Part shown: positions 1-64,000 of the stretch, piece after piece
Position numbering within the stretch: position 1 is the first letter of the stretch
Layout: every line of letters starts with the position of its first letter
Assembly (NCBI RefSeq): GCF_040450955.1
Contig: NZ_CP144373.1
Location: forward strand, 1,654,486-1,718,485
Direction of reading: 5' to 3'
Source: Thermodesulfovibrio sp. 3907-1M
Lineage (GTDB): Bacteria > Nitrospirota > Thermodesulfovibrionia > Thermodesulfovibrionales > Thermodesulfovibrionaceae
Length of the DNA stretch: 64,000 nt
Made by a program: the position numbers and the translations under genes
Notes under the pieces: generated by a model
What the model was told of the DNA's origin: nothing
The model's input: the letters and a program-made list of their open reading frames with translations, nothing else
The model's database searches: none

Positions 1-2
1 TC

Positions 3-212
3 AAAGGAGAAATTAAAAAACCTGAAGGTGTTTCTGAAGAAGACTATATTTTGAATGAAAGAAGCTATGGTCCTTTTTCAAGAACTATCAATTTGCCAGC
101 AGATGTTGATAAATCTTCTGTCAAGGCAAATCTAAATAATGGCTTACTTGAGATAGTTATTTTAAGAAAAGAGGAAGCAAAGCCAAGAGAGATAAAGATT
201 CCACTGGAGTGA
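3..212 (+). CDS. Hsp20/alpha-crystallin small heat-shock protein, C-terminal part
   Basis: The open frame runs in from the left edge and ends at TGA 210-212, giving about 69 residues. They match the second half of an alpha-crystallin domain: a PEGVSEEDY loop, the ERSYGPFSRTINLP strand pair, then NNGLLEIVI, which corresponds to the family signature A-x-x-x-n-G-v-L. The tail ends in KPREIKIPLE. The family is an ATP-independent cytoplasmic holdase that binds unfolding proteins. The N-terminal region and start lie outside the window. The frame is continuous and the family match is clear from the motif pattern. Confidence 0.85.
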   Translation, partial: KGEIKKPEGVSEEDYILNERSYGPFSRTINLPADVDKSSVKANLNNGLLEIVILRKEEAKPREIKIPLE

Positions 213-220
213 ATTTAAAT

Positions 221-286
221 ATATTCATAACTGTCCTGAGCTTGCTCACTGGCAGGCTCAGGATTTCGTTCTTTGATTATGAATAT
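221..286. repeat. 66-bp nested palindrome after the hsp20 gene
   Basis: Outer arms atattcataa (221-230) and ttatgaatat (277-286) are perfect inverted repeats. They enclose a second perfect pair, cctgagc (235-241) and gctcagg (256-262). It lies 8 bp after the hsp20 stop. There is no T-run directly after the outer stem, so it is not a classic terminator. It may be a small palindromic dispersed repeat or an RNA-stabilising hairpin. Confidence 0.55.
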
Positions 287-365
287 AGGAATTTCAAGAT
301 TGACAAAATAATAAAGAAAAATTTATTTTAAAAAAGTTGTTTACAAAATTTTTGTGGAGGTAAAA

Positions 366-698
366 ATGGCTGAAGGTATTTTAGAACTTACAAGTGCTAA
401 ATGGGAAACAGAAGTTTTAAACTCAAAAGGTATAATAATGGTAGATTTCTGGGCACCATGGTGTGGTCCCTGCAGAATAATTGCACCAACAATAGAGGAA
501 CTTGCCAAAGAATATGAAGGAAAAATCAAAGTAGGAAAACTTAATACAGATGAAAATCCAGATATTGCAACACGCTATGGAATTATGGGCATTCCCACAA
601 TAATGTTTTTCAAAGATGGTCAAAGGGTTGACCAGATCGTTGGAGTTGTTCCAAAATCCATATTAAAAAGCAAACTGGATAGCCTTCTTAACAGTTGA
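366..698 (+). CDS. trxA: Thioredoxin
   Basis: A 110-residue protein with the active site WCGPC in the context DFWAPWCGPCRIIAP, the following IAPTIEEL helix, the cis-proline strand GIPTIMFF and a C-terminal GVVPKSILKSKLD helix. These are the thioredoxin fold elements in order at the normal family length. It is a cytoplasmic disulfide reductase. The ATG at 366 is chosen because GGAGG sits at 356-360; a GTG at 354 in the same frame has no better site. A second thioredoxin-fold gene begins 3 bp after its stop, so the two are probably co-transcribed. Confidence 0.95.
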   Translation: MAEGILELTSAKWETEVLNSKGIIMVDFWAPWCGPCRIIAPTIEELAKEYEGKIKVGKLNTDENPDIATRYGIMGIPTIMFFKDGQRVDQIVGVVPKSILKSKLDSLLNS

Positions 699-701
699 TC
701 T

Positions 702-1202
702 GTGAAAAAGCTTTTAATCTTAACTCTTATATTGTTAATTCCACAGGTAGGGCAGAGTGCACTTAAAAAGAGTGATTCTGCCCCAAATTTTTTCTTAACC
801 GATATAAATAGTAAGCCTGTAGAGCTTTATCAAATTAAAGGCAGGGTCATAGTTATAGAGTTTCTCTCAACTAAATGTTTTGCATGTGATTATGTAATTT
901 CGGATATAAACAAACTTTATGAGAAATTCAAAAATAAAAATGTTCAAATAATCGGGATTTTATTCAATGACGAAATAAAGGAGACTCAAAAACTTATTGA
1001 GTTCGCAAAAGATAGAGGAATTCAATATCCTCTATTTATAGCTGATGCAAAGATAAAAAAAATGTATAATGTTTACGGTTTTCCAAATTTTTTTATTTTA
1101 AATGAGAAAAAAATCGTAGTTCAGATATACAGAGGAATAACACAGGATACCTTTGGTTTGTTAAATAAGGAAATTGAAAATCTCCTGAGAGAGGTAAAAT
1201 AG
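702..1202 (+). CDS. Secreted thioredoxin-like redoxin (TlpA/ResA type)
   Basis: A 166-residue protein with an N-terminal signal sequence (MKKLLILTLILLIPQVGQSA) and then a redoxin fold: SAPNFFLTDINSKPV, the strand RVIVIEFLSTKCFACDY with a CxxC pair (C-F-A-C), and a GFPNFFIL cis-proline segment. Members of this family act in the periplasm as disulfide reductases, often in cytochrome c maturation. It starts with GTG at 702, 3 bp after trxA. The CFAC spacer differs from the usual C-P-P-C, so the substrate is unknown. It abuts ffh with no gap. Confidence 0.8.
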   Translation: MKKLLILTLILLIPQVGQSALKKSDSAPNFFLTDINSKPVELYQIKGRVIVIEFLSTKCFACDYVISDINKLYEKFKNKNVQIIGILFNDEIKETQKLIEFAKDRGIQYPLFIADAKIKKMYNVYGFPNFFILNEKKIVVQIYRGITQDTFGLLNKEIENLLREVK

Positions 1203-2527
1203 ATGTTTGAGGCATTAACAGATAAACTTGAAGCAATATTTAAAAAACTCAAAGGCAAAGGAATTCTGAAAGAAGAAGATGTTGATGCAGCCTTAAAAGA
1301 GATAAGAATTGCTTTGCTTGAAGCAGATGTCAATTTTAGGGTTGTAAAAGTCTTTTATTGAAAGAGTTCGCCAGAAAGCTGTTGGCAAAGAAATCCTTGA
1401 AAGTCTTTCTCCTGCTCAACAGGTAATAAAAATTGTTTATGATGAACTGTGCGAGCTTTTGGGAGGAACCACTTCTAAGATTCAGCTAACTGCAAATCCA
1501 CCAACTATTCTTATGATGGTGGGACTGCACGGTTCTGGAAAAACCACCACTTCAGCAAAGCTTGCAAGAATTTTTAAGAAACAGGGGCGGCGTCCAATGC
1601 TTGTGGCAGCAGACCTTCAAAGACCAGCAGCAATTGAACAGCTTGTTACCCTGGGCAAACAAATTGATGTTGTAGTATTTCATTCTTATGAAACTAAGGA
1701 TCCGCGGCTCCTCTGCAAAGAAGCTTTAAAAAAAGCCGTAATTGATAGAATGGATCCAGTGATTGTTGATACTGCTGGAAGAATGCATGTGGATGAAGAA
1801 TTGATGCAGGAGTTACAGGATGTAAAGGCAATTCTCAATCCTCACGAAGTTCTTTTTGTTGCCGATGCAATGACAGGACAGGATGCAGTAAATATTGCAA
1901 AAAGCTTTAATGAAAAAATAGGAATTACAGGAGTTATTCTCACAAAGATGGATGGAGATGCCCGTGGTGGTGCAGCACTTTCAATAAAAGAAGTAACAGG
2001 CAAGCCCATAAAACTTATTGGAACAGGAGAAAAGATTGATGCTCTTGAGGAGTTTTATCCTGATAGAATGGCGAATAGAATTCTTGGAATGGGTGATGTT
2101 CTCACACTAATTGAGCAGGCACAGAAAGCCTATGACGAGAAAGAAGCGGAAAAACTAAAGAAAAAAATTGAAAAAGAAGAATTTACCTTTGATGATTTAA
2201 GAGAGCAGATAAGAAAGATGAGAAAGATGGGTCCCCTTGAAAATATACTTTCAATGCTTCCCGGAGCTCATAAGATATTAAAGGAAATAAAAATTGATGA
2301 AAAAGAGTTTGTGAAAGTTGAGGCAATAATAAATTCTATGACGCCAGAAGAAAGAAGAAATCCAAAAATTATTAAATGCAAGTAGAAGAATAAGAATTGC
2401 AAAAGGAAGCGGAACGACCGTAACAGATGTTAACAGGCTTATTAAACAATTCAATGAGATGAAAAAGATGATGAAACAGTTAAAACACGGTAAGGGCTTT
2501 AAGCTTCCTAAGATATTTCCTTTTTAA
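1203..2527 (+). CDS. ffh: Signal recognition particle GTPase Ffh (two frameshifts in this sequence)
   Basis: Ffh binds 4.5S RNA and signal peptides and targets nascent membrane proteins. The N domain starts at 1203 ([16 protein letters not shown]). The G domain follows with the P-loop [22 protein letters not shown], and [10 protein letters not shown]. The M domain carries [13 protein letters not shown] and ends in [12 protein letters not shown]. The frame is broken twice by an apparent extra base: in the T-run at 1353-1356 and in the A-run at 2374-2376. Removing one base at each restores a normal protein of about 440 residues. As ffh is essential, sequencing error is the likely cause. Its TAA overlaps the stop of the convergent nikO gene. 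Confidence 0.93.
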
Positions 2528-3209
2528 GAATAAATACTGCCCTTCTCAAGAAGATAAACTTTATCAGTTGTTTTTTCTATAAAATCCCTATCGTGAGACA
2601 CAATAAGATAGGTCTTTGCATTGCCTGTTAAATACTGAAGAAGTCTTTCTTTAGTTTTCTCATCAAGACCATTTGAAGGTTCATCAAAGAGATAGCAGAC
2701 TGGCTTCATAGCTATTACTGTTGCAAGTGCTACAAGCCTTTTTTCTCCTCCAGAGAGTTTATAGGTTAGCCTGTCTTCAAAACCTTTTAAACCCAGAATT
2801 TCACAGGTCTCTTTTACAATTTTTAATGCCTCCTCTTTTGTTTTCCCGAGATTGAGCGGTCCAAATGCTATATCTTCTTTTACTGTCGGACAGAAGAGTT
2901 GACTTTCTGAATCCTGAAATAAAAGCCCTATCTTCTGTCCTTACTTCAATGAAGTCTTTCTCTTTTTGTCTTATCATTTCCGAATATCTCAACTGTCCCT
3001 GAAGATGGCTTAAGAAGTCCCATTATAATGTAAAGAAGGGTTGTTTTCCCCGAACCATTAGGTCCCATAAGACCAATTCTTTCACCCTCATAAATATCAA
3101 GACTCAGGTTGTCCAAAACAGCCCTGTCATCATAATGGAAGGAGATATTTCTAAGCTTGATAATTGGTTGCTCCAAATTTAACTCCCGTTGCAGTTTCAA
3201 AGATTCCAA
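2524..3209 (-). CDS. nikO: Nickel/cobalt ECF transporter ATPase NikO (CbiO family; frameshifted)
   Basis: ATP-binding subunit of the nickel uptake system. The N-terminal part has the Walker [17 protein letters not shown] and an H-Y-D-D strand. The middle has [16 protein letters not shown] (Q-loop) and IAFGPLNLG. The C-terminal part has [16 protein letters not shown], Walker [13 protein letters not shown] and the switch VSHD. The reading frame changes twice within 2938-2967, each time by one extra base; removing them gives a continuous CbiO-like protein of about 228 residues. The start is probably TTG at 3209, two bases after the nikQ stop. It is the last gene of the operon. Confidence 0.9.
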
Positions 3210-3211
3210 TA

Positions 3212-3952
3212 CTAATCACTCCAGAATAAAATAAACACAGAAATTGAAACGATACTGAATATTATATCAGTTTTTCTCATATGGAAATGCTTAAAAAGTG
3301 GAAAATATCCCTGAAAGCCTCTACACAGCATTGCCTTATAAATCTCCTCTGCTCTTTCATAGCTTTTAATAAGCATTCCACCAACAATGTAAGCATAGGT
3401 TCTGTAAGTGTGAAGATTTGTTCTTGGAACGAATCCCCGGGCAATAACAGCTCTTTTTATTTTTAAATATTCGTCATGGATAACTGTAATGTAGCGATAA
3501 AAAAGGAAAAATACTGTAACGAGTTTCTTAGGTGCTTTTAGATGAAGCATTGCATGAGCTAAAGCATTGATGGAAGAAGTTCCAAGAAGTGTTATTGTAG
3601 CTATAATTATTGCATTGGCTTTCAGGGTAATTGATAATGCATAAAGAAGACCTTCATGGCTTATCTTTAATCCGGCAAATGAGATATAAGGATTGCCTGG
3701 ATAGCTTACAGGCACAAAAATCCAGATGAAAAGTATGAAAAAGTTTGTCATACTGAGTCTTGAAAAAAGCGGTTTTATTCTTAATCGTGCAATGAAAACA
3801 GAAAAAACAGAATAGAGTAAAAACAAAGATGGAGTTTTCAATCCTGAAGCAGTGGCGCAGAGAATGCTGAATATGGAAAAAACTATGACTTTTAATCTCG
3901 GGTCTGCCTTATGTAAAAAAGAGCTTCCTTCTGAAAACTCTTCAAGATGCAT
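3212..3952 (-). CDS. nikQ: Nickel/cobalt ECF transporter membrane subunit NikQ (CbiQ family)
   Basis: A 246-residue integral membrane protein of the CbiQ type. It begins MHLEEFSEGSSFLHKADPR, where the H-x-x-D-P-R pattern is typical of the family, followed by several hydrophobic segments. Near residues 170-210 is the coupling region (ARGF, then YKAMLCRGFQG) that contacts the ATPase. It forms the transmembrane channel component together with NikM. The ATG overlaps the repaired nikL end by 11 bp, so translation is probably coupled. Confidence 0.88.
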   Translation of the reverse strand: MHLEEFSEGSSFLHKADPRLKVIVFSIFSILCATASGLKTPSLFLLYSVFSVFIARLRIKPLFSRLSMTNFFILFIWIFVPVSYPGNPYISFAGLKISHEGLLYALSITLKANAIIIATITLLGTSSINALAHAMLHLKAPKKLVTVFFLFYRYITVIHDEYLKIKRAVIARGFVPRTNLHTYRTYAYIVGGMLIKSYERAEEIYKAMLCRGFQGYFPLFKHFHMRKTDIIFSIVSISVFILFWSD

Positions 3953-4546
3953 TTTTCTTTCTTTTAATAAACATTATTATGCCCCAGACTCCAACAATAT
4001 ATCCAATTCCTCCGATTATGTCTCTTATGCTGATTTTATCCATCTGTTTTCTTAAATCCATGAGCTCACTTCTTAATCCCTGAAGTTTTGCATCCATTGC
4101 CTCATCAATAATCTGTTTGAGTTCCTCTTTGTTGATTGACGCCTGAGGAGATCTCGTTGTTTCTGAGTCTCTTTAACTGGTTCCTGCTTTTTTACTTCCT
4201 TTTTTTCAGGCTTTTCAGCTGCCTCAAGGGTGTATTCTGTTCTATGACCTTCTCCAGCGGGAATTACTATTTTTAATTGTCCAGCTTCTGAGGTTTTAAA
4301 ACTAAATCTTCCTTTTTCATCAGTGGTGGTCTCTGTAATTTTTTTACCCCTGCTGTCATAAACCTCAACCTTAGAGTTTTTACATGGTGAACCATCAACA
4401 AAGTAGCATTCACCAACTACTTTATCACCATCCCTGTATGCATAGGCACTTACCTTATGAGCATAAACATCGTTGGAAAGAAGAAGCTGTAGGCAAATAA
4501 TTGTTAAAAAAAGAAAAAAATATGCTGAATTGAGCGATTTTTTCAT
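3942..4546 (-). CDS. nikL: Nickel transporter accessory protein NikL (frameshifted)
   Basis: A signal peptide (MKKSLNSAYFFLFLTIICLQ) is followed by a carboxypeptidase-regulatory-like beta domain (AYAYRDGDKVVGECYFVDG, then TTTDEKGRFSFKT). After a frame break near 4165-4172 the sequence continues with a charged helix (KEELKQIIDEAMDAKLQG), RKQMDKISIRDIIGG and a C-terminal membrane segment ending FIKRKKNAS. This secreted beta domain plus C-terminal anchor is the layout of NikL in NikKMLQO nickel transporters. The repair here needs one added base (or two removed), unlike the other frameshifts nearby. Start ATG at 4546 overlaps the nikM stop. Confidence 0.75.
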
Positions 4547-5137
4547 TCCAATGCCTCCGGTTTTACTTTTTTAAGATACAATATAACAAAACCCGTTATT
4601 ATTCCTTCCACTACAGCAATTGGAAGATGCATTGTAAAAAGAGTTACTGCAACTGCCATAAAGCTTTTTTCTGTTTCAATCAAGAGCCAGACTGATAAAT
4701 AATGTGCCAACAAGCACTGCAGAAGCTCCTCCAAGAGCTCCTCCAATAAAGGCAGTATTTTTACCTTTATGTAACAATCGTTTGAAAACATAATATGATA
4801 ATACTGCAGGCATTGCCATTGCAAAGGTGTTCACACCAAGAGTTGTCAATCCACCAAACTGAAAAAGCAGAGCCTGAAGCACAAGTCCGACAAATATAGC
4901 AGGAAAAGCTGCCCATCCAAGGAGCATTCCAACAAGCCCGTTTAAAACAAGATGAGCAGATGTAGGACCTATTGGAATGTGAATTAATGATGCCACAAAA
5001 AAAGCAGAAGAAAGAACAGCAACCTTTGGAATGTCTTCATTCTTAATCTTTCTAAGCCCAAGGACAAGACCTCTTAAAGATAAAACAGCGCCGGTAAGCA
5101 ATACCGGCGCAGAAAGAACTCCTTCAGATATATGCAT
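4543..5137 (-). CDS. nikM: Nickel ECF transporter substrate-specificity subunit NikM (CbiM family; frameshifted)
   Basis: It begins MHISEGVLSAPVLLTG, where the N-terminal Met-His (M-H-I-x-E-G) is the metal-binding signature of the CbiM/NikM S-component. It then has several membrane helices, including HIPIGPTSAHLVLNGLVG with further conserved histidines. The frame breaks near 4680 (GTLFISLAL, then IETEKSFMAVAV) by one extra base. The repaired protein is about 197 residues and ends KKVKPEALE. Context with nikK and nikL favours nickel over cobalt. Confidence 0.9.
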
Positions 5138-5910
5138 TATTTCATCTCCCTTGCCTTAACCCATATAATTCCACCAATTTCAACAGGATATTCTTTACCA
5201 TCTTTTTTAATCTTATAAGTAGCATCAGTCAATGCTGCAAATCCCCACCATCCAGCCTTTGGAATTGCATAGGTAAATACACCGTTTGCATCAGCTTTTA
5301 TAACCTGTGTTACATAGGCTTCCTTTGGTGCTTTAACTTTACCACTTTCATTAAAGTATTCAACCTCAACATCTGCAAAAGGCAAAGGCTTTCCATTGAG
5401 TTTCACAACTCCCTGAAAAACATTTCCAACCCAGAGTCCGTAAGGTCTTGTAAGGGGAACAATCTCAATAGGAAGCCCCACTTCCTTGTCCCATCCTTCC
5501 TCCTTTCCAAGAGCCTGAACAACAACCTTAGGATAGTGAGCTATGAATTTTTCCTCAGCAGGCTCCCAGTAAGGCTGTGGCTCAAGATAAAAGATGTAGT
5601 CTCCTGGGCGTTTAATTGTAAAAGTAGTCTCCCATGCGTTTTTGCCTTTTACTTTTTTGTTAACGAGGGTGCTCAGGAGATCAGTTTTTTCATCACCGAG
5701 CATTACGCCAAAAGCTTTTGGTTTTTCCATGTTAAGCCATTCTTGCTCAAAGGGATGCATGAAGTAAACTTTAAGTGTAATCTTTTTTGTGTCTTTCTCT
5801 CCGATAATGTCATCAGAAGGCATTATAACTCCAAAATGAGCCAGTGCTGTGCCTGTAAGAAATAATACTGCGATGATGCTGCTGATTAAAAGACTTTTAA
5901 AACTCTTCAT
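5137..5910 (-). CDS. nikK: Nickel uptake accessory periplasmic protein NikK (DUF4198 family)
   Basis: A 257-residue secreted protein: signal peptide MKSFKSLLISSIIAVLFLTG ending TALA, then HFGVIMPSDD with an early histidine. Later come PRPGDYIFYLEPQPYWEP-like strands and GWWGFAALTD, all features of DUF4198 proteins that accompany NikMLQO. It presumably helps capture the metal in the periplasm. The ATG at 5910 is preferred because GAGGAGG lies 8 bp upstream; an in-frame ATG at 5925 lacks a site. Its stop overlaps the nikM start by one base. It lies directly after the porin gene. Confidence 0.8.
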   Translation of the reverse strand: MKSFKSLLISSIIAVLFLTGTALAHFGVIMPSDDIIGEKDTKKITLKVYFMHPFEQEWLNMEKPKAFGVMLGDEKTDLLSTLVNKKVKGKNAWETTFTIKRPGDYIFYLEPQPYWEPAEEKFIAHYPKVVVQALGKEEGWDKEVGLPIEIVPLTRPYGLWVGNVFQGVVKLNGKPLPFADVEVEYFNESGKVKAPKEAYVTQVIKADANGVFTYAIPKAGWWGFAALTDATYKIKKDGKEYPVEIGGIIWVKAREMK

Positions 5911-5924
5911 CTTAAACCTCCTCA

Positions 5925-7076
5925 TTAAAAGTTAATGTTAAATCTAACACCATAAACATGACCTGCCTTTGTGTTGTCAGACTCACGGGCAGTGTCACGA
6001 ATGTACTGGTAATCAAGGGTTATATCTGAGCTCAGAAATTTGTATGAAAACAGCTTAAACTTCACATATGACTCAAATACCTGACTGTGCTTGAGCTCCT
6101 CATTCTTTGATGGAGTTTTCAGATAGGCATAGCCAACTCCTACTTCATCGTCCTTCCTACCCCATACGCTTCCATTGAGATTCAATCCCAGTGAAACCAT
6201 TCTGTTGTAATTCACCCGCTGGGCTGAGTCATCCTGCCATCCTGCACGGAAGAATGCTCCAAGAGTGTCTTTCAGCAGTTGCTGGTCAAATGATACTCCT
6301 ATTCCTTTTAATGCCTTGTATGCATCAGCATCCCAGTTTTCAAACTTCTTATTCGTTGTGTAGCCATAAATCCTGTAGTTTCCCTCACCAAGTCCTGTCT
6401 CAAGTTTGTAACCAATCTGTGCTCCTATCCAGTTGTATCTCTTGACATCCATTGTCTCGTTTTCATTTTTTGAGCGCATTCCAACTACTCTCAGATGAAA
6501 TTTACCAGCTTCAAACTCTGCTGCAACTCCAGCATCATAGCTTGGAAGATTTGCAAGGGGGTTGTGAACCAGAGCTTCATTCATGAACTGCTGTAATTCA
6601 TCAGCTGCATAGGCATTGTCATCAATAAAAGCTGTTGAGTCAATTATTCCTGCTGTAAGCTTGAGGAATACTTCTTTTTCAATTGGAAACCTGTGAGAAT
6701 ACCATAACTCCTGAAGATGATCCCTTGCATGTCCATTGATGTTTCTCAAGTCTACAAATAGATCATCTGCATTTGGATTAAGAACAAAGGGATAGTTTGC
6801 GCTTTCTGAATGAAATCCGCTTCCTTTTGCAAAGCTTGCCCTTAAAAAGAATTCGTCATTTTCAGTAGGCTTAAGGGATACATTAAAGTCAATCACTGCT
6901 GAGCCACGGTCTTTTGTCTTATCATTCGTGTCAGAATCTACATATCCCTTTGTCATGTGCAGCCATTGATAGACGGTAGTAGCTGAGCCAGATACTGAAA
7001 GCCAGTCTGTTACATCCGCAGCAAAAACTGATACAGGAAACAATAAAACCACAAGAAAAATAAACCATTTCTTCAT
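5925..7076 (-). CDS. Outer-membrane beta-barrel porin at the head of the nickel operon
   Basis: A 383-residue protein with signal peptide MKKWFIFLVVLLFPVSVFAA. It then has many alternating amphipathic strands rich in Tyr, Trp, Gly and Asn (for example FRAGWQDDSA and VGVGYAYL) and ends with HVYGVRFNINF, the terminal aromatic strand typical of barrels inserted by BAM. No sequence family is named with certainty. Its place as first gene of a nickel-uptake operon suggests a nickel- or nickel-chelate-permeable porin, which is inference. A strong site, AAGGAGGAG, precedes ATG 7076. Confidence 0.75.
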   Translation of the reverse strand: MKKWFIFLVVLLFPVSVFAADVTDWLSVSGSATTVYQWLHMTKGYVDSDTNDKTKDRGSAVIDFNVSLKPTENDEFFLRASFAKGSGFHSESANYPFVLNPNADDLFVDLRNINGHARDHLQELWYSHRFPIEKEVFLKLTAGIIDSTAFIDDNAYAADELQQFMNEALVHNPLANLPSYDAGVAAEFEAGKFHLRVVGMRSKNENETMDVKRYNWIGAQIGYKLETGLGEGNYRIYGYTTNKKFENWDADAYKALKGIGVSFDQQLLKDTLGAFFRAGWQDDSAQRVNYNRMVSLGLNLNGSVWGRKDDEVGVGYAYLKTPSKNEELKHSQVFESYVKFKLFSYKFLSSDITLDYQYIRDTARESDNTKAGHVYGVRFNINF

Positions 7077-7100
7077 GTTCTCCTCCTTTTATATAAGAAA

Positions 7101-7160
7101 ATAAAAAAGCCACGAAAGCTTAATTTTAGCTTTTCTGAGCTTATTAAGCCTTCGTGGCTT
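7101..7160 (-). terminator. Terminator-like hairpin in the 5' leader of the nickel operon (candidate attenuator)
   Basis: On the minus strand a 17-bp stem (arms 7144-7160 and 7107-7123) is followed at once by a U-rich run ending UUUUUUAUUUUC. The only non-Watson-Crick position is G-U in the minus-strand RNA but A-C in the plus-strand RNA, so the structure favours the minus strand. No gene upstream on that strand needs terminating. It sits between a -10 box (7172-7177) and the porin start. A metal-responsive attenuator or a palindromic operator are both possible. Confidence 0.65.
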
Positions 7161-7171
7161 GAAAACATTTT

Positions 7172-7177
7172 ATCATA
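7172..7177 (-). promoter_or_regulatory. -10 box candidate for the nickel operon
   Basis: The minus strand reads TATGAT here, which would start transcription near 7165, just before the 17-bp hairpin. A -35 box is weak (TTCTTG about 16 bp upstream). The placement is inferred from spacing only. Confidence 0.45.
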
Positions 7178-7261
7178 CAAGAGATCAGGATTGCAAGAAA
7201 AATCTTGCAAAAATATAAAAGGTGTAATTATCATAAAAAATTACAGCAACTGGAGGGCAGA

Positions 7262-8611
7262 ATGAGAAGAATTTTACTTTCTGAAAAAGATCTACCAAGA
7301 CAGTGGTATAACATACAGGCTGATATGCCAAAGCTACCTCCTCCACCTCTTCATCCTCAAACAAAGAAGCCAATTTCTCCTGATGATTTAAAAATTATAT
7401 TTCCCATGTCTCTTATTGAGCAAGAAGTTACTATTGAAAGATGGGTAGATATTCCACAAGAGGTTTTAGATATATATGCAAGCTTTCGTCCAACTCCTCT
7501 TTATAGAGCAATTGGACTTGAAAAAGCTCTTAAGACTCCTGCAAGGATTTATTTTAAACATGAAGGCTTTGGACCGGCAGGAAGTCATAAGACAAATACT
7601 TCAATCCCTCAGGCTTATTACAACAAAATTGAAGGAATAAAAAGAATAGCTACAGAAACTGGGGCAGGTCAGTGGGGTTCTGCTCTTGCATTAGCAGGAG
7701 CATTAATGGGGATAGAGATTACCGTTTATATGGTAAGAGTAAGCTATGATCAGAAACCTTACCGCAGAATAATGATGGAAACATGGGGAGCAAAGGTTTA
7801 TCCATCTCCCTCTGATAAAACTGAATCAGGAAAAAGAATTCTCCGTGAAAATCCAGATCATCCTGGAACACTTGGAATTGCCATCTCAGAAGCAGTTGAA
7901 GATGCAGCAACCCATAAAGATACAAACTATGCTCTTGGTTCAGTGCTAAATCATGTTTTACTTCATCAGACAATTATAGGACTTGAATGCAAAAAACAGT
8001 TTGAAATTGTAGGAGAATACCCGGATATAGTAATTGGTTGCTGCGGAGGAGGAAGCAATCTCGGTGGTATAAGCTTCCCATTCCTTTATGATAAGATTCA
8101 TGGGAAGGATCTAAGAGTTATTGCCGTAGAGCCATCCTCATGTCCCACACTTACAAAGGGCGAGTTCAGATATGACTACGGCGATACTGCAGGACTTACA
8201 CCTTTTCTCATGATGTATACTCTCGGACATGATTTTGTGCCTCCGGGAATTCATGCAGGAGGTTTAAGATATCATGGAGACTCTCCACTCATAAGTCAGC
8301 TATGTCACGATGGCTTGATTGAAGCAAAGGCAGTAGGACAGATATCTGTCTTTGAAGCTGCCATACTTTTTGCAAGGAGTGAGGGAATTATTCCTGCTCC
8401 TGAAAGTGCTCATGCCATCAAGGTGGCAATAGATGAGGCATTAAAAGCAAAGGAAGAAGGAAAAGAAAGAGTAATACTTTTCAATCTAAGCGGAATAGGA
8501 TTTCTTGATCTTCCTTCTTATGAGGCATACTTATCAGGGAGACTTTCTGATTTTGAATATCCCGATGAAAAAATAAAGGAAGCTCTGGGAAAACTTCCTG
8601 AAATTTTTTGA
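7262..8611 (+). CDS. trpB2: Tryptophan synthase beta chain, TrpB2 type
   Basis: A 449-residue pyridoxal-phosphate enzyme that makes L-tryptophan from indole and serine. The N-terminus ([19 protein letters not shown], then [11 protein letters not shown]) is characteristic of the TrpB2 branch. The PLP lysine is in [14 protein letters not shown] and the phosphate loop is [10 protein letters not shown]. TrpB2 often acts without TrpA or as an indole-salvage enzyme; no trpA is adjacent here. GGAGG at 7252-7256 selects ATG 7262 over an in-frame upstream start at 7205. It is transcribed divergently from the nickel operon. Confidence 0.93.
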
Positions 8612-8636
8612 TTTCAACCTGACTTTCTTGGAACAT

Positions 8637-9995
8637 TTAAAAAATCTTTCCTGGATTCATAAATCCCTTGGGATCAAAAACTCTTTTTATAGCCTGCATC
8701 AGCTCAATCTGTTTTTTTTCTAATTGAATATCAATGTAAGGCTTTTTTGTTATTCCGATTCCATGTTCTCCTGAAATAGCTCCACCAATACTGACTGTGA
8801 ATTCAAAAATTTTTTTAACCATTTCAAACCCCTGTTTTTTTTCTTCTTCATTGCTCTTTTCAACAAGAATGTTTACATGAATATTACCATCTCCAGCATG
8901 TCCAAAGGATATAATGGGAATATTTGATTTGTTTGAAAGCTCATTTAACTTAACGAATGTTTTTGAAAGGCTATCTATAGGAACGGCAATATCAATGTTT
9001 ATCTTTTCTTTATCCTTCATCTTCAAAATGCACGGTGAAATGCTTCTGCGAGCTTTCCATAGATTTTCTCTTGAGTAGTAATCTGTGGCAATCTTAGCCT
9101 CTCCATTAAATTTTCTTGCAATGTCAACAATTTTCTCACCCTGTCTTTTAATGGAAGTTATCTCTCCGTCAAGCTCAACAAGAAGCATTGCTTCCACATT
9201 TGTTGGCAGTCCGAGTTCAAAATTTTTTTCAATTAAACTTAAACAGGAACTGTCAAGGAACTCAAGGGTTCTTGGAATAATTCCTGAACCAATAATCTCT
9301 GAAACACTCTTTCCAGCAGACTCTACTGAGTTAAAACTTATAAGAAGGGTGATTACTTCCTCTGGTTGTGGTAAAACTCTGACAGTTATCTTTGAAATTA
9401 TTCCAAGTGTTCCCTCTGAGCCAATAAAAAGTTCTTTCATTTCATATCCTGTGACTCTTTTGAAAGTTTTACCACCTAAGGTAAGAACAGTTCCAGTTGA
9501 AAGCACCACCTCAATGGCTAAACAGTAGTTTCTTGTAACTCCATATTTTATTGCTCTTGGACCACCAGCATTTGTTGCCACATTTCCTCCTATTGTGCAG
9601 TAATCCATGGATGCAGGATCTGGTGGATAAAAGAGTCCGTAAATCATAAGTTCTTTTTGAAGTTCTCCATTTATAACACCAGGCTCTAAAGTGGCAGTAA
9701 AGTTTTTTGAATTTATTTCCAGAACTTCTCTCATTCTTTCAAGGCTGATTACGACTGTTCTTGAATTGATTGGGATGGCACCTCCTGCCATGCCTGTTCC
9801 AGCACCTCTTGGCAGCATTTTTAATCCTCTATTTGTTGCCCATTTTACAACCTTTACAATCTCTTCAGAGCTTTTTGGCCATGCTACAAACTCTGGAATA
9901 GTTCCCTTTGCATAGGAAGCATCGTAGCTGTAGCATATAAGGTCTTCTTTTTCATCTGATATCTCTATTCCTTCAAGTAATTTTGTATCTTTCAT
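8637..9995 (-). CDS. glcD: FAD-linked glycolate/D-lactate-type oxidase
   Basis: A 452-residue protein with an N-terminal FAD_binding_4 domain ([46 protein letters not shown]) and a C-terminal FAD-oxidase domain ([28 protein letters not shown]). This is the GlcD/DLD layout, oxidising a 2-hydroxy acid to a 2-keto acid. The substrate cannot be told from sequence alone, and no GlcE or GlcF partner is seen next to it. The ATG overlaps the smc stop by 4 bp, so the two are probably co-translated. Confidence 0.88.
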
Positions 9996-12900
9996 GCATA
10001 TACCTCTGCTTCTTTTAATTCTAAAGAAATTACTGTTGATACTCCTTCCTCCTGCATTGTAACACCATATATGTAATCGGCAATTTCCATCATGAGCTTA
10101 TTGTGAGTTATGATGAGAAATTGCGTATCCTTGCTTAGCTCTTTTATCAGTTTTCTCAGTCTCAGCGTATTTATATCATCAAGGGGAGCATCAACTTCAT
10201 CAAGTATACATACAGGAGATGAACGGATGCTCAAGCAAGCAAAGATGAATGCTATGGCAGTAAGTGTCTTTCTCCCCGCCTGAAAGGAGATTTATGTTTC
10301 CTGCTTTTTTGCCAGGTGGTTGAATCTGCATTTCTATCTCTGACTCAAGAATGTTATTTTCATCAGTAAGAAAAATTTCAGCTTTTCCTCCTTCAAAAAG
10401 TTCATTGAAAAGGCTATTAAATCTTTCTTTTAAAAGATTGAATGTTTCTCTTAGTTTCTTTTTCGTGAGTGAGTTAATTTTTTTTATTGCTTCCTGTAAT
10501 TCTTCTATGGATTTTACAATATCCTGTTTCTGAGCTATTAAAAAGTTATATCTCTCTTTAACATCTTCATATTCCTTCAAGATTTCTACATCAACAGCTC
10601 CGATTTCTTTGAGCTGATTTTTAAGCTGTGTTATACGAGATTTAAATGTTTCCGTTTCCTGAGCTGGCTCAATCTCTTCTTTAATTATGTCAATGCCGTA
10701 TATGCTATAAATCTCATTCCATAGATTTTCAAGCTTTACTTTTTTTTCACCTTCAATGGTTTTTTTCTCTCCGAGTTCTGCTGTGATGTTGTGTAGTTTT
10801 TCGTTTATGCTCTGATAATTTTTTTCCAGTTCTATTAAATATTCTTTTTCATTCTGCAGTTCTTTATAAAGTTTTTCTATTTGCTCTTTCAGATTGAATG
10901 TTTCAAGAGTAAGCATTTCAATTGTTTTTAATATCTCTGTTTTTTCTTTTTCAATCTGAGATAATCTTTTCAGACTTTGCTCAATCTCTTCTTCATTTTT
11001 CTGTTGTTTCATTGTAAGTTTCTTAATTTCTTCATTTAGCCTGTTTATTTCCTGCTTTTTGTTATTGTATCTTTCCTTTAATGTGGAAAGGATAATTTTT
11101 TTGCTGGAAAGCTCTTCTTTCTGGCTCTCGTTCGCTTGGGATATCTCTTTTTGTTTATTTTTCAATTCTTCAATCGTCCTTTCTAAAGCTTCAATTTCCA
11201 TAGAAAGTTGCTCAATTTCAGAGCGGGTTTTTTCCATAACTTTTGTGTTATGAGATATTTCATTTTGTAGAGCTTTTTCTTCATTTTCCATGTATTTTGT
11301 TCTTTGCTTTGTCTGTTCCATTTCCCTGTGAAGACTTTTATTTTTTTCCTCAGCCTTGAAAATCTCTTTTTGTATTTGAGAAATCTGCAGTCTTTTACTT
11401 TCTATTTCTCTTTTAAGCTCCTGTTTTGTAGCTTGCATTTTTTCAATTTCATGCTGTAAGTATTCAATTTCCTCTGATATTTCAGACTTTTCCTTATTTA
11501 AATCTTCAAGCATTCTTTTCTTTTTAAGAAGATTTGAAGTTTTGCCTGTTTTTATAAATCCATCTGGAAAAAACACTTCACCTTTTCTGGTCACAAAGCA
11601 GCAATTGGGAATTTCTTTTTTTATTTCCATTGCCTCTTTGAGATTGTTTACAATGTAAACATTATCAAAAATTTTTTCATTAATCCCTGATTCTTTTATT
11701 CTTATGTAGCTTTTAATTTTTTTATCACTATGAGTCTCATCTTTTTGGTAAGCAGAACTTAATTCTGTATTTTTTAAAAAGAACCAGCCCTTATTTTTAA
11801 AATCTTTAATTGTTTCAATGTCTTGTATTACTGAGGCTTTGAGTCTTTCTTCCAGGACAGCTTCAATTAATTCCTCAACTTCAGGGCTTACATCAATGCA
11901 TTCAAAAAAGAGTTTGTGGTTTTTGTCCTCCTGCCATATTTCTGATAAAAGGGCTTCAATTTTTCCGTTTATTACTGCTTCTTGTTTCTTTTTTTCAATT
12001 ATTAGCTGAGTTTTTGTTTCCAGCTGGTTTTCTAACTCATAGAGTTGATTTTGAATAGCTTTGTTTTTGTTGTTTTCTAACTGCAGGCTTTCTTTTAAGT
12101 TTTTTATGTTTTTCTGCATCTTTTGAATTTCTGTTTCCATCTGATTTATCCTTTGTATTGTTTCTTTTTTTCGTATATAAAGAGTGTTTAACCTGTTTTG
12201 AGCATTTTCACTGGATTTATTTATGGATTGGTAATAATTTTTCTTGTTTACCAATTCAGTGGTAAGATTAAAAAGAATTTTTCTCTGCTTTTCAATCTCC
12301 TTTTCAATCTCATTTATTTCTTTGTAAAAGTTCATTAGTTCCTGTTCTTTTTGAATGATTTCTTTTTGGAGATTGGCAATATTTTCCTCAATTTCTCCAT
12401 ATTCAATGCAAGCAGATTTTAAATCATTCTGAGATTTTTCTATTTCTCTTTTTAAAGCAGAGTTTTCTTCATGAAGTTTATTTATCAATTCTCGTTTACT
12501 TTTTTCTTCCTGAATCATGAGGGTCTGTTGATTTTCTGCCTTTGTCTTTTCTATCTCTTTTTGCTTTAGTTCTTTCTCCCTTTCCTGTATGAGATTTTCA
12601 GTATAGGAGATTTTTATCTTCTGCTCGTTAATCTTTTTTATAATTTTTTCGTTTTTTTCTTTTGATTCTAACTGTGTATTTTCAAGAATTTGAATATCTT
12701 CGCGAAGTTTTTCAATTTCTTTAAGGAGATTTAAGCTTTCAGCCTTAGAGACCTTTAATTCCAGATTTTTTAATTCTTCCATGGTTTTTTTATACTTTTC
12801 AGCTTTTTTAGCCTGTCTCTCAAGTAAAGAGTACTGTTTTTTTAGCTCGCTAATGATGTCCTCTATTCTCTGAAGATTCTCCTGTGCTGATTGAAGCTTT

Positions 12901-13442
12901 CCTTCAGATTCGTTTTTTTTCAGTTTATACAATGAAATTCCAGCACATTCTTCAAGAAGAGCTTTCCTATGTGAAGGTTTTGATAAGATCTCATTGATTT
13001 TAATCTGGTCAATTATTGAGTAAGTTCTTACATCAACTCCTTCTGAAAGGAATATCTCTTTTATGTCTTTAAGTCTTGCCTGTTTACCATTGATGATAAA
13101 GTAGGATTCTCCTGTTTTGTAAAACCTTCTCTTTATTTCGGTTAATTCTGCCTCTGGTTGCCCTCCATTTTCTGGTTCTTTTAGAGATTTTAATAGGATG
13201 GTTACTTCAGCAATGCCCTTTTCTTTTTTTGATTGAGATCCCTGGAATATGACTTCTTCCATTTTTTCACCACGAAGAATTCTGGGATTATGCTCGCCAA
13301 GGACCCATCTGAAGGCATCAACAATATTGCTTTTTCCTGCTCCATTTGGTCCAACAAAGCAGGTTATACCTTCATTGAGCTCTATTCTGGTTTTTTCAGG
13401 AAAAGATTTAAATCCGTTAAGTTCTATCCATCTAATTCGCAT
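9992..13442 (-). CDS. smc: Chromosome segregation ATPase SMC (one frameshift)
   Basis: A repaired length of about 1150 residues, normal for bacterial SMC. The N-terminal head has Walker [21 protein letters not shown]. Two very long coiled-coil arms flank a central hinge, including GWFFLKN and [17 protein letters not shown]. The C-terminal head has the signature LLSGGEK and Walker [13 protein letters not shown], then a D-loop and the switch IITHNK. The frame breaks near 10262-10275, just after LLSGGEK, by one extra base. SMC condenses and orients chromosomes with ScpA and ScpB, which are not in this window. Confidence 0.93.
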
Positions 13443-13531
13443 TAAAATATTTTAGCTTATTTTGCATTTAAAAGCTTTAATGTAAACATAAAATTTTTTT
13501 ATTTGACCAAAAAAGTGCAACTATTTTACTG

Positions 13532-13560
13532 TTGATAGACACTAAAATTTGTGGTATAAT
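13532..13560 (+). promoter_or_regulatory. Sigma-70-type promoter of the dsrAB operon
   Basis: TTGATA (13532-13537), a 17-bp spacer and TATAAT (13555-13560). This is the best consensus match in the window. The predicted start is near 13567, giving a leader of about 23 nt that holds the dsrA ribosome-binding site AGGAGG. Confidence 0.82.
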
Positions 13561-13589
13561 TTTAAAAAATCTTAAAGCAGGAGGAAACT

Positions 13590-14800
13590 ATGACAAAGAA
13601 GTATGACACACCTTTATTGGATGAACTTGAAAAAGGTCCTTTCCCGAGCTTTGTTACGGAAATCAAGAAAGCAGCTGCTAAAAATCCAATGGCCGCTGAT
13701 GAGCTTGGTCAGTTAGAAAAAAGTCATGAAGGACAAAGTAACTTACTGGAAGCACGGTGGAATCGTTGGCGTAAGAGGTTACGGAGGTGGAGTTATCGGA
13801 AGATACTCCCAGTTAGCTGATCAGTTCCCTGGTGTTGCTCACTTCCACACAGTCCGTGTTAATCAAACCTCTGGATTATTTTATACCTCAGAAACTATCA
13901 AATTTATTTGTGATCTTTGGGACAAGTATGGAAGTGGATTAACCAACTTTCATGGTTCAACAGGTGATATGGTATTGCTTGGCACAACAACTGACAACCT
14001 TGAGCCGATAGCTACTATTTTAAGCATGAATGGTTTTGACCTTGGTGGTTCTGGTTCTGCAATGAGAACACCAAGCTGCTGTGTTGGTCCAGCAAGATGT
14101 GAGTGGTCAATGATTGATACACTTGATATCACTTATGATCTTAACTCAAGAATTCCAGGATGAGCTTCATAGACCACAGTTCCCATACAAGTTCAAAATT
14201 AAAACAGTTGGATGTCCAGTTGATTGCAATGCAGCTATTGCCCGTGCAGACCTTTCTATAATCGGAACATGGAAAGGACCTATAGCAATTGATCAGGACA
14301 AAGTCAGAGAGTATGCAAAGAAAGGCATGAATATTCAGGAAGAAATAGTTAATTTCTGTCCTGGAAAATGCATAACATGGGATGGAAACAATCTTTCAAT
14401 AAACAACAGTGATTGTTTACGTTGCATGCACTGTATCACAAGACTTAAAGGAGCTTTAAAGCCTACACCACCTTTTGGTGCAACTCTTCTCATAGGTGCA
14501 AAGGCACCATTCGTTATAGGTGCAACTCTTTCATGGGTAATCGTACCATTTATGGAAATGAAGCCACCATATGAAGAAATAAAGAATCTTATTAGAAATA
14601 TGTGGGATTGGTGGAACGAATATGGAAAGAACAGAGAAAGAATTGGAGAGCTTATTATTCGCCGCGGAATGAGAGAGTTCCTTGAAGTATGTGGACTTGA
14701 ACCAACACCTGAAATGGTTAGAGAGCCAAGAAATGATCCATTCTGGTTCTGGAAAGAAGAAGACTTAGAGAAAAAACCATGGGAAGAATTCTTAAAATAA
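13590..14800 (+). CDS. dsrA: Dissimilatory sulfite reductase alpha subunit (two frameshifts)
   Basis: DsrA pairs with DsrB as a cytoplasmic siroheme enzyme that reduces sulfite in sulfate respiration. The sequence has [51 protein letters not shown] (cluster-binding cysteines), [17 protein letters not shown], and a ferredoxin-like segment CPGKCI plus CLRCMHC. The frame is broken by one extra A near 13720-13728 and one extra A near 14144-14146. Repaired length is about 403 residues, normal for DsrA. Both breaks are in an indispensable enzyme, so sequencing error is likely. The start follows AGGAGG. Confidence 0.94.
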
Positions 14801-14827
14801 CTAACTAAATAAAAGGAGGTAAGAATT

Positions 14828-15928
14828 ATGCCTTATGTAATTCCCGATGTAGTAGATGTAAAACAGAGGAAAACAGATATAGGACCACCTCATTACAAAA
14901 ACTTTTTACCCCCAGTAATCCAGAAAAACTATGGAGACTGGAAAACCCATGAAATATTAAGCCCTGGCTTAATGGTTCATATAGCTAATTCTGGTGATAA
15001 AATCTGGACGGTAAGAGTAGCATCTCCAAGACTTCTGAGCACTGATACATTGAGAGAGATTGCTGAACTTGCTGAGAAGTATTGTGATGGCTATTTAAGA
15101 TTTACAACGAGAAACAACATAGAGTTTCTTGTATCCGATGAAAGCAAAGTTAAACCTTTAATGGATGAACTTACAGCTAAGAAATACATGATTGGCGGAA
15201 TCGGCTCAAGAGTTAGCAATATTGTTCATACACAGGGTTGGATTCACTGTCATTCAGCTGCAGTAGATGCTTCTGCTTTAGTTAAATGTATAATGGATGA
15301 ATTTGCTGATTATTTTACCACAAAAGAAACTCCTAATAAGGTTAGATTTGCAGTTGCCTGTTGCACAAACATGTGTGGTGCAGTTCACTGCTCAGATATA
15401 GCATTTGTGGGAATTCATAGAAAGATTCCAAGAATTGACCATGATAACTTTAAAAACCTCTGCGAGCTTCCTACAACAATGGCTGCATGCCCAACAGCAG
15501 CAATAACACCTGATCCAGCAAAGAAATCAGTAAAAATCAATGCTGATAAATGCATGTACTGTGGTAACTGCTTCTCAGTCTGTCCTGCACTTCCCATTGC
15601 AGACCCTGAGAATGATGGTGTTGCAATAGTGGTAGGTGGAAAGGTTGGTAATTTGAGAAAACCACCAATGTTTTCAAAGCTTGCGGTTGCATATCTACCA
15701 AATAATCCACCAAGATGGCCAGAAGTTGTAAAGGCAACGAGGAAGATTTTTGATGCTTATGTTGCTGGTGCAAAGAAGCATGAGAGAGTGGGTGAATGGA
15801 TTGAAAGGATTGGCTGGGAGAAATTCTTCGCAGTCACTGGTTTACCATTCACATTCCAGCACATTGACGACTGGACATATGCATTCAAGACTTTTAGAAC
15901 TACAACACAATTTAAGTGGACAAAATAA
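14828..15928 (+). CDS. dsrB: Dissimilatory sulfite reductase beta subunit
   Basis: A 366-residue partner of DsrA. It has GSRVSNIVHTQGWIHCHSAA, the siroheme-[4Fe-4S] cysteines in FAVACCTNMCGAVHCSD, and a ferredoxin domain with CMYCGNCFSVCPALP. It ends FKTFRTTTQFKWTK. The frame is intact. It starts 27 bp after dsrA behind AAGGAGG. DsrB carries the functional siroheme site of the alpha2-beta2 enzyme. Its presence with dsrD points to a sulfate or sulfite reducer using the reductive pathway. Confidence 0.96.
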   Translation: MPYVIPDVVDVKQRKTDIGPPHYKNFLPPVIQKNYGDWKTHEILSPGLMVHIANSGDKIWTVRVASPRLLSTDTLREIAELAEKYCDGYLRFTTRNNIEFLVSDESKVKPLMDELTAKKYMIGGIGSRVSNIVHTQGWIHCHSAAVDASALVKCIMDEFADYFTTKETPNKVRFAVACCTNMCGAVHCSDIAFVGIHRKIPRIDHDNFKNLCELPTTMAACPTAAITPDPAKKSVKINADKCMYCGNCFSVCPALPIADPENDGVAIVVGGKVGNLRKPPMFSKLAVAYLPNNPPRWPEVVKATRKIFDAYVAGAKKHERVGEWIERIGWEKFFAVTGLPFTFQHIDDWTYAFKTFRTTTQFKWTK

Positions 15929-15930
15929 AT

Positions 15931-15965
15931 AAGAAGGAGGGGATTACCCTCCTTCTTAATTTTTT
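15931..15965 (+). terminator. Intrinsic terminator between dsrB and dsrD
   Basis: A perfect 11-bp stem (15931-15941 with 15947-15957), a 5-nt loop and then AATTTTTT. It follows the dsrB stop by 2 bp and precedes dsrD by 21 bp, so it should lower dsrD output relative to dsrAB or stabilise the dsrAB message. Confidence 0.85.
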
Positions 15966-15986
15966 ACGAAAGGAGTGTGATTTTAA

Positions 15987-16211
15987 ATGGAGAAAGAGGA
16001 ACTCAAAAAAGCAATATACCAACTAATCGAGCAGTCAGCCGGCAAGAAGAAATACAAGCAGGCAGATGTAATAAAGCATTTCAGACAGCAGGGTATTCCT
16101 GATGCAGAAACAAAAGCAGCAATAAGAGAGCTTATTGACTCAGGAGAGTTGATTTATACCTACTTTGGTGGAAGCTATATAGAACTTGGAGAAAAACGCA
16201 AAGGTGCTTAA
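15987..16211 (+). CDS. dsrD: DsrD, activator of dissimilatory sulfite reductase
   Basis: A 74-residue winged-helix protein: MEKEELKKAIYQLIEQ, then KKKYKQADVIKHFRQQG, AAIRELIDSGELIYTYFGGS and YIELGEK. Length and order match DsrD, which binds DsrAB and stimulates sulfite reduction. AAAGGAG precedes the ATG. It lies after dsrAB as usual, but a strong terminator separates it from dsrB. Confidence 0.93.
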   Translation: MEKEELKKAIYQLIEQSAGKKKYKQADVIKHFRQQGIPDAETKAAIRELIDSGELIYTYFGGSYIELGEKRKGA

Positions 16212-16224
16212 TCAACGAGGTTTT

Positions 16225-16254
16225 AAAGGAGGGTCTTCCCCTCCTTTTATTTTT
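16225..16254 (+). terminator. Intrinsic terminator after dsrD
   Basis: A 9-bp stem, aaaggaggg (16225-16233) with ccctccttt (16239-16247), followed by a T-rich run to 16254. It ends the dsr operon. The rest of the gap to 16478 shows no credible gene. Confidence 0.8.
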
Positions 16255-16475
16255 GATACTCTTCAAAAATTTACAAGCCTTTGAAAATCAAGAAATTGTA
16301 GCCTCTTTAATCTTCAATTATCTTCGCACTAAGGAGTAGACCCATCGGCTTGCTTAGGGATGACAGAAAAAAGTGGTTCTGGATAACCCTTTAAGGATTA
16401 GATTTTTCAGGCAACTTTCTTGCGAAGTTTACCTTGAGCATAGCTGAAGGACTCAGTGCTCCATGTCCTGATTTT

Positions 16476-16484
16476 TGATATAAT
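16476..16484 (+). promoter_or_regulatory. Extended -10 box placing the transcript start on the pncC ATG
   Basis: TGATATAAT, an extended -10 element, ends at 16484. Standard spacing puts the first transcribed base at 16491, the A of the pncC start codon. No ribosome-binding site is visible, so the mRNA may be leaderless. Confidence 0.55.
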
Positions 16485-16490
16485 TTATTT

Positions 16491-16961
16491 ATGAGTTCCT
16501 TGAATAAAATTGCTTCAGATATTGTCAGAAAGCTCAAAGAAAAACAAAAAACTTTTTCAACAGCAGAATCTTGCACAGGAGGTCTTATTGCATCATCAAT
16601 AACAGAGATTCCTGGTGCAAGCAAAGTTTTTCTCGGAGGAGTCGTTGTTTATGCAACTGAGATGAAAAAAAGGATTTTAAAAATTCCTGATGAAGTGTTT
16701 CACTACGGAGTTATTTCAGAAGAAATGGCAGAAGCAATGGCAAGAGCGATAAAATCAATCACTGTCTCAGACTATTCAATTTCCACAACAGGAAATCTCG
16801 GACCTGATACAATGGAGGAAAAGCCAAAGGGATTAATCTATATTGCTGTTTCAACACCAGAAAAGCTCTGTATTAAGGAACTTAATCTTACAGGTGATAG
16901 ACTATCAAATAAAATAAAAGCAACAGAAGAAGCATTAAAGTTGCTTGAAGAAATGTTATAA
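16491..16961 (+). CDS. pncC: Nicotinamide-nucleotide amidase (CinA C-terminal domain)
   Basis: A 156-residue stand-alone CinA C-terminal domain. It has the catalytic region STAESCTGGLIASSITEIPGAS, then VVVYATEMKKRIL, GVISEEMAEAMA, and TTGNLGPD with PKGLIYIAV. The enzyme hydrolyses NMN to nicotinic acid mononucleotide in pyridine-nucleotide salvage. The length fits the PncC form without the N-terminal molybdopterin-like domain. ATG 16491 has no ribosome-binding site but lies exactly at the predicted transcript start. Confidence 0.9.
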   Translation: MSSLNKIASDIVRKLKEKQKTFSTAESCTGGLIASSITEIPGASKVFLGGVVVYATEMKKRILKIPDEVFHYGVISEEMAEAMARAIKSITVSDYSISTTGNLGPDTMEEKPKGLIYIAVSTPEKLCIKELNLTGDRLSNKIKATEEALKLLEEML

Positions 16962-16968
16962 TTAAAAT

Positions 16969-17198
16969 ATGAAAATTAACGAGCTTATTTCAGAAAAAGA
17001 ACTCAAAGAAATTGTTTTAAATGAATACAGAAGAAAATATGAAAAAAAGTATGGAATGACATTTTTTGAAAAAGAAAATATCGTAGAAAAGAGAAATTTC
17101 TCATGGGATGTTGAAAAGGATGCAATGCAGTGGGAACATGCTATTGAGTCATTAAAAGTTCTTTCAGATAAAATTAAAAAGATTGAAGAACTAAATGA

Positions 17199-17202
<4 letters not shown>
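16969..17202 (+). CDS. Small unknown protein, charged helical
   Basis: A 77-residue protein not recognised by family. It is rich in Lys and Glu, mostly helical in character (ELKEIVLNEYRRKYEKKYG, then HAIESLKVLSDKIKKIEEL), with no membrane segment or cysteine. It starts 7 bp after pncC. A TATAAT at 16957-16962 would place a transcript start exactly on this ATG. Its stop overlaps the next small gene in an ATGA junction, which supports real translation of both. Confidence 0.6.
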
Positions 17203-19399
<2,197 letters not shown>

Positions 19400-19402
19400 G
19401 GC

Positions 19403-19843
19403 TTGTATAAACTCAGAATTATCTGTCCAGGAAGAACAAAAGCCAAGTTTATTAAAGATGGTATTAACCATTACACTAAACTCCTTACTCCCTATGCAAA
19501 GGTTGAACTCATTGAGCTTAAAGAAGGACACGGGAAAGCAGATAAAGTAATTGAAGAAGAATCAAAGCAGATTCTTAATTCAGTAAAGGGAAATTTTATC
19601 CTTCTTCATAGAGAAGGACAAAAGCTTGATTCTTTAGAATTTGCACGTTTAATAAAAGATAAAGCCACACATGAATTTGTCATAGGTGGAGTTTATGGAG
19701 TCAGTGAAGAAGTTATTAAGTCAGCTTACTTTAAACTTTCTCTTTCTTATTTAACCTTTACCCACGAAATCAGTAGACTCCTTCTTCTTGAACAGCTCTA
19801 CAGAGCAATGACGATCATTCATGGCAAGAGTTATCACTATTGA
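19403..19843 (+). CDS. rlmH: 23S rRNA (pseudouridine-1915-N3) methyltransferase RlmH
   Basis: A 146-residue SPOUT methyltransferase. It begins YKLRIICPGRTKAKFIKDG after a TTG start at 19403, 3 bp past ligA. It contains the SAM-binding knot: FVIGGVYGVSEEV, then the C-terminal LSYLTFTHEISRLLLLEQLYRA and IIHGKSYHY. The terminal H-x-Y is typical of the family. It methylates helix 69 of 23S rRNA in 70S ribosomes. Confidence 0.93.
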   Translation: MYKLRIICPGRTKAKFIKDGINHYTKLLTPYAKVELIELKEGHGKADKVIEEESKQILNSVKGNFILLHREGQKLDSLEFARLIKDKATHEFVIGGVYGVSEEVIKSAYFKLSLSYLTFTHEISRLLLLEQLYRAMTIIHGKSYHY

Positions 19844-19844
19844 G

Positions 19845-20234
19845 TTATTTGGCAGCTAAACCAAATATTGTGATGAGAATACTTACAAAGGTAAATCCTA
19901 TTCCTATAAACCATTGTATGAATGTTAATCTTTTTTCCATTGCTTCAAATCGTGCATTCATCTCCCGTTGTAGAGCTTCAAATCTTTTTTCCATTGCTTC
20001 AAATCGTGCATTCATCTCCCGTTGTAGAGCTTCAAATCTTTTTTCCATTGCTTCAAATCGTGCAGTTTCTATTTCCCTTAAAGCTTTTATTTCCTCTTCA
20101 ACCCTAATAACTCTCTCAATAATAGAGAGTTCCTTTGCTCTCTGCTCATTTTGACGAACAAAATCAGCTATTAACTCTCTTACCAGAGCTTCTACTTGCT
20201 GTTTTGATAGGAATTCTGTCTCTAACTCAGGCAT
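19845..20234 (-). CDS. Coiled-coil protein with C-terminal membrane anchor and internal repeats
   Basis: A 129-residue protein of unknown function. Residues 1-55 are a charged helix (KQQVEALVRELIADFVRQNEQ). Residues 56-101 hold an 18-residue repeat with core RFEAMEKRFEALQREMNA, present twice plus a partial third. The C-terminus is one membrane helix (FIQWFIGIGFTFVSILITIFG). The design suggests a tail-anchored coiled coil. The gene at 59735-60184 has a similar repeat-and-helix design. It is convergent with rlmH (stops about 1 bp apart). Confidence 0.75.
   Translation of the reverse strand: MPELETEFLSKQQVEALVRELIADFVRQNEQRAKELSIIERVIRVEEEIKALREIETARFEAMEKRFEALQREMNARFEAMEKRFEALQREMNARFEAMEKRLTFIQWFIGIGFTFVSILITIFGLAAK
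19930..20064. repeat. 54-bp tandem repeat, 2.5 copies, inside the coiled-coil gene
   Basis: Copies begin at 19930, 19984 and 20038, each starting cttttttccattgcttcaaa; the third stops matching after 27 bp. Copies one and two are identical by eye. The unit equals 18 codons and keeps the heptad-like coiled coil in frame, so copy number could vary without breaking the protein. Confidence 0.9.
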
Positions 20235-20240
20235 ACAAAA

Positions 20241-20426
20241 TTATAACTTATCTTCAGGTTCAATTGGAATAGCCTCTTCAATTAATAGAATAGGGATACC
20301 TTCTTTTATTGGATAATAGACAGAGCAGTTTTTACAGACAAGTCTTTCTTCGTCTTCTTCATAAACAAGATCCTCTTTGCATTTTGGACAGACTATTATC
20401 TCAAGCAATTCTTTATCAAGAGGCAT
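20241..20426 (-). CDS. Trm112/UPF0434-family zinc-ribbon protein
   Basis: A 61-residue protein: LLEIIVCPKCKEDL, then LVCKNCSVYYPIKEGIPILLIEEA. Two C-x-x-C pairs and the Y-P-I-x-x-G-I-P motif are those of the YcaR/Trm112-like family, whose eukaryotic relatives activate methyltransferases. The bacterial role is not settled. The start overlaps the end of gltX by 11 bp. Confidence 0.85.
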   Translation of the reverse strand: MPLDKELLEIIVCPKCKEDLVYEEDEERLVCKNCSVYYPIKEGIPILLIEEAIPIEPEDKL

Positions 20427-21813
20427 CCAGCAACCTCCTTAATCTTTTCAGAGTTTTTTCCTTGCCAACAATTTCAAGAACTTCGTATATTCCAGGGCTT
20501 ACAGTATTGCCTGTTATGGCTACTCTAACAGGCTGGGCTATCTGACCAAGTTTTAATCCTCTTTCATTAACGATATCCATAAATATTTTTTCTATTTTAT
20601 CCTGCGTAAAATCTTGCAGTTGAGATAGTTTTTCAGTAACTTCTTTAAGTATTGGCATGGTTTCAGAGTTTATGTATTTTTCCTTTGCCTTTGGATCAAT
20701 CTCAACATACTCAAGAAAATAATATCTCATTGCATGGGCAAGTTCCAGAAGTGTTCTACATCTTTCTTTAAGGGATCTTATAGCTTTGCATATCCATTTT
20801 AAATCAACAGTTTCGTCTTTTTTTATGTATCCTTCTTTAATTAAAAAAGGTTTTACAAGTTCAAAGAGTTTTTCTTCTGAAGTTAATTTCATGTATTCAC
20901 TGTTTAACCAGAGAAGTTTTTCAGAATCAAAAACAGCATTTGCCTTTCCTACCTGATCTAAGTTAAAATATTTTATTAATTCTTCTCTGGTAAAAATCTC
21001 CTGATCTCCATGAGACCAGCCAAGTCGGGCAAGAAAGTTTACAACTGCATCTGCAAGATATCCTTCATCTCGGTAAGCAAGCACACTGGTAGCACCATGC
21101 CTCTTACTTAAACGAGTTCTGTCTTTTCCAAGAATCATAGGAATATGGGCAAACTCTGGAGGATTGATTCCAAGAGCATGATAAATATGAATCTGTTTCG
21201 GTGTGTTATTAAGATGATCCTCTCCTCTTATTACATGAGTTATTCTCATTTCATAATCGTCAACAACAACGCAGAAATTGTATGTTGGAGTTCCATCACT
21301 TCTAAGTATTACAAGGTCTTCAATCTCACTGTTCTTAAATGTAACAGGACCTTTTACAAGGTCATTAACTACTGTTTCACCTTCAAGAGGCATTTTAAAA
21401 CGAATTGCAAAGGGTTTATTGAGGTATTCTTTAATTTCTCTACAGCGCCTGTCATATCTTGGCGGTTTTCCTTCTTTCATAGCTTTTTGTCTACGATCTT
21501 CAAGCTCCTCTGGAGTACAGTAGCAACGATAGGCTTTCCCTTCTTCAAGAAGTTTATGGGCATAGGCTTTGTAAATTTCTATTCTATCAGTCTGCCTGAA
21601 AGGACCTTCATCCCAGTTGAGTCCCAACCATTTCAATGCCTCTATAATTGATTCAATATACTCCTCTGTGGAACGGGACCTGTCAGTGTCTTCAATCCTT
21701 AAGATAAAAATTCCATTATGATGCCTTGCAAAAAGCCAGTTAAAAAGAGCTGTTCTTGCTCCTCCAATATGTAGATGTCCTGTTGGAGAAGGTGCAAATC
21801 TAACCCTTACCAT
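20416..21813 (-). CDS. gltX: Glutamyl-tRNA synthetase
   Basis: A 465-residue class I aminoacyl-tRNA synthetase. The HIGH-type motif appears as GHLHIGGARTALFNWLFAR and the KMSKS-type motif as RLSKRHGATSV. The zinc-ribbon-like region has YRCYCTPEELEDRR, and the C-terminal anticodon-binding domain ends with LGQIAQPVRVAITGNTVSPG. It charges tRNA-Glu, and in organisms lacking GlnRS also tRNA-Gln; discrimination cannot be judged here. GGAGGAT precedes the ATG. Confidence 0.96.
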   Translation of the reverse strand: MVRVRFAPSPTGHLHIGGARTALFNWLFARHHNGIFILRIEDTDRSRSTEEYIESIIEALKWLGLNWDEGPFRQTDRIEIYKAYAHKLLEEGKAYRCYCTPEELEDRRQKAMKEGKPPRYDRRCREIKEYLNKPFAIRFKMPLEGETVVNDLVKGPVTFKNSEIEDLVILRSDGTPTYNFCVVVDDYEMRITHVIRGEDHLNNTPKQIHIYHALGINPPEFAHIPMILGKDRTRLSKRHGATSVLAYRDEGYLADAVVNFLARLGWSHGDQEIFTREELIKYFNLDQVGKANAVFDSEKLLWLNSEYMKLTSEEKLFELVKPFLIKEGYIKKDETVDLKWICKAIRSLKERCRTLLELAHAMRYYFLEYVEIDPKAKEKYINSETMPILKEVTEKLSQLQDFTQDKIEKIFMDIVNERGLKLGQIAQPVRVAITGNTVSPGIYEVLEIVGKEKTLKRLRRLLDAS

Positions 21814-21858
21814 CTATCCTCCTTTACTAACGCTGATATTAATAAATTAGTATACACT

Positions 21859-21887
21859 TTGGCACGATTTTTATGCTATGCTATATT
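21859..21887 (+). promoter_or_regulatory. Promoter placing the transcript start on the pilB ATG
   Basis: TTGGCA (21859-21864), a 17-bp spacer and TATATT (21882-21887). The predicted first base is 21894, the A of an in-frame ATG, which would make a leaderless message. Confidence 0.6.
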
Positions 21888-21893
21888 AGCATT

Positions 21894-23606
21894 ATGCCGA
21901 CAAAACCTTTGACAGAAAAAATGCCTCTTGGGGCTTTCCTTCTGAAAAAAGGTAAGATTTCTGAGAAACAACTAATTGATGCTCAGGCAGTTCAGAAAAT
22001 TGAAGGTATAAAGATTGGTGCCGCATTAGTAAAATTAGGTTATATAACAGAAGATGAGCTTGTGCAGTCTATGAGCGAGCTTTACGGATTTCCAGTATTT
22101 AAAATGGATTCTCACAAAATTGATCCCTCTGTAGTTAAACTTCTTCCAGAGGATGTAATAAAAAAGTATAAGATGTTGCCAATTTATAGAGAAGGAAACA
22201 TAGTAAAGGTTCTTACAACTGATCCAGCTAATGAAATAGCACTGGAACAGCTTAAGTTTTTCTTAAGTGGATTTAGAATAATGTTTTATATAGGAAAGGA
22301 TTCGGATTTTAGAACTCTGATAAATCAATTTTTTGGAGAACAGGATGAGACTTATGCTTCCCAGAATATTCATGAACTTGTTGAGATAGTCTCTAAGGAA
22401 CCCTCTTCAGGAGAGCCTCAAGAGGAGATTCACCTGGAAGCAGAAGGTCCTTTAGTTAGAGTTGTCAATCAAATAATTTTGAATGCTATTTCAAAAAGAG
22501 CAAGCGATATTCATATAGAGCCTTTTGAAGACAGTGTATATGTAAGATACAGAATAGATGGTGTTCTTCATGATATTTTAACTTTACCAGAAAAATTAAA
22601 GAGAAATCTGACTGCAAGAATAAAGATTATGTCAAATCTTGATATATCAGAAAAAAGGCTTCCCCAAGATGGAAGGATAAAGATGAAAATCGGCAAAAAA
22701 GAGGTTGATTTCAGAGTCTCCACTCTTCCTTCAATATTTGGTGAGAAGATTGTTTTAAGAATCCTTGAAAAAGGCTCTCTTCAGCTTGACCTTACCCGTC
22801 TTGGCTTTGAAGAAGAATCTCTTGAATTTTTCCTTGAGGCTCTGAGCAAACCCTATGGAATGATACTCGTTACAGGACCAACGGGTTCAGGAAAAACTAC
22901 TACCTTGTATTCAGCTTTAATGAAACTTAACAGACCAGAGGTAAATATCATGACTGTTGAGGACCCTGTTGAATACACTCTTCCAAGAATTACACAGGTT
23001 CAGGTTGAAGAAGAAATAGGAAGGACATTTGCTCAGGTGCTAAGGTCTTTTTTAAGACAAGATCCTGATATAATCATGGTTGGTGAAATAAGAGATTTTG
23101 AAACTGCAGAGATTGCCATAAAAGCAGCACTCACAGGGCATCTTGTTTTGAGCACACTTCATACAAATGATGCACCAAGCACCATTACAAGATTAGTAAA
23201 CATGGGTATAGAGCCTTTTTTAATTTCATCCTCCGTAATTCTGATTGTAGCGCAGAGACTTATAAGAAAGCTATGTGAAAACTGTAAAAAAGAACAAAAG
23301 TATTCAAAAGACTCTTTAATAAAGCTCGGATTTCCTGAGGACAGGATTGAAGGATTAAAAATTTATGAGGCAAAAGGATGTCCTGAGTGCAATCAAACAG
23401 GTTATCGTGGAAGAATGGCTCTTTATGAAGTAATGCCTATAAAAGAGGAAATTAGAGAATTGATTCTTACAGGTGCTTCTGCAAGAGAGATTAAGAAAGA
23501 AGCTGTAAAACTTGGTATGCTTACTTTGAGGCAATCGGGGATAAGAAAAATAATGGCAGGAATAACGAGCATAGAGGAAGTTTTAAGAGTTACTGTGGAG
23601 GATTGA
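21894..23606 (+). CDS. pilB: Type IV pilus/type II secretion assembly ATPase (PilB/GspE family)
   Basis: A 570-residue hexameric ATPase. The N-terminal GspE-N domain has FLLKKGKISEKQLIDAQ and IGAALVKLGYITEDELV. The core has IHIEPFEDSVYVRYRIDGV, Walker A GPTGSGKTTTLYSAL, the Asp box IMTVEDPVEY, Walker B DPDIIMVGEIRD and the His box LSTLHTNDAPS. A C-terminal zinc site has CENC with CPECNQTGYRGR. It powers pilus extension or secretion. Starts at 21894 (leaderless) or 21921 are possible; neither has a ribosome-binding site. It heads a signalling cluster, and a pilin lies at 59 kb. Confidence 0.9.
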   Translation: MPTKPLTEKMPLGAFLLKKGKISEKQLIDAQAVQKIEGIKIGAALVKLGYITEDELVQSMSELYGFPVFKMDSHKIDPSVVKLLPEDVIKKYKMLPIYREGNIVKVLTTDPANEIALEQLKFFLSGFRIMFYIGKDSDFRTLINQFFGEQDETYASQNIHELVEIVSKEPSSGEPQEEIHLEAEGPLVRVVNQIILNAISKRASDIHIEPFEDSVYVRYRIDGVLHDILTLPEKLKRNLTARIKIMSNLDISEKRLPQDGRIKMKIGKKEVDFRVSTLPSIFGEKIVLRILEKGSLQLDLTRLGFEEESLEFFLEALSKPYGMILVTGPTGSGKTTTLYSALMKLNRPEVNIMTVEDPVEYTLPRITQVQVEEEIGRTFAQVLRSFLRQDPDIIMVGEIRDFETAEIAIKAALTGHLVLSTLHTNDAPSTITRLVNMGIEPFLISSSVILIVAQRLIRKLCENCKKEQKYSKDSLIKLGFPEDRIEGLKIYEAKGCPECNQTGYRGRMALYEVMPIKEEIRELILTGASAREIKKEAVKLGMLTLRQSGIRKIMAGITSIEEVLRVTVED

Positions 23607-24682
23607 TGGACAAGCTTGAAGTTTTACTTAAAGCTGCTCCAAAGATAACAAGGGAGAAAAGACTTAATAATCTTATTGAGATTCTTTCTAATCTTGCAAA
23701 GGAGATAATTGAAGTTGACCGTTGCAGTCTCTTTATCATAGATGAACCAAAAAAGGAGCTTTATACAATATTTGCCCATGGAGTAAAGGAAATTAGAATT
23801 CCTTTGACTTCTGGGATTGCAGGGCATGTTGTAAAAACAGGGAAAAGCTACGTGACAGAAAATGCTTACAAAAGCAAATTTTTTAATCCAGAGATTGATA
23901 GAGCCTCAGGATACATAACAAGAAATATTCTCGCTGTTCCAGTTATTGATTCAAAAGGCAAGGTAATTGGTGTATATCAGGCGATAAACAAATCAGGCAG
24001 ATTCAACAACACAGACATCAGGCTAATGAAGCTTATTGCAGAGTTTGCTGCAGCGGCAATAGAGACGAGAATGCTTTACGAAAAAATAAAAGAAGTACAA
24101 AAAAAAGTTCTCATAAAACTTTCAAAAGCAGCAGAATACAAAGACCCTGAAACTCCGAACCACTTTTTAAGAGTGGGACTTATTTCAAGTTTAATTGCAG
24201 AAAAACTTGGAATAGATGAGGAAAGATGTGAATTGCTCATGTTAGCTTCCACAATGCATGATATAGGAAAAATAGGGATTCCAGACAGAATTCTTCAGAA
24301 ATCAGGCAGGCTTGAACCTGATGAGTGGGAAATAATGAAAAAACATCCAATAATTGGATATGAGCTTCTTTACGATGAAGAAAGTGAACTTCTACAGATG
24401 GCAGCCATAATAGCACTGGAACACCATGAAAGATGGGATGGAAAGGGTTATCCCTTTGCTAAAAAAGAAAATGAAATATCTTTATGGGCAAGAATAGTAG
24501 GCGTTGTTGACAACTTTGATACCCTTACAACAGATAAAGATGACAGAGAATCGTGGAGCATAGATAAGGCAGTAAGTTACATAGAAGCTATGAAAGAAAA
24601 AGCCTTTGATCCAGAAGTTGTTGATGTTTTCTTTGAAAATCTTAAAAAAATAATTGAAATAAAAGAAAAATATAAGGATTAA
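23606..24682 (+). CDS. GAF-HD-GYP cyclic-di-GMP phosphodiesterase (first of pair)
   Basis: A 358-residue protein. An N-terminal GAF domain (about 15-165) has IEVDRCSLFIIDEPKKELY, ITRNILAVPVID and VYQAINKSGRFNN. A C-terminal HD-GYP domain has the metal-binding pair in TMHDIGKIGIPDRIL, then KKHPIIGYELL and EHHERWDGKGYPF, so the GYP motif is intact. HD-GYP proteins hydrolyse c-di-GMP. It starts with ATG overlapping the pilB stop by one base; an in-frame TTG lies 3 bp earlier. The GAF domain presumably senses a small ligand. Confidence 0.87.
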   Translation: MDKLEVLLKAAPKITREKRLNNLIEILSNLAKEIIEVDRCSLFIIDEPKKELYTIFAHGVKEIRIPLTSGIAGHVVKTGKSYVTENAYKSKFFNPEIDRASGYITRNILAVPVIDSKGKVIGVYQAINKSGRFNNTDIRLMKLIAEFAAAAIETRMLYEKIKEVQKKVLIKLSKAAEYKDPETPNHFLRVGLISSLIAEKLGIDEERCELLMLASTMHDIGKIGIPDRILQKSGRLEPDEWEIMKKHPIIGYELLYDEESELLQMAAIIALEHHERWDGKGYPFAKKENEISLWARIVGVVDNFDTLTTDKDDRESWSIDKAVSYIEAMKEKAFDPEVVDVFFENLKKIIEIKEKYKD

Positions 24683-25761
24683 TGGAAAAAGAAATTTTTT
24701 CAGAGCATTTTAGGGCACTTCTTGAGTTTTCAGCAATAATTAATTCATCTCTTGAAATTGAAGAGATAAGAAAGAGAGCCTGCGAAGCAATAATAGCTCT
24801 CGTCAATTGCGAGGCTGCAAGTCTTCTGCTTTTTGATAGGGAATCAGAAGAGCTTTATTTTGATGTTGCTCTTGGAGAAAAAGCTCACAAAGTAAAAACA
24901 ATAAGACTTAAATTGGGACAGGGTATTGCTGGATGGGTCGCTGAAAAAAAACAGGCAGTTATAATAAATGATGTTCAGAATGATCCAAGATTTTTCAGAG
25001 GAGGAGATAAAAAATCAGGATTCATCACAAAAACAATGCTTTGTTTACCTGTAATGATTAAAGAAAGACTTTTAGGAGTGATTCAGGCAATAAACAAAAG
25101 GAACGGTTTTTTTAATGAATACGATATGGAGCTACTCAATGCACTTAGCAGTCAGGTTGCAGTGGCAATAGAAAATGCAAGACTCTATGACGAACTTAAA
25201 CAGACCTTTTATGAAATTGTTTTTGCCCTTGCAGACACCATTGAAAAAAGAGACCCCTATACAGCAGGACATACAAAAAGAGTGATGGATTATTCTGTTG
25301 CGACAGCGATTGAGATGGGGCTTGGTAAAGAAGAGCTTGAAAAACTCAAACTCGCAGCAATACTTCATGATATAGGCAAGATTGGTATAAGAGATTCAAT
25401 TTTACTTAAAACCGAAAGATTAACAGATGAAGAGTATAGAATAATACAGAATCACGCAATTTATGGAGCAGAAATTCTTCAACATGTACGACAGCTTAAA
25501 GATATTATTCCTGGAGTAAAATATCATCATGAAAAGTTTGACGGTAGTGGATATCCTGAAGGACTAAAAGCGGAAGAGATTCCCTTAATTGCAAGAATTA
25601 TTGCAGTGGCTGATACATTTGATGCAATGACCACAGACAGACCCTACAGAAAAGCAATGAGTGTTGAAAATGCGATAGAAGAGTTGAAAGATAAGGCAGG
25701 AACTCAATTTGATTCTGAGTTGGTTGAAGCCTTTCTGAAAGCATTAAATAAAATGAGGTGA
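24682..25761 (+). CDS. GAF-HD-GYP cyclic-di-GMP phosphodiesterase (second of pair)
   Basis: A 359-residue paralogue of the preceding gene with the same layout. The GAF domain has LVNCEAASLLLFDRESEELY, GIAGWVAEKKQAV and VIQAINKRNGFFNEYD. The HD-GYP domain has YTAGHTKRV, LAAILHDIGKIGIRDSIL and KYHHEKFDGSGYPEGL. All catalytic motifs are present. The ATG overlaps the upstream TAA by one base. Tandem duplication with divergence suggests two inputs feeding the same c-di-GMP output. Confidence 0.88.
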   Translation: MEKEIFSEHFRALLEFSAIINSSLEIEEIRKRACEAIIALVNCEAASLLLFDRESEELYFDVALGEKAHKVKTIRLKLGQGIAGWVAEKKQAVIINDVQNDPRFFRGGDKKSGFITKTMLCLPVMIKERLLGVIQAINKRNGFFNEYDMELLNALSSQVAVAIENARLYDELKQTFYEIVFALADTIEKRDPYTAGHTKRVMDYSVATAIEMGLGKEELEKLKLAAILHDIGKIGIRDSILLKTERLTDEEYRIIQNHAIYGAEILQHVRQLKDIIPGVKYHHEKFDGSGYPEGLKAEEIPLIARIIAVADTFDAMTTDRPYRKAMSVENAIEELKDKAGTQFDSELVEAFLKALNKMR

Positions 25762-25764
25762 GCT

Positions 25765-26529
25765 TTGAGAATAAAAGTTCTTGGGGCTTCCGGTTCTGAT
25801 GTTCCAGGATATCACCTTTCATCTTTTCTTTTAAACAATAAAATACTTTTTGATGCAGGAGGTATCACAGGCTCTTTAAGCTTTAGAAATCAACAGAAAA
25901 TAGAGCATATATTTATAACCCATGCTCATCTTGACCACATAAGAGATATCCCTTTTCTGGCTGATAATTTAATTGTGAGCGGTAAAGGGAAAAGTATAAA
26001 AATTTATTCCATAAAAGAAATTCTTGATGATATAAAAAAACATTTGCTCAATCACAGACTATGGCCAGATTTCACAGTTATTCCAGATGTTCAGAACTCA
26101 ATTTTAAGACTTGAGATCATTCCAGAAGAAAGCCCAATTTTAATAGATGGATATAAAATAACTGCTTACAGAATGAATCACACAGTGCCATCAGTTGGCT
26201 ATCTTGTTGAAAAAGATGGTCAAGCTTTCTTTTATACAGGAGATACAGGACCTGCAAAGAATTCCTGGAAAAAGCTTTCAGACAAGAAATTAAATGCATT
26301 AATCATTGAAGTTTCTCTTCCAGATAAAATGAAAGAACTTGCAATAAAAACAGGACATTTAACCGCAGAACTCTTTTTTGAAGCTTTAAAGATGTTTCAT
26401 CATAAGCCTGAAAGAATCTTCATAACCCACATAAAACCCTTTTACAGAAAGCAAATTGAGAAAGAACTAAAGAAGTTCCCTGAGTACAGAATAAAGATTC
26501 TTCAGGGAGGAGAAACAATAAAGTTTTAA
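25765..26529 (+). CDS. Metallo-beta-lactamase-fold phosphodiesterase (class II cyclic-nucleotide PDE-like)
   Basis: A 254-residue protein. It begins MRIKVLGASGSDVPGYHLSS (TTG start at 25765), then FDAGGIT, the metal motif THAHLDHIRDIPFLAD (H-x-H-x-D-H), an H-T-V-P-S-V-G-Y strand, YTGDTGPAK and ITHIKPFY. The order resembles class II cAMP phosphodiesterases more than hydrolases of beta-lactams or RNase Z. The neighbour is a nucleotide cyclase, which supports turnover of a cyclic mononucleotide. Substrate is inferred. Confidence 0.75.
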   Translation: MRIKVLGASGSDVPGYHLSSFLLNNKILFDAGGITGSLSFRNQQKIEHIFITHAHLDHIRDIPFLADNLIVSGKGKSIKIYSIKEILDDIKKHLLNHRLWPDFTVIPDVQNSILRLEIIPEESPILIDGYKITAYRMNHTVPSVGYLVEKDGQAFFYTGDTGPAKNSWKKLSDKKLNALIIEVSLPDKMKELAIKTGHLTAELFFEALKMFHHKPERIFITHIKPFYRKQIEKELKKFPEYRIKILQGGETIKF

Positions 26530-28412
26530 TGATGGCTAAAAATAAAGAACTCATAGCAACCTTATTTATTGCTGTTTTTTTCTCGTGTCTCTTTTATATA
26601 AAACCACGACCACTTGAAATCATTGATATGAAAATATATGATTTATTTTTCCATGTTCGTGGCAAAGAAAATCCTCCTGACAACATAGTTATTGCTGCAA
26701 TTGATGAAGCCTCGCTTGAAAAACTTGGAAGATGGCCCTGGAGTAGAGATAAAATAGCAAAACTAATAGATAAACTTTCAGAATATGAAGCTGCTGTTAT
26801 TGCTCTGGATATTATTTTTAGCGAGTCTGAAAAAAATGATCGTTTATTGGCTGAAACTATATCAAGAGCAGGTAATGTTATTTTACCTGTTGTTTTCTTT
26901 TTTGATGTGGAAGATGCACCGAAAGAGGCTGAAATAACCGAATCAGCTTTTTCTATTTTAAATCCTGAAAGATTTCTTAGATACCAACCTGTTTCATCAA
27001 AAAGCGTTCTTGTTCCTGAAAGCATTCTTTCTCGGAAAGCAGCAGGATTTGGACATATAAATATGTTTCCGGATTCTGACGGGACAATAAGATGGGAAGT
27101 TTTGTTTATTAACTACTATGGATACATGATACCAGGACTTCCTCTTAAAACAGCAGCAATGTATCTCGGAATCCCTCAGGAAAAGCAACTGATTGATGCA
27201 ACAAAAGGAGTCTATCTTGGCAAAAGATACATTCCAACTGACCCCTGGGGAAGAATTTTAATTCCCTACTACGGAGGTAATGGAAGTTTCAAACACATCT
27301 CAATTGCTGATATAGTTGAAAACAGAGTTAAAAAAGATGCGCTACAGGACAAAATTATCCTCATTGGTGCTACTGCTGTTGGTATTTATGATTTAAGGGT
27401 GACTCCAGTGAGTTCAGCTTTGCCGGGCGTGGAAAAACATGCAAATGTAATTGCTTCACTTATGGAAGGCAAAAGCATTCTTGCAGTTTCCAACTATGTT
27501 GTTGTTATGTTGATTTTAACTTCAGTATTTTCAGGACTGTTTCTCTATCAGAGATTAAAAGCAGGATACTGTTTGATTGTTTTGCTGATTATGCTGAGCG
27601 GAGTTTTCATGGCATCTTTCTATTTATTTACAAAGGGCACATGGCTTTCTGTTATCTATGTTTCAGGAAGTTTATTTATTCATTTTCTGACAACAATCAC
27701 ATTAAGATATGCATACTCTGAAAAACAGGCAAGACAGATAAAAAAGATATTCTCAAGCTATGTCACAGAAAAGGTTGTCAATGAACTTATTAAAAATCCC
27801 TCAATGGCAAAACTTGGTGGAGAAAGAAGAGAAGTTACTGTATTATTCTCTGATATCAGAGGATTTACAACTCTGTCTGAAAAGCTTCCTCCTGAGAAGG
27901 TTGTCGAGCTTCTCAATGAGTATTTTGCTCAGATGGCTGAGATTATCTTCAAATGGGAAGGAACACTTGATAAATTTATGGGTGATGCGATAATGGTTTT
28001 TTGGAATGCGCCACTTTCACAGAATGACCATGCAGAGAGAGCCCTGAACTGCACAGTAGAGATGATAAAAAAGCTAAGGAATTTATGTAAAAAGTGGGAT
28101 GAAGAGGGAAAACCTCAATTAAAAATTGGCATTGGTATAAACACAGGACAAGCTCTTGTTGGCAATATTGGTGCAGAGGGTAAAAAGATGGATTACACTG
28201 TAATTGGTGATAGTGTAAATCTGGCATCAAGGCTTGAAGGTTTAAATAAAGAGTTTAATTCTGAAATAATTATATCTGAATTTACATTTAAAAAATTGCA
28301 GGAGAAGATTGAGGCTGATTTTTTTGGTGCAATAGATGTAGAGGAACTTGGAGAGATATCAGTAAAAGGGAAAGAAAAACCTGTTAAAATCTTTAAGGTT
28401 TCTGTTAAGTAG
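26529..28412 (+). CDS. CHASE2-domain adenylate/guanylate cyclase
   Basis: A 627-residue membrane protein. After an N-terminal anchor, a CHASE2 sensor (about 30-310) has DNIVIAAIDEASLEKLGRWP, IALDIIFSE and KIILIGATAVGIYDLR. Three membrane helices follow (about 320-400), then a class III cyclase domain with VTVLFSDIRGFTTLSE (metal Asp), KFMGDAIMVFWNAP (second Asp) and DYTVIGDSVNLASRLEG. It would sense an extracytoplasmic cue and make cAMP or cGMP. It begins at the stop of the phosphodiesterase gene, so synthesis and breakdown appear to be encoded together. Confidence 0.9.
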   Translation: MMAKNKELIATLFIAVFFSCLFYIKPRPLEIIDMKIYDLFFHVRGKENPPDNIVIAAIDEASLEKLGRWPWSRDKIAKLIDKLSEYEAAVIALDIIFSESEKNDRLLAETISRAGNVILPVVFFFDVEDAPKEAEITESAFSILNPERFLRYQPVSSKSVLVPESILSRKAAGFGHINMFPDSDGTIRWEVLFINYYGYMIPGLPLKTAAMYLGIPQEKQLIDATKGVYLGKRYIPTDPWGRILIPYYGGNGSFKHISIADIVENRVKKDALQDKIILIGATAVGIYDLRVTPVSSALPGVEKHANVIASLMEGKSILAVSNYVVVMLILTSVFSGLFLYQRLKAGYCLIVLLIMLSGVFMASFYLFTKGTWLSVIYVSGSLFIHFLTTITLRYAYSEKQARQIKKIFSSYVTEKVVNELIKNPSMAKLGGERREVTVLFSDIRGFTTLSEKLPPEKVVELLNEYFAQMAEIIFKWEGTLDKFMGDAIMVFWNAPLSQNDHAERALNCTVEMIKKLRNLCKKWDEEGKPQLKIGIGINTGQALVGNIGAEGKKMDYTVIGDSVNLASRLEGLNKEFNSEIIISEFTFKKLQEKIEADFFGAIDVEELGEISVKGKEKPVKIFKVSVK

Positions 28413-28441
28413 TTAAGAATATTAGGATTCTCCCTATTTTC

Positions 28442-28471
28442 TTGACAAATTCTCAAATATTGTAGTAGTTT
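28442..28471 (+). promoter_or_regulatory. Promoter of the tRNA-Val/tRNA-Asp unit
   Basis: TTGACA (28442-28447), an 18-bp spacer and TAGTTT (28466-28471), ending 9 bp before the first tRNA. The -35 box is perfect and the -10 is weak. Confidence 0.5.
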
Positions 28472-28480
28472 AAAAAAGAT

Positions 28481-28553
28481 GGGCGGATAGCTCAGATGGG
28501 AGAGCGCAGCCCTTACAAGGCTGAGGTCACAGGTTCGAAACCTGTTCCGCCCA
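28481..28553 (+). tRNA. tRNA-Val (anticodon TAC)
   Basis: A complete 73-nt cloverleaf: acceptor GGGCGGA with TCCGCCC plus discriminator A, D arm GCTC/GAGC, anticodon arm CAGCC/GGCTG with loop CTTACAA (anticodon TAC), T arm ACAGG/CCTGT with TTCGAAA. CCA is not encoded. It lies 10 bp before tRNA-Asp. Confidence 0.97.
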
Positions 28554-28563
28554 TGTGGTAAAT

Positions 28564-28641
28564 GGGGTGGTAGTTCAGCCCGGTTAGAACGCTTGCCTGT
28601 CACGCAAGAGGCCGCGGGTTCAAGTCCCGTCCACCCCGCCA
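28564..28641 (+). tRNA. tRNA-Asp (anticodon GTC), integration site of a mobile element
   Basis: Acceptor GGGGTGG/CCACCCC with discriminator G, anticodon arm CTTGC/GCAAG with loop CTGTCAC (anticodon GTC), T arm GCGGG/CCCGT with TTCAAGT. CCA is encoded (28639-28641). The 3' half from 28593 is repeated exactly at 33056-33124, so this gene is the left attachment site of the island. Confidence 0.97.
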
Positions 28642-28661
28642 ATAAAATCAAGAATTTGTGA
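28593..28661. repeat. attL: 69-bp direct repeat at the tRNA-Asp 3' end
   Basis: Begins ttgcctgtcacgcaagaggc and ends aagaatttgtga. It includes the anticodon loop to the CCA end of tRNA-Asp and 20 bp beyond. It is identical by eye to 33056-33124. Confidence 0.93.
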
Positions 28662-28790
28662 TAGTCCTCAACAGTTTTCAGATCCACTCCTGACATCACC
28701 AGTTGGCTTGCAAATGTGTGTGTCTTAGGTCGTGGAAGTGGAAGTCTCTGATGTTAGCTTTCTTACAAGCGGTGGCAAAACTTCTTTTCC
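28662..28790 (-). pseudogene. Tyrosine recombinase (phage-type integrase) C-terminal fragment
   Basis: The minus strand encodes RKRSFATACKKANIRDFHFH, then DLRHT, then after a 2-bp CA slip FASQLVMSGVDLKTV. The H-x-L-R-H box and the following L-V-M-S-G-V-D-L-K-T-V helix are diagnostic of tyrosine integrases. The N-terminal two thirds are absent, replaced by the end of the next gene at 28791, and the catalytic tyrosine is lost where homology stops at the attL edge. It is therefore dead at both ends. Confidence 0.82.
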
Positions 28791-30056
28791 TTATTTCCTT
28801 TCCCCTCTCACTAAATGGTCTTTGGCATTGTAATTGACGGTTCCTATTTGCCTGCCATTTCTATCGTAAAAGGTATAACTTATTGATGAAAGATTCCCAT
28901 CTGTATATCTCCTTTCTACCTTCACCATATTACCATCACTCCCTCTCATGCTCTTTGACCAGACAAGGCTCCTTTCCTGAGCAATCTCCTCAATCCTTCC
29001 GATCCAGCTTTTGTCAGCAGGGTCAACAATGTGGCCCTGGTCGAGCTTCATGGCAGTCATCTCCTGTGGTGTTGGAAGATGCCGACCGCAGAGGTCAAAA
29101 CCTCTTGTAGAAAACCCTCCACCTTCACCAGTCGGATTTGTAACAAGCCCACCCTTGCCAGTCTTTGCCTCCTTTTCTTTTTCATAACCAGATTCTGTTG
29201 CTTCACCGGGATAGGTTTTAGAAGGTTGCACTCCTTTGCTGAATGTCCTTCCGCCTATTTGCTCCTGTTTGCCAATCTTCCTCTCTTTCTCTTTTCTTAT
29301 AGAAGCTTCAAGTTGCTCCTTATATTTTCTTCTCAATTCATCAGCCTTCTTGCATACAGGACTATCACATGATACTGACTCAGGATTAGGCGTATAAATG
29401 GTCTTTTTAATCCATTCTTTTCTATCTTGAGGGTACTCGGTTGATCTCACAGCTCCTTTTGCAAACTCCTGCCATGCCTGACGATCAAGGCTGTCATCAT
29501 TCCGCCCAATCACCCATCCAGTATGGATGTCTTCCGCTAATCTGTCCAGTTGTTCATTTGTTGGATTTTCAGTATTTTTTACTTCTTCCATGTCCCTTCT
29601 GGTCCTATCATCATTTATCTCTCGAGCATTGTCTAAATGCTGTTCTGCCGATTCATTTTTATTGTTCAGAAAGTCGTTCATGGCAGAATCCATCTCATCA
29701 ATGATCTTTTCTTCTTCCTCTTTTCTATCTACCTCCCCCTCCATTGCCTGCCCTGACTTTCCTATGTTTGCCGAGGGTTTTCCTGGTAATTTCCCCATGG
29801 ATAAACCCTCGGGAGAATATTTTTTCAACCCGCCCATCCTTGATTTTTCCATCCTTGAGCAAGGGTCACTGCCAAAAGAAGGACCTGAAAATCCAAGGGA
29901 TAGGATAACTCTGCCTGTTTCCTCGTCGGCTTTTTCTGGAGGGACATTATTCTTAGTTACTACCTTTGGTTTCTTTTCAAACCTTTTCTGGGCATAGGAA
30001 CCCCCAGACCCGAAAACCAAGAGGAATAAAATAAGAAAAACTGTCAGTCTTTTCAT
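28791..30056 (-). CDS. Secreted protein of unknown function carried on the island
   Basis: A 421-residue protein with a signal peptide (MKRLTVFLILFLLVFGSGGS then YAQ). The rest is hydrophilic and low in order: Gly/Pro/Lys-rich near 60-110, an acidic helical region near 110-170 (KEEEEKIIDEMDSAMNDFLN), two cysteines in CDSPVCKK, and a C-terminal part with SSISYTFYDRNGRQIGTVNY, which resembles an RHS/YD-like strand. No family is recognised. AGGAGG precedes the ATG and the next gene upstream ends 9 bp away, so both are probably co-transcribed. Confidence 0.7.
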   Translation of the reverse strand: MKRLTVFLILFLLVFGSGGSYAQKRFEKKPKVVTKNNVPPEKADEETGRVILSLGFSGPSFGSDPCSRMEKSRMGGLKKYSPEGLSMGKLPGKPSANIGKSGQAMEGEVDRKEEEEKIIDEMDSAMNDFLNNKNESAEQHLDNAREINDDRTRRDMEEVKNTENPTNEQLDRLAEDIHTGWVIGRNDDSLDRQAWQEFAKGAVRSTEYPQDRKEWIKKTIYTPNPESVSCDSPVCKKADELRRKYKEQLEASIRKEKERKIGKQEQIGGRTFSKGVQPSKTYPGEATESGYEKEKEAKTGKGGLVTNPTGEGGGFSTRGFDLCGRHLPTPQEMTAMKLDQGHIVDPADKSWIGRIEEIAQERSLVWSKSMRGSDGNMVKVERRYTDGNLSSISYTFYDRNGRQIGTVNYNAKDHLVRGERK

Positions 30057-30065
30057 GATAACCTC

Positions 30066-31256
30066 CTATTTTGCTTTTGCTGGAGCAGGCTTAAATTTTT
30101 TATATTTTTCGGGATGTTCATAATGGCTGGGGAAGAAGATATCACTAGTTCTATTATTTGATTCATCAAGCTCTGCTACCTCGTTATCAGGATCAAGAGT
30201 AATTCTGAACCAGCAATCAGCCTTTGGTGCAAAATAGTTGTCAACATAAATCCATATAGTTCTATATCCTCCATTAGCTTGAAGATCCTCAATTTCTATG
30301 ATTCCATTCACAATTTTACCTTCCTTTATACTGTGCCACTTTTCCTCTTTGCTGTAATAATAACCTACATCGTATTTACTATCTCTACCAGTTTCTGCGT
30401 GATACTCCTTTTCCCAATCCCATCTTCTCTCAATTCTGACCTTCAGCTTTGAAACATCACTATGTCCGGAATTGACGACATTAATTTTTAGCTGTGCTTC
30501 ATCATAGACAACAGCCTGCTCATTTTCTCTTTCTGAAATTTTTGGGAAAATCTCAGCTTTTGTTATTTTTAGGTCTGGTAGAGATTTTAATACTTCCTCT
30601 GACTTTTTTACCCCCTCTTTTACAGCCCCTTCAGGAATCTTTGGAACCTGGAGGCATTTTGGTTTGAAACTCTTTTTGAAGTCAGGATGTGGATGGCATT
30701 CATTTTTCTGGTCATATGGCGACCGGTTGTAAACTGCGAAAGAGGCATGGATTGCAGCGTCCCTGCATTGTAAAGGCTCTTTTGAAGACCATCCCCATAC
30801 ATCAATGTAGCCCTTCTTTAAATCATTTTCTGTTACTACAAAGCCTATAACTGGAAATCCGCCATAATCGTAGGGAGGAAAGGCTGGCGTTGGACCATAA
30901 TATTCGAGAAGATTAGTTTCAGTTTCAGAATACTTAATTCCTATCAGTCTGAGAGACATCGTTTTTGACCAGAATTTAGCTGGAGCGTCTGAAGGTCCTT
31001 CAAAGGCACAGTCGCAGAGCTTTTGACCCGGAGCGCCAGGAATTATTGTCTTCTTTGTGAATTTGACCCTCGCGCCAACATTTAATTTTTCTCCCTGTTG
31101 AGGTCCCTTAGAAAAAAGAATGTCTCCTACCTCTGCGCACCAGTAACTCTTAGCAATTTTTACCTGAGCAGGAGTCTGTGGTTTCATCTGGGCAGATGAA
31201 AGAACCGGGAAAACCATAAGACTCATTAAAAGCCATACTAAAAACTTTGTTTTCAT
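30066..31256 (-). CDS. Secreted protein with CARDB-like C-terminal domain, island cargo
   Basis: A 396-residue protein with signal peptide MKTKFLVWLLMSLMVFPVLS. The middle region has several cysteines (SYWCAEVGD, KLCDCAFEG, PLQCRDAA, NECHPH). Residues about 230-380 resemble a CARDB/immunoglobulin-like adhesion fold: LKINVVNSGHSDVSKLKVRI, then WIYVDNYFAPKADCW and LDPDNEVAELDESNN. That last string (D-x-x-N-x-V-x-E-x-x-E-x-N-N) is typical of CARDB domains. It is presumably exported and may bind a surface or partner; the role is unknown. Confidence 0.7.
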   Translation of the reverse strand: MKTKFLVWLLMSLMVFPVLSSAQMKPQTPAQVKIAKSYWCAEVGDILFSKGPQQGEKLNVGARVKFTKKTIIPGAPGQKLCDCAFEGPSDAPAKFWSKTMSLRLIGIKYSETETNLLEYYGPTPAFPPYDYGGFPVIGFVVTENDLKKGYIDVWGWSSKEPLQCRDAAIHASFAVYNRSPYDQKNECHPHPDFKKSFKPKCLQVPKIPEGAVKEGVKKSEEVLKSLPDLKITKAEIFPKISERENEQAVVYDEAQLKINVVNSGHSDVSKLKVRIERRWDWEKEYHAETGRDSKYDVGYYYSKEEKWHSIKEGKIVNGIIEIEDLQANGGYRTIWIYVDNYFAPKADCWFRITLDPDNEVAELDESNNRTSDIFFPSHYEHPEKYKKFKPAPAKAK

Positions 31257-31312
31257 AATTTAGACCTCCTTATAATTTTTATTTCTATCCTCAACGAGCC
31301 GATAACGAATGA

Positions 31313-31397
31313 GCAGATAACGGCTTGCGGACATGCGAAGCTCAGCTTTGCCGAATTTGGGCGAGCGAAGCATAGCCTTATGTCCGCTGTTATCTGC
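31313..31397. repeat. attC-like imperfect palindrome downstream of the methyltransferase
   Basis: GCAGATAAC (31313-31321) pairs perfectly with GTTATCTGC (31389-31397), and GCGGACAT (31327-31334) with ATGTCCGC (31380-31387). The two stems are separated by 5 nt on one side and 1 nt on the other. Paired AAC/GTT boxes, two stems with unequal spacers and a position 9 bp after the stop of a single gene recall integron cassette attC sites. The outer boxes do not fully fit the standard R-Y-Y-Y-A-A-C consensus. Confidence 0.5.
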
Positions 31398-31405
31398 CGT
31401 TACCA

Positions 31406-32209
31406 TCATTCTTTTACTGCTATTAGGAATATCCGGTTGAACTTTAATTTTACCATTCCTTTTTTAGCTTGATATTCAAATGCTTTTCTCACGATTTCTT
31501 TGAATACTGAGATGTAGTTTGCTGTCAGTTTTATGTTGTAGTAATCTTGGTTTAAATATCCTGCTATTGCGCCCGAAGAAAATATCTTGAGCACATCTTC
31601 AGGTGTATGTTCTGTTGTGATGGTCTCAATTTTTGAAAACACAACTTTAAAACCACATTTTTCAAATAGAGATTTATATTCTTCTGCAGTTTCAAGGAAG
31701 AACCATGGTTCCTTAAAATGGGAGAATATTTCTTTTGTCCTCTCATCTCTCTTCACCATTTCAACTGCTTCTATAAAATTGGGACAGTATATCTTCTTTG
31801 CTGGTGCCTGAATGCCAATTCTTCCATTCCTCTTTAATGCTCTGTAGCAGTTCTTTATCACTTTCTCGGGATCTTTAAACCACTGAAAGGCTGAGTTGCA
31901 AAAAATAACATCAAAACTTTCCACATAATCTATATCCTCTGCACTTTTAATTTCATACACTATCTCTAACCCTTTACTTTTTTCAATAGCCTCCCTCATC
32001 ATCCCTTCAGAAGGATCAACTCCCACAACATTTCCATTAGACAAACTTCTTATCTTCCTCGTTAAATGCCCTGTTCCACACCCCAAATCTAAAACATCAT
32101 CATTAGTTCTAATTTTTAAAAGTTTTAGCAGTATTTCTGATGCTGATTTTTGAACGGTTGCGTATTCTTCGTATTCTGTCGCAATTTTTGAGAAATCCAT
32201 TTTACTCAT
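31406..32209 (-). CDS. SAM-dependent class I methyltransferase
   Basis: A 267-residue protein. Motif I is DDVLDLGCGTGHLTRKI, motif II VVGVDPSEGMM, then SAEDIDYVESFDVIFCNSAFQWF, and a post-motif region RNGRIGIQAP. This resembles BioC and trans-aconitate methyltransferases. There is no biotin operon here, so a specific substrate cannot be named. It starts at ATG 32209 (or 32200). A TATGAT lies 5 bp before 32209 and no ribosome-binding site is seen. It may be a gene cassette (see the palindrome after it). Confidence 0.8.
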   Translation of the reverse strand: MSKMDFSKIATEYEEYATVQKSASEILLKLLKIRTNDDVLDLGCGTGHLTRKIRSLSNGNVVGVDPSEGMMREAIEKSKGLEIVYEIKSAEDIDYVESFDVIFCNSAFQWFKDPEKVIKNCYRALKRNGRIGIQAPAKKIYCPNFIEAVEMVKRDERTKEIFSHFKEPWFFLETAEEYKSLFEKCGFKVVFSKIETITTEHTPEDVLKIFSSGAIAGYLNQDYYNIKLTANYISVFKEIVRKAFEYQAKKGMVKLKFNRIFLIAVKE

Positions 32210-32361
32210 ACTAAATCATATACTCAATAGGATTGTCAAAACTTTTTAAGCAAAAATGCTTAAAAGCCTTGAATTTAAATGTATTGTTTATATTTTGCTT
32301 GCTTCCCCCTTTTTAGGGTTAAACTAGTAGCTACAGCAACTACAAAAGGAGGCAAGCTCGT

Positions 32362-32974
32362 ATGTCTAAAGTTGCTCGTTTTCTGGATTTGCTCTAAATT
32401 CACTCCTGATGTAAGGTCTGCAATCACCTCTTTCAACTAAATCAAAGAGCCCGTAAATACTCTAAATCCAGATACTATTGCTCATATTGCCATCATGCAC
32501 TCTTTACCTGGAAAGTTCGTAAAATGGAAATCCTTCTTATCCAGCAGATATTCACTTCATTAATCAAAGTGAGATTGCCAATCTATTAAACTCCAATGTC
32601 CAGCATCGCAAGGTTGTTGGGCTGCAAAACCTTGATGATGAATCAGAAGAATTCAGGGCTTTTAAACAACTCATTGAAAGGCTTAATAGAACTTGCAAAC
32701 ACCGTGTGAAACCTGCTCACGGCTTTAATTGTTTAAATGGCGCTGTAGCCCTTACTGTCCTCTTTGTTACACATTACAATTTCCTCCGGCCTCGCTTAAT
32801 AACAAAACTCCTATCCAATTACACGAGCTGGAAGGTATCTCCACGCTTCAACCTGCATTAAAGAAAAACAAGGAACTGGAAGAAAGACAAGATAAAATAG
32901 AAAAAGCTTTAAAAGAACTCTCAAAGATTGACTCCAGAGTGGCAGAGATACTAAAAAGTGTTGGGCTGCTGTAA
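32362..32974 (+). pseudogene. Broken DDE-type insertion-sequence transposase
   Basis: Starts ATG 32362 behind AAAGGAGG. Fragments in different frames show an N-terminal zinc-ribbon piece (KSRYYCSYCHHALFTWKVRK), then a DDE-domain end with LNSNVQHRKVVG, FKQLIERLNRT, KHRVKPAHGFN and VLFVTHYNFLRP, and a coiled C-terminal tail (LEERQDKIEKALKELSKIDS) in yet another frame. Several stops and a missing middle make it non-functional. Terminal inverted repeats were not found by eye. It lies inside the tRNA-Asp island near attR. Confidence 0.78.
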
Positions 32975-33055
32975 TAAAACTGTAATAAAAGGCATCAAAA
33001 TTTGAAAAAATCACTTTGACAAATCAGCTATGCAAGCCATGTTTTGATTTTAGGA

Positions 33056-33124
33056 TTGCCTGTCACGCAAGAGGCCGCGGGTTCAAGTCCCGTCCACCCC
33101 GCCAATAAAATCAAGAATTTGTGA
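33056..33124. repeat. attR: 69-bp direct repeat of the tRNA-Asp tail
   Basis: Identical to 28593-28661. It contains only the 3' half of the tRNA gene, so it is a fragment and not a second tRNA. It ends 6 bp before the stop of the next gene. Confidence 0.93.
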
Positions 33125-33130
33125 AGGTAT

Positions 33131-34429
33131 TTAAAACCCTATATCCCTCAGGCTTCTTGGAAATTGTCTTAGTGATTCTAAGTCTGTGCCTGCTGCAATT
33201 TTTAATGCTTCCTGTATGAAACTTTTAAATGTGCTTTTTACTTGTTCAAACTTCTCTTTTAGTACGGGCTCCAATCCATGGGCAAGTATGGAGTTGTTTC
33301 TCAATTTGAGGCATTCAAGAAGTTCTTTTTTTCTTTCCAGGTAAAGTTTTCCTAAATCGTCATCCATATGAGCGAGGAGTTCATAGCTCTTTGCAAGAGC
33401 AAGCTTGACTATGCCATCTTCGCTATTCTTTTCACACTCTGTTTGCAAAAATTGCAAAGCCTTCTCATTAAGTTTAGGAAGCTCATTACATTTTATGTTT
33501 GAATTATCTATTCCGTGAGAATTTAACCTTAGCTGTGCTATCATCTCAATTGCTCTGTAGTATCTGGCAATAGAGTCATCAAACTTACTCTGTTCAGCCC
33601 TTCTTTCAGCATTCATAACAAGGTCAATAACTTTCTCATAACCATGACAGGATTTTTTCCCGAGAATTTGCTTTAGACAGAGATAATAGTTGATTATTGC
33701 TTTGTGACAAGAACTGTCCTTTGGAAGGGCTTTAATTATTCTGTCAAACTCTTCAAAAGCAGACTGATGGTGAAACTTATCCCATAAAACAAATGCATTA
33801 AGTATATCCTTTAATCGCATTATTTCGTTTTTTGTTTCCACAGGCAGGGAAGCTTTAAGATAGTTTTTCGCTTTTTCAATGATTTCCTCGTAATAGTACT
33901 TATGCATTAAAGTATCAAAGTATTTCCTGTCAATTCTGTAAAGAAGATTTATCTTATTTATTGATGTTGGAAAGTCTCCGCTGTCAATTTTAATAAGGTT
34001 TGTTCTCTGGGCAGTATTAAGTTGAAGCTCCCAACCATCCTGAAGAATACTAAGAATCACCAGTGCTGCACTCATGGTTTTTGTCCCTCCAGTGTAGTTT
34101 GCAATGACTCTGATACTTTGTTTGTCTGGAAACCTCTCATTTAGTCTGGAGAGCAAATCTTCTTCAAGCTTTTTAAAGGTTTCATTTAGGTCATCTATAA
34201 TGTCCACATCAAGAGTTATTTTTTCATAGTCTTCTTTTGAAAGATTGCACTCTTTTGCGATAATTTTATCCCCTTCTTTCAAGGGCTTACCATCAACCAG
34301 TCTTTCCGATGCTACATCAGATTTTCCAGAGGAACAGATAAAATAAACGAAGTCAAACTTCTCTTCTATTATGGAGTTTATAATGGGCACAGTGCTTCCA
34401 CCAACAGTGAAAATTCCTATTGTTTTCAT
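33131..34429 (-). CDS. CARF-HEPN CRISPR accessory protein (Cas02710/TIGR02710-like)
   Basis: A 432-residue protein. The N-terminal CARF-like domain has IGIFTVGGSTVPIINSI, FVYFICSSGKSD and RVIANYTGGTKTMSAALVIL, where the T-G-G-T-K-x-M loop is the cyclic-oligoadenylate-site motif. The C-terminal helical region has LECLKLRNNSILAHGLEPV, containing an R-x6-H HEPN RNase motif. It is expected to be an RNase switched on by cyclic oligoadenylate from Cas10, as for Csm6/Csx1; activity is inference. ATG 34429 with GGGGGT upstream is preferred over 34441. It lies about 9 kb from the CRISPR array. Confidence 0.82.
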   Translation of the reverse strand: MKTIGIFTVGGSTVPIINSIIEEKFDFVYFICSSGKSDVASERLVDGKPLKEGDKIIAKECNLSKEDYEKITLDVDIIDDLNETFKKLEEDLLSRLNERFPDKQSIRVIANYTGGTKTMSAALVILSILQDGWELQLNTAQRTNLIKIDSGDFPTSINKINLLYRIDRKYFDTLMHKYYYEEIIEKAKNYLKASLPVETKNEIMRLKDILNAFVLWDKFHHQSAFEEFDRIIKALPKDSSCHKAIINYYLCLKQILGKKSCHGYEKVIDLVMNAERRAEQSKFDDSIARYYRAIEMIAQLRLNSHGIDNSNIKCNELPKLNEKALQFLQTECEKNSEDGIVKLALAKSYELLAHMDDDLGKLYLERKKELLECLKLRNNSILAHGLEPVLKEKFEQVKSTFKSFIQEALKIAAGTDLESLRQFPRSLRDIGF

Positions 34430-34608
34430 GTTTACCCCCATATACTTTTGTTTAATTTTTTTATAAACAATTATATCAAATACTGTTTAGAAACTCACCA
34501 GAGTTTTGCTTGAGCAGTTACTTACTCAAGACATGATTTAGAAGGTTTTTATGGCAAATTTAATGATACTATGATAAAATGGAAAAAATAAGCTTATGGA
34601 GGTGGAAG

Positions 34609-35079
34609 ATGAAAAAAGTTTTGATACTTTACTATTCAAGGACAGGAAATACAGAGAAAATGGCAAAAATGATTGCTCAAGGACTTGCGGATAAAAGTGT
34701 CATTGTTGATTTAAAAAAAGTTGAAGAAGCGAGTGTAGACAGCCTGCCGGAGTATGATGGTTTTATAATTGGTTCACCGAACTATTTTGGAACTATGGCA
34801 GCAGAGGTTAAAAAATTCATTGATGAGTCTGTTAAATATTACAGAAAAATTGAGGGAAAACTTGTAGCAGCCTTCACCTCTACTGGAATGATTGGTGGAG
34901 GTGGAGAGACAGTATGTCTTGATATTCTGAAGGCATTTTTAATTCATGGATGTATATGTTTAGGTTTTACAAGACTTGGACACTACGGACCTGTTTCAAT
35001 TGGAAAGCCTGATGAAAGGATTGAAAGAGAAATAAGTGAAATGGTGAGTAAGTACGCAGAGGTTCTTAAAAGAATATAA
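34609..35079 (+). CDS. Flavodoxin / NAD(P)H:quinone oxidoreductase-like protein
   Basis: A 156-residue flavodoxin fold: MKKVLILYYSRTGNTEKMAK (FMN phosphate loop S-R-T-G-N-T), DGFIIGSPNYFGTMAAEVKKF and AAFTSTGMIGGGGETVC, resembling WrbA. It binds FMN and shuttles electrons or reduces quinones. The ATG at 34609 follows GGAGGTGG; a frame extending to 34579 is less likely. The next gene overlaps its stop by one base. Confidence 0.88.
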   Translation: MKKVLILYYSRTGNTEKMAKMIAQGLADKSVIVDLKKVEEASVDSLPEYDGFIIGSPNYFGTMAAEVKKFIDESVKYYRKIEGKLVAAFTSTGMIGGGGETVCLDILKAFLIHGCICLGFTRLGHYGPVSIGKPDERIEREISEMVSKYAEVLKRI

Positions 35080-36029
35080 TGTTTGACAGAAAAAAACAGC
35101 TCAGGTGGGCATCTTTAAAAGTTGGTATTGTCATAACAACTACCCTGCTTATAATTTTTTTCGTAATAATTTTTTCAGGCGGAATACAATCCTTTTTTCA
35201 AAAAAGAGTGCTGATGAATATTTACATATCAGATGTAAAAGGACTGCGTAAAGGTGCACCCGTAAGAGTAGCAGGAGTTGATGTTGGAGAGGTCAAGGAT
35301 ATAAAACTCAGCAAAGAATACGGAACTGTGGTAAGAGTTTTGATAGATAAAAAAGTTTTAGGTTATTTGAAATCCGACGCCAGAGCTACTGTTCAGACAA
35401 TAGGACTTCTTGGTGATAAATACATTGAGATATTTCCAGGTGAATCTCAGGAAAGCTTTGACATATCAAAGGCCATGCATGGATATCCTCAGACAGAAGT
35501 AAGGGAAATAATAGCAGTTGCAGCATCAACAATGAATAAAATTGAAGGACTGATTCAGAAAATTGATTTCTTGATAACAAAAGTTGAAAGCGCTGAAGGA
35601 ACAATTCCAAAACTGATCACTGATCCTTCCCTTTATAATAATCTGAACTCAACGGTTTTAGAACTTAAAAGAACAGTGCAAGAGATAAGACTTGGAAGCA
35701 TTGGAATGATTTCAAGAGATAAGGAACTTTCTCAAAGATTGGCAAATGCTTTAAAAAACTTTGAGGAAGCTTCAAATAAAATATCCTCACAGCAGGGAAC
35801 ACTTGGAAAAATGATAAATGATCCTGCTTTATATGAAAGCCTTCTTAACAGTTCTCAAAGACTTGAAAATCTTTTAAAGGAAATTGAAGATTCAGAGGGA
35901 ACAGTTAAGATGCTAATCAAGGATAAAAAAGCAGCGGAAGATTTAAAACAAAGCATAAAAGAGCTTAAAGAACTTATTGAGGAAATAAAGAAAGAACCGA
36001 AAAAATTTTTCAAATTCAGCATATTTTAG
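35079..36029 (+). CDS. MCE/MlaD-family lipid-transport protein
   Basis: A 316-residue protein: one N-terminal membrane helix (LKVGIVITTTLLIIFFVIIF), then an MCE domain (about 40-120) with VKGLRKGAPVRVAGVDVGEV and TIGLLGDKYIEI. A long coiled region follows with repeated QGTLGKMINDPALYESL and EGTVKMLIKDKKAAEDL motifs. MCE proteins form hexameric channels moving phospholipids between membranes with an MlaEF ABC transporter; those partners are not in this window. Confidence 0.88.
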   Translation: MFDRKKQLRWASLKVGIVITTTLLIIFFVIIFSGGIQSFFQKRVLMNIYISDVKGLRKGAPVRVAGVDVGEVKDIKLSKEYGTVVRVLIDKKVLGYLKSDARATVQTIGLLGDKYIEIFPGESQESFDISKAMHGYPQTEVREIIAVAASTMNKIEGLIQKIDFLITKVESAEGTIPKLITDPSLYNNLNSTVLELKRTVQEIRLGSIGMISRDKELSQRLANALKNFEEASNKISSQQGTLGKMINDPALYESLLNSSQRLENLLKEIEDSEGTVKMLIKDKKAAEDLKQSIKELKELIEEIKKEPKKFFKFSIF

Positions 36030-36041
36030 TTATAATTTTTT

Positions 36042-36542
36042 ATGGCAACCCTTGAGATAAGAAAATATCCTGATGAGGTATTAAAAAAGAAAGCTGAGTT
36101 AGTTAATGATATTGATGGAGATTTACAGAAATTCATTGATAACATGATTGAAACTATGTATAATTCAAATGGTATTGGCCTGGCTGCTCCTCAGGTGGGA
36201 GTCTCAAAAAGAGTTATTATTGTTGATACCTCTCCAAGACAGGAGAATCAATCACTTATTGTTTTAATCAATCCTGAGATAATAAATTCAGAGGGAGAAG
36301 TTCTCTCTGAAGAGGGATGCTTGAGTTTACCAGGTTTTATAACGAGGCTTAAAAGAAATGAAAGAGTTTTTGTGAAAGGACTGGACAGAAAAGGTAAGCC
36401 CATAGAAATTGAAGCAACAGGACTTCTTGCAAGAGCATTGCAGCATGAAATTGACCATCTTGATGGCATTCTTCTTATTGATAGAATAAGTCCTCTTAAA
36501 CGGGAACTTTTCAGAAGAAAATACTTAAAAGCAAAGAAATAA
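36042..36542 (+). CDS. def: Peptide deformylase
   Basis: A 166-residue metalloenzyme that removes formyl groups from new proteins. All three motifs are present: GIGLAAPQVG, EGCLSLPG (metal cysteine) and LQHEIDHLDG (two metal histidines). A TATAAT at 36031-36036, 5 bp before the ATG, with no ribosome-binding site, suggests an internal promoter and a leaderless start. fmt follows within 8 bp, the usual partner. Confidence 0.96.
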   Translation: MATLEIRKYPDEVLKKKAELVNDIDGDLQKFIDNMIETMYNSNGIGLAAPQVGVSKRVIIVDTSPRQENQSLIVLINPEIINSEGEVLSEEGCLSLPGFITRLKRNERVFVKGLDRKGKPIEIEATGLLARALQHEIDHLDGILLIDRISPLKRELFRRKYLKAKK

Positions 36543-36549
36543 CTCTGTC

Positions 36550-37476
36550 ATGCCAGCCGGGATAATTTTTTTTGGGACTCCAGAGTTTGCAGTTCCTACG
36601 CTTAAAGCTTTAATTGAAAGAAAAGAAAAGATTCTCCTTGTAATCACACAGCCTGATAAACCAAAAGGAAGAGGAAAGATTATTCAATCCTGTGAGATTA
36701 AGAAAGTTGCTATAGAATTCGGGCTTAATGTGGTACAGCCAGAAAAATTGAGAGATGAAAGCTTCGTAAAGATGTTAAAGGAGTTATCTCCTGAGTTTGC
36801 AGTGGTGGTGGCATATGGAAAAATTCTTCCCAAGGAGATTCTTCAAATACCCCAATACGGTTGCATAAACTTGCATGCTTCACTGCTGCCAAAATACAGG
36901 GGTGCAGCACCAATCCAGTGGGCATTGATAAAAGGAGAAAAGATAACTGGTGTGACAACCATGCTTATTGATGAAGGTCTTGATACAGGTCCGGTGCTTT
37001 TGCAGAAAGAAGTTCCCATAGAAGATGAAGACAACGCTCAGAGTCTTGCTCATAAGCTTTCTATAGTTGGTGCTGAATTAATTATTAAGACAATTGAAAA
37101 AATGAGAAATAGAGAGATTGAGCCAAAGCCTCAAGAGGGAGAGCCAAGCTACGCGCCTCAGCTTAAAAAGGAAGACGGAAAAATTAACTGGAATCTTTCA
37201 GCACGGGAAATACTTAATCTTATAAGAGGAACCTATCCCTGGCCGTGCGCATACGGTTTTTTAAAAAATGAGAGAGTAAAAATAATTAAGGCAGAAGTAT
37301 TGGAAGGAGTTGCCTCTCCAGGCATTATTGTTAAAGCAAAAAATGAATTAATTGTCGGCACAGGCAGTGGCTTACTAAGAATTCTTCTTATTCAACCCGA
37401 AGGTAAAAAAGTAATGACAGCAAAAGAATTTATCTCTGGAAGAAAAATAAATGAAGGCGTGGATTCATTTTCTTAG
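36550..37476 (+). CDS. fmt: Methionyl-tRNA formyltransferase
   Basis: A 308-residue enzyme that formylates initiator Met-tRNA using 10-formyl-THF. It has IIFFGTPEFAVPTLKAL, VVVAYGKILPKEILQ, the catalytic region NLHASLLPKYRGAAPIQWA and a C-terminal domain with INWNLSAREILNLIRGTYPW. Motifs and length are normal. Its end overlaps the DUF116 start by 26 bp. Confidence 0.96.
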   Translation: MPAGIIFFGTPEFAVPTLKALIERKEKILLVITQPDKPKGRGKIIQSCEIKKVAIEFGLNVVQPEKLRDESFVKMLKELSPEFAVVVAYGKILPKEILQIPQYGCINLHASLLPKYRGAAPIQWALIKGEKITGVTTMLIDEGLDTGPVLLQKEVPIEDEDNAQSLAHKLSIVGAELIIKTIEKMRNREIEPKPQEGEPSYAPQLKKEDGKINWNLSAREILNLIRGTYPWPCAYGFLKNERVKIIKAEVLEGVASPGIIVKAKNELIVGTGSGLLRILLIQPEGKKVMTAKEFISGRKINEGVDSFS

Positions 37477-37993
37477 AGGTTTTATTCTTAAGATTCTTTA
37501 TCCTGTCTTAATGCTTGTGGGAGCATTTTTAAAATCTAAAAAGGCTGAATTTCAGGCATACATTGTAAAGCTTAACAATCTTCTCGTTATGCGTGATAGT
37601 GTGAATCCAAGAAAAATACTTCTTTTGCTTCCTCACTGTATTCAGAACTCAAAGTGCGATGTCAGGCTTACCTTTGATGTTTATAAATGTCGTAGATGTG
37701 GAAGCTGTAAAGTAAAATATTTAATTGAACTTGCTGAGACTTACAATGTATCAATTGCCATTGCTACTGGAGGAACAATTGCAAGAAAAGTAGTAAAGGA
37801 GATTAAACCGGATGCGATTGTTGCAGTTGCCTGTGAAAGGGATCTCTCAAGTGGAATAGTTGATACTTATCCAATTCCTGTTATTGGAATTCTCAATGAG
37901 AGACCATTTGGTCCATGCATTGACACCACAGTAAATCTTCAGAAAGTTGAGGAAGCAATTAAATGGTTTATAAATCACCAAGAAAAACGGTAG
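37451..37993 (+). CDS. DUF116 family protein
   Basis: A 180-residue protein with an N-terminal hydrophobic segment (FILKILYPVLMLVGAFL) and a cysteine-rich core: LLLLPHCIQNSKCDVRL, YKCRRCGSCKV, then IAIATGGTIARKVV and AVACERDLSSGI. These motifs define DUF116, a family of unknown function with probable metal-binding cysteines, often found near def, fmt and rsmB. It overlaps both neighbours, indicating translational coupling. Confidence 0.85.
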   Translation: MKAWIHFLRGFILKILYPVLMLVGAFLKSKKAEFQAYIVKLNNLLVMRDSVNPRKILLLLPHCIQNSKCDVRLTFDVYKCRRCGSCKVKYLIELAETYNVSIAIATGGTIARKVVKEIKPDAIVAVACERDLSSGIVDTYPIPVIGILNERPFGPCIDTTVNLQKVEEAIKWFINHQEKR

Positions 37994-39246
37994 TTGCAAT
38001 CTTAAGCACTGTATTGTATAAAAAAAAATCTTTGAAATCCCTGCTTACTGATGAAGTTCTCTCATCTTTTCATAAGCCTGATAGAGCATTTCTCATAGAA
38101 GTTTTATATGGCACACTAAGAAATCTATATCTCATTGATTTTTTACTTGAAGGTTTTTTTAAAGACAAAACAAGGCTTTCTCCTTTTACAGTAAACAATC
38201 TAAGATCAGCAGTCTATCAACTGCTGTTTATGAGACTGCCAGAATATGCTGTGACTTTTGAGGCTGTAAATGTTGAAAAAAGCTTTAATGGGAATCCTTC
38301 GGTTGTAAATGCCATATTGAGAAATTTCATAAAACAGTATTCTGGTAAAAGTTTGCAGGACATTGTTAAAAGCAACTTATCTCTTTCAATAAAATACTCC
38401 CATCCAGAGTGGCTTATCAGAAGATGGCTCAAAAGATTTTCCCATGAAGATGTAGAGCATCTTCTTAAAGCAAATAATGAAAAACCGCCATTTACAATTG
38501 CTGTTAAGCCTGAAGAAAGAGCTACTGTGGCTGATTACTTAACAGAAAAGGGCTTTAAAGTAGAGTTTTCAGAAGCTGTTTCATCGGGATTAAAACTATA
38601 TGGACAGGGCTATGAAATAAGACAGGCTCTCAGGGAGGCTTCATTTTTCTGGATTGTTCAGGATGAAGCTTCTCAGCTTGTTTGTTTTCTTTTAGAGTCC
38701 TTTGAGGGTGCAAGAATTCTTGATGCTTGTGCAAGCCCTGGTGGTAAGACACTTCTTACAGCAGCTTTGATGAAAAAGGGAGAAATTATCTGCATTGAAA
38801 ATAACAGAGTAAGGTTTAAAACTTTGCAGGAAAACATTAACAGATTGAAAAAATTTGTCCCTCATGTAAAAATAAAGCCTCAGCTTGCAGACATTCGTCA
38901 GATAGAGTTTAAATACTTCTTTGAAAGAATTATTCTTGATGCACCCTGTTCTTCAACGGGAGTTATAAGAAGAAATCCTGATGTAAGATACAGAGTAAGT
39001 GAAGAAGAGATTAAAAGGCTTTCAGAAATTCAAAAACATATGATTGAAAAGGTCTCACATTTTTTAGCTAAAGACGGTATTCTTTTATACTCTGTTTGTT
39101 CAACAGAGCCAGAGGAGGCAGAAGAAGTAATTGAAAGTTTTTTACAGAAGCATGATGAATTTAGTAGTATAAATAAGTTACGAACATATCCGCACACACA
39201 CGGAATGGATGGATTTTTCATGGCTAAGCTTTTGAGAATTAAATGA
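37963..39246 (+). CDS. rsmB: 16S rRNA (cytosine-5) methyltransferase RsmB-like
   Basis: A 427-residue protein with an N-terminal NusB-like helical domain (DRAFLIEVLYGTLRNLYLID) and a C-terminal SAM methyltransferase domain. Motifs include ILDACASPGGKTLLTAAL, catalytic-cysteine motif ILDAPCSSTGVIRRNPDVR, and YSVCSTEPEEAEEV with the second cysteine. It should methylate C967 of 16S rRNA. It overlaps DUF116 by 31 bp and the PASTA gene by 4 bp. Confidence 0.9.
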   Translation: MVYKSPRKTVVAILSTVLYKKKSLKSLLTDEVLSSFHKPDRAFLIEVLYGTLRNLYLIDFLLEGFFKDKTRLSPFTVNNLRSAVYQLLFMRLPEYAVTFEAVNVEKSFNGNPSVVNAILRNFIKQYSGKSLQDIVKSNLSLSIKYSHPEWLIRRWLKRFSHEDVEHLLKANNEKPPFTIAVKPEERATVADYLTEKGFKVEFSEAVSSGLKLYGQGYEIRQALREASFFWIVQDEASQLVCFLLESFEGARILDACASPGGKTLLTAALMKKGEIICIENNRVRFKTLQENINRLKKFVPHVKIKPQLADIRQIEFKYFFERIILDAPCSSTGVIRRNPDVRYRVSEEEIKRLSEIQKHMIEKVSHFLAKDGILLYSVCSTEPEEAEEVIESFLQKHDEFSSINKLRTYPHTHGMDGFFMAKLLRIK

Positions 39247-39740
39247 GAAGAGTGTTATACATAGCAGGAGCAATATTTGGAGGCTTTTTAGCAGGTTATC
39301 TTTCTTTGACTCTCTTTGTTTCAGGAGGAACCATAGAAGTTCCTGACTTAAGAGGGAAAGACATTGTACAGGCAAATCAAATACTTAAGGAAAAGGGACT
39401 TTACATACGAATTGATGGAGAAGAGTATTCAGAAATGCCTACAGGAACAGTTTCAAGACAATCTCCACCCGCAGGAACAAAGATTAAAAAAGGAAGAGAA
39501 ATTGGAGTAATAATGAGTAAGGGATTGAGGTTTACAGTTTTTCCTGATGTAAGAGGAATGAGTTATGATGAGGCTGAAAAAGTTTTAAATGAGAAAGGTA
39601 TTCCCATAGAAAAAGTTATAAAGATTCATTCAGACAAATATCCTGAAGCCACTGTTATAGCACAGTCACCCGAGCCACAGGAAGGAGGAAAGGCAGTGAA
39701 GTTAATTGTAAGTCTTGGACAAAAGGAGGAAGAACAATGA
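39243..39740 (+). CDS. PASTA-domain membrane protein
   Basis: A 165-residue protein: an N-terminal membrane helix ([20 protein letters not shown]) followed by two PASTA repeats, [19 protein letters not shown] and [20 protein letters not shown], each ending with the S-P-x-G/E-x-x-x-K pattern. PASTA domains bind peptidoglycan or muropeptides and usually sit on kinases or penicillin-binding proteins; here there is no catalytic domain. The function is unknown. Confidence 0.85.
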
Positions 39741-40396
39741 CACTTATAGCTCCATCAATACTTTCTGCTGATTTTGGAAGGCTTGCTGAAGAGGTTAAGC
39801 TTGCAGAGCAGGCTGGTGCAGACATGATTCATATAGATGTAATGGATGGATGCTTTGTTCCCAACATAACGATAGGTCCTCTCGTAGTGGAAGCAGTCAA
39901 GAATGCAACAGCACTTCCACTTGATGTTCATCTGATGATTGTAAGCCCGGAAAAATATATTGATGATTTTGTTAAGGCAGGAGCAGACATTATTACAGTT
40001 CATGTTGAGGCATGTGTGCATCTTCACAGAACAGTGTGGCAGATAAAAGAGCATGGAACGAAAGCAGGAGTCTCTTTAAATCCTGCAACTTCACTTTCTT
40101 CAATTGAAGAAATCATGCAGGATATTGACTTAATCTTAATTATGTCGGTTAATCCAGGTTTTGGTGGGCAGCAATTTATTCCTTCTTCAATTGACAAAAT
40201 TAACAGAGCTAAAAAGATGGTTTTATCTCGTGGCTGTTCAGCAATGATTGAAGTAGATGGAGGAGTAAAGCTTGAAAATGCAAAAGAGATTGTTCGGGCA
40301 GGAGCAGACATTCTTGTAATTGGTTCAGCATTTTTTGGGCAGAAAGATTACAGAGTATTTATGGAAAATCTGAATAGGGAGTTATATGGAGATTAA
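39737..40396 (+). CDS. rpe: Ribulose-phosphate 3-epimerase
   Basis: A 219-residue TIM barrel. It starts [20 protein letters not shown], then [49 protein letters not shown] and [16 protein letters not shown]. The metal-binding Asp and His residues are in place. It interconverts ribulose-5-phosphate and xylulose-5-phosphate in the pentose phosphate pathway. It overlaps the PASTA gene by 4 bp. Confidence 0.96.
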
Positions 40397-41408
40397 AAAA
40401 ATTATTGAAAAAGCTGAAAAACTAAGGCTGAATGGTTATTTTAAAGAATCTTTACAGCTGTGGAGAAAAATTTATAAGAAGGCGATTAAAAACAATGATT
40501 TGGAGCTTTCTGTTGACTGTTTAATAGTGATTGCAGACCTGAACAGAATTATTGGAAAATTTAAAAAAGCAGCACTTCTTTATAATGAAGCCTTAGAAGT
40601 TTCAGATATTTTATATAACAGACTCGCTAAAGCAGACGCCTTGGTAGGACTTGCTCTTACAAAAAAGGCAATAGGTCAATGGAAAGATGCTTTAAAATTT
40701 GTGAGACTTTCAAGAAAGATTTATGAAAATCATAAGGATAAAAAAGGAATTGCCTTTACGCTGTGGGCTGAAGGCAGTATATGGAGATTTGGAGGAAGAA
40801 TAAAAAAATCATTACAGTCTTTTAATCAAGCACTATTGCACTTTAAGAAACTTAGAGAAAAACAGAGTCTTGGATATGTTTACTGCGGGCTTGGTGGAAG
40901 CTCAAGAATCTATGGTAATTATGAAGATTCAATGAAATACTACAAAATGGCAAATGAGATATTTCATAAAATTGGAGATAGATTTGGATTGGCTTACTCT
41001 TTTTGTGGTATAGGTAATGCTTACAGAATGATAAATGATTTTAAAAATTCGGAAAGAAATTTCAGAAAGGCTTTAAATATTTACAGTAAAATCGGTGATA
41101 TTGTAAGCTCATCTTATACCCTTTGGAGCATGGCAATGGTGTATATTTTGCAGAAGCAGTATAGGAAGGCTCTCCAGTATATTGAAAAAGCCGAAAAAAA
41201 CTTCAAAAACTGCAATGACCCCCGCGGACTAATATATTGCAAACTTCAAAGAGGCATGCTCCATTATCTAAACAGAAGAAAAAAAATGGCAATGAAATAT
41301 TTTAATGAAGCATGGAAAGAAGCTCAAAATCACGATTTTGCACTTGAGAAAAAATATGCTCAGGCTTTAATTAATAGGAAGTATTCTTTGCCTTATAATA
41401 TTCCATAG
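40386..41408 (+). CDS. Tetratricopeptide-repeat protein
   Basis: A 340-residue protein built almost wholly of TPR units of about 40 residues with the W-x-G-Y-A-F pattern, for example [20 protein letters not shown] and [20 protein letters not shown]. It has no signal peptide or catalytic domain. TPR arrays bind protein partners; none can be named. It overlaps rpe by 11 bp. Confidence 0.82.
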
Positions 41409-41416
41409 ATTATAAT
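41388..41416 (+). promoter_or_regulatory. Internal promoter for pgsA
   Basis: TTGCCT (41388-41393), a 17-bp spacer and TATAAT (41411-41416), placing transcription within one base of ATG 41422. It lies inside the end of the TPR gene. Confidence 0.6.
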
Positions 41417-41421
41417 TTATG

Positions 41422-41967
41422 ATGACAAATGCAAGGGTAATAACAGTTCCAAATATACTGAGTTGTCTCCGCATATTTCTTGTGCCCTTTTTCATTATTG
41501 CGATGAACTCAAAGGACTACTCAGCAGCGTTAAAAATTGTAATTGTTGCAGGGTTAACTGACAGCCTTGATGGAATTATTGCAAGAAAATTTAATCAGAT
41601 ATCAAAGCTTGGAGTGTTTCTTGACCCTCTGGCAGATAAACTTCTTCTCTTAAGTATTATGATAACTTTTTACATCAATGAACTTGCACCAAAATGGTTT
41701 ATAATACTGGTTTTCATAAGAGATGCATTTGTAGCTACTGGATGGTTAGAAATTTACCTAAGAAAAAGAAAAATAACAAAACCAACACTGCTTGGCAAGA
41801 TAAGCAATGCCTCACAGGTAATCATGTTTGGCTATATTCTTCTTTCCACAAACTTTGACATTCCCTCAATACCTCAAATTGGATATTTCTTGGTAAGCTT
41901 CCTTGCAATTGTCTCACTATTTCAATACATATTGATAAGATTTAAAGATGGCAAAATCAGGAGTTAA
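41422..41967 (+). CDS. pgsA: CDP-diacylglycerol-glycerol-3-phosphate 3-phosphatidyltransferase
   Basis: A 181-residue membrane enzyme with the CDP-alcohol phosphatidyltransferase signature DGIIARKFNQISKLGVFLDPLADK (D-G-x2-A-R-x8-G-x3-D-x3-D), interpreted from the segment near residues 50-72, and about five hydrophobic helices. It makes phosphatidylglycerol phosphate. Start could be 41419 or 41422; no ribosome-binding site is present and the promoter predicts a leaderless start at 41422. It overlaps the DUF512 gene by 20 bp. Confidence 0.92.
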   Translation: MTNARVITVPNILSCLRIFLVPFFIIAMNSKDYSAALKIVIVAGLTDSLDGIIARKFNQISKLGVFLDPLADKLLLLSIMITFYINELAPKWFIILVFIRDAFVATGWLEIYLRKRKITKPTLLGKISNASQVIMFGYILLSTNFDIPSIPQIGYFLVSFLAIVSLFQYILIRFKDGKIRS

Positions 41968-43228
41968 AATTGAATACATAAATCCTGGAAGTCCCGCTCA
42001 AAAAGCAGGATTAAAAGAAGGAGATATAATACTATCAATAAACAGGCATTCTGTCAAGGATGCAGTTGATTTAATGTTCTATGCTGATGAGGATTTTCTC
42101 AAAATTACAGTTGAAAGAGATGGCAAAAAAATAAGCTTTAATATTAAAAAGAGAGCAAAGCCTATTGGCATTGAAGTAGAGCCCTTCAGAATAAAGAGAT
42201 GCGTAAATAAGTGTTTGTTTTGTTTTGTTGAGCAGCTTCCAAAGGGATTAAGAAGGTCTTTATATGTTAAAGATGAAGACTACAGAGCGAGCTTTCTTTA
42301 TGGAAATTATATTACATTGACAAATCTCACCCAGAAGGACTATGAAAGGATAAAAAAACTAAGACTGAGCCCTCTTTATATCTCTGTTCATGCTACAGAG
42401 CCTGAGATAAGAAACACTCTTTTAGGAAATTTTGAAGCTCCACCAGTTATGATTGAGTTAAAAAAACTTGCAAAGATCAAAATCAGGATGCATACTCAGA
42501 TAGTGCTCTGTCCCGGGTTTAATGATGGAGAAATACTTGAAAAAACAATCTCAGATCTTTACAAACTTTATCCCTATGTATCTTCAGTAGCCATTGTTCC
42601 CGTAGGACTTACAAAATATCATAAAAATGGACTTACTCCTGTAACAAAAGATAAAGCTGAAGAAGTAATAAAAACTGTTGAAAGATTTCAGAGACGCTTC
42701 AGAAAAAAACATGGAGTTAGCTTTGTTTATCTTGCCGATGAGTTTTACATTAAAGCTGAAAGACCTTTTCCGCCGCTTAGTTTCTATGACGAGCTTCCTC
42801 AGATTGAAAATGGAGTTGGAATGGTTCCATTGTTTATGCATAAAGCAGCAAAACTGAATATACCATCAATGAGTTTAAAAAAAAGATTTGTTACCTTTAC
42901 AGGAGCGTCTTTTTATCCATATCTTTGTGAGTTTATTGAAAAACTTAAGAAAAAAAACATTCCAATTGATGTTTATCCTCTAAAAAACAACATGTTTGGA
43001 GAAACAGTAACAGTAACAGGACTTTTAACTGGCGAGGACATAATCAAAGGGTTAGCTTCATGTGTGGAGCCTGGAGACTTACTTCTTATCCCTGATGTCA
43101 CAATGAAGGATTCTGAAGACATGTTCATAGATAATTTAAAAATAAGTGATATTGAAAAGATTTTACAGATTAAAGCAATAAAAATTAATTCAGAACCAGA
43201 ATCTCTTTTGAAGGCAATCAAAACTTAA
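41948..43228 (+). CDS. DUF512 protein with PDZ and radical-SAM-like domain
   Basis: A 426-residue protein. Residues 1-65 form a PDZ-like domain (YINPGSPAQKAGLKEGDIIL). Then comes a C-x3-C-x2-C cluster motif in RCVNKCLFCFVEQLPKGLR, resembling radical SAM, followed by YVKDEDYRASFLYGNYITLT and the DUF512 region GVGMVPLF, FTGASFYPYL and FGETVTVTGLLTG. The family is conserved in Firmicutes and relatives but its reaction is unknown. It ends the housekeeping operon; the CRISPR array begins 122 bp later. Confidence 0.87.
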   Translation: MAKSGVKIEYINPGSPAQKAGLKEGDIILSINRHSVKDAVDLMFYADEDFLKITVERDGKKISFNIKKRAKPIGIEVEPFRIKRCVNKCLFCFVEQLPKGLRRSLYVKDEDYRASFLYGNYITLTNLTQKDYERIKKLRLSPLYISVHATEPEIRNTLLGNFEAPPVMIELKKLAKIKIRMHTQIVLCPGFNDGEILEKTISDLYKLYPYVSSVAIVPVGLTKYHKNGLTPVTKDKAEEVIKTVERFQRRFRKKHGVSFVYLADEFYIKAERPFPPLSFYDELPQIENGVGMVPLFMHKAAKLNIPSMSLKKRFVTFTGASFYPYLCEFIEKLKKKNIPIDVYPLKNNMFGETVTVTGLLTGEDIIKGLASCVEPGDLLLIPDVTMKDSEDMFIDNLKISDIEKILQIKAIKINSEPESLLKAIKT

Positions 43229-43310
43229 ACTGCTCGTTTCTTCCCAGCCATTGATCTTAAACCCGAGATGAGGTCGGCTAAAGTAGTGAGAGTTAGTCGC
43301 AAGTGATTTA

Positions 43311-43348
43311 GTGAGTTAGTCCTGAACTCACTTCACGCCGAGGGCGTG
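43311..43348. terminator. Pair of hairpins between the DUF512 gene and the CRISPR array
   Basis: GTGAGTT (43311-43317) pairs with AACTCAC (43325-43331), and CACGCC (43334-43339) with GGCGTG (43343-43348). No T-run follows on either strand, so termination is uncertain. They mark the leader-distal end of the array and could limit read-through from either side. Confidence 0.4.
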
Positions 43349-43350
43349 GC

Positions 43351-45278
43351 GTCGCAATCCCTTTTAAATGAGGTCAAGTTTCCTACAAAATTGTTGATTT
43401 ATAGATATGGCGTAAACTTGACAGCGTCGCAATCCCTTTTAAATGAGGTCAAGTTTCCTACTAAGCAGGTTTTTAGACATCCTGTTAGGACGGTATGTGT
43501 CGCAATCCCTTTTAAATGAGGTCAAGTTTCCTACGTGTAAAATGGTAACTATGGCTTTCTTATTAGAGATAAGTCGCAATCCCTTTTAAATGAGGTCAAG
43601 TTTCCTACGAGTAGGTTTTTCCCTTGATCACCCCAAAGGCAAGTCGCAATCCCTTTTAAATGAGGTCAAGTTTCCTACATGGGTTCAGGGATAAGGTTGG
43701 CGGGTATGTGTTTTCGTCGCAATCCCTTTTAAATGAGGTCAAGTTTCCTACGATAACATGGAAAGAGAACTTTTAAAAAATTTGTTGGTCGCAATCCCTT
43801 TTAAATGAGGTCAAGTTTCCTACACAACTTATGCAAAAAGATTGAAGGAATTATGTCCGTCGCAATCCCTTTTAAATGAGGTCAAGTTTCCTACCATATG
43901 CAACATTTATCGAATTTTGCCAGAATTCTGCGAGTCGCAATCCCTTTTAAATGAGGTCAAGTTTCCTACTCATTTAAAAGCAAGACAGAATTTTCATTTT
44001 TGATTGACGTCGCAATCCCTTTTAAATGAGGTCAAGTTTCCTACTCCTATTTTTTAAAAGGGATAACTATTAACTATTCACAGTCGCAATCCCTTTTAAA
44101 TGAGGTCAAGTTTCCTACTTAACAGGTAACAAAGATGTTGGACCGAGCATGCTGTCGCAATCCCTTTTAAATGAGGTCAAGTTTCCTACTATGAAAAAAG
44201 AAAGGGGGTGCAAGAAGATGAAGTAGTCGCAATCCCTTTTAAATGAGGTCAAGTTTCCTACTTTCTGCGGCAATCAAATTTATGAAGATAATAAAGAAGT
44301 CGCAATCCCTTTTAAATGAGGTCAAGTTTCCTACAAAAACGTAAGGGGGGGAATATGGAAAGAGAAGAGGTCGCAATCCCTTTTAAATGAGGTCAAGTTT
44401 CCTACACACATTATTGGGAAATACTGTCTTGATTTCCAGATAGTCGCAATCCCTTTTAAATGAGGTCAAGTTTCCTACAAAAACGTAAGGGGGGGAATAT
44501 GGAAAGAGAAGAGGTCGCAATCCCTTTTAAATGAGGTCAAGTTTCCTACACACATTATTGGGAAATACTGTCTTGATTTCCAGATAGTCGCAATCCCTTT
44601 TAAATGAGGTCAAGTTTCCTACTTCTTACCTACGGGGGCGTGATTGTATCAGCTCTTGTCGCAATCCCTTTTAAATGAGGTCAAGTTTCCTACGAGATGG
44701 AGGCTTTATTCAAAATTCTTGCAAAGAACGATGTCGCAATCCCTTTTAAATGAGGTCAAGTTTCCTACTTCTTACCTACGGGGGCGTGATTGTATCAGCT
44801 CTTGTCGCAATCCCTTTTAAATGAGGTCAAGTTTCCTACTTTTTGCTTAAACAGAATGTAGTTCGGCAGGGGTATAGTCGCAATCCCTTTTAAATGAGGT
44901 CAAGTTTCCTACGTTAAGGTTGGATGTGGTAAGTGTGGGTGGGTCTGGCAGTCGCAATCCCTTTTAAATGAGGTCAAGTTTCCTACTGGTTCCTCAGGAT
45001 TTGCTTTGCGCAGATCCTGGGGAGGTCGCAATCCCTTTTAAATGAGGTCAAGTTTCCTACGAGAGAAAGAAGGAGGAAAAGATGAGAAAAAGGTTTTCCA
45101 GGTCGCAATCCCTTTTAAATGAGGTCAAGTTTCCTACGATGTCCCTATCTCAAAGAATTACTTGAAGCATTTTAAAGTCGCAATCCCTTTTAAATGAGGT
45201 CAAGTTTCCTACAGAGTTACTAAAAGAATTCTTAAGCATTTTGTCGCAATCCCTTTTAAATGAGGTCAAGTTTCCTAC
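43351..45278 (-). CRISPR. CRISPR array: 27 repeats of 36 bp, 26 spacers
   Basis: The 36-bp repeat reads on the + strand gtcgcaatcccttttaaatg and continues aggtcaagtttcctac; all copies look identical. Spacers are 30-41 nt, mostly 35-39. The repeat reversed ends in GGGATTGCGAC, giving an 8-nt 5' crRNA handle AUUGCGAC like the AUUGAAAC type, so transcription is leftward with the leader at 45279 and beyond. Spacers 14 and 15 recur as 16 and 17, and spacer 18 recurs as 20, leaving 23 unique. Cas6 should process the transcript. Confidence 0.98.
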
Positions 45279-45593
45279 TGAGTCGGTTACTTTTTTTCTT
45301 ATTTTTCAATAAGTTATAAGGAAGGTTGTGCAAATTTTTTAATACATTTCTATCACCGATTAAGTCAAAAAGTGTTATTAATGCAAGATTTTTAATGTTC
45401 TTAAAATCAAGATTTTTTAACAAATTTCCACTCCCTTAAAGTAAAGCTCGCATTGTCAAAGATCAGTATTTTTAAAATTAAAGCATACAGTTGTTGAAAA
45501 AGTCAACTTTAAATAATTCATCATCAGATTGCCGAGAGAAACAGGTAGTAAAAATTCAAAGTTCAAGATTAAAAAAAGCAAATAATTTAAAAA
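45279..45593 (-). promoter_or_regulatory. CRISPR leader region
   Basis: This 315-bp AT-rich stretch lies between cas2' and the array with no coding frame. It has short direct repeats, gcaagatttttaatg near 45383 and tcaagattttttaac near 45408, with a weaker third near 45562. Position, base composition and crRNA orientation mark it as the leader holding the promoter and the integration signals. A weak promoter (TTGCAC, 16 bp, TATTGA) lies about 25 bp from the first repeat on the minus strand. Confidence 0.65.
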
Positions 45594-45869
45594 TCACATA
45601 AAAACCTCCACTCCATCGGGAATTTTAGCTCCACAACCCAGCACCGCAACCAGTGAATCTTTAGAGAGCGGATAAATTCGCACATCATCGTATTTTGGAT
45701 GAATCAGTTTTTTCAGATTATCTTTTAAATTTCTAAGCTCATGAATTGTAAGAACACAATAAAAAACAGAGTATTGAAGATGGAGTCCTTTCCCTTTCAT
45801 TAATTTGTAAATTCTTGCAAGTCTTTTTTCATCAGCTATGTCATAACATACAAGATAAGGTGCTTTCAT
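45594..45869 (-). CDS. cas2: Second Cas2 protein (Cas2')
   Basis: A 91-residue protein with the Cas2 fold: YLVCYDIADEKRLARIYKLM holds the first-strand aspartate, then LQYSVFYCVLTIHEL, and PKYDDVRIYPLSK. It differs strongly from the other Cas2 at 47589-47867. Cas2 forms the central dimer of the spacer-integration complex. The start overlaps the divergent cas1 stop in an ATGA junction, so the two are a coupled pair. It is the last gene before the leader. Confidence 0.9.
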   Translation of the reverse strand: MKAPYLVCYDIADEKRLARIYKLMKGKGLHLQYSVFYCVLTIHELRNLKDNLKKLIHPKYDDVRIYPLSKDSLVAVLGCGAKIPDGVEVFM

Positions 45870-46660
45870 TTTCTTAGATCCTTCATTATTTCAAAAAATT
45901 CATCAATAACAGTTTCAGCAAGTTGAAAGATGCTTTCCCTTCTTGATTCAAATCTGTCAATTATGCTTTTTATATTACTCTCTGAAAGTTCATTATTTTC
46001 AATTTTTACACTGTTGGACTGGAAGAACTTTATTGTTTGAAGATCTGCCTCTGGTTCAAAGATCAGTGAAAGATCAAGTAATAATCCAAAATTAACTCTT
46101 CTGTTGATTATTCCAAAGTGAGGATCTAATCCTGCATTAAGGATTCTTCCTAAAATTATTGCTCTGATAAAGTTTTCAACTATATCTTTTATCATGCTCC
46201 ATGTGGCGTATCTCTGGCCAATTTTATTGATTATAAACTGATAATTTCCCTCGCCAATCTCATCTGGAAGACGGAATTTTTTAAATATTTCTCTTAAAAT
46301 CTGCATCTGCATCATGGTCTTTCTTGTCTGAATCCATTTTCTGTATCGCCTTTGTGTATCTTCTGATTGAATAATTATCCTTTGCTCTTTATAATGCCTG
46401 GGAAGTTTATGATTGTATGGTAAAATAAAAGCTTTTTCTGTATTTCCTTGTGAAATAAAAAGCAATGGTATGTTATTGTCAGCGCAAAGAGTAATTGAAT
46501 CAGCATCAATTCTAATATTGCCGATTACTACAACTTTATCAATTGCATTTACAGGAATTCTTCGTGCCGCCTTATTTCGAGAGGTTATCAAAAGCGAGGG
46601 TCCATCGGCATGTAAATTTATTCTGTTTCCTCGTTCAATCAGATATAATGTCCTTTGCAT
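45866..46660 (-). CDS. Divergent second Cas1 (Cas1'), catalytic histidine replaced
   Basis: A 264-residue Cas1-like protein. The N-terminal beta domain is clear (YLIERGNRINLHADGPSLLI, then VVVIGNIRIDADSI and ADNNIPLLFISQGN). The C-terminal helical domain has RILNAGLDPHFGIINRRVNF and LLLDLSLIFEPEADLQ. At the catalytic histidine (GFYH in the neighbouring Cas1) it has GIIN, and the G-I-E-G glutamate helix is shortened or absent. It is about 50 residues shorter than normal, so it is probably not a nuclease. ATG 46660 with AAGGAGG is preferred; it overlaps cas1 by 26 bp. Confidence 0.85.
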   Translation of the reverse strand: MQRTLYLIERGNRINLHADGPSLLITSRNKAARRIPVNAIDKVVVIGNIRIDADSITLCADNNIPLLFISQGNTEKAFILPYNHKLPRHYKEQRIIIQSEDTQRRYRKWIQTRKTMMQMQILREIFKKFRLPDEIGEGNYQFIINKIGQRYATWSMIKDIVENFIRAIILGRILNAGLDPHFGIINRRVNFGLLLDLSLIFEPEADLQTIKFFQSNSVKIENNELSESNIKSIIDRFESRRESIFQLAETVIDEFFEIMKDLRK

Positions 46661-47588
46661 CAACTATCCTCCTTGCAATGGCTCTTAAGGTGTCTCTTAA
46701 TTTTTGCCTCATTGGCTGTGCCCATTGCTCATAAAGAGGATAAAACTTTTTCCTACCTGATTTTTTCAGATAAACTCCTCCTTGTGTCATATCTTTCATA
46801 AAATCTCGCGCAGTAATATGCCTTTCTTTGAAAAGTTCATATACGAGTCTGTCAACATCAACTCTGAACATTTCCACAATGTCACAGGCAAGAGATTCCC
46901 TTCCATATTCAAACTGATGATAAAAACCAATTGTAGGGTCAAGTCCGATAAGTTGAATCTCTCTTACTGTTTCATAATGAAGCAGAGTATAGCAAAAGCT
47001 AAGCATGGCATTTACAGGATCCAGTGGAGGTCTGCGTGTTCTTTTTGTAAAGCCATATGAGTTTGGATATAGCTTTGTATATATTGAAAAATAAAGTGCC
47101 TGTGCTGTGCCTTCAATGCCTCTCAATGAGTCAATGGATAAGGCAGTTTTGACTGAATTAATTTTATTTTGTAAGTTTTCTATAGTTTCTGTCACATGCA
47201 TTGAAAGAATAGGTTTGATATTTACTATTTCCTTCAAAAATTCAATATTTGATGAGATTTTCTTCTCCACAATCTCTTTTGCCAGTTTAAGAGCAAATTC
47301 ATTAGTTGATTTTTCATACTGTTTTACTCTTAAAAATCCATTATTATGCAATGAGCCATAAATTGTGCCAATATATTTAAGTTTTCCAGTAAAAAAAACT
47401 ACTGTAACATTATTTTTTATCAACTTATGAATTACAGTTGTTTGGAGTTTAACATTTCCGACTATTACAACTCTTTTTAAGGGAGTAATAGGAAGACTTC
47501 CTTCTTTTTTCCCTCTGTAGTAAAATTCAATTGAGTTTCCATCGGTTTTTAAATAGATGTCCTTTCTATCTATGAAAACTGTGCCCAT
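46635..47588 (-). CDS. cas1: CRISPR integrase Cas1
   Basis: A 317-residue canonical Cas1. The N-terminal beta domain starts GTVFIDRKDIYLKTDGNSI with VVIVGNVKLQT. The catalytic residues are present: glutamate in SLRGIEGTAQALYF, histidine in GLDPTIGFYHQFEYGRESL, and aspartate in ACDIVEMFR. The C-terminus has GGVYLKKSGRKKFYPLYEQW. It inserts new spacers with Cas2. It starts directly at the stop of the first cas2. Confidence 0.96.
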   Translation of the reverse strand: MGTVFIDRKDIYLKTDGNSIEFYYRGKKEGSLPITPLKRVVIVGNVKLQTTVIHKLIKNNVTVVFFTGKLKYIGTIYGSLHNNGFLRVKQYEKSTNEFALKLAKEIVEKKISSNIEFLKEIVNIKPILSMHVTETIENLQNKINSVKTALSIDSLRGIEGTAQALYFSIYTKLYPNSYGFTKRTRRPPLDPVNAMLSFCYTLLHYETVREIQLIGLDPTIGFYHQFEYGRESLACDIVEMFRVDVDRLVYELFKERHITARDFMKDMTQGGVYLKKSGRKKFYPLYEQWAQPMRQKLRDTLRAIARRIVDAKDIISD

Positions 47589-47867
47589 TTATCCTATGTA
47601 AAAGTAAGAAGGGTCTTTTGGTAAGACTGCTATTCCCAGGGTATGCACTGTACAGTGTCCGTCAATTCTGAATATGTGAACTCTGTCTTCATATGGATTT
47701 ATCAGTCTTTTAAGCTTGCTTATAATGAATCTAACCTCTTCAGGTATTAAAAAACATTCATAAACAGAGCGTTGTCCACCGGTGCTGTAGCCTTTGAGAA
47801 AATATCTTATCTGTGCCAGTCTTCGTTCATCAGTTATATCATAGGCTATTATGAATAGACTCCTCAT
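47589..47867 (-). CDS. cas2: CRISPR adaptation protein Cas2
   Basis: A 92-residue Cas2: LFIIAYDITDERRLAQIRYF with the conserved aspartate, then GGQRSVYECFLIPEEV and PYEDRVHIFRIDG. It is transcribed just ahead of cas1, the reverse of the usual cas1-cas2 order, and mirrors the order of the second pair around a central cas1-cas1' block. Confidence 0.95.
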   Translation of the reverse strand: MRSLFIIAYDITDERRLAQIRYFLKGYSTGGQRSVYECFLIPEEVRFIISKLKRLINPYEDRVHIFRIDGHCTVHTLGIAVLPKDPSYFYIG

Positions 47868-47975
47868 CTTTAATTTTAAAATTCCTGTTGAGAAAATTTG
47901 TTGGAAAACAATATTCCAGAAACATTTCTATTTTAGTTTGCTCAGGATGCAAGAATTTGCTGGTTCTTAAATTGC

Positions 47976-48869
47976 TCAGATGTCAACTATTTCATATTTA
48001 CCCAGTCCAAAGCTTGTTCCTTTGCCTATATGAAGAATTTCACCAGCTTTCAGAAAAGGTATAAATGGAGCAAGACTGCCTTCATAGGTAATCTCGCCAA
48101 TGACACCACCGAGTTTCATTCTGGTATTTTGCCTTGATGAGTATCTCTCCCAATCATACCAGCGAATGTTTTCGTTTAAAATTCTGACTTTTTCTGCTTT
48201 TTCAATCAATGATTTTACATCAATTTGAGGCGGCTGTTTTCCGCAGTGAAAGTAACAAAGAAGAGTGAGTCTTCTTAGGAGTGAGCGAATAAGAATGTGA
48301 AAATCAAGCTTGTCTATAAGTTTCCGCTCATACTTTATTCTGATGGGAGTAAGGATATGTAAACATAACTTTGTATAATTTTTTTCACTCACTTCTTTAG
48401 GTTGTAGTATCAGGTTTCTAACATTGGTTGATAAAATCTTTGAAATACTGAATTTACCCCTGCCTTTGCCAATTCCCACATACCCAAGTTCTTTAAATGT
48501 AAAAGCAAAATATGGAGCGTAATCTATAGCATCTCCAATGAGTATTACCTTGAAGTTGAGTTCTTCTTCAGGCTGAAACGTATTTTTTCTGCTTAATGGT
48601 GGCTCAAAAATAAAGGGATGAGGAACTTTCTCATACTTATGCATGTTGAGAAACTCAGATGCTCCATCAGATACGGTTTCAAATACATAAGCATAAATGC
48701 ATTTTCCCTTAAGAGGACATTCTACGCAATTATATCGCTTAAGAACGCATGTAATCTGTCGGAAAACATTTCCAAAACCTCCTCTGAAAGCAGAACCCTT
48801 GAAATCTGGCAGTTTTAGCTCGGTTTCAGCTTTTATAGTAAATTCAAGAATTTTATAGTTTATCTGCAT
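47976..48869 (-). CDS. cas6: crRNA-processing endoribonuclease Cas6
   Basis: A 297-residue protein with the Cas6 C-terminal ferredoxin-like domain. N-terminal features are FKGSAFRGGFGNVFRQITC and four cysteines (CVLKRYNCVECPLKGKC). The middle has ELGYVGIGKGRGKF, and the glycine-rich loop near the end is HIGKGTSFGLGKYEI, the hallmark of this RAMP family. It cuts the array transcript within repeats. It overlaps csm5 by 17 bp; a gap of about 108 bp separates it from cas2 and may hold a separate promoter. Confidence 0.9.
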   Translation of the reverse strand: MQINYKILEFTIKAETELKLPDFKGSAFRGGFGNVFRQITCVLKRYNCVECPLKGKCIYAYVFETVSDGASEFLNMHKYEKVPHPFIFEPPLSRKNTFQPEEELNFKVILIGDAIDYAPYFAFTFKELGYVGIGKGRGKFSISKILSTNVRNLILQPKEVSEKNYTKLCLHILTPIRIKYERKLIDKLDFHILIRSLLRRLTLLCYFHCGKQPPQIDVKSLIEKAEKVRILNENIRWYDWERYSSRQNTRMKLGGVIGEITYEGSLAPFIPFLKAGEILHIGKGTSFGLGKYEIVDI

Positions 48870-49950
48870 TTACAACCTCAAGCATAACCCATCCAAAAGG
48901 TATTGTTTGACTGAGATTGTCTGGTCCCTTATCAGTACTGGCAAGCCAGATAGTGGTTGCTGTTCTGTCCCATCTTGAACCTTTTGCTGTTTTTATTTTT
49001 ATTTTTCTTACGCTTTTTATAGTAACAGCCTCTGCACCAGAGTGCTTTCCGATGCGAATAAGAAAATATCTCCTTTTAATAGCATCTATAAATGGCGATA
49101 TATTGGGCATTCTAAAGCCTTTATTTTTACGCAAATCAATTTCACCGTTAAAGATACCAGCGTAATGTGCATGGGCTTTAAGAAGAAGATTAAGAAAGTT
49201 AAGAGGTTCTCTTATACCAGAGTTTTCTAAAGGACTGTCTAAGCTTACATTGCCTCTAAAAATACTGCCTTCAGGAATAACTTCCAGAGGAATTGAAAGT
49301 GCTGAAACAGATGCTCTGAGTTTATTTACATTTATCTGATAGATAATTTTTGTTTTGACCTCATTGATAGGCTCAAAATCTGAAATTTTCAAAAGCCTGA
49401 AAGGATCTGTGGACATTTTCCCTTTAAGAATGCTCTCTTCAAGTTGTTCAGGACTTCTGGGATTGGCATTTTCTATTAGAGCCGTTTTATTTTGTGATTC
49501 TTCAAGTAGTCCTTCAAGATAACCAGTTCTAAGAGAACCCTTTACAGAACTTCCAGGAATCAGAGGTGTTTGTGTATAGGCATTAAAAAAGGTTCTTGGA
49601 ATATCAAATTCGTTGAAATTTCTTAAAATCTTTCCTTCCTCTCTTAATTGCTTTACCTCTCTATATCTTTCAGCTAACTTTTTTGGAATTGGAATAACTC
49701 TGCCATTTATTTTTCCTTTGCAACTGGCATAAAATCTATATAATTCAACAAGAGCTGTGGCTGATAGCTTTTCAGATATTCTTTTGAGTTCCTGCAATTC
49801 TTCATCTGTAAGGTTTTCTATGAATTGCCATAGATTAAAGTGGATCATTGTGCTATTGTCCGTATCTATGACAAACTCTGTAGGTTTATAACTCTCATCA
49901 CAGCCAATGTGAACAGGACTTAATACATGAAGTTTTACTTCGTAAATCAT
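48853..49950 (-). CDS. csm5: Type III-A effector subunit Csm5
   Basis: A 365-residue RAMP protein. It starts MIYEVKLHVLSPVHIGCDES with the typical S-P-V-H-I-G strand, then TPLIPGSSVKGSLRTGYLE (glycine-rich loop) and a C-terminal ATTIWLAS strand and PFGWVMLEV. Csm5 caps the 3' end of the crRNA in the Csm complex and helps its maturation. The start overlaps the csm4 stop by one base. The assignment uses motif order and operon position. Confidence 0.88.
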   Translation of the reverse strand: MIYEVKLHVLSPVHIGCDESYKPTEFVIDTDNSTMIHFNLWQFIENLTDEELQELKRISEKLSATALVELYRFYASCKGKINGRVIPIPKKLAERYREVKQLREEGKILRNFNEFDIPRTFFNAYTQTPLIPGSSVKGSLRTGYLEGLLEESQNKTALIENANPRSPEQLEESILKGKMSTDPFRLLKISDFEPINEVKTKIIYQINVNKLRASVSALSIPLEVIPEGSIFRGNVSLDSPLENSGIREPLNFLNLLLKAHAHYAGIFNGEIDLRKNKGFRMPNISPFIDAIKRRYFLIRIGKHSGAEAVTIKSVRKIKIKTAKGSRWDRTATTIWLASTDKGPDNLSQTIPFGWVMLEVVNADKL

Positions 49951-50879
49951 TATCGCACCTCCACAGGTAAAACCAGGGAGTATCCCTGTGTTACTGTTTC
50001 AGGGACTGTCTTTGAGAGATTTCTTACACTCATGCCGATGTAGGGTTTCTGAGTGTATTGTGCTGGAATTATTACCGCTGCTTCATCAGCAAATATCACC
50101 GGATTTTTGAATGGATTTTTTGACTTTGCAAGGAAGCTTCCATGGCGTCCAAATCTGATAAAAGGAGAAAAGTAGATTTCCTTAACTTCTTCTTTCTTTG
50201 GAACAGAAGGAGCAAGGGTGTATAGGGCATTGAAATTTTGAGAAGCATTTGAAAGCTGAATTTCTTTGCTTTCTATTACCTCAAACTTACCATATCCAAC
50301 AGTTGCATCCTTGCCAAATCCATATTTCCCTACTCTTGATAATGCTTCTTCAAAGGAATCAATGGTTATGTCTTGTCTTATTCCTGCAAATATGGCAAGC
50401 TCACAGTTGAAGTAAAATCTGTCAACCGTGTATGGATTAAAAGGGGGTTCACCTGTTGTGCCGCTAATTCTATTTATGGTGCATCTTGTCTGAGTATCTT
50501 CCTCTATAAAGTTTATTTTTTCGTATTCAATCTCGTTCAGTGGTTTAAGAGGTATTTCAAAGGCAAAGTAGTTTTTGCTCTTTAATTCCTTTCTTTTTTG
50601 CACAAATTCTTCCTCTGTGAGTTTAAAAAGCTTAAACAAAGGCAATGATGGACGTTTCAGATAAATTTTTTCATCTATAAAAGGGAAAGCAGAGGATACA
50701 ATTATAAAGGGATTTTCCTCATAGTCTTTGAGAAGCTCCTTGAGAGGTTTTCCAAAAAGTTGAGGGTCATAAACTGCCTGCCAGCAGAGATGTCCAAAGA
50801 GGCTATCTCCTTTAATAGGGCTTCCAAAGCCTGTTAGAGGTTTTATTTTTACAATATAAGTTTTCAAATTTACCCCCAT
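49950..50879 (-). CDS. csm4: Type III-A effector subunit Csm4
   Basis: A 309-residue RAMP protein: YIVKIKPLTGFGSPIKGDSLFGHLCW, a Csm4-type N-terminus, then NRISGTTGEPPFNPYTVDRF and VGKYGFGKDATVGYGKFEV, the glycine-rich loop. Csm4 binds the crRNA 5' handle and contacts Cas10. The ATG is at 50879, but GGGGG just downstream could serve a TTG at 50867 instead. It overlaps csm3 by 10 bp. Confidence 0.88.
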   Translation of the reverse strand: MGVNLKTYIVKIKPLTGFGSPIKGDSLFGHLCWQAVYDPQLFGKPLKELLKDYEENPFIIVSSAFPFIDEKIYLKRPSLPLFKLFKLTEEEFVQKRKELKSKNYFAFEIPLKPLNEIEYEKINFIEEDTQTRCTINRISGTTGEPPFNPYTVDRFYFNCELAIFAGIRQDITIDSFEEALSRVGKYGFGKDATVGYGKFEVIESKEIQLSNASQNFNALYTLAPSVPKKEEVKEIYFSPFIRFGRHGSFLAKSKNPFKNPVIFADEAAVIIPAQYTQKPYIGMSVRNLSKTVPETVTQGYSLVLPVEVR

Positions 50880-51598
50880 AGCTTTAAAGAGTTAAATTTT
50901 TCCCTTATTTGTTTATCGTAAAATTGGAACTCAATTTTTCCGTATCCACGACTTCCTGAACCTCCAAGAGAGTCCATCTCAAGAAGTTTCAACCCTGTAA
51001 GTAAATAGTTTTCAAAGAGCTCTTCATCTTCATCGTCAAGAATTTTAAAGTAAACTTCAAAATCAAATTTAGCGCCTGCTGGAACTCTCTCAATAAATCT
51101 TGGATCCTTTGCTGTTCCTGTAATGCGATTTATTCTGTTTTCAGATTTTACTTCTATGTAACTCCACTGTTTTTCTTCAGCTTCTTTTTTGAAATCTTCA
51201 CTGAGGCTACAGTCACTGAAAGATACCCTCGTTGGTCCAAACTCTACAAGTAATTCTTCATCAGATGCAGCTGAACCAAATACTTTGAGTATGTTTTTTA
51301 TGTGTTTTTTAACATCGCCGTTTGCTCTTCTGTAAAGTTCGCAGGAGGCAAGACCACCAGATTTTTTGTAATCTTCAGTTTTTGCAGATTCTGCAACAAC
51401 ACCGTAGTAGTATTCAAGAAGACTTCTTATTTTGCCTTTTAGTGATGAGCCAGGAATGTAGGGTTCCTGGGTATGGGGGTGTTTTATCACAGGATTGTCT
51501 GTGCCTCCTATCTGCATTTCCATGTTGCCTGAGCCAATGTGAAGTCCTGTTCTAAGAATTATTTTGCCTTTGATTGTTTTGATTTCCTTTAGTTTCAT
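50870..51598 (-). CDS. csm3: Type III-A backbone subunit Csm3 (target RNase)
   Basis: A 242-residue RAMP protein. It has GKIILRTGLHIGSGNMEMQI, then GGTDNPVIKHPHTQEPYIPG, whose aspartate corresponds to the catalytic residue that cuts target RNA at 6-nt intervals, SSLKGKIRSLLEYY, and a C-terminal loop DSLGGSGSRGYGKIEF. Several copies line the crRNA. The ATG overlaps the csm2 stop in an ATGA junction. Confidence 0.92.
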   Translation of the reverse strand: MKLKEIKTIKGKIILRTGLHIGSGNMEMQIGGTDNPVIKHPHTQEPYIPGSSLKGKIRSLLEYYYGVVAESAKTEDYKKSGGLASCELYRRANGDVKKHIKNILKVFGSAASDEELLVEFGPTRVSFSDCSLSEDFKKEAEEKQWSYIEVKSENRINRITGTAKDPRFIERVPAGAKFDFEVYFKILDDEDEELFENYLLTGLKLLEMDSLGGSGSRGYGKIEFQFYDKQIREKFNSLKLWG

Positions 51599-52023
51599 CG
51601 GCTGCCTCCTTTATCTAATTTTTCATCGTAGTATTTGTAAAAGCCCATGAAGGCTTCAAAAAATTTTACAAAGACATCAAAGTCTCTTTTATTTTTAATC
51701 TGACTTAACGCTTTTTGTATAAACTCTCTAAAATCTTCTGTGATAAGTTTTCTTCCTTCAGCATAATATGCTTTGGCATTAAGAATCTTAATGTAAGGAA
51801 GCATTTTCTGGAATTCTTCCTCGTTTTTTACTCTTCCATGAAAGATTAAAACTTCATCGTAAAACTTTCTAAGCTGGGAAATTTTGTTTCTGTCTTTATT
51901 GTTTTTACCTGCTGTTTTAATTTGCTCTGCCCATTTATTCGCTACCTCTGAGAACAGTTCTGGATTAACAAGACCTTTAACTTCATCTTTCCAGAATTTG
52001 ATTTCTGGTAGTTTAGTATTCAT
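51595..52023 (-). CDS. csm2: Type III-A small subunit Csm2
   Basis: A 142-residue helical protein: MNTKLPEIKFWKDEVKGLVN, then FSEVANKWAEQIKT, and SQLRKFYDEVLIFHGRV. The S-Q-I/L-R-K-F-Y-D/N motif is the Csm2 hallmark. It forms the belly filament against Csm3. ATG 52023 is used because AGGAGGAAAGC precedes it and it overlaps the cas10 stop; a longer in-frame start would lie inside cas10. Confidence 0.92.
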   Translation of the reverse strand: MNTKLPEIKFWKDEVKGLVNPELFSEVANKWAEQIKTAGKNNKDRNKISQLRKFYDEVLIFHGRVKNEEEFQKMLPYIKILNAKAYYAEGRKLITEDFREFIQKALSQIKNKRDFDVFVKFFEAFMGFYKYYDEKLDKGGSR

Positions 52024-54593
52024 GCTTTCCTCCTCATGTAAATTGTTTGCCATAAGGGAATCCTGAAGGATTCCCTGTATTTTTCTATCCAGATTACGAG
52101 TTTTGATAGGACTTCTTCTACTGTTTTAATTCTCTCTTCTCTGTTTTTCCCTTTTGCAATGTTTCTTGTGGCAAAATAATGAAGTTTTGCTCTCCATATT
52201 AGAGGATTAAGTTTTTCATGGATTAATTGTCGTTTCAGTATCTCTTTCTCCTCTTCAGCAAGCTGTCTCAGCTCGTTTAGTTTATACAGGAAAGAAATGG
52301 TTATAAGTTCGTCATCAAACCAGCTTTCCAGTTCCTGTCTAATTTTTTCCAATTCTTCAATACTGCTCCATTCAACAGGACAATTAAATATTGTTATCTT
52401 GTTTTTCCCACTATTTTTTGCTTTTTCCAGTGCTTTCTCTGAAGCTTCAGCCATTTTGAGCACAGGGGTTTCAGGTTGAGTAATATATACTCCTGCTGAG
52501 AGAGTAATTTCACTGTTGTTACAGCAGTATCTGTAAAAATCCTCTGACAGTCTCATTGAAAATCTCGTTATTTCACTCCACGGAGCAATGAGAAAGAGGT
52601 CATCTCCTCCGGCAAAAATTGTATAGATGTTTTTAAACTCTGTTTTACAAAGATATGGTAGATAAAGTGTAAAAAAGAGGTTAAGCTGGCGTGAAAGTGC
52701 TGCATATCTTGAGAAAGTTCTCTTTTCAGGTCTTAATCCTTTAGTAAATATGGTTCCGAGATTATCAATGTCGGCTTTAAAAACTCCCAGAGCATCCACT
52801 CCATTCATCCCCTGCTCTGTTTTCTGTAAAGCAAGTCTTGCGATATGATGAAAGTTAAGAATTGCCTGGTTTTGAATAGCTTCAATAGTTTCTTCTTTAT
52901 CTGATTCTCCATAAGTTATTTTTTCAATCTCATTTTTATATTCTGGGGTAAACCTTGGAACATAGCCGTTTATAAGTTTAATTGAAACAAAATCATCAAG
53001 AATATTCTCATTTTTCCAGAGAGAATTAATGTTCCAGTAATGAATTATTTTGTTCTGTCTTACGAGTTCTGAGAGTCTTCCTGGGAGAAAACTTACCTGA
53101 TACTTATCAAAAACTGGCATTTTTAGTGTTTCGTGAAGTTCTGCATCAGCTGTTGCTACAACAAGAGTATCTTTCTTAACAAGATTTTCCCCAATTTTTA
53201 CGTGATCATGACAGATATCACATAGGTAGTCTTCATTTATTTGATTTTCAAGTTTTGCTGCTCTTCGATTGCAAAGGGAACATACTCCAGCATCGGAAAA
53301 TGTATCAAGATATCTTGCAGTAGATTTAGTGCCTCCATATAGAGTAAGATCTAATTTTTTGAGTTTTCTTTCCTCAGATGCATTTCCAATCGCTCTTAAA
53401 ACTCTACCAAGACTGTCTCCGCTACAAATGAAATCATCTGGTGAGGCTTCAATCCAGCTCAGACCAATGCTTACCTCTCCATAAAAGTTTTTTACAAGCC
53501 AGTGGTTTATTTCATCTTCTGCTTCTTTCACTGCATTAATATGTTTTTCAGTGTTGGGGGCTAAAATTTTGAATTTTCCTGCTGCATTCGTAACAATTGA
53601 TGTGAAAGGTAAGTTTAGTTTGTCAAGGATAAAATCTGCAGCAAGCTCACTTAATAGAGAAACATAAAAGGATCTACCTCTCAGTAATTTTGCTGCATGT
53701 TTAGCAGTAGAGCCACCTTCTGAAAATATAAAATCCTGAATTCCGTAAAAATTTCCCTCAATTAAAAGAAATTTCTTGATATCTCTTGCTTTTATTGAAT
53801 TTTCATCCATTGAATCTGTTGAGAGATGATAAAGATACATGGCAATTGCTAAAGCAGAAGTAAGTCTTCCATGATCATAAAGAGAGATATCTGAAATAAT
53901 CTCTTCAAACCTGCCTTGAGCCTCTTTAAGTGTGGCTGATGGGATCAATGTTGTGAAAACAAAAAGTGCTGAATCAAGATGTTCCATCCAGAGTCTGGGA
54001 GAGTCTTTATGAGGGAGATTCTTAAAAACTTTAACAAATTTCTGATAAAGCTCAGAATAAGCCTGTCCCGTAACATTCTGTTTCTCTATGGGGAAAATAT
54101 TTACGGGAGAAATTTCTCTTACAGGATAGGAAAAACGGAACTCCTGGGAGCTAACTGCTTTCCAGTTTTCGGTAATAGAAATATCCTCAAATATTGACAG
54201 TAAAGGAATCTCCTTTGCTTTTCTCACACTTTCTTCTTTTTCTTCAAATTCTCTTCTCTCGATGCCACTGCTTATGCAATCAGCTTCCTGAATTATTATT
54301 TGTTCTGGAGAATCTGAGTCTGGTCTGTGGTGTTTTGCGCATAGATTTACGATAGAATCTTTTGGAGAGGAATATTCTGTAAATTGGCTAGGAAAGTATT
54401 CGCTCATTTCATCAATAAAGTAAGCTGTATAGAGAGCATGCTTGTGAGTATAATGCCAGTGGGTTTTTGGTTGATATAGTGCTTGATTATTATCTATGTA
54501 TTTCTGTGGTATCTTCAATTCAGCCCTTTCCATGAATTTTCCGATGTCATGCAGCATGCCTGCCAAAGCAATTTTTAAGATTTTAAAGCTCAT
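52020..54593 (-). CDS. cas10: Cas10/Csm1, HD nuclease and cyclic-oligoadenylate synthase
   Basis: An 857-residue large subunit. The N-terminal HD domain has ALAGMLHDIGKFMERAE and a later KHRHP-like AKHHRPDSDSP. A zinc site has CSLCNRRAAK and CDICHDH. The second palm domain has GVFKADIDNLGTIF and IYTIFAGGDDLFLIAPW, so the GGDD cyclase motif is intact. The C-terminal helical domain follows (SSIEELEKIRQELESWFDD). Both outputs, target-activated ssDNA cutting and cyclic oligoadenylate synthesis, are therefore predicted. AAGGAG precedes the start. Confidence 0.95.
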   Translation of the reverse strand: MSFKILKIALAGMLHDIGKFMERAELKIPQKYIDNNQALYQPKTHWHYTHKHALYTAYFIDEMSEYFPSQFTEYSSPKDSIVNLCAKHHRPDSDSPEQIIIQEADCISSGIERREFEEKEESVRKAKEIPLLSIFEDISITENWKAVSSQEFRFSYPVREISPVNIFPIEKQNVTGQAYSELYQKFVKVFKNLPHKDSPRLWMEHLDSALFVFTTLIPSATLKEAQGRFEEIISDISLYDHGRLTSALAIAMYLYHLSTDSMDENSIKARDIKKFLLIEGNFYGIQDFIFSEGGSTAKHAAKLLRGRSFYVSLLSELAADFILDKLNLPFTSIVTNAAGKFKILAPNTEKHINAVKEAEDEINHWLVKNFYGEVSIGLSWIEASPDDFICSGDSLGRVLRAIGNASEERKLKKLDLTLYGGTKSTARYLDTFSDAGVCSLCNRRAAKLENQINEDYLCDICHDHVKIGENLVKKDTLVVATADAELHETLKMPVFDKYQVSFLPGRLSELVRQNKIIHYWNINSLWKNENILDDFVSIKLINGYVPRFTPEYKNEIEKITYGESDKEETIEAIQNQAILNFHHIARLALQKTEQGMNGVDALGVFKADIDNLGTIFTKGLRPEKRTFSRYAALSRQLNLFFTLYLPYLCKTEFKNIYTIFAGGDDLFLIAPWSEITRFSMRLSEDFYRYCCNNSEITLSAGVYITQPETPVLKMAEASEKALEKAKNSGKNKITIFNCPVEWSSIEELEKIRQELESWFDDELITISFLYKLNELRQLAEEEKEILKRQLIHEKLNPLIWRAKLHYFATRNIAKGKNREERIKTVEEVLSKLVIWIEKYRESFRIPLWQTIYMRRKA

Positions 54594-54687
54594 AACTTTT
54601 CTCCTTGCGTCTTATTGAGTCATTTCAAATCTATTTTATCTTAAGTTTTTTCAATTTTTTTTCAAAAACAATGTTGCTGCAATATTT

Positions 54688-55821
54688 TTATTTAATTTTT
54701 ATTTTTCTTCTGTCAACAGCAATACCATAGGTAGTTGCACCATATCGCCTAATAGAGTTAATTTTGCAATGTATAGCTTTATCGGGTAGAGCCTGAAAAA
54801 TTGAATTATTTATTTTGCTTATGTAACTTCTTATAGTGTATAGACTCAGTTTTTTTCTTATTTTTTCCTCTACTTCTTCCGCTGAAACTAAGGCAGGTTT
54901 GTAAGCTTCTGAATAAAACCTGGCAAACCATTTTACCAGAGGCTCCTCTGTAATCTGAATTAGCGATACATAGCAGTCAGTGCAGCTACTACAAACTCTT
55001 TTTCTGGTGCATGAAAGTTTTTGTTGAAGTAATGTGGCATACAGAGCAATGAAAGCTGGATTCAGGGTAAGGCAAACTCCTGCAATTTCCAGTTTTCGCT
55101 CTTTTACATCAAGAATTATTTCAGGCTGAAAGCCTCCAAGATTAATTTCTGATTGAGTCTCCCGTATGAGTTCTTTAAAGTTTTTTCCATGAAACTGAAT
55201 CTTTCCAGAAAACCTTACAAAAGGAAGTTCCATAAGCTCAATTTTTGCTTTCTCTGTGCTTATTTCTTTTATTGTGCCGTCTTGAAGTCTGCACTTTATA
55301 AACTTTTCTTTTTTCGGTTTATAGAAAAACTCTGGATTTGATTCAAACTCTGGTGAAACAAGCACATGATAAAGCCTGTCATGTGGGCGTCCGAAAAGCT
55401 CCATTGCAGAGCCAAGATAAAAGCTCATTGTTTTTCTTCCACCTGTAAGAGAGCAATGAAGTCTTGTAGAACTGTCTTTTGTGAGCTCTTTTATTAAAGA
55501 GATGATTGTGTCGGCTGTTGCCTCGCTATGAGAAGAATCTCTTATGTCCTCAATTTCATTGTCATTTTTATCTTTTATTACAATGACCTGCGAAGGCTTG
55601 ATTTCAACATAAGGGAGATTGTATTCAACGAGAAACTGTTTTAAAATTTCTTTTTTAATCAATGCATTTTCAATCTGTTTCCTGCCAACAGATGTTGTTA
55701 TTATATATATCTCATCAATGTAAACTGGAGGCTCTTTATTGGCGAGAGCATAAAGGGTTTCTGTAATAATCTGAGGAGTTCCACCTATAACACAAACGAG
55801 AATTTCTTTAAATTTTTTCAT
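54688..55821 (-). CDS. CARF-domain CRISPR protein, NE0113/TIGR02584-like
   Basis: A 377-residue protein. The N-terminal CARF-like domain has EILVCVIGGTPQIITETLYA and a ligand loop TRLHCSLTGGRKTMSFYLGSA. Residues about 250-300 have a cysteine cluster (CTRKRVCSSCTDC), and the C-terminus resembles a winged helix (TIRSYISKINNSIFQ, then YGATTYGI). No HEPN or PD-DExK motif is seen. Members are reported as ring-nuclease-like or CARF-wHTH sensors; the exact role here is inferred. It overlaps the next gene upstream by 14 bp. Confidence 0.78.
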   Translation of the reverse strand: MKKFKEILVCVIGGTPQIITETLYALANKEPPVYIDEIYIITTSVGRKQIENALIKKEILKQFLVEYNLPYVEIKPSQVIVIKDKNDNEIEDIRDSSHSEATADTIISLIKELTKDSSTRLHCSLTGGRKTMSFYLGSAMELFGRPHDRLYHVLVSPEFESNPEFFYKPKKEKFIKCRLQDGTIKEISTEKAKIELMELPFVRFSGKIQFHGKNFKELIRETQSEINLGGFQPEIILDVKERKLEIAGVCLTLNPAFIALYATLLQQKLSCTRKRVCSSCTDCYVSLIQITEEPLVKWFARFYSEAYKPALVSAEEVEEKIRKKLSLYTIRSYISKINNSIFQALPDKAIHCKINSIRRYGATTYGIAVDRRKIKIK

Positions 55822-56629
55822 TTGATTCAGCTATAAACAGTAACCCCCTGTTGGTTATCCACAGAGCTTTCTGTGATTCATCGGGTAGTCTTGCTATGAG
55901 TCCGTAAATCTCAAGTCTTTCAATTTCTTCTTCATAGTTTTTTTCCAGTTCTTCATAGTCTCTACTGGTGAAAACTCTTTTTTCTGCTAATTTTTTAAGA
56001 AGTTCAAGCTCTTTTCCTTTTGGAAGGTAAAATAGTTTTGGTAAAAATACAACTTCGTGAAATTCCTCGTTCATATAATAAATCTGGCAGTCTGTAAGAA
56101 TTCCTGCCAGAGCAGTGGCAATTACATGGGCTTTAAGTCCTCCAGTGGGATTGAAAAATACTCTGTAACCCTGTTTCTTTTTTGTATTGGCAAGACAAAT
56201 TAATCTGTCAAGAAGCTCTGAAATGCCGAGCTTAAATTTATCTATGGCGTAAGAAGGTTCATAATACTTTGCCTCCCAGAAATATCCGCTTATTTCATAG
56301 GGTGTATAAATTTCATATCCTGCATCCTTCAGAAACTGCTCAATTGCCAGTCTGCAGAGTTCATTTGATGCAGTTTTTGTGCCGAATAGATAAACTTCAA
56401 TGGAATTCGGGGATTTTCCCTCAACAACCCTTAAAAATGTATTCATCTCAGCAGAGTTTTTCATTGGTGAGCTTTTCAGGAAGTTCACAAGTTTATGAAT
56501 TTCAATGTCAGAATTGAGAAGCTTCTGCCAGTAATCTTCGTCAGAAATTTTTCTCTCAGGAAAAATTCCTGCTTTCTGCGCATTTGTTAAAAGAGATATA
56601 CCTGTACTTATTATGTGAAGCTCTTTCAT
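55808..56629 (-). CDS. CARF-domain CRISPR protein, APE2256/TIGR02619-like
   Basis: A 273-residue protein, first gene of the cas operon. The CARF domain starts MKELHIISTGISLLTN, with VYLFGTKTASNELCRL and the loop VFFNPTGGLKAHVIATALAG. The C-terminal part is winged-helix-like (LKKLAEKRVFTSRDYEELEK, then GLIARLPD). No HEPN motif is visible. Related proteins include archaeal ring nucleases that degrade cyclic tetra-adenylate, so this may be the off switch of the system. Confidence 0.78.
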   Translation of the reverse strand: MKELHIISTGISLLTNAQKAGIFPERKISDEDYWQKLLNSDIEIHKLVNFLKSSPMKNSAEMNTFLRVVEGKSPNSIEVYLFGTKTASNELCRLAIEQFLKDAGYEIYTPYEISGYFWEAKYYEPSYAIDKFKLGISELLDRLICLANTKKKQGYRVFFNPTGGLKAHVIATALAGILTDCQIYYMNEEFHEVVFLPKLFYLPKGKELELLKKLAEKRVFTSRDYEELEKNYEEEIERLEIYGLIARLPDESQKALWITNRGLLFIAESNEKI

Positions 56630-56647
56630 TGCTTTAAGAATTTATTT

Positions 56648-56677
56648 ATTAAAAACATAGATGGCTAAAAAAGTCAA
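56648..56677 (-). promoter_or_regulatory. Promoter candidate of the type III-A cas operon
   Basis: On the minus strand TTGACT (56672-56677), an 18-bp spacer and TTTAAT (56648-56653), predicting a start near 56641, about 12 nt before the first ATG. No ribosome-binding site is seen in that short leader. Confidence 0.55.
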
Positions 56678-56705
56678 GAGATTTTGATTTATGTTTGCGA
56701 TTAGT

Positions 56706-56879
56706 TCAGGTCTTTTTATAAATGTGAATTATTAAAAAAATAGCACCTGCGATGCTTAATCCAATACCAGTCATTGCTTGATTCATAATTCTTTCTGGTG
56801 TTGCCTCTGAAGGGACTGAAAACAGAATAAAGTAGCCAATCAAAATAAGAACAATACCTACAAGAAGCATAGATTTCAC
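56706..56879 (-). CDS. Small two-helix membrane protein
   Basis: A 57-residue frame starting at GTG 56879 (or ATG 56870). It has two hydrophobic helices, MLLVGIVLILIGYFILF and GIGLSIAGAIFLIIHIY, joined by a short polar loop (SVPSEATPERIMNQ) and ending in KKT. No family is recognised and no strong ribosome-binding site is seen. Two well-formed helices in a stretch with no other gene support it. It sits just upstream of the cas operon on the same strand. Confidence 0.5.
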   Translation of the reverse strand: MKSMLLVGIVLILIGYFILFSVPSEATPERIMNQAMTGIGLSIAGAIFLIIHIYKKT

Positions 56880-57022
56880 AATTTTCTAAAAAGGATAGCG
56901 TCTGGCATAGTTAATATTAGCAATGTTATCGGAAGTAAGTCAATTTGAAGTTGCGCCTGAATGTTGTCATTCTAGAGCTTGCCCCGAGTAATAGCAGTGT
57001 CTGTCCAAGGAATCTCTACTTT

Positions 57023-58873
57023 TTACGCCTGCTGTTTCAGATTATTTTTTTTAAAGTTATTGAGTATCCTTTTAAAAGCCTCAACCAGAATAACCCTCCG
57101 TAGGTTTTTAAGTTCTTGATTATCAGGATAGAGCTTAAGCCCCTCTTCAGTTGATTTTGCTGCTTCACTTAAGTATTCAAATCTGTCAAAGTGTTTCCCA
57201 AGATTGAATAAAACAAAAGCATCATACTGAAAAACCTGAGGTATAGGAATTCTTTTCTTTTCAGCCTCTGCCCACTCTAAAAAATCGAGCAAAAACTCTT
57301 TATTTTTGTCAATATCCTTCAATGCATTCTCAGCGCTGTAAAACATATACATTGGCATAGCCCAGTTTCTTAAATAAATATTTTCTTTTGCAGGAATCAG
57401 GTTTTCAATGTAAGCCTGTTTTCCTTCAGAGTAATCTATATACCATATAACGAGCTGATTATAGGCAATAAAGATTTTTACTATGAAAACTGAAAAAAGT
57501 AGAAATAAAACTGAAACTGTTGCCACTGATATAACCTGTAGAATTTTTTTAATTCTTAACTCAGTTTTCTTTAAAAAATGAGATGTTGCAATTGCACCAA
57601 TAAGCAAAAAGGCAAACCAGTGAGCCACTGAAAGATGAAGGGGATACTCAAGCATCATATGAATTGAAAAAGGTGTCAAAAGACCAGTATAAGCAACTGC
57701 CCGTGTTAAGCCAATTTTCTTACAAAACCTTAAAACCCCATATAAAAGAATTAAAAGCCCTGCAATTCCCATGCCTCCACTTTCTGCTACTATAAGAGAA
57801 AGCTCATTGTGAGGATGATGGGTATATTGATTTCCAGTTCCTTTATAATACTGAGGATGCAGTTTTTTAACCTTTGCCTGATAATACATGTAAAGACTAC
57901 CAAAATTTGAAAATCCCTGTCCTGTGATCGGTTTTTCCCTGAACATCTCAAAGGATGTTTCATACATTAGAATTCTTTCTCTGTAGGAGATCTGTTCAGG
58001 ATCAGAGAACCATTTTATTTTTTTCAATGCGAGTTTTTCTATACTAAGCTGATCCTGAATGGATAGAAGGAGAAATCCAGTTGAAAATCCTGCAATAAAA
58101 ATCATTATCAAGACAAAAACAGTCTTTTTTATTGCTCTGTAATTTTTCCATCTGGATATAAAGATTAAAGTCATTGCAACTGCCACACCGAGAAGTCCTG
58201 TCCTTGACTCTGCAATAATAAGACTTAGTGATAAAACAAAGACTCCTGAAAAAAATAATATTTTTTTAGCCTTTGAAAAGCTTCTGAGCCATGCTGTTGA
58301 AATAAGGTAAAGACTTATAATAAGCCCTGTTGCTATCCATGATGCAAAAAGATTCTTTTGCTGAAATACTCCTCCAACCATTCCTGCCTCAGGGGATGGA
58401 CTAACAGGAATGTATCTGTAAAGTCCGAAAAACTGGATTATTCCTATCATGGATTCAATTAAAGCGGATAAAAATATCAAAAAAAGAATAAAAAGCTTCT
58501 GTCTTACTGTGAGTTCATATTGAATAAGTGCAAACCAGAGAACAAATCCGCCAGAAAGCCATGCTGAGCTTATTAAAAAATAATCAAGATTTCTTATTGG
58601 GTTGAAAACTATGCTACCAATCCACAGAGCAATAAAAAGAAGAATGTATATTTTTAGCGGAGAGTCTTTTATAGTTTTGCTTCCGATTACTTTCAATCCT
58701 GCAATAAAAACAACTGCTCCTGAACAAAACCATATGACATATTCAACCTGCTTTGCAATAACTCCTCCAATATTTGGAAGGAATATATGCATTATAAATA
58801 AAAAAACAAAACTCAGAATAAAAAGCAGGATTCTTTCAGCTGAAAGCTTATTAATTTTAAGAAAGGGAGGCAT
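57023..58873 (-). CDS. O-antigen ligase / pilin oligosaccharyltransferase-like membrane protein
   Basis: A 616-residue protein with about 11-12 membrane helices. It has the Wzy_C signature near residues 310-360 (ITGQGFSNFGSLYMYY, then HPHNELSLIVAESGGMGIAG, where the H-x-E motif is typical). The C-terminal soluble part (about 480-616) is TPR-like, with STEEGLKLYPDNQELKNL. Proteins of this type attach O-antigen to lipid A core or glycans to pilins. It follows a type IV pilin gene by 17 bp, which favours the pilin-glycosylation role. GGGGAGG precedes the ATG. Confidence 0.8.
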   Translation of the reverse strand: MPPFLKINKLSAERILLFILSFVFLFIMHIFLPNIGGVIAKQVEYVIWFCSGAVVFIAGLKVIGSKTIKDSPLKIYILLFIALWIGSIVFNPIRNLDYFLISSAWLSGGFVLWFALIQYELTVRQKLFILFLIFLSALIESMIGIIQFFGLYRYIPVSPSPEAGMVGGVFQQKNLFASWIATGLIISLYLISTAWLRSFSKAKKILFFSGVFVLSLSLIIAESRTGLLGVAVAMTLIFISRWKNYRAIKKTVFVLIMIFIAGFSTGFLLLSIQDQLSIEKLALKKIKWFSDPEQISYRERILMYETSFEMFREKPITGQGFSNFGSLYMYYQAKVKKLHPQYYKGTGNQYTHHPHNELSLIVAESGGMGIAGLLILLYGVLRFCKKIGLTRAVAYTGLLTPFSIHMMLEYPLHLSVAHWFAFLLIGAIATSHFLKKTELRIKKILQVISVATVSVLFLLFSVFIVKIFIAYNQLVIWYIDYSEGKQAYIENLIPAKENIYLRNWAMPMYMFYSAENALKDIDKNKEFLLDFLEWAEAEKKRIPIPQVFQYDAFVLFNLGKHFDRFEYLSEAAKSTEEGLKLYPDNQELKNLRRVILVEAFKRILNNFKKNNLKQQA

Positions 58874-58890
58874 ACGCCTCCCCTAAGTTT

Positions 58891-59517
58891 TTATGGTTTT
58901 CTGTCAAAGTAGTAAACAAGGGCTTTCATTGCGGAACTCCAGTCAGTAGACGTATTCTGTATACCCGTTGGTGTCATTATCCACGTGCCCGAATTAAAAG
59001 TAGCACTAGTTGCACCTCTTACTACGCCAGAGCCAGCATCAGTTGTCCCATCAATTGATGTATCAAAGGCTTTAAAGAACTCTAACTCATCGTCAGTGAT
59101 GCTCCCATTACACGAACCTCCTGTCCCTGGACATATTACAAGGACATTCTTTTTGGGAGTACCACCATCATTTCCCAGACCAACATAAAAGCTGAAACTT
59201 CCAAGGGTTACTGGATTATCAGTATCACTAAGCAACTTGGAGTTTGTAACAAGGTCCTGATGGACATCAGGTGTTCCTGTTCCATCATTTATGATTCCAT
59301 TTTTATCGGGATCTCCAGGGAATCTTCCATTTCTGTCAAAAAATGTCCATGTGGCAACTTCAAATTTTCTGCCAGCATCATTGATAAATTTCTTATGTCT
59401 TGCATTCTGAATCAAATCCTGTCCCTTTAGCACTGCACCGAGAATGATTCCAATGATCACAAGAACAATTGCTAACTCAACAAGAGTAAAACCTCTGTTA
59501 CTTCTTAAATACTTCAT
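58891..59517 (-). CDS. Type IV pilin-like prepilin
   Basis: A 208-residue prepilin. The short leader MKYLRSNRG is followed by the cleavage site and helix FTLVELAIVLVIIGIILGAV with the conserved Glu at mature position 5. The globular head has DRNGRFPGDPDKNGI, one disulfide-capable pair (VICPGTGGSCNG), and MTPTGIQNTSTDWSSAMKAL. It is exported and polymerised by a PilB-type ATPase; one is at 21.9 kb. ATG 59517 follows AAGGAGGT. The leader RNA upstream is structured. Confidence 0.9.
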   Translation of the reverse strand: MKYLRSNRGFTLVELAIVLVIIGIILGAVLKGQDLIQNARHKKFINDAGRKFEVATWTFFDRNGRFPGDPDKNGIINDGTGTPDVHQDLVTNSKLLSDTDNPVTLGSFSFYVGLGNDGGTPKKNVLVICPGTGGSCNGSITDDELEFFKAFDTSIDGTTDAGSGVVRGATSATFNSGTWIMTPTGIQNTSTDWSSAMKALVYYFDRKP

Positions 59518-59616
59518 AACCTGACCTCCTTTTTTGATTTTGTTCATGCAAATTCAATGCCACTTACTTCAGAATATCAATACAAAGCAACATAACAAAA
59601 AATGTCATTGCATTAA

Positions 59617-59696
59617 CAGGAGGCCGGTTGCGTCACTCGGAATCTGTCATAACCACCATGACGCCCATATTGGCAGTTATGACATCCTTCCTCCAG
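59617..59696 (-). ncRNA. Structured leader RNA upstream of the pilin gene (candidate riboswitch)
   Basis: On the minus strand GTCATAAC (59676-59683) pairs perfectly with GTTATGAC (59646-59653), with an inner GCC/GGC stem. An outer GGAGG (59690-59694) can pair with CCTCC (59619-59623). The 3' side holds GAGTGACGCAACCGGCC, which is loosely like the G-A-C-G-C-A-A segment of c-di-GMP-I riboswitches common before pilin genes, but the matching 5' G-C-A-A-A-C-C segment was not found. Structure is seen; identity is uncertain. Confidence 0.4.
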
Positions 59697-59734
59697 AGTT
59701 CCTCTCACCTCCTTTCTTAACTAAACCAGCAACT

Positions 59735-60184
59735 CTACAATAAATTCAATTTTTTGAGAATCTCTGCCAGATCCTGTCTTTCCTTTGAATACTCCTTTAA
59801 TGCAGTAATCCAGTCTCCCACCCTGTATTTTGCCTCAATTTCTTTCATTGCTTCTTCTTTTGCATTCTCCTTAAAAGTTTTTCTATCCCATAAGAGTAAT
59901 CCTACAAATACTCCGCATAGTCCTCCAAATACTCCAAGCATTCCTATCATAAGATTTTGCATGAATTCAAGCCGTTTGTCAATCTGTTCAAATCTCTTGT
60001 CAATCTGTTCAAATCTCTTGTCAACAGATTCTTTGAACTCCTTTAAGGTCGTCTCAAGCCTTATCAGTCTTTCCCTGTCTTCCTGAGAGAAATCCTTTGC
60101 AAAAACTGCTGAGCTAGTAAAAATCAGAAAAATCAATAAAATTGTGGTGAGTGCGCTGGAAATTTTCTTTTCAAGCTCTATCAT
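59735..60184 (-). CDS. Secreted or membrane coiled-coil protein
   Basis: A 149-residue protein: an N-terminal hydrophobic segment (ALTTILLIFLIFTSSAVFA, signal-like), a coiled coil with the tandem heptads KRFEQIDKRFEQIDKRLEFM, a second membrane helix (MIGMLGVFGGLCGVFVGLLL) and a charged tail. It resembles the coiled-coil protein at 19845-20234 in design. No function is known. Its start overlaps the lpxK end by 14 bp. Confidence 0.72.
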   Translation of the reverse strand: MIELEKKISSALTTILLIFLIFTSSAVFAKDFSQEDRERLIRLETTLKEFKESVDKRFEQIDKRFEQIDKRLEFMQNLMIGMLGVFGGLCGVFVGLLLWDRKTFKENAKEEAMKEIEAKYRVGDWITALKEYSKERQDLAEILKKLNLL

Positions 60185-61151
60185 GCTTCAATTTTAATAA
60201 AAAATCAATTATATTGGCAACAGATTTTTTATTAATTTTCAAAGATACTTCAAGATAGCATAGCTCTGGTTTCAAAATCTTATCCTTTATCTTTACGAAA
60301 TCCTTTTTTGTTGTGATAAGGAGTTCTGAGTCTCTGGCAAGTTTTTCAATTTTTTTAATAGTTTTTTCAGTGTATCTCTTGTGGTCAATAAATTTTTTCT
60401 GTCCGATAATTTTAAGATTAAGCTTGCTTAGGCAGTCTATGAAGCTCTGAAAATTGCCAATCCCTGCAAAGGCAAAAGCTCTTTTACCATCTGGTTGAAT
60501 GTCTCTGCCATCCCGGTTTTTAATTCCTTCAATTTTTATTGGTGCAAAATGTATTTCCTTAGCTCCATATGCTTTGAGTTTGTCTTTCAAAGTTTCATTT
60601 TCTTTTTTTGTTATAAATATCATGTTTGCTTCAAAGATTTCATTGAGTGGAGACCTTAAAGGTCCAGATGGAAGCAAACGGAAGTTTCCAAAACCTTTAT
60701 ATCCATCAACGAGTAAAATGTTTAAATCTCTGTAAAGCTTCCAGTGCTGAAATCCATCATCAAGAATAAATACTGCTTTGTTATGTTCATCAAATCCGAA
60801 TTTCTCAATGGCATACACTCCAGCAGCGTATCTATCAGCACCTTTTACTACTTTAAGACCTTCCATAGCCATCATCAATGGCTCATCTCCGGCATCCTCT
60901 GCATTCATATCTTCAGAGACGATTACAGGTCCTTTTAGCCTGCCTCTATATCCACGGGTAAGAATAACTGGCTCATAGCCTGCTTTTTTTAACTCCTTTG
61001 AAAAAGCGATTGTAAAAGGAGTCTTCCCTGTTCCTCCAACTGTCAGATTTCCAACGCTGATTACAGGAAATGGAAGCTTTTTCTGACAGTTTAGGAGTTT
61101 CTTTTTTTTACGAAGGTAAAAACATAGATAAAGCCTTTCAAAAATATTCAT
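60171..61151 (-). CDS. lpxK: Tetraacyldisaccharide 4'-kinase (lipid A biosynthesis)
   Basis: A 326-residue inner-membrane kinase. It has the P-loop FPVISVGNLTVGGTGKTPF, then VILTRGYRGRLKGPV, DAGDEPLMMA, AVFILDDGFQHWKLYRDLNI and ITTKKDFVKI. It phosphorylates the 4' position of the lipid A disaccharide, so the cell makes lipopolysaccharide. ATG 61151 (MNIFERLYL) is favoured over 61169 by its TCTGGA site, though both overlap the upstream gene. Confidence 0.93.
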   Translation of the reverse strand: MNIFERLYLCFYLRKKKKLLNCQKKLPFPVISVGNLTVGGTGKTPFTIAFSKELKKAGYEPVILTRGYRGRLKGPVIVSEDMNAEDAGDEPLMMAMEGLKVVKGADRYAAGVYAIEKFGFDEHNKAVFILDDGFQHWKLYRDLNILLVDGYKGFGNFRLLPSGPLRSPLNEIFEANMIFITKKENETLKDKLKAYGAKEIHFAPIKIEGIKNRDGRDIQPDGKRAFAFAGIGNFQSFIDCLSKLNLKIIGQKKFIDHKRYTEKTIKKIEKLARDSELLITTKKDFVKIKDKILKPELCYLEVSLKINKKSVANIIDFLLKLKHDRA

Positions 61152-61776
61152 TTTTCCAGAAGACGCCATTTACGAGCTTAACGACAGGCTCGCTTTCGTA
61201 AAATTCAATTATATTAACACAGGCAAAATCCTGCTCAATTCTAAATATGTTTTCAAGGGGCATTCCAAGAAGATTGCATAAAATTACTCTGTTTATTCCT
61301 CCATGGGCTGTGATAAAAATCTGGCTGTTTTTATGGTTTTTAATAATCTTCTTTAATGCCTCAGTAGCTCTCTTGCTTACCTCTATGGTGGATTCACCTT
61401 CTGGAGGTGAAAACTGTACTGGATTGAGCCTCCATCTTTCAAAGTCATCAGGATAAAGTGATACTATTTCATTTATGCTTAAGCCTTCCCATTTTCCAAA
61501 GCTTCGTTCCTTTAAAAGCTCCTCAGGTCTTACTTTTAATGAAAGAGTTTTGCTTAAAATTTCTGCTGAAGTAATGGCTCTTTTAAGGGGTGATGAATAG
61601 ATTACTTCAGGCTTGAGATTATATTTTTTTATGTACTTCTTTAAAAAATTGGAAACTTTCTCAATCTGAGCCTCTCCTTCTTTGCTTAACAGAACATCAA
61701 TGTGACCTTTATAGACTTTTCTTGCTCCCTCTGTTTGTCCATGTCTCAAAAGATAAATTACTAATGTTGGATTCAT
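61138..61776 (-). CDS. Histidine phosphatase family protein (CobC/GpmB-like)
   Basis: A 212-residue protein with the active-site motif YLLRHGQTEGARKVYKGHID, VIYSSPLKRAITSAEIL, ERSFGKWEGLSINEI and the second histidine in IFITAHGGINRVIL. These match the phosphoglycerate-mutase/alpha-ribazole phosphatase family. Its position directly after cobO makes a cobalamin-pathway alpha-ribazole-phosphate phosphatase the best guess, but a general phosphatase is possible. Confidence 0.85.
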   Translation of the reverse strand: MNPTLVIYLLRHGQTEGARKVYKGHIDVLLSKEGEAQIEKVSNFLKKYIKKYNLKPEVIYSSPLKRAITSAEILSKTLSLKVRPEELLKERSFGKWEGLSINEIVSLYPDDFERWRLNPVQFSPPEGESTIEVSKRATEALKKIIKNHKNSQIFITAHGGINRVILCNLLGMPLENIFRIEQDFACVNIIEFYESEPVVKLVNGVFWKNEYF

Positions 61777-62276
61777 CAGTATTCAATCCCCCTTCTTGCA
61801 TTTATTCCTCTTTCAAAATAGTGTTTAATCTTCTTCATCTCTGTAACTAAATCTGCCTTTTCAATAAGCCAGTCTGGTGCATTTCTTCCAGTAATTATAA
61901 GCTCTGCATCTTGGGCAAGGGCTATAAGATTTTGCACCTGCTCCTTTGAGATTAAGCCTGTGTTTAATGCTACAGTAAGTTCATCAAGCACTATCAAATC
62001 GTAATGTTCTTTTTTAGTAAGAGTTTCAATCTCTTTAATACATTCCACTACAACACTTATTTGAGAAGGTAAAGGCTTTCCATAAACAAAGCCGGTGCTA
62101 CATCGGTAAACTTTAATCAAATCCGGAAATTTCTGAAATACTTCAATCTCTCCTGTGTGAGCACCTTTTATAAACTGGACAAACAAAACTTTTAAACCGT
62201 TTCCAACTGCCCTTATCGTAGCTCCTACTGCTGCTGTTGTTTTACCCTTTCCATCACCTGTGTAAACCTGAATCAT
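61776..62276 (-). CDS. cobO: Cob(I)yrinic acid a,c-diamide adenosyltransferase
   Basis: A 166-residue CobA/CobO-family enzyme. It starts MIQVYTGDGKGKTTAAVGA (P-loop G-D-G-K-G-K-T-T), with VLFVQFIKGAHTGEI, LIVLDELTVALNTGLI and LIITGRNAPDWL. It adds the adenosyl group to corrinoids. It overlaps the start of the phosphatase and the end of marC by one base each. No cobalamin riboswitch is apparent upstream. Confidence 0.93.
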   Translation of the reverse strand: MIQVYTGDGKGKTTAAVGATIRAVGNGLKVLFVQFIKGAHTGEIEVFQKFPDLIKVYRCSTGFVYGKPLPSQISVVVECIKEIETLTKKEHYDLIVLDELTVALNTGLISKEQVQNLIALAQDAELIITGRNAPDWLIEKADLVTEMKKIKHYFERGINARRGIEY

Positions 62277-62863
62277 TAACTGACTCCTAAAATCTTTGTC
62301 AATCCCTTTTTAATAAGGCTTACAGCAATGGCACTCAAAAGTAAAGCCATAACTTTTGCAAAGGCTTTTATTCCGTGAACTCCCATTACTTTTATTACAA
62401 AATCTGCTTTTTCAAGCATTACCCATGCAATCAAAAGATTAAGAGAAAGGGAAAAAATCACAATCGGATATCCGTAACTTCCTGCAAGAATAATTAGTGT
62501 TGTAAGAGTAGCAGGACCTGTAAGCAGGGGTGTTCCTATGGGAACAACTCCAAGAGTGTCAGTTATTGAAAGCTCTTTTTTTAGTGTTAGAATATCTGAG
62601 ATTGAAAGAATTAAGAGAAGAATCCCTCCAGCAATCATGAAGTCTTCAAGCTTTATTCCAAGCAGAGAAAATATGAAGTTTCCCAGAAACAGAAAAGAGA
62701 TTGCCACAAGAAAGGCTGTAATTACAGACTGCCTTGCAATGTGTTTTCTTTGAGCCTCTGGAATGCCTTCAACAAGTGAGATGTAAAGAGGCAGAATTCC
62801 AGGTGCATCAATTGCCACAAAAATGGGTATAAATGTGAGTAAAAATGTCTTTATTATTTCCAC
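62276..62863 (-). CDS. MarC family integral membrane protein
   Basis: A 195-residue protein with six hydrophobic segments and the family motifs FVAIDAPGILPLYISLVEG, VVPIGTPLLTGPATLTTLI and LIAWVMLEKAD. Function is not established; the old antibiotic-resistance link is doubtful. It starts with GTG at 62863, right at the stop of the small cysteine protein, so translation is probably coupled. Confidence 0.88.
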   Translation of the reverse strand: MEIIKTFLLTFIPIFVAIDAPGILPLYISLVEGIPEAQRKHIARQSVITAFLVAISFLFLGNFIFSLLGIKLEDFMIAGGILLLILSISDILTLKKELSITDTLGVVPIGTPLLTGPATLTTLIILAGSYGYPIVIFSLSLNLLIAWVMLEKADFVIKVMGVHGIKAFAKVMALLLSAIAVSLIKKGLTKILGVS

Positions 62864-63025
62864 TTATTCTTTTTCTTCTTTTTCCTTTTCTTGTTCTTCC
62901 TCTTCAGTTTTTACTGTTACATCTTTTACAAAGTCAGGACATCTCTGCCCTGCTTTAAGGGAAAACTGTTTCTGGCATGTTGCCCTCCATGCACAGATAA
63001 TACACATTGGTTTTTGCTCTGCCAT
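62864..63025 (-). CDS. Small four-cysteine protein with acidic tail
   Basis: A 53-residue protein: MAEQKPMCIICAWRATCQKQ, then GQRCPDFVKDVTV and a Glu/Lys-rich tail. Four cysteines (C-x2-C-x5-C, then one 13 residues on) could bind a metal or an iron-sulfur cluster. A strong ribosome-binding site, GGAGGT, lies 6 bp before the ATG, and marC starts at its stop. No family is recognised. It is well supported as a gene despite its size. Confidence 0.75.
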   Translation of the reverse strand: MAEQKPMCIICAWRATCQKQFSLKAGQRCPDFVKDVTVKTEEEEQEKEKEEKE

Positions 63026-63210
63026 TGCTACCTCCTAAGGTTTTATTAGCGACTGTTTAAAATTTCAATAACCTCCACCTTCACTAAGGAGTACAAACTG
63101 CTTTGACTGTGGATGACATTTTTCAATTGCGAGTCTGACAAAGACAGACATAGCACTCTTCTCCACCTCCTTAAAGTTGTCATCCCGAGCTCTTTTGTAT
63201 CCTGAGCTTT

Positions 63211-63354
63211 TTTGTCATTCCGAGCCTGCCCATACTTTGTCATTCCGAGCCTGCCCATACTTTGTCATTCCGAGCGAAGCGAGGAATCTCCTTTTTTCAG
63301 TATCTGAACAAATCAGAGATTCCTCGGGTGGGATGCCACCCTCAGAATGACAAA
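63211..63354. repeat. 25-bp tandem repeats next to a palindromic repeat element
   Basis: A 25-bp unit starting tttgtcattccgagcctgcc is present at 63211-63235 and 63236-63260 with 15 bp of a third copy. From 63261 to 63354 an imperfect palindrome has arms tttgtcattc/gaatgacaaa and gaggaatctc/gagattcctc. The whole gap 63026-63398 shows no gene. This looks like a dispersed palindromic (REP or MITE-like) element with local expansion. Confidence 0.75.
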
Positions 63355-63398
63355 ATAGAATTTCTTTATATCATATTCTTTTGCGAGCTGATGAGTTG

Positions 63399-63590
63399 TC
63401 ATAACTCAATTATTTCTCCAAATTTATAATCAGGCTTTAATTCCCAATAATACCCGCCTTTAGTGTAAATCTTCCTTGCACCAAGAGTTTTTAGTTTTAT
63501 TTTAAGTGTTTGCAGATATTTTTTGAAAAAATCATCTCTGTCAAATGAAAGCTTTTCAATAAAATCAAAGTATTTCTGCCTGTATTCCAT
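63399..63590 (-). CDS. Small unknown protein before recO
   Basis: A 63-residue frame: MEYRQKYFDFIEKLSFDRDD, then KKYLQTLKIKLKTLGARKIY and YWELKPDYKFGEIIEL. It is basic and probably helix then strand, with no signal or cysteine. It lies 7 bp after the recO stop on the same strand. No family is recognised; the W-x-L-K-P-D-x-x-x-G-E-x-I-E-L ending looks like the end of a folded domain. Confidence 0.55.
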   Translation of the reverse strand: MEYRQKYFDFIEKLSFDRDDFFKKYLQTLKIKLKTLGARKIYTKGGYYWELKPDYKFGEIIEL

Positions 63591-63597
63591 GCTTTTA

Positions 63598-64000
63598 TTA
63601 TACCTTAACAGTGTTTGAAATGTGATTTTTTAAAAATTTTTCCATTTCATTCATCAATTTTTCTGCAATCTTTACTCTTTCAAGATATGACAATCTCCAT
63701 TGGGAGATTGTATTGAGAAGCTTTAAAACTCCCTGAGACAGCATATGAGATTCTCTGTTGGAAGCGCATTTTTTGCAGATTACAAAACCATCGGAATAAA
63801 AGGACTCTCCATTTAAAGAACCACGGCAGACTCCACAATGGCTGAAATCGGGAAGATAGCCGAGAATTTTTAATGTCTTTAGTTTAAGAAAAACAATGTA
63901 GTTTTCTGCCCTTTGCGTGTTCTCCATAAAAAAAAGAGTTTCTAAAAAAAGAGAGAAAATTTCATGATTTGGCTCTCTTTTTGGAAGAATATCTAAAAAG
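63598..64000 (-). CDS. recO: DNA repair protein RecO, C-terminal part
   Basis: The frame is open to the right edge and covers about 133 residues: FLDILPKREPNHEIFSLFLE, TQRAENYIVFLKLKTLKILG, YLPDFSHCGVCRG and ICKKCASNR, which make up the RecO zinc site (two C-x2-C pairs), then helical VLKLLNTISQWRLSYLERV. RecO loads RecA with RecR in gap repair. The N-terminal OB-fold lies outside the window. The internal ATG at 63927 is not the start. Confidence 0.85.
   Translation of the reverse strand, partial: FLDILPKREPNHEIFSLFLETLFFMENTQRAENYIVFLKLKTLKILGYLPDFSHCGVCRGSLNGESFYSDGFVICKKCASNRESHMLSQGVLKLLNTISQWRLSYLERVKIAEKLMNEMEKFLKNHISNTVKV

Follow-up and report, generated by a model that had tools for sequence, protein, structure and literature searches.

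In the known Cas1-Cas2 integrases a Cas2 dimer is flanked by two Cas1 dimers, and within each Cas1 dimer one subunit carries out the transesterification and the other is structural, guiding the DNA. The role of the non-catalysing Cas1 is hard to dissect by mutation because both subunits share one gene. The canonical integrases, such as those of Pyrococcus, Thermotoga, Aquifex and E. coli, are homo-oligomers built from one gene each. In other systems, including Cas1-Cas2/3 of type I-F and Cas1-Cas2-DEDDh, accessory functions have been added to the integrase and asymmetry has been discussed, here brought about by fusions or bound DNA on a homo-oligomeric Cas1. In the type I-F Cas1-2/3 integrase, active Cas1 occupies the two ends of the repeat channel, the walls of which are formed by inactive Cas1 (PMC12259127). 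Finally, the type III Cas6-RT-Cas1 / Cas2 modules partner type III effectors and have a single Cas1 fused to a reverse transcriptase, without a second Cas1.

The cassette described here, cas2-cas1-cas1'-cas2', has the Cas1 fold, the Cas2 family and the placement at the CRISPR leader in common with the canonical integrases, and type III effector partners in common with the reverse transcriptase modules. Unlike any of these it comprises two different Cas1 genes and two different Cas2 genes, with the active site of one Cas1 degraded. It is a heteromeric-looking adaptation module, and as such a variant on the known Cas1-Cas2 theme.

Within the window (the whole stretch of 64,000 nucleotides analysed), the cassette is bordered on one side by a type III-A operon and on the other by a 27-repeat CRISPR array (Table 1). 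The locus has the cas10/csm1, csm2-5, cas6 and array of a type III-A CRISPR-Cas system; Csm1 was recognised by TIGR02578 (657 bits), and csm2-5 were identified from position, length and recurrence in relatives. The gene content and order given in the original prediction were borne out by four minus-strand reading frames, of which cas2 and cas1 abut, cas1 and cas1' overlap by 26-29 bases, and cas1' and cas2' overlap by 4 (ATGA). A Shine-Dalgarno-like AAGGAGG lies 7 bases before the cas1' ATG, within the end of cas1, and together with the ATGA overlap this suggests that the cassette genes are probably translationally coupled. NCBIfam, Pfam and PADLOC agreed on two Cas1 and two Cas2 identities. 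Both Cas2 proteins pass PF09827 (58.7 bits for cas2 and 73.2 for cas2', cut-off 23.8) and TIGR01573 (37.7 and 46.7 bits, cut-off 24.5), and they belong to clearly distinct families that are conserved separately, the first with the signature TGGQ(K/R)SVYECFL ... FFYxG at the C-terminus and the second with QYSVFxC ... DDxRIYPL ... PxGV. The cas2' gene adjoins cas1' in the loci examined.

Table 1. Features of the adaptation cassette and its surroundings, in window positions.
Feature	Position	Strand	Details
CARF-domain gene, Cas_APE2256 / ring-nuclease-like	55808-56629	minus	
CARF-domain gene, Cas_NE0113 family	54688-55821	minus	
csm5, csm4, csm3, csm2, cas10/csm1 (cas6 outward)	48853..54593	minus	type III-A effector genes
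cas6	47976..48869	minus	crRNA processing; directly upstream of cassette; PF10040, PADLOC Cas6 356 bits
cas2 (first Cas2)	47589..47867	minus	92 aa
cas1	46635..47588	minus	317 aa; canonical Cas1, presumed catalytic subunit
cas1'	45866..46663	minus	265 aa from TTG / 264 aa from ATG at 46660
cas2' (second Cas2)	45594..45869	minus	91 aa
Leader between cas2' and array	45279..45593	minus	315 bases
CRISPR array	43351..45278	minus	27 repeats

The first Cas1 scores 247 bits against TIGR00287, passing the equivalog cut-off of 71.7, and has the intact glutamate, histidine and aspartate that had been read from its sequence: E159 (GIEG), H224 (GFYH) and D236, with E239 in the same CDIVE motif. All four positions are occupied in the same way throughout the cassette Cas1 (40/40) and in a set of 52 other Cas1 of the phylum (52/52). 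Cas1' scores 55.5 bits against PF01867, above the cut-off of 22.3, and fails the same NCBIfam equivalog cut-off (50.1 vs 71.7 bits). An AlphaFold2 model made with 39 aligned family members as input (pLDDT 90.6, pTM 0.89) led, by Foldseek and VIA-align, to Cas1 structures, the entire chain lying on the Cas1 fold with a Z of 24.4 and an rmsd of 2.6 over 253 residues to Pyrococcus Cas1 (4wj0), and Z of 24.2 and 24.0 to the solved Cas1 structures 4xtk and 2yzs. Cas1' is 52 residues shorter than its neighbour but keeps the N-terminal beta domain and a GLDP motif. Fold, motif and a shortening of about 50 residues had all been anticipated, and the sequence alignments found no intact catalytic triad in the window copy.

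The equivalents of E159, H224, D236 and E239 in the window copy of Cas1' are D134, N187, D197 and L200, leaving only Asp197 preserved. Profile comparison aligned the Cas1' segment GLDPHFGIINRRV--NFGLLLD with GLDPTIGFYHQFEYGRESLACD of Cas1 in the His/Asp region, and the RRPPxDPVN segment, a Cas1 hallmark, is missing from the window protein. Across the family the corresponding counts are E in 8/40, H in 24/40, D in 39/40 and E in 2/40, and the second acidic residue is absent from nearly all members, as is the RRPPxDPVN segment. At the histidine position 10/40 have Asn, as in the GIIN187 of the window copy; some members have Asp or Arg there, or Glu at the aspartate position, and in a diverged group, found in the same phylum as a Syntrophorhabdaceae metagenome-assembled genome (MAG), the two are Asp and Glu, respectively. 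Mapped on the Cas1' tree, the histidine has changed about nine times and the aspartate once, with the protein retained throughout. The closest relative of the window copy (L037, 69% identical) retains the histidine, so the asparagine is probably recent; the GIIN originally noted in place of the histidine is real in the window but lineage-specific.

The absence of a clear catalytic glutamate helix, also part of the original prediction, is a more delicate matter, as the alignment between Cas1' and Cas1 is at its weakest around the Glu. A GEG resembling GIEG at first sight offers an intact triad; this candidate was rejected, since three MAFFT modes and hhalign all pair Y141 with Y166 and thereby put D134 at the glutamate position. 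One helical turn before the conserved Y141, however, lies E138, a glutamate in 27/40 members and possibly a displaced catalytic acid. The letters E138-H-D are preserved in 18/40, and some members of the family could thus be active. It is for this reason that we grade the window Cas1' as likely, short of proof, to be catalytically dead: the canonical glutamate and histidine have gone as predicted, and the word dead goes further than the sequences of its relatives allow. Its catalytic residues differ from those that define an active Cas1, and we accordingly file it as a Cas1-fold protein. Mean pairwise identity in Cas1' is 47% in the N-terminal, dimerisation-type domain vs 31% in the helical catalytic domain (57% vs 53% in Cas1), a pattern that fits a protein kept for assembly.

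That a Cas1 with a degraded active site has been retained in dozens of related genomes suggests a specialised structural partner of the active Cas1. Given that half of the Cas1 subunits in known integrases are non-catalysing, the simplest reading is that the two kinds of work have become permanently assigned to separate genes, one for the catalytic and one for the structural role. Cas1, with its full active site, would do the chemistry, and Cas1', non-catalysing or weakly catalysing, would take the structural place. The two would most likely pair as a heterodimer through their conserved N-terminal beta domains, with Cas2 and Cas2' bridging such heterodimers, and the resulting complex would insert spacers at the leader end of arrays defined by one particular leader and 36-nt repeat family, serving whichever type III effector (Csm or Cmr) adjoins. 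We consider it reasonably probable, from sequence comparisons, that the cassette is a dedicated four-subunit adaptation module and encodes an obligately heteromeric integrase of this kind, with Cas1 catalytic and Cas1' non-catalysing. A bolder form of the idea, which we offer only tentatively, is that this may be the first obligately heteromeric CRISPR integrase, in which Cas1 alone would do both strand transfers and the asymmetry of the complex, not a PAM nuclease or Cas4, would set the leader-side end of the prespacer.

Among 396 genomes of the phylum, 46 have a full or nearly full Cas1' with an essentially intact frame. A Cas1 search at E<=1e-60 found the cassette Cas1 clade in 44 genomes, and 44/44 also have Cas1'. 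The two further genomes with Cas1' are a deletion remnant in which cas1 and the first cas2 are gone and cas1' is truncated (G075, locus L038), and a locus where cas1 is cut by the contig end (G263, L179). In the gene neighbourhoods the same four-gene order recurs across about 40 loci of the phylum, each in a different genome, which speaks against a chance arrangement. Among annotated loci the order holds in 37/40, the exceptions being one contig edge, one short draft contig and L074, where cas2 is about 12 kb upstream. Loss of the first Cas2 in that genus (g105), which would have pointed to a shared Cas2, was entertained and rejected when a whole-genome search located the gene in three genomes, L074 and two others, about 12 kb upstream, the displacement being due to an insertion that includes a manganese-oxidase-like gene. 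At 74-78% identity to its relative the displaced cas2 is still conserved, an argument that none of the four cassette genes is dispensable. Loss of cas1' alone was seen in zero sampled loci.

The order is also present in MAGs of other phyla. A collection scan added loci titled Deltaproteobacteria, Syntrophorhabdaceae and Deferribacteres, about 8/20 of its loci lying outside the first set; the query was a closer subset of the Cas1' alignment, a single-protein query having given no match. In the phylum of the Syntrophorhabdaceae MAG a member of the Cas1' family occurs in 9/297 sampled genomes. Two loci (L203 and L204) that seemed to have Cas1' without Cas1 were found to have cas1 on the same strand some 3.5-4 kb off; in G422 (L208) the intervening stretch holds a CARF-adenosine-deaminase gene and a CARF gene. 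An Archaeoglobi MAG (L081) was discarded as a true carrier; being the sole such bin among 148 genomes of its phylum, it is probably explained by a stray contig. Even more diverged second Cas1 proteins were found in G198, a III-A locus with the cassette gene order preserved, and in the Cmr locus of G037, where the gene comes after cas1 and before a cas2.

This distribution bears on the possibility that Cas1-Cas2 and Cas1'-Cas2' act alone as two separate integrases, with Cas1' using a remodelled site or doing some other DNA task such as prespacer capture, trimming or handing over. Each Cas1 does have an adjacent Cas2, in mirror order, and the two Cas2 families are distinct and separately conserved; D197 is kept in 39/40 Cas1' and many members have both the histidine and E138. 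Against this, the two pairs are never apart in the phylum sample, the truncated remnant L038 excepted, the catalytic Glu position, the second acid and RRPPxDPVN are lost across the Cas1' family, and the His or Asp position is substituted in some members. On this evidence we regard separate complexes as doubtful, and favour the single heteromeric integrase.

The array in the window has 27 repeats of 36 nt, all identical (GTAGGAAACTTGACCTCATTTAAAAGGGATTGCGAC, read on the minus strand), and 26 spacers of 30-41 nt, 23 of them different. Arrays lie just beyond cas2' in most cassette loci and share one 36-nt repeat family, variable in its first 11 bases, with the conserved part GACCTNANNN(A/G)NAAGGGATT(G/A)(C/A)GAC. 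They reach 103 repeats, and within each cassette-type array nearly all spacers are different. A TGCACAA-like motif is found at -53/-54 in 16/27 leaders of such arrays and in 1.4% of control stretches. Elsewhere in the host genome, near a type I-B operon, is a second array with the window repeat, its leader near-identical to the window leader over the last 70 bases. A shared repeat and leader family together with diverse spacers indicates that the cassette acts on a target sequence of its own and that its arrays grow. The repeat ends are asymmetric; because the conserved 3' end probably doubles as the crRNA tag, this is uninformative on asymmetry of the integrase. An Rfam search of the region gave no match.

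Growing arrays are also relevant to whether Cas1'-Cas2' might regulate or inhibit the integrase or serve as a decoy for it, as the original prediction had in part proposed. A Cas1 that joins the dimer and does not catalyse is dominant-negative by construction, and the active site of Cas1' is indeed degraded. Yet the genes overlap and so are probably co-translated, co-occurrence is strict, with cas1' the only gene lost in none of the sampled loci, and the neighbouring arrays have clearly grown. Cas1' is moreover basic (mean net charge +9), as is Cas1, and neither acidic nor DNA-mimic-like. An anti-integrase, then, finds no support in a basic protein that usually adjoins an array with diverse spacers, and we judge the inhibitor reading improbable.

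Purifying selection acts on all four cassette genes. For cas1', pairwise dN/dS is 0.07-0.17, including pairs without the catalytic letters, and resembles that of cas1, cas2 and cas2'; the exception, 0.38, comes from one very close pair with few changes. Cas1 and Cas1' each form a single clade (support 99 and 100, respectively), from which it follows that, for the loci sampled, the pairing has a single origin, with the caveat that L069 and L073 are on very long branches in the Cas1' tree. Despite the truncated remnant in G075 and the variable catalytic letters on the Cas1' tree, the low dN/dS, the essentially intact frames in 46 genomes, the spread over several phyla and the single origin exclude a sporadic duplicate decaying under relaxed selection. 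The second Cas1 and its private Cas2 are, as originally proposed, retained, and the pair is old.

Strongly supported splits in the Cas1 and Cas1' trees are mostly concordant, with three conflicting pairs. Pairwise distances correlate at 0.68-0.84 within the four cassette genes and at 0.85-0.96 among the csm genes themselves, vs -0.02 to 0.21 between the cassette genes and csm1, csm3 and csm4. The four genes are thus co-inherited, although correlated trees could arise from operon linkage alone, and since they correlate with one another and not with csm, the cassette is a unit exchanged between effectors. At least one locus (L041) has Cmr2 of type III-B in place of Csm1 beside the cassette.

No account of this module turned up in the open-access papers searched for a dual, second, inactive or duplicated Cas1, nor did it appear in the passages found of the 2025 CRISPR classification. 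The initial statement that no characterised system has this arrangement holds to that extent, with the qualification that one PADLOC model, PDLC01185, bears the name "Cas1, diverged variant, second in the loci". The name fits the cas1' gene type and implies that curators had already noticed a diverged second Cas1; no function is attached. As the family of Cas1' the model was rejected, for it gives the window protein 29.8 bits vs 58.1 for generic Cas1, and ten generic Cas1 models score higher. When 148 genomes of the phylum were searched at E<=1e-12 it matched no cassette-family Cas1', its sole match being the far-diverged Cas1' in the Cmr locus of G037 (L191). Of the Cas1 rows sampled beyond the cassette clade, the nearest is that of G062 (L177), which has a related repeat and a cas6 nearby but, unlike the four-gene cassette, an ordinary single cas1-cas2 pair. 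It plausibly represents the state before duplication.

If the two roles do sit in two genes, each subunit becomes separately changeable, and a natural two-gene module would directly test whether asymmetry of the integrase sets spacer orientation. The cassette also illustrates that duplication of an adaptation module can be followed by its specialisation as a unit and by movement between type III effectors. Its frequent occurrence in Nitrospirota-type thermophiles should make stable proteins obtainable for structural studies.

The host genome, a single contig of 1.94 Mb, holds three adaptation modules, the window cassette included. Of the others, one is of type I-B and has a separate cas1-cas2 pair, Cas8b/Csh1 and Csh2 (L035), and the remaining one is of type III and carries a Cas6-reverse transcriptase-Cas1 fusion (L036, G000:C1:318-321 kb).

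The array beside the cas2-cas1-cas1'-cas2' cassette contains segmental duplications: spacers 16-17 repeat the two-spacer unit formed by 14-15, and spacer 20 is another copy of spacer 18. Immediately before the first repeat the leader of this array ends in ACCGACTCA, where many cassette leaders carry GGGGTGCT or a similar sequence. This odd form of the leader end is nearly identical in both arrays of the genome, the second of which contains 10 copies of the same repeat behind a near-identical leader and has as its neighbour a type I-B operon, not a type III one. The same 1.94-Mb genome also holds a third adaptation module, in which a Cas6-reverse transcriptase-Cas1 fusion is accompanied by cas2 and type III RAMP genes.

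Features of the window and of the compared loci
Feature	Locus	Position	Strand
Segmental duplications in array	window	44298-44875	
Leader of array	window	45279-45593	
Stand-alone Csm6-family protein (TIGR02710 CARF, PF09670 HEPN)	window	33131-34441	-
Second array	L035 (own genome, C1:942.6-943.3 kb)	16600-17340	
Cas6-reverse transcriptase-Cas1 fusion	L036 (own genome, C1:318-321 kb)	8402-10933	
Card1-like or Csx1 effector nuclease	L037 (nearest relative)	4384-5535	
Card1-like or Csx1 effector nuclease	L040	5088-6215	
Card1-like or Csx1 effector nuclease	L052	7186-8535	
Cas1' with in-frame insertion	L037	1053-1898	
Partly deleted cassette	L038 (congener)	8203-8936	
Separated cas1 and cas1'	L208	5001-8296	
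Separated cas2 and cas1	L193 (genus g105)	4364-16092	

Altered cassettes were seen in other genomes. In a congener a natural deletion has removed the first cas2, all of cas1 and the 5' end of cas1', the diverged Cas1 gene with a degraded active site, and the remnant adjoins three repeats. An insertion of ~12 kb, carrying a gene for an MnxG-like multicopper oxidase, separates cas2 from cas1 in genus g105, and in one genome outside the window's phylum cas1 and cas1' are separated by two genes, one for a CARF-adenosine deaminase and one for a CARF protein. The Csm6-family gene of the window lies apart from the III-A operon, on the left side of the array at a distance of ~9 kb; the Card1-like or Csx1 nucleases are found near the cassette at the three compared loci, with none in the window. 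Finally, Cas1' of the nearest relative bears an in-frame insertion, CHSERSEES, that resembles the translation product of a dispersed palindromic repeat.
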